A DNA stretch of 32,129 nucleotides, from NCBI RefSeq assembly GCF_000239275.1, contig NZ_JH417570.1, positions 61,450-93,578 on the forward strand. The letters run 5' to 3'. Position 1 is the stretch's first letter. Every line of letters begins with the position of its first letter. The position numbers and the translations under genes are program-made. This DNA comes from Megasphaera geminata F0357 (GTDB taxonomy: Bacteria; Bacillota; Negativicutes; Veillonellales; Megasphaeraceae). Below, piece by piece: positions 1 through 32,129 of this stretch. The notes below the pieces were generated by a model. The model was not told the origin of the DNA and searched no databases. It was given only the letters and a program-made list of their open reading frames with translations.

Positions 1-635
1 CCGTGACGGGTCAGCTCAATGAAACGGTACAGCGCATGGACGGTGACGGCAAGATGAGCTCCGATATGAGAAACTCTCTTGAAAATATTAAAACGATTAC
101 AGATCGGTTTACTGTTATTGCGAGCCGGATGGAAAGCATTGCCACCGACCCGCAAAGCAGTGCGGATATCCGTAAAACTCTCCATAATACGGCTCAAATC
201 TCGGAACGGGTGAACCATATTCTCGGCGGAGACCACCAGATACGGGTAGAAGGAGATGCCGGCTTGTTGTATAATGATACAAAAAACAGCGTAGGCGGCC
301 ATGCAAATTTTAAGGTGTACCGCCGTGATTCCTTTGCTCTGGTGGGAGCCGAAGGTATCGGTGACGGTACGAAATTAAACTTACAATATGGTCGTGAGGG
401 AAAGACCGTTACCGGCCGGTTCGGCTTGATTCGAGGTAAGTTCGGTGTCGGTGCGGATTTATTTACACATAATAAGTTCCGCCTTTCTCTTGAAGGGTAT
501 GATCCTAATGACTGGCGTTACCGCTTGACCGCCCAATATCAGCTTCGCCCTCATATTTTTTTCATGGGACAGTTTACCCGTCCTATGGACAGAGATGACG
601 GCGGTAATTATTACGGCATTAATTATATCTTCTAA
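1..635 (+). CDS. mlaD: MlaD-like MCE protein, C-terminal part with outer-membrane beta-barrel (5' end outside window)
   Basis: The frame is open at the window edge, so this is the 3' part of a longer gene; the GTG at position 3 is not taken as the true start. The first ~75 visible residues are helical and polar (repeated MxSDMRNSLENIKTITDR / SSADIRKTLHNTAQISER patterns), typical of the helical region after an MCE domain. From about residue 80 to the end there are alternating amphipathic strands (VEGDAGLLYN, GHANFKVYRR, KLNLQYGREG, YRLTAQYQL) ending in YGINYIF, an aromatic C-terminus as in outer-membrane barrels. Negativicute MlaD proteins are known to fuse an inner-membrane MCE domain to an outer-membrane barrel, forming a transenvelope bridge for phospholipid traffic; this fits that architecture. 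The MCE domain itself is not visible here. tolC follows 35 bp downstream. Confidence 0.75.
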   Translation, partial: VTGQLNETVQRMDGDGKMSSDMRNSLENIKTITDRFTVIASRMESIATDPQSSADIRKTLHNTAQISERVNHILGGDHQIRVEGDAGLLYNDTKNSVGGHANFKVYRRDSFALVGAEGIGDGTKLNLQYGREGKTVTGRFGLIRGKFGVGADLFTHNKFRLSLEGYDPNDWRYRLTAQYQLRPHIFFMGQFTRPMDRDDGGNYYGINYIF

Positions 636-670
636 TATATCCGATAACGGTTATAACGGGGGTTTCTATA

Positions 671-2194
671 ATGAATAAAAAAATGTATAAACAAATTTTA
701 GTTGCTATGATGTTCTCGTCTGTCAGTACCGCTGTATTTGCGGCCGAGCAGGATGTGCGTCCCGTTTCTTTGGAGTCGATGAATACTGCTGTCGCGTCCG
801 CACCGCTTGCAGCCGAACGCCAATCGGATGTACCGCCGGCACTGCGTGAAACATTGTCGCAGAAAATTCAAAGCAACATACTGAAACGTGCCGCAAAAAC
901 GGTTAAGAAAAAAGGCGCCGATCCGGTGATTGTCGTCGGCCGCGTAGCGCCGAATGAAGCGGTGCAGCTTAACTTGCCGAAGACGGTCTGCGTTGCCCTT
1001 GATTATAACCGCGACATTAAGATGGCACACTATGACTTGAAATCTGCTGAATACGCGATCAATGAAGCCCGTGCCGGTAAAATGCCGCAAGTGGATTACT
1101 CTTTCAGCGCGTCCCGCAGTTCCGCGCAGACCGGGACAGGCGTTTCTGCCATAGGCAACCGCTTTACGAACGGCCTTTCCGTGAATATCCCCCTCTATAC
1201 GGGCGGTAAGGTTGAAGGAGCTACGGAAGTTGCCAAGCTTGAGAAAACAAGCGCGCAGGAAGAAATTCTTCGTGTGGAACAACAGACGAAGCTTGACGCC
1301 ATTACGGCATATTACGGCCTTTTGGCTTATGAGCAGTTAAAAGACGTGTATGATACGTCCGTAACGAATTTGGAAGGACATGTCAGAAATGTAACGGCCC
1401 AATATAACGTCGGTACCGTAGCCAAACTCGATGTTCTCACATCGGACGTGTCTCTGGCAAACTCTAAAACCGATGCCGTTACGGCTGCCAATAACGTAGC
1501 CAACGCGGAAGCGAGCCTTGACAATATTCTCGGTCTGCCTGTGAATACGCGTCTGGAATTAGCGGATCACAGCCTGCCTTTTAATGAATATAATATGTCC
1601 CTGGAAGAAGCGATCGATTATGCCATGAAGTATCGCCCCGAAGTATTGCAGGCCGCTTTGGCGGTGGAAAAAGCGGATGAAAACATCGGTATCGCCAAAG
1701 CCGGCAACCGGCCTACAGTTGCTGTCGGCGCAGGGCGTAACTGGAACGACACCGACTTTCCGGGTACGAAAAATAAAGGCTGGCAGATTACGGGCACCGT
1801 TTCTTACTCCCTTTGGGACGGCGGCGCGACGCACGCAAAGATAAAAGAAGCCGAAGAAGGGCTCCTGAAGGCCAGAGAAAATGAACAGAAAGTCCGTGAA
1901 AGCGTTCAGCTTGAAGTAAAACAGGCATATCTTGCCATTCGCAGCGCCGCTCAAAAAGTTCAGGCAACGCAGACCGTCGTCACTCAAGCGTCGGAAAGCT
2001 TCAAAATTGCCACAGTCCGTTATCAGGCGGGTGTAGGCATTAACTTGGACGTCCTCGATGCGCAGCTCAATCTTGATAAGGCGAGAACAAACAATATTCA
2101 GGCTTTGTATGATTATAATGTCGGCATTGCCGCATTGGAAAAAGCTATGGGGATGGACGTCCGCACAGGCGTTGTCGTACCGACCGGGGCATAA
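671..2194 (+). CDS. tolC: TolC-family outer-membrane efflux protein
   Basis: This is a 507-residue exported protein. The signal peptide covers residues 1-24 (positively charged start, hydrophobic core, cleavage near VFA-AEQ). After a variable charged segment (25-95) come the two repeated halves of the TolC/OEP fold, rich in long helices: an N-terminal half with NEARAGKMPQVDYSFSAS, and a C-terminal half with KAGNRPTVAVGAGRNW and the final RYQAGVGINLDVLDAQ segment, a TolC-family hallmark. TolC trimers form the outer-membrane duct for efflux pumps or type I secretion. No pump genes are adjacent; the neighbours are mlaD and tamB, so the role may be general. ATG with a G-rich Shine-Dalgarno (GGGGG) about 8 bp upstream. 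An imperfect hairpin lies between this gene and tamB. Confidence 0.9.
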   Translation: MNKKMYKQILVAMMFSSVSTAVFAAEQDVRPVSLESMNTAVASAPLAAERQSDVPPALRETLSQKIQSNILKRAAKTVKKKGADPVIVVGRVAPNEAVQLNLPKTVCVALDYNRDIKMAHYDLKSAEYAINEARAGKMPQVDYSFSASRSSAQTGTGVSAIGNRFTNGLSVNIPLYTGGKVEGATEVAKLEKTSAQEEILRVEQQTKLDAITAYYGLLAYEQLKDVYDTSVTNLEGHVRNVTAQYNVGTVAKLDVLTSDVSLANSKTDAVTAANNVANAEASLDNILGLPVNTRLELADHSLPFNEYNMSLEEAIDYAMKYRPEVLQAALAVEKADENIGIAKAGNRPTVAVGAGRNWNDTDFPGTKNKGWQITGTVSYSLWDGGATHAKIKEAEEGLLKARENEQKVRESVQLEVKQAYLAIRSAAQKVQATQTVVTQASESFKIATVRYQAGVGINLDVLDAQLNLDKARTNNIQALYDYNVGIAALEKAMGMDVRTGVVVPTGA

Positions 2195-2216
2195 GCCTTC
2201 CGGTTATAGTGGAATC

Positions 2217-2249
2217 GGAGAGAGGATTGTATTTTACAATTCTCTCTTT
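2217..2249 (+). promoter_or_regulatory. Strong stem-loop in the tolC-tamB gap
   Basis: AGAGAGGATTGTA and TACAATTCTCTCT pair as a 13-bp stem (one G-U) around a TTT loop, with two more possible G-U pairs at the base. Only a short T stretch follows, so it looks more like an attenuator or mRNA-processing/stability hairpin than a full terminator. The gap to tamB is only 87 bp. Confidence 0.5.
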
Positions 2250-2281
2250 GTCTGTAATGTATAGGCCGGAGCTACGATGTA

Positions 2282-5200
2282 ATGAAAAGACACCAATTCT
2301 TTGTCAGTGCCGTTGTCATTTTTATAGTCGTTTTTTTCACTGCTGTCATGTGGGCCCGCGTTATATGGATGCCCAAGGCAATGGACCTGGTTACAACTGC
2401 AGCCAATGAAAAACTGAACGGTACCCTTTCTTTCTCCGATATGCGTATATCCCTGACGGGTAAACTTGTTTTCACGGATATAGCGGTCAGGGATATACAC
2501 GGCCGGAACGTCCTGGAGGGAAAGGAAGCGGATATATCCTTCAGCCCTTTCCGTATGCTCAGAACCGTTGCCGCAAAAGACGATATTTTTGCGGGAATTG
2601 ATACAATTGATATTGAAAAACCTGTTTTGCACGTATGGAAGGATGAAAAAACGCAGTCCTGGAACGTGTTGAATATATTCAGGAAACAGGCTGATAAACA
2701 GTCGGTTACACTCCGTTCGAATATAGTCATTCACGACGGGATTTTTCGTGTTGCCCCGGATAATACGAAGACTCTGACGGTCGGAGATATAAACGGCAGC
2801 GTGTCTCTTACTGATTTCCCGACAGTCAAGGGGGATTTGGACGCGACAATAGACGGCAAGGCGGTCTCCCTGTCCGTGCGCTGCCGTTCCGCGCGTGAAT
2901 ATGATGTGAAAGTTCGCGGTGACGAAATTCCGTTGTCGTATGCCGCGCCTTTTATCCCGGCGGATACGGATATCCGTTTGACCGGCGGCAGAGCGGAGCA
3001 ATTCTATGTGCATCTCTCGCAATCCCGTCGTGGATTTTCCTTGAGCGGGCAGGGCGAGATAACGGACGGAGCGTTAACATTCAAAGATTACCTTGTCGAT
3101 AGTGTGTCCGGTCATGTCAGCGTTACGGATACGGATGTTTTCCTGAAAGACGTAAGCGGCAATATCAACGGACAGACCGTGGCCGTTCGCGGTGAAATAA
3201 AAGCAGGCGGTGACGTACCTGTAGTCAATCTTACAGTTGATGCGGACGGCGCGGACCTGGCGGAACTCACAAAGGGGCGGAATATTGATATTACCGGCAC
3301 GGCGGGATATCACGGAAACGTCTGGGGCAGAACGGACGATCTCAATATGCGCGGCAAGCTGACTGCGAATAATATCGGTGTGGCAGGCCTCGCGATTGAC
3401 ACGCTTTCTGCCGATGTGGCGTACATCCGTCATGTCGGGACCGTCGATAAATTGAACGCCGTCCTGTGCGGCGGCACTGTTGCCGCACAGGGCATCTGGC
3501 GGAGCGATACGGGTGAACTGCGTGCGATCGTACACGGCGAATCTCTCCGGTTGGAAGCCGTCCCGTATCTTTCTGTCGGCATCAGCGGTATCGTTTCGGG
3601 CGACGCTGTCCTCGGCGGGTCTGTCGGGGATTGGGATTCAATCGCCGCCGCAGGTCGGCTTACAGGCAATGCACTGTCTTATAACGGGATGACTGTCGAT
3701 AGTGGCAGTTGCGATTTTCTTTATACCGGCGGCATTATCAATATTACGGGTATTAACGGAACCCTTCGCGGCGGTACGGTGACCGGCAATGCAGTGTATG
3801 ATACGAATACGGGTATTTCCGACGGCGACCTTATTGCGGACGATATACCGTTTGACGTATTCAGCGGTGTTTCCGGCGTTTCCCTGGACGGTACCGTTTC
3901 AGCGCTGCTCCGTTTCAGCGGTGCCGAGCCGGTTTGGTCGATGGATTTTAACGGTACTGACGGTACTGTCAACGGCATGGGCTTTGATAATATCTACGGC
4001 TCTCTCCGGGGCAGCGGCAAAAATATTACTGTCAATACGCTTACCTGTCGATATAAGGACGGGACATACAGGGCAGCGGGTCAAGTTGATCTTGATTCCC
4101 GTAACGTGGATCTTCATGTTGAAACGGAGCATTGCCGTCTTGAACAGATCCTTTTGGCGGCAGGGCGCGACGACTGGCGCCTGACCGGTTGGATTGATAA
4201 TGTTGCCGATGTGAGAGGGACATTGGACGATCCGATTGTTACGGGACGTGTGAATCTGTCAAGCGGTTCTGCCAAGGGCTATCTCTATCAACATGTGTCC
4301 GCCGACTATCGGTTCCATGACGGGACCGTATATATTACGGACGGAACGGCAGAAGCGTATAATGCGCTTTTGCACTTTTCCGGTTCTGTCGGAGACGGGC
4401 TGGATCTGGATATTGTCGGTTCCGATTTGGAAACGGACAGATTTATCCGCAGAGACGATATTTCATTGGCCGGAGCGTTGACGTTAAAGGCCCATGTCGG
4501 CGGCACGACGGATAATCCTTCCGTCGGCGGCACTTTACGGGCGGCGGCGCTTACTGTCAATGCCATTCGGATCGACAATGTGACCGGTGATTTCAGTTAT
4601 GGCGGTGGTATCCTGCGGCTGCATAAATTCGGGTTTACTCAGGATGACGGCACGTATGAAGCGGAACTCATGCACAATACTGTAAATGATCGTATTGCCG
4701 CACGCGCTTCCGTAAAAGACGGCAGTTTGGAAAATATTATTATGATTGCAAAAGCCCCGCTTACCAAGGTAACCGGTCGTTTGGACGGCGATATCATCAT
4801 AGACGGGACGCTGCATAATCCCAACGCCCGGATCAAGGGCAGGATTACGCAGGGCATGCTCGATGACCACCCCGTTGATCCGTCGGATATAGATGTTTCC
4901 TTTGAAGAAGGTGTGCTCCATGTCGATAAACTCGCGCTCAACGCGGCCGGCGGCATTCTGGCGGCGCAGGGAACCTATGCGCTGCATGGGCCTGTAGACA
5001 TTCAAGTGGCGGCTAAAAATTTCTCTACGAAAATTTTACAGGACGTATTGAATGAGAACTCCGTCCCTGTCGATTCCCGCATCGATTTTGCACTTAATGT
5101 GAGCGGCACGGGGGATGCGCCCGTGGCGGAAGGTTCAATTCAGCTTAACGGCGGTACCTTGAACGGTGTGGCCTTCACGGAAGCCTTTGCTCTCTTTAAT

Positions 5201-6574
5201 ATTAAAAACGGTATTGTTACACTTAACCAGGCGTCGCTTACACGCAGTCCCTATAAGGCGACCGCGCTGGGAACGATTCCTCTTGCCGCGTTGCGTGACG
5301 ATACGCGCGACGGCTCGATTAATGTCGTCCTGAAATTGGATGATGCCGGTCTGGACGGCCTGACGTTCATTACGCCGTATGTGGAAAAAGCGGACGGCGC
5401 ATTGGCCGGTAAAGTAACCGTTTCCGGTACAGTGCAAAACCCGCAGCTCAACGGCAATGTAACCGTGCGTAACGGGTATGCTAAAATTAAGGGCATTGTT
5501 AACCCGTTGGCCAACGTTAACGGTGACCTCGTTTTTAAGGGAAATTCCGTGACTCTTAACAGTCACGGAACTATGGATAAGTCCGGCAGGGACGATAAAG
5601 GGTACTATGATATTCAAGGCTCCGCGGCCTGGTCCGGTACGACGGTGACGGATTACAGGATTACGTTCTCGGCTCACGATTTGAACCTTGACTGCACTTA
5701 TTATAAAGGGCCCTTAAACGGCAGTTTGTCAGTGTCAAAAGACGGTGATTTGCCTCTTGTCGGCGGCAGCGTTGACGTTAATAAGGCAACTATCGATGTT
5801 CCGTTGTCTCTGGTCATGTCGGAATCCGACTTTGACTGCGCTCTTGATCTGGCGGTGACGGCCGGGAATAAGGTTCGTTTCTATAACTCCGGGCTTTATG
5901 ACGTCTGGATTACGGGTGACGCCGTCTTTAGAGGTACACTGAACCAGCCCTATGCGTCGGGCCATTTTGAAGTAAGCCACGGCAGCATTCGCTATTTGGA
6001 TACTCGCTTCACTATTACGGAAGGCCGTGCCGACTTCCAGGGGAATTCATTCATTCCCGCCGTCAATATGGCGGCGAATACCCGTATCGGCCAATATGCG
6101 GTTTTCCTTAATTTGAACGGCCGTGCGGACAGTATGAATATGACCTTCCGGTCCGATCCGCCTCTGACAAGGGCTCAAATTGTTTCCCTCATCACTCTGC
6201 GCAACGGCAATAAGCGTGACAGTTCTTTGGACAGTCAGGATGTAAACTCGCTTGTCGGTTCGGGGATTCGCTTTACGCTCAACAGTCTCGGCGTCACACA
6301 GAAATTGGAAGATGTTTTATCTCTTGATATGCTGACGGTTACGACCGGCAATCTGGACATTACGGCACATGACAGAGAAGAAGGAAAAAACTACTACAAT
6401 ATAGAAATGGGGAAATATTTATTTAACAATTTTATGGTAACTGCCGCCTTTGGCCTTAATCACAATGACAACCGCATCGGTATGCAGTATAATTTGGGAA
6501 GCAGGTTCAGTGTGGATGCGTGGAAGTCTCCTGACAATGCATATGTCGGCGGGAGCTGGAGGTATTCATTCTAG
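2282..6574 (+). CDS. tamB: TamB-like translocation/assembly protein (DUF490 C-terminus)
   Basis: The protein has 1430 residues. An N-terminal membrane anchor at residues 5-28 (FFVSAVVIFIVVFF...) is followed by a very long stretch of repeating beta segments with recurrent Gly-Thr/Asp patterns (GxVxxxGxxxL), as in AsmA/TamB proteins that form a hydrophobic groove across the periplasm. The C-terminal ~300 residues match the TamB DUF490 domain (GSIRYLDTRFTITEGRADFQ, PPLTRAQIVSLITLRNG, GLNHNDNRIGMQYNLGSRF) and end in WRYSF. TamB-family proteins carry phospholipids to the outer membrane and assist barrel assembly. No tamA is adjacent; BamA, four kb downstream, is the only Omp85 protein in the window, so it may be the partner, as proposed for organisms lacking TamA. 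ATG with CCGGAG 10 bp upstream. Confidence 0.92.
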   Translation: MKRHQFFVSAVVIFIVVFFTAVMWARVIWMPKAMDLVTTAANEKLNGTLSFSDMRISLTGKLVFTDIAVRDIHGRNVLEGKEADISFSPFRMLRTVAAKDDIFAGIDTIDIEKPVLHVWKDEKTQSWNVLNIFRKQADKQSVTLRSNIVIHDGIFRVAPDNTKTLTVGDINGSVSLTDFPTVKGDLDATIDGKAVSLSVRCRSAREYDVKVRGDEIPLSYAAPFIPADTDIRLTGGRAEQFYVHLSQSRRGFSLSGQGEITDGALTFKDYLVDSVSGHVSVTDTDVFLKDVSGNINGQTVAVRGEIKAGGDVPVVNLTVDADGADLAELTKGRNIDITGTAGYHGNVWGRTDDLNMRGKLTANNIGVAGLAIDTLSADVAYIRHVGTVDKLNAVLCGGTVAAQGIWRSDTGELRAIVHGESLRLEAVPYLSVGISGIVSGDAVLGGSVGDWDSIAAAGRLTGNALSYNGMTVDSGSCDFLYTGGIINITGINGTLRGGTVTGNAVYDTNTGISDGDLIADDIPFDVFSGVSGVSLDGTVSALLRFSGAEPVWSMDFNGTDGTVNGMGFDNIYGSLRGSGKNITVNTLTCRYKDGTYRAAGQVDLDSRNVDLHVETEHCRLEQILLAAGRDDWRLTGWIDNVADVRGTLDDPIVTGRVNLSSGSAKGYLYQHVSADYRFHDGTVYITDGTAEAYNALLHFSGSVGDGLDLDIVGSDLETDRFIRRDDISLAGALTLKAHVGGTTDNPSVGGTLRAAALTVNAIRIDNVTGDFSYGGGILRLHKFGFTQDDGTYEAELMHNTVNDRIAARASVKDGSLENIIMIAKAPLTKVTGRLDGDIIIDGTLHNPNARIKGRITQGMLDDHPVDPSDIDVSFEEGVLHVDKLALNAAGGILAAQGTYALHGPVDIQVAAKNFSTKILQDVLNENSVPVDSRIDFALNVSGTGDAPVAEGSIQLNGGTLNGVAFTEAFALFNIKNGIVTLNQASLTRSPYKATALGTIPLAALRDDTRDGSINVVLKLDDAGLDGLTFITPYVEKADGALAGKVTVSGTVQNPQLNGNVTVRNGYAKIKGIVNPLANVNGDLVFKGNSVTLNSHGTMDKSGRDDKGYYDIQGSAAWSGTTVTDYRITFSAHDLNLDCTYYKGPLNGSLSVSKDGDLPLVGGSVDVNKATIDVPLSLVMSESDFDCALDLAVTAGNKVRFYNSGLYDVWITGDAVFRGTLNQPYASGHFEVSHGSIRYLDTRFTITEGRADFQGNSFIPAVNMAANTRIGQYAVFLNLNGRADSMNMTFRSDPPLTRAQIVSLITLRNGNKRDSSLDSQDVNSLVGSGIRFTLNSLGVTQKLEDVLSLDMLTVTTGNLDITAHDREEGKNYYNIEMGKYLFNNFMVTAAFGLNHNDNRIGMQYNLGSRFSVDAWKSPDNAYVGGSWRYSF

Positions 6575-6606
6575 ATTTGTGTTACCCTGTCCGAGGAGGA
6601 AAGAGA

Positions 6607-7239
6607 TTGCTCCGAAGTTATTTGGAAGAGTTGCAGAAAATTACATTATTGACGCCAGAAGAAGAGCGCGGCCTTTGGATCGCCTATAAGGACAAGGGCA
6701 GCGCCGCAAGCAGGAGCCGGCTTATAGAGCAGTATCAGCCGCTTGTCTTTAAAGAAGCCATGCGTTGGCACATACGGCAGGATAATCTGGCCGATGCCCT
6801 GCAGGAAGGGACGCTGGGTCTTATCGAGGCTGTTGAACGGTATGATTATCGACGTAACGTGGCTTTCTCCGTCTATGCCGTCCACCGTATACGCGGTGAA
6901 ATTATCGACTATCTGAAGCGGGAAGGAGATCAGGCGCTTCCCTCCGTGGATGAACCCGACGAAAACGGACTGACACTACGGGAAATGCTGCCGGACAACG
7001 GAGAGGATTTGACGGAAACGGCGGGCCGTCATCTTCTTATCGAAGAAATATGCCGCTGTATGGACAGGCTGCCTGAAAAGGAGCAGGTGATTATGGAAGC
7101 CGTATATCTCAACGACAGGCCGCCGAAGTCCGTTGCCGCGGCGCTCGACGTAAGTCTGTCATATGTCTACCGCTTACAGAAACGGGGGATCCGTCGCATA
7201 CGGGGGATGGTCGGCCGTTTTATGCGGAAGAACGATTAA
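6607..7239 (+). CDS. Sigma-70-family RNA polymerase sigma factor
   Basis: The start chosen is TTG at 6607, because a full Shine-Dalgarno (GAGGAGGA, 6592-6599) sits 7 bp upstream; the in-frame TTG at 6577 would place that ribosome site inside the gene. The product has 210 residues. Residues 2-45 resemble region 1.2 (YLEELQKITLLTPEEERGLW). Region 2 follows (RLIEQYQPLVFKEAMRW, LADALQEGTLGLIEAVERYD, NVAFSVYAVHRIRGEIIDYLKRE, including the conserved core-binding and -10 recognition helices). Region 4 with its helix-turn-helix is near residues 150-200 (LPEKEQVIMEAVYLNDRPPK, AAALDVSLSYVYRLQKRG). It is nearer SigF/FliA-type group 3 factors than ECF factors, which lack region 1.2/3. It begins 32 bp after tamB and lies inside the envelope block, so it may control envelope genes; the target promoters are unknown. 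No anti-sigma gene is recognisable next to it. Confidence 0.88.
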   Translation: MLRSYLEELQKITLLTPEEERGLWIAYKDKGSAASRSRLIEQYQPLVFKEAMRWHIRQDNLADALQEGTLGLIEAVERYDYRRNVAFSVYAVHRIRGEIIDYLKREGDQALPSVDEPDENGLTLREMLPDNGEDLTETAGRHLLIEEICRCMDRLPEKEQVIMEAVYLNDRPPKSVAAALDVSLSYVYRLQKRGIRRIRGMVGRFMRKND

Positions 7240-7260
7240 TGTAAACCGGACATATTTATA

Positions 7261-7307
7261 TGAAAAATAGCGATATGTATTGAAAAATAAAGATAACGCC
7301 GCTATTT
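7261..7307. repeat. Direct and inverted repeats upstream of the membrane-protein/bamA unit
   Basis: TGAAAAATA occurs at 7261-7269 and again at 7281-7289, exactly 20 bp apart (two helical turns). AAATAGCG (7265-7272) is the reverse complement of CGCTATTT (7300-7307). The region is A/T-rich, non-coding (7240-7382) and precedes the next gene, so these could be operator or promoter elements. No convincing -35/-10 pair was found. Confidence 0.35.
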
Positions 7308-7382
7308 CATAAAGTTTTGTATGTACTAAATAATCCCTTTGTGCAGGATATTTATATTATATGCAAAAAGGAGGGGTGCCGT

Positions 7383-7931
7383 ATGGATAAAGCCGGTCAG
7401 GATAAGGCGGAACACGTACGCTCCGCAAAGGCCTGGTTGGATAAAGCGGAACAATCGTTTCGCAGCCGGGCGGAAATACAGGGTGAATTAAATTTGCTCT
7501 TGGCCGAAGCGGAAATGAAAAATCTGCGCAAGAACCACGGCGCAGGTCAGCTCGTTATGCGTCTTGGCGCCGCCGTTACGGCTCTGGTCATAACGGCCGC
7601 CGTTTGGGCGGTTTTCGGGCCGGCACTGCGGTATCAGCAGCCGCTTGAGCCGATACAGGCCGAGCCGTCTGTACTGCAGCAGGATACGGGGTGGTTGAAA
7701 GCGGAACCGCTGCAATACGATAATATGAAACCCGTACAGGCTGTGCCGCGGCAGCAGAACCCGCCGGCTGCGGAAGCGAAAAGCGCGGATACCGCGGCAG
7801 GAGAAATGCCTGCCGGGCCTGTTCCATCAATGGCGGAAGTGTCATCGCCACGCGAAGTGATGACGAATGAGCAAGTGCAAGAGACCGTACGAGCAGCACG
7901 ACACAGTCTGCGCAGTACAGCATCAATATAA
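7383..7931 (+). CDS. Hypothetical one-span membrane protein upstream of bamA
   Basis: Start at ATG 7383, preceded by an excellent AGGAGGGG; the open frame extends further upstream, but without a ribosome site. The product has 182 residues. A charged cytoplasmic segment (1-57, Lys/Glu/Ala-rich, probably helical) is followed by one hydrophobic span (about 58-77, LGAAVTALVITAAVWAVFG). A Pro/Gln/Ala/Glu-rich extracytoplasmic tail of ~100 residues follows, with no predicted fold. I do not recognise a family. It lies between the sigma factor and bamA, 19 bp from bamA, so the two are probably co-transcribed. The one-span topology could suit an anti-sigma or a BamA-associated role, but it lacks any recognisable anti-sigma motif (no zinc-binding HxxxCxxC), so function is not assigned. 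Confidence 0.75.
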   Translation: MDKAGQDKAEHVRSAKAWLDKAEQSFRSRAEIQGELNLLLAEAEMKNLRKNHGAGQLVMRLGAAVTALVITAAVWAVFGPALRYQQPLEPIQAEPSVLQQDTGWLKAEPLQYDNMKPVQAVPRQQNPPAAEAKSADTAAGEMPAGPVPSMAEVSSPREVMTNEQVQETVRAARHSLRSTASI

Positions 7932-7950
7932 TAAGTAACGGAGGGTTTTA

Positions 7951-10181
7951 ATGAAAACGCAGAACAAGAAGCTATTGGCCGTTATGGTCGTGAGTGCCAT
8001 GATGACATGCCCTGTATGGGCCAACGAAACGACGACGACTCAGAGTACATCCCTTACGGGATATGAATCGGCAGATGAAATGGCCGCAATACAGCGCGGT
8101 GAACAACCGGCAAGGACACAGCCCGTGTCGGCCGCGGCTCATGAGGAGCTGGCTAAAGCGCCGGCCGTAACGGACACGGATACGACAGCTCAGCCGGTGA
8201 CAAGCGGTCTCACCGGATACGAACCGTCCGAAGAAACGGCGGCGGCGACCGCCGCTCAGCCGTCCCCGGCAACCGCCCCCGTGCAGTCGGCAACGGAAAA
8301 CGGTGAGTCCGCCCGTCAGGACGCAACTCTTCCGAGCGGTGCGGTAGAAGCCAGCGGGCTCCCGTATGTCGGCGGTCTCGGCGAGGTTCGCGTTGACGAA
8401 AGCATTCCCGGTTATCCCATTGCCATGATTTCACAAGAAGAAGAATCGTCTCTTCCGTACGGCAATGCCCTGACCGATGAACAGGCTTCTGCCGTAGCCG
8501 GTAAAACGGTGACGGCTGTAACCGTCGGCCCGTTGCCCGTGCCTGAATTGGAACAGAAGTTCCTGCCCCGTCTGGCTATGCGTACGGGTGATGCCGTCGA
8601 AGCCAACTATGTTCGTCATGACCTCAATGTGCTCGGCTCTTCCGGCCTTTTTGCATCCGTTAAACCCGTTTTTACGCCTGTTCCCGAAGGGATCGCCTTG
8701 AATTATGAAGTGGAAATGAATCCCATCGTCAAAGGCATCGATATTCAGGGAAATGATTCCGTTAAAACGGAAGAGCTTATTAAAACCTTGCATGTACAGC
8801 CCGGAAATATTCTCAATTCTACGATTATCAGTAAGGATATTTATGAATTGAACAGTTTCTACGCCAATCAAGGATACATCCTCAGCCATGTAACGGCTGT
8901 CGATATGGATGAACAGGGGATCCTCCACATCGGCATCAGCGAAGGACATATAGAAAAGGTCCTTATTGTAGGCAATAAGAAAACAAAAGATCGCGTTATT
9001 CGTCGTGAACTGCGTTTCAAGCAGGGTGACGTATTCAATAAAAATCTCGCCAGCCGCAGTATTGAACGCATCTATAACACCGGTTATTTTGAAGATGTCA
9101 ATGTTCGTCTTTTCCAGGGCGAAAAGAATCCGAACGATGTCATCATGGAAATTGATGTAGCCGAACAGAAGACCGGCTCCGTTACAATCGGTGCCGGATA
9201 CTCTCAGTCTGACGGACTGGTGGGTATTTTGGGCCTCAGCGAAACGAATTTCCGCGGTACGGGCGATAAAGTCGGCATTAACTGGGAGTTCGGCGGCAAG
9301 ACGCACAGTAATAAAAATTACTCCTTCTCGTATACGCATCCCTGGCTCAATTCGCACGGTGATTCCATCGGCATGAGTATTTTTAACAGAGAAGCGGAGT
9401 ACGATGATTATGATGAAAAAGGCAATACCGTTTCAGAATACCGCAAAAAGACGGTCGGCGGCAACATCACGTATGGCCGTGTGCGCAGCGAATATGTGAG
9501 TGACTATGTAACGTTAGAAACGAAAAAGACGAAGTATCTCAGCCATGAAGGCGGCCCTTATAACTACGATGCATGGAGAAAAGCGGCCGGCGCCGCTTCG
9601 GTATACAAGAACTATATTGACAATAATTTCGGCCAGACAAACAGCCTGACGTGGTCACATGTATTCGACAACCGTGACAACATTTATGATCCGACGCGCG
9701 GTAAACGTCTTTCCTTTACCGGCGTTTGGGCCGGTCACGGCCTGGGCGGTGATTTCGATTACTTCAAATTTATCGCTGAAAACCGGCTCTACTACAAGTT
9801 GGCGTTAAACACGTTATTGCCGTCCGCCTTATGGCCGGCGCGGCTACAGGCGATATGCCCTATAACGATCTTTTCACCCTGGGCGGCGCCGATACGATTC
9901 GCGGTTATGAAGATGATGAATTCCGCGGTAATAAGATGTATTCGGCAACTATTGAATATCGTTTCCCGATCGCCAAGAAGGTGCAAGGGGTTGTTTTTGC
10001 CGATATGGGTGCTGCCTGGGGCGGTACGGGCAAGATTCCCTGGTACCACGAAAGCAAGGGGATCCATTACTCCGGCGGTGTGGGTCTGCGTGTAACGACG
10101 CCGATCGGGCCTATTCGTCTTGATTATGCGGAAGGTCAGCACGGCGGCAAGTTCCATTTCAGTTTCGGCGGTAAGTTCTAG
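7951..10181 (+). CDS. bamA: BamA/Omp85 outer-membrane assembly protein, interrupted by a 1-nt frameshift near 9801
   Basis: The signal peptide is residues 1-25 (cleavage near VWA-NET). A low-complexity Pro/Thr/Ala/Glu linker (~26-180) carries a repeated LTGYE motif. Three POTRA domains follow (~186-256, 258-331, 334-405; e.g. VKGIDIQGNDSVKTEELIKTL, IEKVLIVGNKKTKDRVIRRE), then the 16-strand barrel. Frame 1 stays in register to about residue 617 (FIAENRLYYKL) and then drifts into nonsense ending at 10095. Adding one G at 9801-9802 (GG to GGG) restores YYKLGVKHVIAVRLMAG, the Omp85 loop-6 motif IRGYEDDEFRG and the C-terminal FHFSFGGKF ending in Phe at 10181, giving about 743 residues. BamA is normally essential, so a sequence error is more likely than a true pseudogene. 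It inserts barrel proteins in the outer membrane; Skp genes follow. Shine-Dalgarno GGAGGG before ATG. Confidence 0.9.
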
Positions 10182-10201
10182 CCCCGACGATACGGCGGTG
10201 T

Positions 10202-11491
10202 ATGATGAGGGGAAAACTTTTCGTAATAGCGGCGCTGTGGGCGCTTGCCTGCTCTACAGCGTCGGCCGTTACGATTGATCGCGTGGACGTCCGTCTTAAT
10301 TCTGCAGGATCTCCCGTGCCGACATTGGCGGCCAAGCGTATTTCCGCCAGTATACAGACGGTAGGACGGCGTGTTCTCCTGGAGCACGATGACGGGGAAG
10401 TGGCGCAGAACGTCGAAGCGTATAAGAAAATAATGAATGACATTGTAGATCGGGTTTTGATCGGCTACACTGTCGAAACCATCGTCATTGAACCGGGCAG
10501 TGACACGATTGTCGACGTGACCGTACGCCCCTGGGGGGATACGATTGAAAATGTCGATATGACCGTTGATTTCGGTTCTCTGCCGGTTATGGCGCAGGAA
10601 CTGGCAAAAAAAGACATCCAAGGTTCACAGGGGTTGGTGGAAAACGTCCTCGTCGGTCTGCCGGAGGATGCTCTTGATTGGGCCAGCGGTGCTGTCAAAG
10701 ACGTCCTGGAGAGCGAACTGGAACAAAAAATTCCCGAGTTTTATCCGCATGTCGTTATTGTGCCGGGCAGGACGGCCAAAGTGACCGTATACTTTTTGCC
10801 GAAGTTGCCGGTTGTGCGCAACGTCAAGGTCGGTGTCGATTCGGAAAATCTTCCGCGTGTTCTTTTTTTTAAGATGCGGCAGAATATTGAAACACGCTAT
10901 GAAGGGCTTGAAGGCCTTCCCGTAGCATTTGTGCAGCGTCACGAGCGCGATATCCAGGAAGACCTGGAAACGGCCGTTGCCGGCCAGTGGGCAGTAAAAC
11001 AGTATAAACTTCATGTCAACCCGGAATTGACCGTCGGGGAGAATATGAACATCCGCCTCAAGTCGACAACCGATTTTTATGATATCCGGGCGTCCGCTTA
11101 TATTGATATGAGCCGCAGCGGCAGTAATCATCATAAGGACGAGGAAGATACCGTTCTTAATTTACATATGGGGCGCAAAATAGGCGGCCATCATGAGCTT
11201 TACGGTGAGGTTGAATTCAAACCGAGTACAGTCAAATGGAATTTTATTCCCGGCTATTTCTATAAATGGGGGAATAAAACGACGCTGGGGTATCAGTTTG
11301 AAACGGAAGATAAGAGTAACCACCTTTGGTTGCGGCAGCGGTTAAATGATAAATGGGGGATTCGCCTCGACTGGGATATGACCAATCATGATGAAGAAAT
11401 AGGTATTAACTATAGGTTCCATGATTATATAGGCTTGGAGTATATACTGTCGGAGCATGACCAGTGGCTCCGTATTATCGGTTATTTGTAA
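10202..11491 (+). CDS. Unknown exported protein with C-terminal barrel-like region, downstream of bamA
   Basis: The protein has 429 residues with a signal peptide of about 22 residues (hydrophobic ALWALACSTASA, cleavage before VTIDRV). Residues 23-280 alternate short strands and helices in a POTRA-like rhythm (VTIDRVDVRLNS, TVETIVIEPGSDTIVDVTVRP, VVIVPGRTAKVTVYFLP), while 285-429 are mostly amphipathic strands (MNIRLKSTTDFYDIRASAYIDM, KTTLGYQFETEDKSNHLWLRQR, WGIRLDWDM, GINYRF, YIGLEYIL) suggesting an outer-membrane barrel. I do not recognise a family. The gene begins 20 bp after bamA with only a weak ribosome site, and is followed by Skp genes, so an envelope-assembly role is likely by context. 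The C-terminus is Leu rather than Phe/Trp, unusual for a BamA substrate. Confidence 0.8.
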   Translation: MMRGKLFVIAALWALACSTASAVTIDRVDVRLNSAGSPVPTLAAKRISASIQTVGRRVLLEHDDGEVAQNVEAYKKIMNDIVDRVLIGYTVETIVIEPGSDTIVDVTVRPWGDTIENVDMTVDFGSLPVMAQELAKKDIQGSQGLVENVLVGLPEDALDWASGAVKDVLESELEQKIPEFYPHVVIVPGRTAKVTVYFLPKLPVVRNVKVGVDSENLPRVLFFKMRQNIETRYEGLEGLPVAFVQRHERDIQEDLETAVAGQWAVKQYKLHVNPELTVGENMNIRLKSTTDFYDIRASAYIDMSRSGSNHHKDEEDTVLNLHMGRKIGGHHELYGEVEFKPSTVKWNFIPGYFYKWGNKTTLGYQFETEDKSNHLWLRQRLNDKWGIRLDWDMTNHDEEIGINYRFHDYIGLEYILSEHDQWLRIIGYL

Positions 11492-11511
11492 AGTAAAGGA
11501 GTAAATGCACT

Positions 11512-11991
11512 ATGATGGCAGAAATGGGTAAGAAAAAGAATATTAAAATTTTTTCGGCTGCAGTCGCACTGATTTTCGTGTTGTCCGTTGCGGCTATGGC
11601 CGTTATGCAAACCGGCAACCCCGTCAACGCGGCGCCGTCCAGCAATATCGGCGTCGTTGATACGAGTAAAGTGTTTGCGCCCGATAATGAAGCGATTGTA
11701 AATGCACAGAAAGAATTGCAGACCGCGTCTCAGGATATGCAGAAACAGTTTGAAGAACAATCGGCCAATATGTCCGATGAAGAAAAGGCTCAGCTTTTCG
11801 AGAAGATGCAGGGTGAAATGTCTGAAAGACAGGAAAAAATTCAAAAGGGCCTTAAAGATAAACTTGAGGAAGCTGTCGGCAGTGTCGCTTCTACAAAAGG
11901 ACTCAGCCTTGTAGTGGACAAGAGCGTCGTTTTATACGGCGGTCAGGATATTACGGACCAAGTAGCAAAACAGCTGACTTCTTCTAAATAG
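11512..11991 (+). CDS. skp: Skp/OmpH-family periplasmic chaperone, paralogue 1 (signal-peptide form)
   Basis: The product has 159 residues. The start ATG ATG is preceded by AAAGGAG. A long basic-hydrophobic signal sequence (to about residue 42, cleavage possible near VNA-AP) leads into the OmpH start (SNIGVVDTSKVF). A coiled-coil arm of Glu/Gln/Lys-rich helix (~65-118) and the closing OmpH strand (LSLVVDKSVVLYGGQDITDQVAKQL) follow. Skp trimers hold unfolded outer-membrane proteins between the Sec machinery and BamA, fitting the position after bamA. The stop codon is 5 bp before the next paralogue, which implies translational coupling. Confidence 0.87.
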   Translation: MMAEMGKKKNIKIFSAAVALIFVLSVAAMAVMQTGNPVNAAPSSNIGVVDTSKVFAPDNEAIVNAQKELQTASQDMQKQFEEQSANMSDEEKAQLFEKMQGEMSERQEKIQKGLKDKLEEAVGSVASTKGLSLVVDKSVVLYGGQDITDQVAKQLTSSK

Positions 11992-11996
11992 AGGCG

Positions 11997-12929
11997 ATGA
12001 TTAATCGAAAACGTGCGGCCTATACGGGCGGCGTTGTCATTTTGCTGCTCATCATTTTCGGTATTTGGCAGGGGGTTCATAAGCCGGCGGTTCCGGTGTC
12101 TGAAGCAGGTCCCGTATTTGCATATGCCGATGTAGAACATATCATGATGAGTCATCCCGGTTATGCCGCCTACCACCGCTTACAGCTTGAACATAATGCC
12201 ATGGTGGCGGAATACCAATTCGAGCAATGGCATTATTCTCGGAAAGCGGGACAAGACGGGAAAGCTCTGCAAGTGATGCAGCAGACAAGCATTATGGGAG
12301 CGGCGGCTGCGGAACAGGAATTACGGGCAAAGGTCGCCTTAAAAGAGGCCGATATAAATAATGCTTTACAGCAAAAATATGAAGAAATACTGAAGGAAAA
12401 AGAACGCCGGCTGCCGTCGTTGTCCGATGCGGAACGTTTACGGGCTTTGAATTTGCAACTCCGGCTCAATACATTGGCTATGACGGATACGCAGCGCAAT
12501 GCCGCCCGCAATGAGTTGATCGCACTCTTGAGAAAAAACGGCGGCACCAATTCGGAACAGGCTGTTGCCGAAGCTGAAGCGGAAATGACGCCGTATAAGG
12601 AAAAAGCCAGGAAAGAACTGGAAGACTTTGCCGCCGCAACAAAGGCGGAGCTTCAGGGCCGGCAGAATATGAACGATGAGCTTCTAAAAAAGGGAAGCGA
12701 AGCTCTGCTGCATATGCCTGATCCGGTAATTTGGAATCAGGAATGGAAAGAAAAGCTTGATGCAAAAGAACAGGAAATGAATGCCGCAAAAGAAGTGATT
12801 ATGACGGATATTCGCGCCCGTGCGGCCGATGTGGCGAAAGAACAGGGAATTGACATGATTTTCAGCGACTATGTCGGTGTGGGTACGGCGCTTGATGTGA
12901 CAGATGATATTATTGCCAAGCTGGCATAA
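11997..12929 (+). CDS. Skp/OmpH-like protein, paralogue 2 (elongated, membrane-anchored)
   Basis: The 310-residue product is about twice the usual OmpH length. An N-terminal span (residues ~11-26, GGVVILLLIIFGIW) has no clear cleavage site, so it is likely an anchor. The OmpH opening (VFAYADVEHIMMSHPGYAAYHRL) and closing strand (DMIFSDYVGVGTALDVTDDIIAKL) are present, but the helical part between them (~70-260) is greatly lengthened and rich in Glu/Lys/Ala. It is thus a long-armed Skp relative fixed to the inner membrane rather than a soluble chaperone. The start ATG lies 5 bp after the preceding stop with only GAGG as ribosome site; coupling is likely. The arm is unlike standard Skp, and what it holds is unknown. 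Confidence 0.8.
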   Translation: MINRKRAAYTGGVVILLLIIFGIWQGVHKPAVPVSEAGPVFAYADVEHIMMSHPGYAAYHRLQLEHNAMVAEYQFEQWHYSRKAGQDGKALQVMQQTSIMGAAAAEQELRAKVALKEADINNALQQKYEEILKEKERRLPSLSDAERLRALNLQLRLNTLAMTDTQRNAARNELIALLRKNGGTNSEQAVAEAEAEMTPYKEKARKELEDFAAATKAELQGRQNMNDELLKKGSEALLHMPDPVIWNQEWKEKLDAKEQEMNAAKEVIMTDIRARAADVAKEQGIDMIFSDYVGVGTALDVTDDIIAKLA

Positions 12930-12945
12930 CAGGGAGGCTCTTTTT

Positions 12946-13365
12946 ATGAAATCCATTACGAAAAAACTTACAGCTCTCATCGCGACGGTTGCCTTGGCGG
13001 GTGCTTTAACCGGTTGCGGCAGCGCTGATAAAGTAGGCGTTGTCGATGTACAGCGCGTGCAGAAGGAAGCACCTCTTGCCAAAAAATACGTGGAAAAACA
13101 TGACCAAAAGATGAAGGAAGTTCAAGATAAGCTGAATCAGGAGAAAAACTCCATGAGCGCTGAAGATTTTCAAAAAGAACAGCAAAAACAGCAGCAGGAG
13201 TTCAAAATTTACGAAGCAATCTTGCAGCGCCAATTCAAATCCGATATGGATGCCAAGCTTGCCGATATCGCCAAAAAGAAAGATGTCGGTATTATCGTCA
13301 TTAAACAGGCCGTCCCTGGCGGCGGGATTGACGTGACGGACGACTTGATTGCCGAATTACAATAA
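12946..13365 (+). CDS. Skp/OmpH-like lipoprotein, paralogue 3
   Basis: Start ATG 12946 follows AGGGAGG with ideal spacing; the frame is open upstream to 12904 but overlaps the previous gene. The product has 139 residues. The signal peptide ends in a lipobox LTGC (Cys23), so the mature protein should be a diacylated lipoprotein. The OmpH start (KVGVVDVQRVQKEAP), a Gln/Glu/Lys-rich coiled-coil arm (~50-105) and the end strand (VGIIVIKQAVPGGGIDVTDDLIAEL) are all present. The last ~20 residues align well with those of the two preceding paralogues, showing common origin. Together the three genes give soluble, membrane-anchored and lipid-anchored versions of the same fold. Confidence 0.85.
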   Translation: MKSITKKLTALIATVALAGALTGCGSADKVGVVDVQRVQKEAPLAKKYVEKHDQKMKEVQDKLNQEKNSMSAEDFQKEQQKQQQEFKIYEAILQRQFKSDMDAKLADIAKKKDVGIIVIKQAVPGGGIDVTDDLIAELQ

Positions 13366-13378
13366 AGAGGTGCTTAGC

Positions 13379-14404
13379 GTGAAGAAGACGGTAAACGAAT
13401 TAGCAGAGTTTCTCGGGGGAGCCGTTATCGGTGACGGCAACCGTACTATTACCGATGTAAGAGGGTTGGCCGAAGCAGGGGCAGACGACATTTCTTTTGC
13501 CGTCGAACCGTACACCGAATATTTACCGCAAGTGCATGCGGGGGCCGTTATTGTGGAAAAAGAGTATCCCGCCGGTAAGAACACGCTTATCATCGTAGAG
13601 AATCCGCGCTTTTCTTTTTCCCGCCTCCTTGAATTATTTCATCCCCGTCAAAGCATAGACAGGAGTATCCACGCTACGGCCATTGCCGATGAAAGCGCGT
13701 GTCTCGGCGAGGATGTCGCGGTCATGGCGTATGCCGTTATCGGTAAGCATGTACGTATCGGCAGCCGCAGTGTCATTTATCCGCATGTATTTGTCGGCGA
13801 CAATGTTACTGTCGGTGAAAATGCCGCGATTTATCCGGGTGCCGTTATTATGGAAAATACAGTTATCGGCAGAAATGCGGTTATTCGCGCTCATGCCGTT
13901 ATCGGCGGGGAAGGGTTCGGCTTCGCCGATACGGAAGACGGCAGACATACGCGCATTCCGCAAATCGGCAATGTCTCTGTCGGCGATGATGTGGAAATAG
14001 GCGCCTGTACGACGATTGATAACGGTACACTCGGCAGCACCAAGGTCGGCCGCGGCACAAAAATCGATAACCTCGTCCATTTAGGACATAATGTTGAAAT
14101 AGGTGAAGATTGCTTCGTTATCGCGCAAACCGGTATTGCCGGCAGTACAAAAACGGGAAATCACGTTACCTTTGCCGGCCAGACAGGCTGTACCGGACAT
14201 GTTACAATCGGTGATAATGTAACCTTTGCGGGAAAATCCGGTATTATCGGAAACGTGCCGAGCAATACCGTTAACGCGGGTTTTCCGGCCCGTCCTCATA
14301 TGGAATGGAGCCGTACGCAGGTTTATATTAAAAAGCTGCCCGGCCTGGCCAAAACGGTGAAACAGATGGAAAAACGGCTGGCCGAATTGGAAAATAAACG
14401 GTAA
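13379..14404 (+). CDS. lpxD: UDP-3-O-acylglucosamine N-acyltransferase (LpxD)
   Basis: The start chosen is GTG 13379 with AAAGAGG 8 bp upstream; this gives 341 residues, the normal LpxD length, while the more upstream frame start would overlap the preceding gene. An N-terminal uridine-binding domain (~1-100, ending with PRFSFSRLLELFHP) precedes a left-handed beta-helix of hexapeptide repeats (~100-310, [LIV]Gxxxx pattern) and a C-terminal helix (KKLPGLAKTVKQMEKRLAEL). His237 in LGHNVEIG matches the catalytic base of known LpxD (His239 in E. coli). LpxD adds the second 3-hydroxyacyl chain, from acyl carrier protein, in lipid A synthesis in the cytoplasm. It sits between the Skp genes and the acyltransferase in one operon. 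Confidence 0.95.
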   Translation: MKKTVNELAEFLGGAVIGDGNRTITDVRGLAEAGADDISFAVEPYTEYLPQVHAGAVIVEKEYPAGKNTLIIVENPRFSFSRLLELFHPRQSIDRSIHATAIADESACLGEDVAVMAYAVIGKHVRIGSRSVIYPHVFVGDNVTVGENAAIYPGAVIMENTVIGRNAVIRAHAVIGGEGFGFADTEDGRHTRIPQIGNVSVGDDVEIGACTTIDNGTLGSTKVGRGTKIDNLVHLGHNVEIGEDCFVIAQTGIAGSTKTGNHVTFAGQTGCTGHVTIGDNVTFAGKSGIIGNVPSNTVNAGFPARPHMEWSRTQVYIKKLPGLAKTVKQMEKRLAELENKR

Positions 14405-14414
14405 AGAGGATTGT

Positions 14415-15332
14415 ATGTATACGTTTATGAAAATTCTCAGCTTTATCATATGCCGCCTTCCGATACGTTGCCGGTGGGCATTGGGACGCGGCCTGGGGTA
14501 TTTTTTCTGGACCTTTGTGCCGAAGGGGCGGAAGATTCTGGCGCAGAAACAGATCCTCGACTGCGGGATAACAGCGTCTCCCGCAGCGGCGCTGGATATC
14601 GGCAAGGCCAGCAGTTTACGCTTCGGCCCGATGATCGTGGAAGTACTGTCATATCCCGATTTGCTGCGGCGAGGTTTTTTTGAGAAATTCACCGTTACGG
14701 GGCGGGCATATCTGGATGCCCTTAAAGAGAGCGGGGAAGGGGCTGTTTTTATGGCTTCTCACGCGGGAAATTGGGAAATTCTCGGCGCCTGGCTGGCTAT
14801 GAGCGGATATCCGCTCATCTCTGTCGCGCAACAGCAAAACGGCGGCTCCGATGTTTTCATCAATGAGTACAGAACGATGATGAAACAGCATGTTACCTAT
14901 AAAACGGGCATTCGTGACATGCTTCGCTTCCTGACGGAGGGCAAGTGGATAGGGCTTCTTATGGATCAGGATCCGGGCTATACGGGGATTATGGTCAAGC
15001 TTTTCGGCAGAGATACGCTCACTGCCGACGGGCCGGCCAAATTGGCTGCCGTTAAGGATTACCCTATTGTGCCTATTTTTATTCACGAAGATAAACCTTA
15101 TCATCACCATATTGAAGTACACAAACCGTTCCGCGCTTTCACTGACGGGGAAACGCTTGATAAAGAGGCGAAGAAGCGGCGTGTTTACGAAGTGACACAA
15201 CGCCTTAATGACGTGTTGGAAACGCATATCCGCACCTATCCGTCAGATTGGTTCTGGCTTCATCATCGCTGGAAGTGGACGGAACGGTTAAAAGAAAAAA
15301 CTGAAAAGCAAAACCAGGGGGCTCTGGAGTGA
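14415..15332 (+). CDS. lpxL: Lipid A biosynthesis lauroyl/myristoyl acyltransferase (LpxL/HtrB-like)
   Basis: The product has 305 residues, normal for the family. A hydrophobic N-terminal segment (MKILSFIICRLP) anchors it to the inner membrane. His116 and Glu121 in ASHAGNWEILG form the HX4E motif of the LABLAT acyltransferases. Conserved downstream blocks are LLMDQDPG and the near-terminal PSDWFWLHHRWK. The enzyme adds a secondary acyl chain to the lipid A precursor (usually on Kdo2-lipid IVA). Start ATG lies 10 bp after lpxD, with AAAGAGGA close upstream. The gene ends in the first half of a rho-independent terminator. Which chain position it modifies cannot be read from sequence. Confidence 0.9.
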   Translation: MYTFMKILSFIICRLPIRCRWALGRGLGYFFWTFVPKGRKILAQKQILDCGITASPAAALDIGKASSLRFGPMIVEVLSYPDLLRRGFFEKFTVTGRAYLDALKESGEGAVFMASHAGNWEILGAWLAMSGYPLISVAQQQNGGSDVFINEYRTMMKQHVTYKTGIRDMLRFLTEGKWIGLLMDQDPGYTGIMVKLFGRDTLTADGPAKLAAVKDYPIVPIFIHEDKPYHHHIEVHKPFRAFTDGETLDKEAKKRRVYEVTQRLNDVLETHIRTYPSDWFWLHHRWKWTERLKEKTEKQNQGALE

Positions 15333-15345
15333 ACTCCCTGTTTTT
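15315..15345 (+). terminator. Terminator closing the envelope block
   Basis: CAGGGGG (15315-15321) pairs with CTCCCTG (15334-15340), 7 bp with one G-U, followed by TTTTT. It overlaps the end of the acyltransferase gene. Confidence 0.7.
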
Positions 15346-15355
15346 GCTAATTAAT

Positions 15356-15383
15356 TGGACAAGCGGCTGCCGTTCATTATGAT
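15356..15383 (+). promoter_or_regulatory. Sigma-A-like promoter for the diaminopimelate decarboxylase gene
   Basis: TGGACA (15356-15361), 16-bp spacer, TATGAT (15378-15383). It lies directly after the terminator and 54 bp before the next start codon. Confidence 0.55.
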
Positions 15384-15437
15384 GTAATATCTCAATATGC
15401 CGGACACCTGTCGGGCACGGAAAGTAGAGTGAACAGT

Positions 15438-16691
15438 ATGAATGAAAAAAAACTTCCTTTCTCCGAGGCACAGATTCGGGAAATTATCAAATCACATCCC
15501 ACACCGTTTCACATTTACGATGAAGACGCTATTGCGGCTAATGTCCGCAAGCTCATCAACGCTTTTGCGTGGGTACCCGATTTTAAAGAATATTTCGCCG
15601 TCAAGGCCACGCCGAACCCGTATATTATGAAGCTGCTCAAAGCGGAGGGCGTCGGTGCCGACTGCAGTTCCCTGCCTGAATTGATGCTCTGCGAAAAAGT
15701 AGGTATTTCCGGTCATGATATCGTGTTTTCCGCAAATGACACACCGTATGCGGAATTTGCCAAGGCCATGGAGTTAGGGGCGCTCATCAATCTGGATGAT
15801 ATTACGATGATAGACTTCCTTGCCGAAAACGGGCCCCTGCCCGAATGGATTTGCCTGCGGTATAATCCGGGCCCGCTTCTGAAAAGCGGCAACGATATTA
15901 TCGGCAAACCGGAAGAAGCTAAATACGGTATGACGCGTGAACAGATTTTTGAAGCCGTCTCCGGGCTGCGCAAGAAAGGCGTGCGCCATTTCGGCCTTCA
16001 TACGATGGTCGTTTCCAATGAGCTTGACGTCAAGGGCCTTATCAATACGGCCAGGATGATGTTTGAATTGGCTGTGGAGGTTCAGACGAAGCTTGGCGTT
16101 GCCGTTGAATTTCTTGACTTCGGCGGCGGTATAGGCGTACCCTATCGTCCGGAGGAAAGTTTTGTCGATTATGATGTGTTGAGCGGCGGTATTAAGGAGC
16201 AATATGAAAAGATTATGCTTCCCGCGGGCCTTGACGCGGTCCGCCTTTCTTTTGAATGCGGCCGCGCTGTTACGGGACCTTACGGGTATCTTGTAACGAC
16301 AGCCATCCATCATAAAGATATTTGGAAACAATACATCGGCACGGACGCTTCTATGGCGGATCTCATGCGTCCCGGCATGTACGGCGCGTATCATCATCTC
16401 ACGGTCATGGGCAAGGAAAACGCCCCGGCCGACCATGTTTACGACGTAACCGGCTCGCTTTGCGAGAACTGTGATAAATTTGCCGTTGACCGCAGGCTGC
16501 CGAAAATCACGGAAGGAGATATCCTCGTCATTCATGATACAGGCGCGCACGGCCATTCTATGGGATTCAACTATAACGGCAAGCTTCGTTCGGCTGAACT
16601 GCCCCTGCATAAAGACGGCAGCGTAACGCAGATTCGCCGGCCCGAAACGGTGGAGGATCTGTTCGCAACCCTCGATTTTTCCGACCTGTAA
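15438..16691 (+). CDS. lysA: Diaminopimelate decarboxylase, PLP-dependent
   Basis: The product has 417 residues from ATG 15438; GTG 15429 in frame is an alternative that adds MNS. Alanine-racemase-fold decarboxylase. The PLP lysine is in KEYFAVKATPNP (~residue 53), the glycine-rich phosphate site in DFGGGIGVPYRPEE (~230), the Cys/Glu/Asp block in TGSLCENCDKFAVDRRLP (~338-355), and the substrate-side loop in MRPGMYGAYHH. This set matches DapDC (meso-diaminopimelate to L-lysine plus CO2). The segment GLHTMVVSNELD replaces the more common GLHCHIGSQ, so it belongs to a divergent branch. A related activity on ornithine or lysine, known in some Negativicutes, cannot be excluded, but the CExxD block favours diaminopimelate. 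It stands alone with its own promoter and terminator. Confidence 0.85.
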   Translation: MNEKKLPFSEAQIREIIKSHPTPFHIYDEDAIAANVRKLINAFAWVPDFKEYFAVKATPNPYIMKLLKAEGVGADCSSLPELMLCEKVGISGHDIVFSANDTPYAEFAKAMELGALINLDDITMIDFLAENGPLPEWICLRYNPGPLLKSGNDIIGKPEEAKYGMTREQIFEAVSGLRKKGVRHFGLHTMVVSNELDVKGLINTARMMFELAVEVQTKLGVAVEFLDFGGGIGVPYRPEESFVDYDVLSGGIKEQYEKIMLPAGLDAVRLSFECGRAVTGPYGYLVTTAIHHKDIWKQYIGTDASMADLMRPGMYGAYHHLTVMGKENAPADHVYDVTGSLCENCDKFAVDRRLPKITEGDILVIHDTGAHGHSMGFNYNGKLRSAELPLHKDGSVTQIRRPETVEDLFATLDFSDL

Positions 16692-16707
16692 TGTCAATGT
16701 AAATTCG

Positions 16708-16735
16708 CAGGCATTCCCGTGGAGTGCCTGTTTTT
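16708..16735 (+). terminator. Strong rho-independent terminator after lysA
   Basis: CAGGCATTCC and GGAGTGCCTG form a 10-bp stem (one G-U) around a CGT loop, followed immediately by TTTTT. Confidence 0.9.
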
Positions 16736-16737
16736 GT

Positions 16738-16766
16738 TTGGCTACAGAGAGGTTACATGGTATTAT
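16738..16766 (+). promoter_or_regulatory. Sigma-A-like promoter for the membrane-protein gene
   Basis: TTGGCT (16738-16743), 17-bp spacer, TATTAT (16761-16766); 33 bp before the ATG at 16800, between terminator and gene. Confidence 0.55.
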
Positions 16767-16799
16767 AAATAAAAAAATATTTTTCAGGAGGCCGGATAT

Positions 16800-17261
16800 A
16801 TGGTCAGTCTTTTTGATATGTGCACGGGATTTCAGATTATTGTCTGTATTACGCTTTTTTCAGGTATCATATACGGCCGCCATAAAAAAACGGTGCAGTT
16901 GAAGGCTTTGGTTATACATAATGCGTTATATCTTGTCTGGGCCGTCACTGTCACGGCTGTCGTGGCTAAAAATATGCTCATATGGTGGCCCGTATTTTTT
17001 CTTGCATTTTTTATAAGCCATGCGATTTTCGGCAAGCGGCGTAAAAAAAACTGGCAGGGAACCGGTAAAAAACTGACTGTCCCCGCGGGGATATTTGCCG
17101 TCCTTTTTGCAGGGGCGCTTATTTTTGGAGGAATACAAGTTACTGCCTATTATTTCCCCATGATGACGTACACCCTGCCTTTTGAAACAGGCAGCGCTCT
17201 TGCGGGCGGTCTTTTTGTGGGGCTCCTTTTTTCCTGGACGGACAGAAAAATGGGAAAATAG
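16800..17261 (+). CDS. Hypothetical five-span membrane protein
   Basis: The product has 153 residues with about five hydrophobic spans (approx. 11-26, 36-56, 59-77, 94-119, 131-146), separated by short Lys/Arg-rich loops (YGRHKKT, KRRKKNWQGTGKK), which suggests those loops are cytoplasmic. No catalytic or transporter motif is visible and I do not recognise the family. ATG has CAGGAGG 8 bp upstream, so translation is convincing. It is a single-gene unit with a promoter of its own between lysA and the purine operon, and the adjacent genes give no functional clue. Confidence 0.75.
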   Translation: MVSLFDMCTGFQIIVCITLFSGIIYGRHKKTVQLKALVIHNALYLVWAVTVTAVVAKNMLIWWPVFFLAFFISHAIFGKRRKKNWQGTGKKLTVPAGIFAVLFAGALIFGGIQVTAYYFPMMTYTLPFETGSALAGGLFVGLLFSWTDRKMGK

Positions 17262-17296
17262 GCGGAACCTTCGGGACGGGGCAAAAAGGGGCCGAA

Positions 17297-17325
17297 TTGA
17301 CAGGAATGCCCTTTGTTGGTAGAAT
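17297..17325 (+). promoter_or_regulatory. Sigma-A promoter of the purine operon
   Basis: A consensus TTGACA (17297-17302), 17-bp spacer, TAGAAT (17320-17325). Transcription from about 17332 would leave a leader of some 165-170 nt before purE. Confidence 0.7.
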
Positions 17326-17437
17326 GAAAGTGTATTTTAATCCTTTTACCTGTGGGGAGATGCGGCATGTTATCAACATTCGGAGCTGTGTTTATAAACC
17401 TGTCCTGTTGTTGCGCCCATAGTGTATCGTAGTGTAA

Positions 17438-17492
17438 AAATCCCGGCGGAGACATATGTTTTCTACCGGGGTTTATTGTTTTTCCGGGGAGG
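17438..17492 (+). promoter_or_regulatory. purE leader hairpin, candidate attenuator overlapping ribosome-site pairing
   Basis: AAATCCCGG (17438-17446) pairs with CCGGGGTTT (17466-17474; one G-U) and a T run follows at 17479-17483, as in a terminator. The 3' arm sequence CCGGGG recurs at 17484-17489, where it forms part of the purE Shine-Dalgarno (GGGGAGG, 17486-17492). The same 5' arm could therefore pair with either. I found no match to a known purine, ZTP, PRPP or folate riboswitch core. Confidence 0.4.
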
Positions 17493-17500
17493 CGTTTTAT

Positions 17501-17995
17501 ATGAAAGTCGGCTTGGTAATGGGGAGTGACTCCGATTTACCGGTGATGCGGGGCGCGTTGGAAATATGTGAGGAATTCGGTGTGGACTGTGAGGTTCTTT
17601 TGGCCTCGGCGCATCGTACGCCGGAAGCGGTAAAAGAATTTGCGGAAGGCGCTGCGGACCGCGGTATCGGCTGTATTATTGCCGGTGCGGGCATGGCCGC
17701 TCATTTAGCGGGCATTGTTGCGGCTTTTACGACTCTTCCCGTTATCGGCGTACCTTTGGAAGGCGGCAGTTTTAAAGGTATGGATGCTCTTCTTGCCACG
17801 GTGCAAATGCCGACGGGGGTTCCCGTTGCGACCGTCGCCGTTAACGGCGCCAAAAACGGGGCGCTCCTGGCGCTTCAAATATTGGCCGTATCGGACAGAT
17901 CCCTTGCCGCCAAGTATAAAAAATATCGTGAAAATATGACTGAACAGATCATTGCGAAAAACGCCGCCTTCCAAAAACAGTTACAACACGCATAA
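17501..17995 (+). CDS. purE: N5-carboxyaminoimidazole ribonucleotide mutase (PurE, class I)
   Basis: Start ATG 17501 with GGGGAGG 8 bp upstream; the frame is open to 17456 but those residues have no family counterpart. The 164-residue length is normal for class I PurE. Motifs: GSDSDLPVM near the N-terminus (phosphate and carboxylate binding), SAHRTPE (catalytic His), AGAGMAAHLAG and PVIGVP, and PTGVPVATVAVNGAKNGALLAL. It converts N5-CAIR to CAIR in IMP synthesis. A class I PurE normally needs PurK to make N5-CAIR; purK is not in the window. First gene of the operon. Confidence 0.95.
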   Translation: MKVGLVMGSDSDLPVMRGALEICEEFGVDCEVLLASAHRTPEAVKEFAEGAADRGIGCIIAGAGMAAHLAGIVAAFTTLPVIGVPLEGGSFKGMDALLATVQMPTGVPVATVAVNGAKNGALLALQILAVSDRSLAAKYKKYRENMTEQIIAKNAAFQKQLQHA

Positions 17996-18018
17996 GATGT
18001 TTTCGTTGAGGAGGATAT

Positions 18019-19446
18019 ATGCAGTACGATCCGATATGGGATAAATTCCATGAAGAATGCGGTGTCCTGGGCATTTTTGATAAAGAATTGGATATACCGC
18101 GGTATGTGTACTGGGGGCTGTTCGCGTTACAGCATCGCGGTCAGGAAAGCGGCGGTATTGCGTTGACAGACGGTACGAATATTCACACCTACCGCGGTAT
18201 GGGCCTTATCAGTACTGTCTTTGAAAACGGCGTACCCGACAATGAAGGCGGCCATATCGGCATCGGCCACGTCCGCTATTCGACGACCGGATCGAATAAT
18301 CCCCGCAATATACAGCCTTTGGCCGTGTATACATCCATGGGGGAAATTGCTCTGGCGCATAACGGTAATTTGACGAATACACGTGAATTGCGTGACATGC
18401 TGGAAAATGCGGGACAAACATTCCAGACGACCATGGACAGCGAAATTATCGTTAATCTCATCAGCCGCAGCAGGAAACCGACTGTTGAAGAACGCATCAT
18501 TGACAGTGTTAAAGAGATTGACGGCGCGTATTCGCTCGTCTTGATGACAAAGGAGAAAATGTACGGCGCTCGTGATCCCCACGGTTTCCGCCCTCTCTGT
18601 ATCGGCAGGACGGCAACGGGCGGGTACGTTCTTGCGTCGGAAACATGTGCTCTTGACGCTCTCGGCGCCGCATTCGTGCGCGACGTAAAACCCGGTGAAT
18701 TCATCGAGATCGGTGAAAACGGGTTGAAATCGGTCCTCTTTACTCATGCCGCCCGTAAACAGGTCTGTTCCTTTGAATATATTTATTTCGCCCGTCCCGA
18801 CAGCAGCATCGACGGCCAGGACGTTTATCAGGCGCGTCTCAACATGGGCAGAGAAATGTGGAATGAAACGCGTTATGAAGCGGACCTTGTTATTTCCGTC
18901 CCTGACAGCGGCACGACGGCGGCTATCGGGTATGCTATGGCGTCGGGTATCCCGTTCAACCACGGTCTTATTAAAAACCGCTATATGGGGCGTACCTTTA
19001 TTAAGCCGAATCAAAAGCAGCGTGAATTGGCCGTACGCATGAAGTTAAACGTCGTCAGGTCGGTCGTCGGAGGAAAGCGAATCGTCATGGTCGACGATTC
19101 GATCGTTCGCGGTACGACAAGCGGCATTATCTGCAAGCTTCTCCGCGAGGCGGGCGCAAAAGAGGTATACATGTGCGTATCGGCGCCGCCGGTTAAATAT
19201 TCGTGCTTCTACGGTATTGACACATCCGTTCGTAAAGAGTTGATTGCAGCCGATTTGAATGTGGAAGAAATCCGTAAGTATATCGGCGTAGACAAACTCC
19301 ATTTCATTTCTTTTGACGGCCTTGCCAGGGCGATGCCCGCTGTTCCGAAGGAAGATATGTGCCTGGCCTGTTTCAATAATGACTATCCTACTGCAGTCCC
19401 GGCCAATGAGGAAGGAGAAAAATATGCACTCGAAGGAAACTGCTAA
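18019..19446 (+). CDS. purF: Amidophosphoribosyltransferase (PurF)
   Basis: The product has 475 residues. A short propeptide of 13 residues precedes Cys14 (CGVLGIF), the N-terminal nucleophile of the glutaminase domain. The phosphoribosyltransferase domain has the PRPP loop [15 protein letters not shown] at ~355-369. Cysteines at about 250, 396, 447 and 450 match the four ligands of the [4Fe-4S] cluster of the Bacillus-type, oxygen-sensitive enzyme, fitting an anaerobe. It makes phosphoribosylamine from PRPP and glutamine, the first step of purine synthesis. Shine-Dalgarno TGAGGAGGA is close to the ATG. The 3' end overlaps the purM start by 23 bp. Confidence 0.96.
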
Positions 19447-20496
19447 AGAAAGCTTAACCTATGCCGCCGCCGGCGTTGATATCGATGCGGGCAACCGGGC
19501 GGTCGAACTGATGAAAGATGCCGTAAAGGCGACGTATCGTCCGGAAGTTCTCGGTGATCTCGGCGGCTTCGGCGGCCTTTTCTCTCTCGTGAACAGCCAT
19601 ATTAAAAAGCCCGTTCTCGTCAGCGGTACGGACGGTGTCGGTACAAAGCTGCGCCTCGCCATCATGATGGATAAGCATGACACGGTAGGGCAGGACTGTG
19701 TTGCCATGTCGGTTAACGATATTCTCGTTCAAGGCGCGGAACCTCTCTTTTTCCTCGATTATATAGCTGTCGGCAAGCTTGAGCCGGAACAGGTGGCCGC
19801 CGTTGTCAAGGGCGTTGCCGGGACTGCAGAGAATCGGGCTGTGCCCTTCTCGGCGGGGAAACGGCCGAAATGGCCGGATTCTATGGCGACGGTGACTATG
19901 ACCTTGCGGGCTTCGGCGTCGGTATTGTCGACAGGGACAGGCTTATTACGGGTGAAACGATCGGTGAAGGGGACATCCTCATCGGCCTGCCGTCTACAGG
20001 CGTTCATTCGAACGGTTTTTCTTTAGTCCGTAAAATCGTCCTTGACCGCATGAACATGAAATTGACCGACTATATAGATGAATTGGGCATGTCCGTCGGC
20101 GAAAGCCTGTTGACGCCGACCCGGCTTTATCCGCGCCCGTGTCTGCCGGTCATCCGTAATTTTACCGTTAAGGGGATGGTACATATTACAGGCGGCGGTT
20201 TTTATGAAAACATCCCTCGCGTTCTTCCCGACGGCATCGGTGTGGAAATTGATGTTACCGCATGGCCGCGCCTGCCTGTTTTTGAGCTGCTCCGAAAATG
20301 GGGCGATGTTGCCTGGCCGGAAATGTACAGAACGTTTAATATGGGTATCGGCATGATTATGATTGTCGATGCCGGGGATGCGTCCGCCGTCATGAAAAAT
20401 TTGGCCGACCGCAATGAAAAAGCATACGTCATCGGCAGGACCGTAAAAGCAGGGGCGGACAGAGTTGTGCTCGGGGGAGGCGTTTTTAATGGCTAA
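19424..20496 (+). CDS. purM: Phosphoribosylformylglycinamidine cyclo-ligase (PurM), interrupted by a 1-nt frameshift near 19820
   Basis: Start ATG 19424, AAGGAG 6 bp upstream, inside the end of purF. The first 130 residues are clean PurM ([51 protein letters not shown]). At the GGG of 19820-19822 the frame breaks; adding one G gives VVKGVAGDCRESGC and then [33 protein letters not shown] and [13 protein letters not shown] through to TAA at 20494-20496. The restored protein is ~357 residues, normal length. The enzyme closes the imidazole ring to give AIR using ATP. Both halves are otherwise intact with no other lesions, so a sequencing error is the simplest explanation. The stop overlaps the purN start (ATGGCTAA). 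Confidence 0.92.
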
Positions 20497-21100
20497 GAAG
20501 CGCATTGTCGTCTTCGCCTCCGGCAGGGGATCCAATGCGGAAGCTCTGTATAAAGCGACGAAGGACGGTGCGATAAACGGTGAATTTGTCGGCGCTGTCT
20601 GTGACAAACCGGACGCTCCTTTTGTGCTGACGGCAAAATCCTGGAATATCCCCGTCATTGTGGCGGATCGCGGGAGCTTTGCCACGCAGGCCGACTTTGA
20701 AGCTTATATTACGGAACGGATCGCGCCTTTACGGGCGGATCTTATTTGTCTTGCCGGATTTATGCGTATTTTGAGCGGCCGTTTTATCAAGCCTTATGAA
20801 AACCGTATAATCAATATTCACCCGGCGCTCCTGCCGTCCTTTAAAGGGCTGCACGGGCAAAAACAGGCTTTTGACGCAGGTGTGAAGATTGCCGGCTGTA
20901 CCGTTCATTTTGTCGTTCCCGATATGGATGCGGGGCCTATTATCGTTCAGGATACGGTTCCCGTATTGGAAGAGGATACGGCCGATACCTTGGCGGCGCG
21001 CATTTTAACAAAGGAACACCCTGCCTATATTAAAGCCGTCTCACTTTTTTGTGATGATAAGCTGGAAGTGGCCGGCAATAAGGTAAGAATAAAAGCATGA
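20489..21100 (+). CDS. purN: Phosphoribosylglycinamide formyltransferase (PurN)
   Basis: Start ATG 20489 with GGGGGAGG 8 bp upstream, overlapping the purM stop by 8 bp. 203 residues, a normal length. Motifs: VFASGRGSN (phosphate loop), [13 protein letters not shown] (catalytic His with the Asn two residues before it) and [15 protein letters not shown] (catalytic Asp). It uses 10-formyltetrahydrofolate to formylate GAR. The stop overlaps an ATG (ATGA), but the next gene's better start is GTG 21115. Confidence 0.95.
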
Positions 21101-21114
21101 GAGGAGGAAACGGC

Positions 21115-21720
21115 GTGAAAATTAAGCGGGCACTGCTCAGCGTTTCCGATAAGACGGGGATCGTAGAATTAGGCAAAGAATTGACCGCTATGGATGTGGA
21201 AATCATTTCTACGGGCGGTACGATGAAAGCACTGCGGGAAGCGGGGATTCCCGTTACGGCCGTCAACGATGTTACGGGGTTTCCCGAAATGATGGGCGGC
21301 CGCGTTAAAACGCTGCACCCGAAGATTCACGGCGCCATCCTGGCCGTACGCGATAACGCGGAGCATGTACGGGCTATGAAAGAGTACGGTATTATGCCCG
21401 TCGACCTGGTGGTCGTCAATCTGTACCCTTTCAGGGAAACGATTGCCGAAGCGTCTGTGACGTTGGCGGAAGCAATTGAAAATATCGATATCGGCGGTCC
21501 CTGTATGATCCGTGCGGCAGCTAAAAACAATAGATTTGTCGCTGTTGTCACGAATCCGGGAAAATACGGTGAGATCATCGATATTTTGAAGGAATACGGC
21601 GGATTTTCCGATGCGTATCGTTTGGAACTGGCCCGGGATGCTTTCCGGCATACGGCCGAATACGATACGGCTATTGCAATGTATTTATCTGAAACAGTGA
21701 AGAAGGGGGCCGGTTACTGA
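21115..21720 (+). CDS. purH: IMP cyclohydrolase, stand-alone N-terminal domain of PurH
   Basis: Start GTG 21115 has GAGGAGG 7 bp upstream; ATG 21097 would put that site inside the gene. The product has only 201 residues, whereas bifunctional PurH has about 510. It carries the MGS-like cyclohydrolase domain: [74 protein letters not shown]. The AICAR transformylase domain is absent: a normal stop leads straight into purD with a 1-bp overlap, so this is not a simple frameshift. It closes FAICAR to IMP. The transformylase must be a separate gene elsewhere; such split forms exist in other bacteria. Confidence 0.9.
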
Positions 21721-22997
21721 TGAAGGTTGCTGTTATCGGCGGCGGCGGCCGCGAACATGCATTAGTATGGAAATTAAAGCAGAGCCCGTCCGTTGAAACG
21801 GTATATGCCATTCCCGGCAGCGCGGCCATGGCTGAATTTGCCCGATGTGTGCCGCTGCCGCTCGGTGATTTGGAGGGTATTACGGATTATGCCGCGGAAC
21901 AGGCTGTAGATCTCCTCGTTATCGGGCCTGAAGTTCCGTTGACGGAAGGAATTACGGATGTTGCGGAAAAGAAGGACCTTGCCGTATTCGGACCGAATAA
22001 AGCGGCCGCACGGCTGGAAGGCTCGAAGAGCTTTGCCAAAAAACTGATGAAAAAATACGGCGTGCCGACGGCGGCCTATGAAATATTTACAGACGGTGCG
22101 GCCGCGAAGGACTATATCCGTAAAAAAGGGGCCCCCATCGTCGTCAAAGCGGACGGTCTGGCCGCCGGCAAGGGTGTCGTCGTGGCGCAGACTGCGGAAG
22201 AAGCGTTGGCGGCAGTAGACGCCATGATGAAAGATAAAATTTTCGGTGAGTCCGGCGGCCGCATTGTCGTGGAGGAATGCATGCGCGGCGAAGAGGTAAG
22301 CCTCCTGGCTTTTGTTGACGGTAAAACTATTGTGCCGATGATAGCCGCACAGGATCATAAGCGCATCTTTGATGACGACAGGGGCCCCAATACGGGCGGC
22401 ATGGGGGCGTATGCCCCCGTTCCGGCCGTTTCGGACGAGATACGCGCAAACGTATATGAAACAATTTTAAAACCGACGATAGAAGGGCTTGCTGCCGAAG
22501 GCATCACGTATCGCGGCTGCCTTTACGCCGGCCTGATGCTTACGGCTGAAGGGCCGAAGGTCGTCGAATTCAATTGCCGGTTCGGCGATCCGGAAACGCA
22601 GGTTATTCTACCTCTTTTAGACGGCGACTTGGCACAGATCCTGTATGCCTGCGCAACGGGGCAACTCGATCCGTCCATGATCAAATGGCATGCCGGCGCG
22701 GCATGCTGCGTTGTCATGGCATCCGAAGGGTACCCGGAGTCGTCCCGTAAGGGCGATCGTATCAGCGGCCTTGATGCGGCTGAAAGCCGTGAACGTACTG
22801 TTGTTTTCCATTCCGGCACGGCCCTGAAAGACGGCCATTACATTACCGACGGCGGCCGCGTTCTCGGCGTGACGGCCTTGGCGGATGATTTGAAGGAAGC
22901 CGTTCATAAGGCCTACGCGGCAGTGAAGGAAATTTCTTTTGAAGGCCGGCAGTTCCGCAGGGATATCGGTAAAAAAGGGTTAACCCGTTTACAGTAA
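21720..22997 (+). CDS. purD: Phosphoribosylamine-glycine ligase (PurD)
   Basis: The product has 425 residues, normal length. ATP-grasp enzyme: N-terminal VIGGGGREHALVWKL, LVIGPEVPLTEG, the ATP-binding loop KADGLAAGKGVVVA, RIVVEECMRGEEVSLLAF, DHKRIFDDDRGPNTGGMGAYAP, and the metal/ADP block FNCRFGDPETQVILPLL. It joins phosphoribosylamine and glycine to GAR. Start ATG overlaps the purH stop (TGATG), with AGAAGGGGG upstream, so it is translationally coupled. Last gene of the operon; a terminator follows. Confidence 0.96.
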   Translation: MKVAVIGGGGREHALVWKLKQSPSVETVYAIPGSAAMAEFARCVPLPLGDLEGITDYAAEQAVDLLVIGPEVPLTEGITDVAEKKDLAVFGPNKAAARLEGSKSFAKKLMKKYGVPTAAYEIFTDGAAAKDYIRKKGAPIVVKADGLAAGKGVVVAQTAEEALAAVDAMMKDKIFGESGGRIVVEECMRGEEVSLLAFVDGKTIVPMIAAQDHKRIFDDDRGPNTGGMGAYAPVPAVSDEIRANVYETILKPTIEGLAAEGITYRGCLYAGLMLTAEGPKVVEFNCRFGDPETQVILPLLDGDLAQILYACATGQLDPSMIKWHAGAACCVVMASEGYPESSRKGDRISGLDAAESRERTVVFHSGTALKDGHYITDGGRVLGVTALADDLKEAVHKAYAAVKEISFEGRQFRRDIGKKGLTRLQ

Positions 22998-23005
22998 TAC
23001 AAAGG

Positions 23006-23042
23006 CGGATCGACCGGCATGAACCGGCACGGTCCGTTTTTT
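23006..23042 (+). terminator. Terminator after the purine operon
   Basis: CGGATCG and CGGTCCG pair outside (one G-U) and CCGG/CCGG inside, with a small internal bulge and a CATGAA loop, followed by TTTTTT. It is only 20 bp before the fumarase ATG, and I see no separate promoter between them, so some read-through is likely. Confidence 0.8.
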
Positions 23043-23062
23043 GATAAGGGAGGACAGACAGT

Positions 23063-24475
23063 ATGGAGTACCGCATGGAAAAGGATTCAATGGGAGAAGT
23101 GAAAGTGCCGGCACAAAAGCTTTGGGGTGCACAAACACAACGGAGCCTTGAAAACTTCAGAATCGGCACGGAAAAGATTCCGGTCGAGATGGTTACGGTT
23201 TTTGCATATCTGAAAAAAACGGCCGCTCTTGTCAATAAAAAATTGAACCACCTTGACGAAGCGCGGGCTGAGGCCATTATTCAAGCTTGTGACGATATTT
23301 TGGCAGGCAAACTGGACGGTAATTTCCCTCTTGCCGTGTGGATGACCGGCAGCGGCACACAGTTTAATATGAACGTCAATGAAGTCGTTGCCCGCAGAGC
23401 CATGGAAATCCTTGCGGGAAAAGGGATGCCTGTAAGTGTGCATCCGAACGATCATGTCAACCGTTCGCAGAGTTCAAATGATATCTTCCCGACGGCTCTC
23501 TACGTGGCGGGGCTTCTTCTGATTCGTAATGATTTGATGCCTGCCATGAGGGATCTTTATGATAAACTTTCTGCCAAAGCTGAAGAGTATCGGTATATTG
23601 TGAAAATCGGACGGACTCATTTGCAGGATGCGACGCCCTTGACGCTCGGGCAGGAATTCAGCGGCTGGGCGCGTATGATTCAGCGCAATGAAGAAATGAT
23701 CGGTTGCGGTATCGATTATCTGCGCGATCTCGCCGCGGGCGGGACCGCCGTCGGCACAGGTATCAATTGTCCTGAAGGGTATGACGTGCTCTTTGCCGAA
23801 ACGTTGAGTGAATTGACGGGTGAAGCCTTTCATACGGCACCGAATAAATTTCAGTCTTTGACCAGTAAAGATGAAATTGTCGTTGTCCACGGCATGCTGA
23901 AAGCTCTTGCCTGTGACCTCATGAAGATTGCAAATGATATCCGCTGGCTTTCGTCGGGGCCGCGCTGCGGTATAGGCGAACTCATTATTCCGGCTAATGA
24001 ACCTGGCAGCTCCATCATGCCGTCAAAAGTTAATCCGACGCAGTGTGAAGCCGTCACGATGGTGGCCGTACAGGTCATGGGCAACGATACGACCATGGGT
24101 GTCGCCGCCAGTCAAGGGAATTTTGAGCTGAATGTTTTTATGCCCGTTATGGCCTATAATATGGTACAGACAGTGCGTCTTTTAACGGATGTAATGAATT
24201 CCTTCGGTACACACTGTATTGCCGGCATTACGCCGAATTATGAACAGATTGATAAAAACCTCCGCCGGAGCCTTATTCTCGTTACGGGCCTTGTCCCCCT
24301 CATCGGCTATGACAAGGCCTGCATTATTGCCGGCAAAGCGGTGTCGGAAGGGGTGACTTTACGGGAAGCCGCCGTCGCGACCGGTTGGGTAACGGAAGAA
24401 GACTACGACAACTGCATGGATCCGGCGGCATTGGCGGGACTGGTCCGTCATGAAAGCCGCCACGGAAATTCGTAA
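23063..24475 (+). CDS. fumC: Class II fumarate hydratase (FumC)
   Basis: The product has 470 residues, normal for the family. Blocks: TGSGTQFNMNVNEV, HPNDHVNRSQSSNDIFPTA, GRTHLQDATPLTLGQEFSG (catalytic His), GGTAVGTGIN, APNKFQSLTSKDEIV and the superfamily signature GSSIMPSKVNP at 315-325. It interconverts fumarate and malate without iron-sulfur clusters. Aspartase (AspA) shares the fold, but the HPNDHVN/TGSGTQ and NKFQSL blocks favour fumarase. ATG has GGGAGGA 9 bp upstream; a second in-frame ATG is at 23075. It follows the purine terminator, and fumarate is a by-product of purine synthesis, though the pairing may be incidental. Confidence 0.93.
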   Translation: MEYRMEKDSMGEVKVPAQKLWGAQTQRSLENFRIGTEKIPVEMVTVFAYLKKTAALVNKKLNHLDEARAEAIIQACDDILAGKLDGNFPLAVWMTGSGTQFNMNVNEVVARRAMEILAGKGMPVSVHPNDHVNRSQSSNDIFPTALYVAGLLLIRNDLMPAMRDLYDKLSAKAEEYRYIVKIGRTHLQDATPLTLGQEFSGWARMIQRNEEMIGCGIDYLRDLAAGGTAVGTGINCPEGYDVLFAETLSELTGEAFHTAPNKFQSLTSKDEIVVVHGMLKALACDLMKIANDIRWLSSGPRCGIGELIIPANEPGSSIMPSKVNPTQCEAVTMVAVQVMGNDTTMGVAASQGNFELNVFMPVMAYNMVQTVRLLTDVMNSFGTHCIAGITPNYEQIDKNLRRSLILVTGLVPLIGYDKACIIAGKAVSEGVTLREAAVATGWVTEEDYDNCMDPAALAGLVRHESRHGNS

Positions 24476-24705
24476 GGGACGGTTCTGCAGAACGTCTTTC
24501 TGCTGAAAAAATTTCCGTAAAGAGATTTGACAAGGACAAGGAGTTTTCATGTCTATGTTTACAAGACCGTATTCATTAAACTGATTGAGGGCAATCGTAA
24601 ATGCTCTGTAGAAAATACCTTAGTCTGCGGAAAAGCAGCAGCGTGGTTTTTTAATAAAAAACAACTGATCGTCTTAGCGTTTTTTACTGAATTTTACATT
24701 TTGTC
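24476..24705 (+). other. Non-coding junction between fumC and the accessory operon
   Basis: This stretch holds a weak hairpin after fumC (GACG-TTC / GAACGTC, 24478-24496, followed by TTTC). An 11-codon ORF at 24549-24584 (MSMFTRPYSLN) has a good AAGGAG and could be a leader peptide or the stub of a gene cut at the junction. An A/T hairpin, GTTTTTT-AAT-AAAAAAC, lies near 24648-24664. No gene of normal length was found. Confidence 0.45.
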
Positions 24706-24734
24706 TTGACCTGTTCATATTTATTGTATACAAT
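24706..24734 (+). promoter_or_regulatory. Promoter of the GntR regulator gene
   Basis: TTGACC (24706-24711), 17-bp spacer, TACAAT (24729-24734), close to sigma-A consensus. The -10 sits within the palindromic operator, implying autoregulation. Confidence 0.75.
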
Positions 24735-24740
24735 AAATAT
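24717..24740. promoter_or_regulatory. Perfect 24-bp palindrome, probable GntR operator
   Basis: Positions 24717-24740 form a perfect inverted repeat centred between 24728 and 24729, with core TTGTATACAA. This fits the GT-N-AC style of FadR-family operators. It covers the -10 and the end of the spacer of the regulator promoter. Confidence 0.7.
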
Positions 24741-24764
24741 ATAATAAAAAACGAGGTACTTCCA

Positions 24765-25427
24765 TTGAAAGAAAAGAAGGAGTCTCTAAGTGACCGTGCA
24801 TATGCGTATATCCTTGAGCGTATTATTACGTTCGAGTTGGCACCCAACGCGCCAGTTGTTGAGGATGCGATTTGCACGGAGCTGCACATAAGCCGGACGC
24901 CTGTACGCGAAGCGCTACGGCGGCTGGAAGCGGAAGGCTTTGTCACAAAAATTCGGAATCTTGGCAGCTTCATCCGTCCCTATACGCAGGAGGATATTCG
25001 TGAAAGCTGCGAAATCCGAAAAATTTTTGAACTCTATGCGCTCAAAAGTTGCGTCAAACAAGTCAAGCCGGAAGAGATCAACGCTGTCCGTGCGCTGCTT
25101 CTGGAACTGACAGAACAGTCTCCGGTTGAGGCGTATTATGCGAGTGACACGGCACTGCACAATATGATCACCAAATACTGTATCAACGCGAAAATACATG
25201 AAATCCTGAAATCGCTTGATGTGCAGTTGGAGGCTATCCGGAAAATTTCGGCGCAGACGCCGAAACGCCTGCTTAGCTCGTGTGAAGAGCATCTGGCGAT
25301 TTTGGATATGATTGAGGAAATGGATTTGCAGAAAGCGTCAATCTTTTTGGAGCGTCACTTGGAGAATGTGGAGCAGAGCAGCTTGCGTGCTTACCAGCGC
25401 TTGCGGGTGGAGAAGCTTGGAACGTAA
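24765..25427 (+). CDS. GntR/FadR-family transcriptional regulator (FCD domain)
   Basis: The product has 220 residues from TTG 24765, with ACGAGGT upstream. Residues ~6-70 form the winged helix-turn-helix (SDRAYAYILERIITFELAPN, then ISRTPVREALRRLEAEGFV, the GntR signature). Residues ~75-215 are the all-helical FCD ligand domain with the usual metal-site residues (Asp and His in ASDTALHNMI, His in SCEEHLAI, His in LERHLENV). Such regulators bind small organic acids or amino acids. Its gene heads an operon of catabolic enzymes, and two TTGTATACAA sites lie at its own promoter and just before the next gene. It is therefore the likely local repressor, with the pathway substrate or an intermediate as inducer. 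Confidence 0.9.
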   Translation: MKEKKESLSDRAYAYILERIITFELAPNAPVVEDAICTELHISRTPVREALRRLEAEGFVTKIRNLGSFIRPYTQEDIRESCEIRKIFELYALKSCVKQVKPEEINAVRALLLELTEQSPVEAYYASDTALHNMITKYCINAKIHEILKSLDVQLEAIRKISAQTPKRLLSSCEEHLAILDMIEEMDLQKASIFLERHLENVEQSSLRAYQRLRVEKLGT

Positions 25428-25432
25428 CTTGA

Positions 25433-25462
25433 TTTTATACCGCTCGTCAGGGCGGTATAAAA
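25433..25462 (+). promoter_or_regulatory. Stem-loop after the regulator gene
   Basis: TTTTATACCGC and GCGGTATAAAA pair perfectly (11 bp) around an 8-nt loop. No T run follows on the plus strand, so it is not a typical terminator; it may be an mRNA-end or processing hairpin just upstream of the second operator. Confidence 0.45.
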
Positions 25463-25472
25463 AAGCAATCGC

Positions 25473-25490
25473 ATTGTATACAATTATAAT
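25473..25490 (+). promoter_or_regulatory. Second operator copy with adjacent -10 box before the structural genes
   Basis: ATTGTATACAAT (25473-25484) repeats the core of the palindrome at the regulator promoter. It is followed directly by TATAAT (25485-25490), a perfect -10; no good -35 is visible. Binding here would control the enzymes separately from the regulator. Confidence 0.6.
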
Positions 25491-25516
25491 ACTATGGTGT
25501 TGTTGAGAGGTATAAA

Positions 25517-26200
25517 ATGGCTACTGGCTGTAAAATTGTGCTGGATTTTGAGCGCCCTGCGCGGGAATTAATCGAAAGCTTCCGTGAGATTTCGGTTGCG
25601 AATCTGGACGATTGCATGGGAAGAATCGCGGCGGTACGGGCGGAGATTGTGCCGATGGGAAAGCCGAAACTACTCGGCGCGGCGTTTACGGTCAAGGTAC
25701 CGGAAGGCGACAATCTGATGTTCCATAAGGCGATGGATCTGGCAAAACCCGGAGATGTGATCGTCATTAACGCTGGCGGAAGCATTCAGCGCAGCATCTT
25801 TGGGGAATTGATGGCACACTACTGTAAAATACGCGGCATTGCAGGGATTGCTGTTGACGGAAGCATCCGTGATGCGGTGGAAATTGCTGCGATGGATTTT
25901 CCGGTTTATGCGCGCGGCGTGACACCGAATGGCCCGTATAAAAACGGCCCCGGTGAGATCAACACTGTCATTTCTTTCGGTGGCAGAACTGTACATCCGG
26001 GAGACATCGTTGTTGCCGACGCAGACGGCATGCTCTTCGTCCGCCCGGACGAGGCGGACGCGATCCTGAAAGCGGCGAACGCGGTGATGGAAAAGGAAGC
26101 AAACATTATGAAAACACAACTGGAGAACGGTACATATCTTCGTCCGTGGGTGGATGAAAAGCTACAGGAAATCGGCTGTGAAATTGTAGAGCGCTCGTAA
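25517..26200 (+). CDS. RraA / HMG-aldolase-like protein 1
   Basis: The product has 227 residues, ATG with GAGAGG 6 bp upstream. RraA/MenG-like fold: NLDDCMGRI near the N-terminus, KPGDVIVINAGGS (~residues 75-87), GIAGIAVDGSIRDAVE, and C-terminal PGDIVVADADGMLFV. The active-site spacing is E-X20-R-D-X2-E (Glu in FGELM, Arg-Asp in SIRDAVE). This mixes features of the two known active types (D-X20-R-D of HMG/CHA aldolase and G-X20-R-D-X2-E/D of RraA-like enzymes with aldolase/oxaloacetate decarboxylase activity). Probable role: metal-dependent retro-aldol or decarboxylase step on a 2-oxo acid. It is the first of three paralogues and may form mixed assemblies with them. An RNase E regulator role is less likely given the operon. 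Confidence 0.85.
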   Translation: MATGCKIVLDFERPARELIESFREISVANLDDCMGRIAAVRAEIVPMGKPKLLGAAFTVKVPEGDNLMFHKAMDLAKPGDVIVINAGGSIQRSIFGELMAHYCKIRGIAGIAVDGSIRDAVEIAAMDFPVYARGVTPNGPYKNGPGEINTVISFGGRTVHPGDIVVADADGMLFVRPDEADAILKAANAVMEKEANIMKTQLENGTYLRPWVDEKLQEIGCEIVERS

Positions 26201-26219
26201 GCGCAAAGGAGGATGAAAC

Positions 26220-26885
26220 ATGGAATTCACACAGGAACTACGGGGACGCTTTGAACGGTTGTCGTCCACTAATCTATCGGATGCCATGGACGCACTCGGG
26301 ATGCGCGGTTTTACTTTCGGTATCCACCCGTTGCAGGCTGCTTGGCGGAAGATTGTCGGTCCTGCCGTCACGATGCGCATGATCGCCGCCGGCCAAATAC
26401 CTCAAAAAACACATCTCGGTATGAACGCCATCGCCTCTGCCAGGCCCGGTGACGTTATCGTCATTGACAACGGAGGCCGAATGGACAGCTCATGTTGGGG
26501 CGGAATCCTTGCTAATGCCGCGAAGATCAAGGGAGTGGCCGCCACCGTTATCGACGGTTGCTGCCGCGATCTGGATGACTGCATCGATGCGGACTACCCT
26601 GTCTATGCACGCGGCACGGTTATCTGCACGGCCCGTGGCCGCGTCATTGAAGAGAGCACCAATCAAATGATCCAGTGCGGCGGCGTCCAGGTCCGTCCGG
26701 GCGATATCATCTTCGGCGACAGCAGCGGTATTGTTTGCGTGCCGCAGGAGAAGATGCTTGAGATCCTGGAAAAGGCGGAACAGCTCTGGCAGAAGGAAGA
26801 AGACATGATAGCTGAAATCAAGGCAGGCGCGGATATTCTTGCTGCCGACGCCAAGTACAACTACAATAAAATGCTGCAAAAGTGA
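26220..26885 (+). CDS. RraA / HMG-aldolase-like protein 2
   Basis: The product has 221 residues, ATG with AGGAGG 6 bp upstream. Same fold: STNLSDAMDALGMRG, RPGDVIVIDNGGRMDSSCWGG, IDGCCRDLDD, RPGDIIFGDSSGIVCVP, then a C-terminal helix. The active-site spacing is G-X20-R-D-X2-D, the motif reported for RraA-like proteins with HMG aldolase and oxaloacetate decarboxylase activity (Thermus and yeast examples). It is therefore the paralogue with the best direct support for C-C lyase activity on 4-hydroxy-2-oxo acids. It differs clearly from its two neighbours, so the trio is not a recent duplication. Confidence 0.87.
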   Translation: MEFTQELRGRFERLSSTNLSDAMDALGMRGFTFGIHPLQAAWRKIVGPAVTMRMIAAGQIPQKTHLGMNAIASARPGDVIVIDNGGRMDSSCWGGILANAAKIKGVAATVIDGCCRDLDDCIDADYPVYARGTVICTARGRVIEESTNQMIQCGGVQVRPGDIIFGDSSGIVCVPQEKMLEILEKAEQLWQKEEDMIAEIKAGADILAADAKYNYNKMLQK

Positions 26886-26897
26886 GGGACAGATAAC

Positions 26898-27548
26898 ATG
26901 GATCAGATTATTGAACGTTTCAAAAAGCTGGACACTACCTGTGTTTCTGACGCTATGGACAAAATTGGTATTGAATGTAGCGTTTACGGCATCAAGCCGG
27001 TTCAGAGCGGAGAAAAAATCTGCGGTCGGGCTTTCACCGTTCACTATGCCCCCTGCGGTGCTGTCAAGGGCACGGTCGGTGACTTCCTGGACGACGTCGA
27101 GCCGGGACAGGTTATCGTCATTGACAACGCGGGTCGCGACAATTGCACCGTCTGGGGTGACATCATGGCAAAGACCGCCAAGAAATACGGCATTACCGGT
27201 ACGGTCATTGATGGGGTCTGCCGCGATATCCCGGCGGTTCTTGAGTGCCGGTACCCTGTATTCTCTAAAGGCTATTATATGCGCACCGGTAAGGACCGCG
27301 TATATGTTGATGCAGTGAACGTTCCCGTTACGCTCTCCGATATTCAGGTTTGCCCGGGTGACATCGTCATCGGTGACGACACGGGCGTTGTTGTCGTGCC
27401 GCAGAGCCGTGCGGAAGAGGTTGCGGAAATTGCTGAGAACATCGACCGCAAAGAGCAGGAGATTCTCGCTCTGGTTGCGAAGGGCTATAAACTCAAGGAA
27501 GCACGCGCCATGACCGGTTACCATCATTTACAGACGAAAGAAAAATAA
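26898..27548 (+). CDS. RraA / HMG-aldolase-like protein 3
   Basis: The product has 216 residues, ATG 12 bp after the previous stop with GAGGGA upstream. Same fold: DTTCVSDAMDKIGIECSVYG, GQVIVIDNAGRDNCTVWGD, TGTVIDGVCRDIPAV, CPGDIVIGDDTGVVVVPQ. The active-site spacing is D-X20-R-D with no acidic residue at the +3 position, which is the motif of the Pseudomonas HMG/CHA aldolase. This one is therefore closest by motif to true 4-hydroxy-4-methyl-2-oxoglutarate aldolase. Aconitase X follows 13 bp downstream. Confidence 0.87.
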   Translation: MDQIIERFKKLDTTCVSDAMDKIGIECSVYGIKPVQSGEKICGRAFTVHYAPCGAVKGTVGDFLDDVEPGQVIVIDNAGRDNCTVWGDIMAKTAKKYGITGTVIDGVCRDIPAVLECRYPVFSKGYYMRTGKDRVYVDAVNVPVTLSDIQVCPGDIVIGDDTGVVVVPQSRAEEVAEIAENIDRKEQEILALVAKGYKLKEARAMTGYHHLQTKEK

Positions 27549-27561
27549 GGAGGCAACACCA

Positions 27562-28773
27562 ATGGCAATGTATCTGACCCCGGCAGAGCAGGAGATGTTT
27601 GACGGTAAACGGGGACCGCTAACGCAGAAGTGTATGAAGGTACTTGTGACGCTCGGCGAAATTTACGGTGCAAAGCGGATGGTCAAGGTGAGAAACGTTC
27701 ACTTTCCGGGCGTATCGTATCGTGTGGCGGGTGACGCAGGCCTGGAGTATGTGTGCGATGCGAGCGAGCAGGGCAGTTTCTGCGTGCCGTCCACACTTAA
27801 CACTATCGGCATCGACTGTTTCGACATGGAATCGTTGCAGTTTGACAAGGAATTTTGCAAGGGACAGCTCAAACTCAACGAGGCATATGAAAGGATGGGC
27901 GCAATTCCGACCTACACCTGCACGCCGTATGTAGTCGGCGGCTGTCCTGGCTTCGGCGAACATGTGGCATGGGGCGAGTCGAGTGCCATCATCTACGTAA
28001 ACTCTGTCATCGGTGCACGTACCAATCGTGAAGGCGGTCCGACGGCGTTGGCGGCTGCAGTCTGCGGCTGTGTGCCGGAATACGGCTTCCATCTCAATGA
28101 AAACCGCTGTGCGACACACCTGATTCAGGTGGACTATTCTCTGAAAACGAATCGCGACTTTGCCGTAATGGGCTACTACGTCGGCAACAAGGTTGGCAAC
28201 AAAGTTCCATGCTTTACGGGCATTACCGAACGTCCGATCGTCGAGCAGTATAAGGCACTGGGTGCGGCGCTTGCTTCGTCGGGAGGTATTGCGCTCTACC
28301 ATATCGAGGGATTCACACCCGAAGCGCCGAGCAAAGAGGTGGTTTTGAAGGATGAGTACGAAACCGTGTACTTTGGCAAGGAAGAATACACCGAGGTGGA
28401 GAAGTTTTTCACACTTAGAGAGCCGGCGGACCTGGTCGTCATCGGGTGTCCGCACTGCACAATCAACGAGGTTGTCGAGATTGCAAAGCTTGTGGAAGGC
28501 AAGCATGTGAAGATTGACATGTGGGTCTGCCTATCGCATCAGATCTATGCGTTGGTAGAGCGCATGGGCTATGTGAAAACACTCGTAGACGCGGGTGTGA
28601 CATTTGTGCGAGATACCTGTCCTATCCTCTGTCCGACCAGCCCCAAGGGTTATCGTGGCGTGGCGACGAACTCCGGTAAGCTTGCGCACTATATCCGCGG
28701 TTTGTGGAACATGGACTCTGAGCTTATACAGCTTGAAGACTGCGTAAAGACTGCACTTGGGGAGGAGGCGTAA
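27562..28773 (+). CDS. Aconitase X large (catalytic) subunit
   Basis: The product has 403 residues, AAGGAGG 8 bp before ATG. DUF521/aconitase X catalytic domain: MYLTPAEQEMFDGKRG at the N-terminus, HFPGVSYRVAGDAG, YTCTPYVVGGCPGFGEHVAWGES (Cys120, Cys128), NSVIGARTNREGG, VIGCPHCTINEV (Cys296, Cys299), DTCPILCPT (Cys353, Cys357) and TNSGKLAHY. The cysteines supply the iron-sulfur cluster. Known aconitase X enzymes are cis-3-hydroxyproline dehydratase (bacteria) and phosphomevalonate dehydratase (archaea). Neither hydroxyproline nor mevalonate genes are nearby, so the substrate is unknown; dehydration or hydration of a 4-hydroxy-2-oxo or related acid is inferred from the aldolases next door. Confidence 0.9.
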   Translation: MAMYLTPAEQEMFDGKRGPLTQKCMKVLVTLGEIYGAKRMVKVRNVHFPGVSYRVAGDAGLEYVCDASEQGSFCVPSTLNTIGIDCFDMESLQFDKEFCKGQLKLNEAYERMGAIPTYTCTPYVVGGCPGFGEHVAWGESSAIIYVNSVIGARTNREGGPTALAAAVCGCVPEYGFHLNENRCATHLIQVDYSLKTNRDFAVMGYYVGNKVGNKVPCFTGITERPIVEQYKALGAALASSGGIALYHIEGFTPEAPSKEVVLKDEYETVYFGKEEYTEVEKFFTLREPADLVVIGCPHCTINEVVEIAKLVEGKHVKIDMWVCLSHQIYALVERMGYVKTLVDAGVTFVRDTCPILCPTSPKGYRGVATNSGKLAHYIRGLWNMDSELIQLEDCVKTALGEEA

Positions 28774-28776
28774 GAT

Positions 28777-29196
28777 ATGGAAGAAAAAATCGTCATGCAA
28801 GGCAGAAAGATTGTCGAGGGCTACGCCGAGGGCTATGCGATTGTGGCAAAACATGATTGCATTTCCTTTATGGGCAGCACGAACCCCAAGACTGGTTATA
28901 TTATTGAGCGCGGGCATGAACTCGAAGGCATGTGCATGCAGGGAAAAATTCTCTGTTTCCCGTCATCCAAGGGCTCAACAGGGGGGTCCTATATGCTGTA
29001 TGATGCAGTTAAGCGCGGAGTGGGCCCCGCAGCCATTGTCAATATTGAAGCGGAATCCATCGTTGTCATCGGCGCAATCGTCTCTGATTTTCCTATGGTC
29101 GATAAAATTGACATTTCCAAAATCGAAACCGGCGACTATGTAAAAGTCGATGCGACAAACGGAGTTGTAGAGGTTATCAAGCATACAGAGACATAG
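28777..29196 (+). CDS. Aconitase X small (swivel) subunit
   Basis: The product has 139 residues, 3 bp after the large subunit, with GGGGAGGAGG in the end of that gene. DUF126/AcnX swivel domain: GRKIVEGYAEGYAIV, FMGSTNPKTG, and the signature FPSSKGSTGGSYMLYD (61-76), with the substrate-side serines. The swivel subunit closes over the large subunit to complete the active site. In other organisms the two are fused; here they are split, as in the two-gene forms. Confidence 0.9.
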   Translation: MEEKIVMQGRKIVEGYAEGYAIVAKHDCISFMGSTNPKTGYIIERGHELEGMCMQGKILCFPSSKGSTGGSYMLYDAVKRGVGPAAIVNIEAESIVVIGAIVSDFPMVDKIDISKIETGDYVKVDATNGVVEVIKHTET

Positions 29197-29245
29197 AGGC
29201 TGAATCGGCATATAGAGATAAAACAGATAAAGAGGAGAAAGAGCC

Positions 29246-30430
29246 ATGGAAATCAGTATGAACATGTACCATACCATAGCCCTTGCTGTGGTCGTCTATT
29301 ATCTTGGACAGTTTATCCGCGATCGAGTGACATTCTTTCAGAAATATTGTATTCCTTCCCCTGTGATCGGCGGCATGATTGCCGCATTGATTATTACTGT
29401 TTTGCGCGTGACGGGAGCAATGATTATTAATCTGGATACGACGCTACAAACGGTTTGTATGCTGATATTTTTCTGCAACATCGGCTTCAACGCCAGATGG
29501 AAGGTACTGAAAAAAGGCGGCATTGGGCTTGTGATTATCTTTTTTGCGGTTGCAGCGTTGTGCATCATTCAGGATGGCTTCGGCGCTATGATGATGAAGC
29601 TTTTCGGAAAGCACCCGCTGCTGGGCACGGCGATTGGTTCAGTTTCGCTGGTTGGCGGTCACGGTACCGCCGCATCCTTCGGGCAGCTGATTGAGGATAT
29701 GGGTGTTCCCGCTGCGGCGTCTGCATCGGTTGCAGCCGCAACCTATGGTCTGATTGCCGGCTGCATGATTGGAGGGCCGATTGCCCGCCTGCGTATTTTG
29801 CAGCTGCAAAAGAAGGGAAAGTTTGAGCTCAGCGACTGTACGGAAAAGCTGGATGAGACGGAAAAGAAGTCTCTGAACGAAAAGAGTTTGATGCTGGCCG
29901 TGGCGCTGTTACTGTTGTCCGTTGGCGCAGGTCAGATTATTTCCAGCATCATCGGCAAGTTGATGACCTTCTCTGCTGCGGTGGGCTCGCTGGCTGCGGG
30001 TTGCCTTGTGCGGGGATTCTGTGATGCAAAGAAAATTGAGCTTCCAGACGAGGAAATCGAAATGACCGGTAATATCGCGCTATATCTGTTCTTGTCCATG
30101 GCGATGATGAGTATGAAGATCTGGGAACTGGTCGATTTGGCTGTACCGATGATTGTGACGCTGTTGTTCCAGACGGTGATTTGCGGCCTATTTGCCTACT
30201 TCGTTATTTTCAATATTATGGGGCGCGATTATGATGCTGCCGTTATGACATCCGGCGCCTGCGGCTTTGGTCTCGGTGCAACACCTAACGCTATCGCAAA
30301 CATGAGCGCTGTGGTTTCCAAATACGGTCCGGCGCCGCGCGCATTTCTGATCGTTCCTATTGTGGGCAGCATGCTTGCCGACATTGTAAATTCGACCGCC
30401 ATTACTGTATTTATGAATATCTTCGGGTAA
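29246..30430 (+). CDS. Sodium/glutamate symporter family transporter (GltS-like)
   Basis: The product has 394 residues with about ten to twelve spans. GltS-family motifs occur in both inverted halves: IPSPVIGGMIAAL, SLVGGHGTAASFG (~135-147) in the first half and GFGLGATPNAIANM (~344-357) in the second. RBS AGAGGAGAAAG before ATG 29246. GltS imports glutamate with sodium. Because the operon carries an aminotransferase and an acid-handling dehydratase, the cargo here is probably an acidic amino acid, possibly a glutamate analogue; the motif does not tell which. Confidence 0.88.
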   Translation: MEISMNMYHTIALAVVVYYLGQFIRDRVTFFQKYCIPSPVIGGMIAALIITVLRVTGAMIINLDTTLQTVCMLIFFCNIGFNARWKVLKKGGIGLVIIFFAVAALCIIQDGFGAMMMKLFGKHPLLGTAIGSVSLVGGHGTAASFGQLIEDMGVPAAASASVAAATYGLIAGCMIGGPIARLRILQLQKKGKFELSDCTEKLDETEKKSLNEKSLMLAVALLLLSVGAGQIISSIIGKLMTFSAAVGSLAAGCLVRGFCDAKKIELPDEEIEMTGNIALYLFLSMAMMSMKIWELVDLAVPMIVTLLFQTVICGLFAYFVIFNIMGRDYDAAVMTSGACGFGLGATPNAIANMSAVVSKYGPAPRAFLIVPIVGSMLADIVNSTAITVFMNIFG

Positions 30431-30445
30431 ACAGGAGGAAGTATA

Positions 30446-31633
30446 ATGGTATCTGAGCGAATACTTGCTATGGCGCCCTCGGCGACGAGTATGCTGGGCG
30501 GAAAAATCAGCGAAATGAAGGCAGCGGGGCTTGATGTCGTGTCCTTTAACCTTGGAGAGCCCGATTTTCAGACGCCGCGGAAAATCATGGATACCTGCAC
30601 GAAGGCAATGCTGGACGGCAACACCAAGTATATTGCCGTGGGTGGTATACTGCCGCTACGGAAAGCTATCTGTGAAAAGTTGGAGCAGGACAACAATGTT
30701 TCCTATGAACCGTCGGAAATCTGCGTTTGCACAGGTGCATTAGCGGCGCTCTACAATGCGATGATGACAATCTGCAATCCGGGCGACGAGGTGATTATCC
30801 CGACACCTTGCTGGGTCAGCTATGTCGAGATGGTAAAGTTGGCGGGCGGCAAACCTGTGTTTGTCAGAACGATGGCAGATTTCCAATTGAACATTGCAGA
30901 GATTAAAAGCGCTATTACACCGCGCACGAAGGCTGTGATTATCAACACGCCGAACAACCCGACCGGCGCTGTATACTCACTCGACGTGCTAATGCATCTG
31001 GCGCATCTGGCTATCCGGCACGATTTCTATGTTATATCAGACGAGGTTTATGAAAAGCTTATCTACGACGGCGTAGAGCATATCAGCATTGCTTCGCTCT
31101 TGCCGGAGATGCGCCGGCGTACTATTACGATCAACGGTTTTTCCAAGGCATATTCCATGACCGGCTGGCGGCTTGGCTACGCGGCGGCTCCGATGGAAAT
31201 CACAAAGGGCATGGTGGCGTTTCAAAGTCACACGACAACCAATTCCACGACATTTGTGCAGTACGCTGGTATTACCGCGCTCAAAGATTGCGCCCATGAT
31301 GTCGAAGCGATGCGGCAGGAGTTTGCCAAACGCAGGGTGTATATGCTTGAACGCATGGAAAAGTTTCCGGATGTAACCTGCACGAAGCCCGGCGGCGCAT
31401 TCTACCTGATGCCGGACGTTTCCGCCTACTACTGGAAAAAGACTATAGATGGACAACTCATCAAAGACTCGTTTGATTTCTGCAACTACATGCTGAACGA
31501 GGCACGCGTCGCGATTGTCCCCGGCGCTGCTTTTGAAATGCCGAAGTGCGTCCGCTTTGCTTACTCCATCTCCATGGAGGCCATAGAAAAAGGTATGGAC
31601 CGTCTGGAAGCGGCGCTGGTGAAACTTCATTGA
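30446..31633 (+). CDS. PLP-dependent class I aminotransferase (aspartate-aminotransferase type)
   Basis: The product has 395 residues, AGGAGG before ATG. Fold type I, subgroup Ib (Bacillus AspB-like): FNLGEPDF, TKYIAVGGILPLRKAI, NTPNNPTGAVYS, ISDEVYEKLIYDG (Asp199, Tyr202), the PLP lysine Lys234 in GFSKAYSMTGWRLGY, and the carboxylate-binding Arg in KCVRFAYS near the C-terminus. It would exchange amino and oxo groups between an acidic amino acid and a 2-oxo acid. It is the last gene of the operon, so it is probably the first step after import. No clear terminator follows. Confidence 0.92.
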   Translation: MVSERILAMAPSATSMLGGKISEMKAAGLDVVSFNLGEPDFQTPRKIMDTCTKAMLDGNTKYIAVGGILPLRKAICEKLEQDNNVSYEPSEICVCTGALAALYNAMMTICNPGDEVIIPTPCWVSYVEMVKLAGGKPVFVRTMADFQLNIAEIKSAITPRTKAVIINTPNNPTGAVYSLDVLMHLAHLAIRHDFYVISDEVYEKLIYDGVEHISIASLLPEMRRRTITINGFSKAYSMTGWRLGYAAAPMEITKGMVAFQSHTTTNSTTFVQYAGITALKDCAHDVEAMRQEFAKRRVYMLERMEKFPDVTCTKPGGAFYLMPDVSAYYWKKTIDGQLIKDSFDFCNYMLNEARVAIVPGAAFEMPKCVRFAYSISMEAIEKGMDRLEAALVKLH

Positions 31634-31820
31634 TGATATGCTGCAGATCAGCAACACTGTAATCTGGTTGTAGGGGCAAATACTTCCGTTTCTGTATTAT
31701 ACTTGATGTTATTGGCAAAGTTTTATTTATTCGGTTGATTTCGAAAATGCTCCGTGCAGATATCGACAGGTGGTCGTGCAACACGTCGGTCGGCTGGATA
31801 TTTTAGTGTAAACAAGTCGT
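31634..31820. other. Non-coding A/T-rich segment after the accessory operon
   Basis: I see no gene, strong terminator or known element here. A short TGCTG/CAGCA hairpin just after the aminotransferase lacks a T run. It may include the decayed end of the insertion sequence to its right. Confidence 0.4.
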
Positions 31821-32129
31821 TGAATCAGCAAAGGAATAAAACGTACGGGCGGCTTAACACTCCTCCTCACTCCTCATTGTCCTTTCTGTGGGATCGTTTC
31901 GCCTTACCATTATGTCGGGGTGTATAGGGCTGAATCTTTTGATGAACAATAGCATGGTCTTTAAGAAATTGTTCAAAGAGAGTCAGGCCCTTTTTGTAAG
32001 CGGTTTGAAGCGGTTTGAAGCTGTTTTGGGATATACTTAGAAGCTTTTTTGGGGCCGTTATCTCAAGGTGTTTCATGCAACTACACGAACATAGTAAAGA
32101 CCGCTTAGAATGATCTGCACCCAATTTAT
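31821..32129 (-). pseudogene. Decayed IS481-like transposase fragment (rve integrase core)
   Basis: Read on the minus strand from 32124 to 31867, the frame gives KKGLTLFEQFLKDHAIVH and then IQPYTPRHNGKAKRSHRKDNE. This is the conserved end of the DDE/rve core of IS481-family (and related IS3) transposases. The catalytic Glu of the usual NGKVERS is replaced by Lys (NGKAKRS). A stop follows, and a second frame carries RTFYSFADS (31821-31847), the next family block, so the gene is frameshifted. A 10-bp tandem duplication (CGGTTTGAAG twice, 32001-32020) adds a further frameshift and the expected DNGxEF block is not found. It is inactive. It extends past the window edge. Confidence 0.75.
32001..32020. 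repeat. 10-bp tandem duplication in the transposase remnant
   Basis: CGGTTTGAAG occurs twice in a row. Ten is not a multiple of three, so it breaks the transposase frame. Confidence 0.7.

Follow-up and report, generated by a model that had tools for sequence, protein, structure and literature searches.

Gene Content and Borders of the Operon

The window analysed here is the whole 32,129-nt stretch of Megasphaera geminata F0357, and all coordinates are window positions. Eight genes occupy positions 24765-31633 of its plus strand, separated in the open reading frame listing by intergenic gaps of 3-89 bp; in gene order, from gntR to the aminotransferase gene, the gaps are 89, 19, 12, 13, 3, 49, and 15 bp. 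This bears out an earlier sequence-only reading, which had described seven enzyme and transport genes plus a regulator in one direction with short gaps. The genes and two putative regulatory elements are as follows.

24717-24740, no strand assigned: perfect 12+12 palindrome, likely GntR operator before gntR; core ATTGTATACAAT at 24723-24734
24765-25427, plus strand: GntR/FCD-family regulator (Pfam GntR and FCD; TTG start)
25473-25484, no strand assigned: second exact copy of ATTGTATACAAT (exact 12-mer match), between gntR and the R1 gene
25517-26200, plus strand: RraA paralogue R1 (PF03737 RraA-like; PRK06201; HMG/CHA-aldolase-like)
26220-26885, plus strand: RraA paralogue R2 (PF03737 RraA-like)
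26898-27548, plus strand: RraA paralogue R3 (PF03737 RraA-like)
27562-28773, plus strand: aconitase X (AcnX) large subunit (PF04412 AcnX, 471 bits)
28777-29196, plus strand: AcnX small (swivel) subunit (PF01989 AcnX swivel, 106 bits; KGST motif kept)
29246-30430, plus strand: GltS-type sodium/glutamate symporter (PF03616 Glt_symporter, 339 bits)
30446-31633, plus strand: class I aminotransferase, aspartate-aminotransferase-like (PF00155 Aminotran_1_2, 231 bits)

Curated NCBIfam cut-offs are passed by two of the eight proteins, GltS and R1; the other six score below.

Where does the operon begin and end? The contig stops 496 bp past the end of the aminotransferase gene, so an additional downstream operon gene is possible. 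FumC (23063-24475) was considered as a member and rejected: the order purH, purD, fumC is kept in all eight same-genus loci fetched, with purD followed immediately by fumC in four and after some 1.7 kb in the other four, and no operon-gene matches were found around purH-purD-fumC in these eight loci. Downstream of fumC, three different genes were found across the five same-genus loci with open reading frames listed. A binning artefact is unlikely because the cluster lies on the same assembled contig as this conserved stretch and its GC content is like the rest.

The GntR protein is likely to be a local repressor that controls the operon, and it would act at ATTGTATACAAT. The exact 12-mer occurs twice in the window against 0.01 copies expected in shuffles. 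The palindrome overlaps the -10 of a sigma-70-like promoter (24706-24734), predicted in a scan that overall gave no more sites than in shuffles. Relatives of the window GntR are found at three other RraA loci (38% identity at L061 and L062, 36% at L153), and in L062 the gap separating gntR from the following operon gene contains TTGTATACAA.

The RraA Paralogues

R1, R2, and R3 fall into three separate groups, which span three phyla. They belong to the same RraA fold family as the HMG/CHA aldolase of Pseudomonas putida F1 (LigK/GalC type, PDB 3NOJ), for which residue roles are given in an extract of PMC5065237. All three window proteins retain Arg123, Asp124, and Glu199 (3NOJ numbering), and R1 additionally keeps Asn71 and His75. 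An acidic residue at position 102 (Asp102 in 3NOJ) is a further expected feature of an RraA-like, HMG/CHA class II pyruvate aldolase; this position is Asp in R3, Glu in R1, and Gly in R2. Across loci, R2 sequences have Gly at Asp102 in 9/17 cases and Gln at Glu199 in 7/17.

The three proteins also differ from the 3NOJ type in their scores. R1 is above the cut-off of PRK06201, an NCBIfam subfamily named 'hypothetical protein', and all three miss the 179-bit cut-off of the CHA-aldolase equivalog PRK09262 (R1 150.6, R2 88.2, and R3 109.9 bits). Known HMG/CHA aldolase pathways typically have a single aldolase gene, whereas three distinct paralogues are present here. Given the retained Arg123, Asp124, and Glu199, the RraA proteins are predicted to be aldolases, as the sequence-only reading had proposed. 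Its count of 'three aldolases' is less secure: the R1, R2, and R3 groups are separate and ancient, and a counterpart of Asp102 is often missing from R2, so the three proteins may instead be different subunits of a single enzyme.

Aconitase X

The window AcnX has type II architecture, with large (PF04412) and small (PF01989) subunits encoded by separate adjacent genes, like the archaeal phosphomevalonate dehydratase TkAcnX (PDB 7CNR/7CNS), an activity assigned to AcnX type IIb. With residue roles in TkAcnX taken from PMC8184944, the cluster cysteines Cys110, Cys283, and Cys342 and the catalytic residues Ser62(S), Glu129, Lys361, and Tyr365 are all kept. In contrast to TkAcnX, all seven RraA-linked AcnX, including that of the window, have Val in place of Asn53(L) of the phosphate-binding site; the window operon is bacterial, and no UbiD gene adjoins its AcnX. 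Asn53 is kept in L002, whose AcnX does adjoin a UbiD gene. Type I AcnX, in which Asp203 binds the ring nitrogen, shares much of the catalytic core (Glu, Lys, Tyr, and two cysteines) but is a single chain, whereas the window enzyme has separate subunits, Pro at Ala47/Asp203, and a TkAcnX-like pattern of cluster cysteines.

Asp203, the cis-3-hydroxyproline landmark, is absent in the window AcnX clade, which is in line with the sequence-only reading. Judged by its residues, the enzyme belongs to a clade that has the cluster-binding and catalytic residues and neither published substrate signature. AcnX subclasses IIc-IIf, without the landmark of either known substrate, are described in PMC8184944 (section 14), which calls for their characterisation; by placing one such clade among partner genes, the present locus narrows the substrates worth testing to a few. 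The AcnX tree joins the seven RraA-linked loci with L066 in one group (support only 86/78), and the RraA-link label takes two changes, owing to L066, where the AcnX gene stands at a contig end. A scan of the genome contigs found only one AcnX relative.

Recurrence of the Gene Set

Is the gene set conserved as a unit? R3 loci were opened in 25 cases, 24 without the window. Both AcnX subunits occur together with R1, R2, and R3 in the window and at L061-L065 and L081; besides a Cupriavidus plasmid, these represent five genomes of the phylum other than the window's own, from four further families. As far as sequence comparison goes, this AcnX-R1/R2/R3 core is more than chance. Among 398 genomes, six contain an AcnX of the near clade (at least 351 bits against the window query), every one of them with an R3 of >330 bits at the same place, and such an R3 is found in 8 of the 398; the hypergeometric probability is 2.6e-10 with the window's own genome left out, for cut-offs set post hoc and genomes that are not independent. 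RraA genes accompany AcnX at 7/8 loci of the clade; at the eighth, the contig ends at the AcnX gene. Outside the clade they do so at 0/36 AcnX loci, a number of which are short or truncated where the contig stops.

The proposed co-occurrence of AcnX, RraA, and GltS therefore stands for the AcnX-RraA core and fails for the transporter: AcnX is present in 7/25 R3 loci, and GltS in the window only (1/25). Likewise, of the 25 R3 loci, the window alone combines AcnX with a class I aminotransferase; the aminotransferase gene adjoining AcnX in L064 is of class IV. Thus, the full eight-gene set is not a conserved unit.

The window GltS scores above the equivalog cut-off for a sodium/glutamate symporter (TIGR00210; 335.1 vs 310.75 bits) and shares 44% full-length identity with the best-matching GltS elsewhere in the genus (G014). 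The aminotransferase meets PF00155 and falls below the aspartate-aminotransferase equivalog NF041091 (409.8 vs 550 bits). Its orthology with the aminotransferases found in further RraA operons is not supported: it matches them at 35-38% identity and 271-284 bits, and scores higher against the PDB aspartate aminotransferase 1J32 (355 bits, from a different program). A class I/II aminotransferase nevertheless adjoins RraA genes in 10/25 R3 loci including the window (9/24 others, of several classes), which supports the transamination step of the sequence-only reading and argues that amino acids are a normal entry.

R3 operons without AcnX often contain an aminotransferase, a 2-hydroxyacid dehydrogenase, or ring-cleavage genes. 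For example, L153 has a D-2-hydroxyacid dehydrogenase and a TRAP transporter, while L115, L116, L149, L156, and L157 have dioxygenase and/or amidohydrolase genes; at L112, three RraA genes lie among hypothetical genes. The enzymes named are of kinds that generate either a 2-oxo group or a substrate for an aldolase. These neighbours suggest that RraA is the aldolase ending a 4-hydroxy-2-oxo-dicarboxylate pathway.

Proposed Pathway and Alternatives

What might the operon degrade? The proposal of an uncharacterised catabolic operon is supported, and we give a probability of about 0.5 to an inducible one for a 4-substituted glutamate-type amino acid, with AcnX and RraA steps leading to pyruvate. 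From the gene families, the retained catalytic residues, the conserved AcnX-RraA core and RraA groups, and the operator-like repeats, we infer the following course under GntR control. GltS would import the amino dicarboxylate and the aminotransferase would convert it to the 2-oxo acid; the two-subunit AcnX would add or remove water to switch between the 4-ene and the 4-hydroxy form; and the RraA proteins, probably as a mixed R1/R2/R3 complex, would cleave the 4-hydroxy-2-oxo-dicarboxylate by a retro-aldol reaction to pyruvate and a second pyruvate or oxaloacetate. This partly upholds the outline of import, transamination, AcnX, and RraA drawn earlier, with CHA-type candidates now placed beside the HMG-type substrates; candidates include 4-methyleneglutamate, 4-hydroxy-4-methylglutamate, and 4-carboxy-4-hydroxy-2-aminoadipate.

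A broader proposal is put forward more tentatively. The AcnX clade may represent a third AcnX activity, a hydratase/dehydratase of 4-hydroxy-2-oxo-dicarboxylates (CHA/4-oxalomesaconate or HMG/4-methylene-2-oxoglutarate), and R1/R2/R3 may make up an obligate mixed-subunit aldolase that occurs, as a mobile module, in at least three phyla and serves unusual glutamate analogues along with related acids.

Alternatively, the AcnX-RraA core may degrade a non-amino di- or tricarboxylate (CHA/4-oxalomesaconate-like or otherwise citrate-like), with GltS importing that acid or being unrelated and the aminotransferase serving ordinary glutamate/aspartate exchange. The core may indeed act on such a carboxylate, since the six other AcnX+RraA loci have neither GltS nor a match to the window aminotransferase, five carry TRAP/TAXI-type (L061, L062, and L063) or TctC-type (L065 and L081) transport genes, and several have UbiD or other enzymes; moreover, a CHA-like acid would resemble mevalonate 5-phosphate around the reacting carbon. 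However, the recurrent aminotransferases beside RraA genes and the glutamate-symporter score of GltS argue against this account of the window, which we regard as possible but rather unlikely.

It is far less probable that the window AcnX is a hydroxyproline or mevalonate (phosphomevalonate dehydratase) enzyme. PMC8184944 names these two as the characterised activities of the family, and the PDB matches of the window AcnX are those very enzymes; however, the residues that mark either activity are substituted, the score with the C3LHyp NCBIfam model is 283.5 bits (cut-off 700), and the operon contains neither a UbiD nor a proline-pathway gene. A role of the RraA genes in RNA decay as RNase E regulators, incidentally placed beside AcnX, is suggested by the family name and by the inhibition of RNase E by E. 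coli and Vibrio RraA proteins (extract of PMC5738090), but is very unlikely in view of the retained aldolase residues, the scores below the cut-offs of the NCBIfam RNase-regulator models, the three separate groups that stay together, and the catabolic context of most R3 loci opened (none at L112).

Relation to Known Pathways

The preferred reading, a catabolic operon for a glutamate-type amino acid, has parallels in known pathways. In the DDVA lower pathway, as described in an extract of PMC12673573, 4-carboxy-2-hydroxypentadienoate is hydrated to HMG and an RraA-family aldolase yields two pyruvate, as proposed for the window; UxuA has been proposed as the hydratase, whereas AcnX would take this part here. 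For this aerobic pathway, PMC12673573 lists the HMG-forming step as not identified in Sphingobium SYK-6, which makes a new candidate type of hydratase useful. Among the matches listed, no description of AcnX with RraA or of a three-RraA-gene operon was recognised in the open-licence literature. Annotations such as 'RraA family protein' or 'dimethylmenaquinone methyltransferase' conceal the conserved three-paralogue module.

The lower pathway of protocatechuate 4,5-cleavage and gallate degradation converts 4-oxalomesaconate to CHA and then to pyruvate and oxaloacetate, a hydration followed by an RraA-family aldolase, which is the same end as proposed for the window. In contrast, its hydratase is LigJ/GalB instead of AcnX, and entry is from a ring and not, as would be the case here, from an amino acid. 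The likeness extends to two same-genus genomes without AcnX, in which a PrpF/4-oxalomesaconate-tautomerase-like gene adjoins R3 and R1 in the company of an aminotransferase gene.

The operon and its genomic setting

The sequence-only reading had placed eight co-directional genes at 24765-31633: gntR, three RraA paralogues (R1, R2, and R3), the large and small genes of aconitase X (AcnX), GltS, and an aminotransferase. This arrangement was borne out, on the + strand, with intergenic gaps of 3-89 bp and clear family matches. The operon is real and uncharacterised, and its AcnX-RraA core is conserved. A purine operon (gene names assigned by eye) and then fumC lie upstream of these genes in the window, and 496 bp separate the end of the aminotransferase gene from the end of the contig. 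A tRNA scan and Rfam at gathering score found nothing over the window.

Does the cluster belong to the stable part of the genome? The host assembly is 1.8 Mb with a completeness of 88%. AcnX was found in one of 17 genomes of the family, namely that of the host, and the cluster is therefore accessory. The order purH, purD, fumC is present in all eight same-genus loci fetched (directly adjacent in four), none of which contains a match to the operon genes, and three different genes occur 3' of fumC across the five same-genus loci with ORFs listed. Since the order up to fumC is constant and the genes after it differ, fumC is a core gene and the stretch beyond it is variable. No second GltS was found in the host genome. 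Across its whole length, the window GltS shares 44% identity with the GltS of genome G014; nine further genomes of the genus gave weaker split matches and four gave none.

Two irregularities were noted by eye elsewhere in the window. purM is seemingly divided between two ORFs (19313-20026 and 19870-20496) that overlap but differ in frame, perhaps by an assembly frameshift, and the last part of an Omp85/BamA-like ORF (7951-10095) is unlike the end of an outer-membrane protein, perhaps also owing to a frameshift.

Candidate regulatory sites

One operator-like palindrome occurs twice in the window, where 0.01 copies are expected; none of 100 shuffles had two.

ATTGTATACAAT, copy 1: ahead of gntR, over a promoter-like site
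ATTGTATACAAT, copy 2: 32 bp before the start of R1

In L062, another AcnX-RraA locus, TTGTATACAA occurs once, between gntR and the next operon gene; it is absent from the other five loci with AcnX and RraA. Overall, promoter and terminator scans gave sites no more numerous than in shuffles. A perfect 11-bp inverted repeat with an 8-nt loop (25433-25462), separate from the palindrome, also lies between gntR and R1.

Conservation of the AcnX-RraA core

A class-level survey of 380 genomes found AcnX relatives with identities to the window of at most 42%, and the AcnX loci fetched from it, 21 when counted with one from Chloroflexota, had no RraA match. In an even sample of the phylum, 30 of 398 genomes carried AcnX at E 1e-30. 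The nearest five (G742, G448, G751, G561, and G485; identity 59-45%) represent four families, all different from that of the window, and in every one the large and small AcnX genes and three RraA genes lie within 3.8-6.3 kb. The same five genes are found in L081, on a Cupriavidus necator plasmid, the best of 160 AcnX-bearing plasmid records; the second best, L082, has no RraA. The search for co-occurrence upheld the AcnX-RraA core; its combination with GltS and the aminotransferase is local.

The AcnX tree groups the window with L061-L063 (support 100/100), and all RraA-linked AcnX together with L066 (86/78); no RraA was seen in L066, where the AcnX gene sits at the contig end. This near clade was found in 2/20, 1/29, and 1/17 genomes of the small classes to which G448, G742, and G751 belong, respectively, so its distribution is patchy everywhere. 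The clade profile scored at least 690 bits in the four genomes tested, whose loci helped to build it. With an R3 profile, eight of the same 398 genomes scored above 330 bits: the host, the five named above, and same-genus G006 and G009, which carry R3 but no AcnX. The ninth match (G586, 148 bits) is a different RraA gene. R3 at E 1e-60 was present in 4 of the 380 class genomes. In L062, the AcnX-RraA cluster is flanked by PreA-like genes (6210-7400 and 14169-15359) whose first 110 residues are identical, as if recently duplicated.

Three RraA groups

A tree of 54 RraA proteins from 20 loci (L153-L157 left out), with the Pseudomonas putida F1 HMG/CHA aldolase 3NOJ as the sole additional row, resolves three groups: R1 (support 100/100), R2 (91/95), and R3 (100/99). 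3NOJ falls inside the R1 side, and the window R1 has a long branch. In 3NOJ numbering, all 54 proteins have the aldolase residues Arg123 and Asp124. Glu199 is found in 17/17 R1, 20/20 R3, and 10/17 R2 proteins, the other seven R2 having Gln, and Asn71 and His75 are kept throughout in R1 alone. At position 102, R1 has Glu or Asp (17/17) and R3 has Asp (19/20), whereas the 17 R2 proteins have Gly (9), Asp (7), or Glu (1). Because three paralogues with differing active-site make-up stay together, R1, R2, and R3 may form a mixed complex. RraA proteins of Vibrio vulnificus are described as hexamers or trimers (PMC5738090).

Gene company of R3

Which genes accompany R3? Twenty-five R3 loci were opened: the window, L061-L065, L081, L112-L117, L142, L143, L145-L149, and L153-L157; besides L081, 15 are plasmid loci hand-picked from two sets of 44 and 88 records. 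R2 lies beside R3 in 22 (the exceptions are L142, L143, and L148, the last starting at the first base of its record) and R1 is nearby in 20. A class I/II aminotransferase adjoins the RraA genes in 10, including the window (nine, window included, resemble that of the window by tblastn; L114 was counted by annotation). AcnX is present in seven and GltS in one. In L064, a class IV aminotransferase adjoins AcnX.

The order R2, R3, R1, aminotransferase, with a nearby alpha/beta hydrolase, recurs on Rhizobium, Pseudomonas, and Burkholderia plasmids; in Pantoea it is R3, R1, aminotransferase, hydrolase. In Bradyrhizobium (L156, L157), R2-R3 come after genes for an extradiol dioxygenase, an amidohydrolase, and RidA; these plasmid clusters also contain cytochromes P450 and were read as a ring-cleavage set. 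In Novosphingobium L149, genes for ring-hydroxylating dioxygenases adjoin those for the amidohydrolase and RidA, and related sets occur in Rhodococcus L116 and Polymorphobacter L115. L153 (genome G329) comprises genes for R2, R3, TRAP transporter, D-2-hydroxyacid dehydrogenase, and R1, and its GntR shares 36% identity with that of the window. Streptosporangium L112 has three RraA genes and a LysR gene, with no evident pathway.

The G006/G009 operon (L143/L142) encodes LysR-like and PrpF-like proteins, an amino acid permease, R3, R1, an aminotransferase, and a nitrilase-like amidase. For each protein, the scan took the copy at one locus of the pair; the PrpF-like protein scored 343 bits against 4-oxalomesaconate tautomerase, where the cut-off is 440, and 277 against PrpF. 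PrpF occurs in two of 15 genus genomes, G006 and G009. With this gene set, the substrate may be an amide amino acid, for example 4-methyleneglutamine. As read here, the thread common to the R3 loci is that some enzyme yields a 2-oxo acid cleavable by an RraA aldolase.

AcnX residues and candidate substrates

The window AcnX retains the cluster-binding and catalytic residues of TkAcnX, the archaeal phosphomevalonate dehydratase. It has Pro where AtAcnX has Asp203, the hydroxyproline-type landmark, and TkAcnX has Ala47; Asn53 is replaced by Val. Val at 53 is shared by 7/7 RraA-linked AcnX and Pro at 47 by 6/7, L081 having Ala. A useful control is L002, where AcnX adjoins a UbiD gene and retains Asn53. 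According to PMC8184944, subclasses IIc-IIf have the landmark for neither AcnX substrate, and active type II enzymes (e.g., TkAcnX and ApAcnX) are assumed to be phosphomevalonate dehydratases (section 11). In L002, from a Chloroflexota MAG, the large and small AcnX genes come immediately after the UbiD gene (8692-11586); this looks like the modified mevalonate pair of archaeal type, here in a bacterial genome.

What might the operon degrade? The sequence-only reading had an acidic amino acid imported by GltS, transaminated, hydrated or dehydrated by AcnX, and cleaved to pyruvate by an RraA aldolase. This is the most likely outline of the pathway. The plant amino acids 4-carboxy-4-hydroxy-2-aminoadipate, 4-hydroxy-4-methylglutamate, and 4-methyleneglutamate are amino forms of candidate 2-oxo acids. 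The tertiary hydroxyl of CHA is beta to a carboxylate, as in mevalonate 5-phosphate, and its dehydration gives 4-oxalomesaconate. In 4-hydroxy-4-methyl-2-oxoglutarate (HMG), the group to which the hydroxyl is beta is the keto group, and HMG matches AcnX chemistry less directly than CHA does. The known AcnX enzymes abstract a proton adjacent to a carboxylate and eliminate a beta hydroxyl (PMC8184944), and HMG/CHA aldolase cleaves both HMG and CHA (PMC5065237). Hydration of 4-carboxy-2-hydroxypentadienoate to HMG, followed by cleavage to two pyruvate, has been proposed in a study that gives the hydratase of Sphingobium SYK-6 as unidentified (PMC12673573). By our own reading, 4-carboxy-2-hydroxypentadienoate is a tautomer of 4-methylene-2-oxoglutarate.
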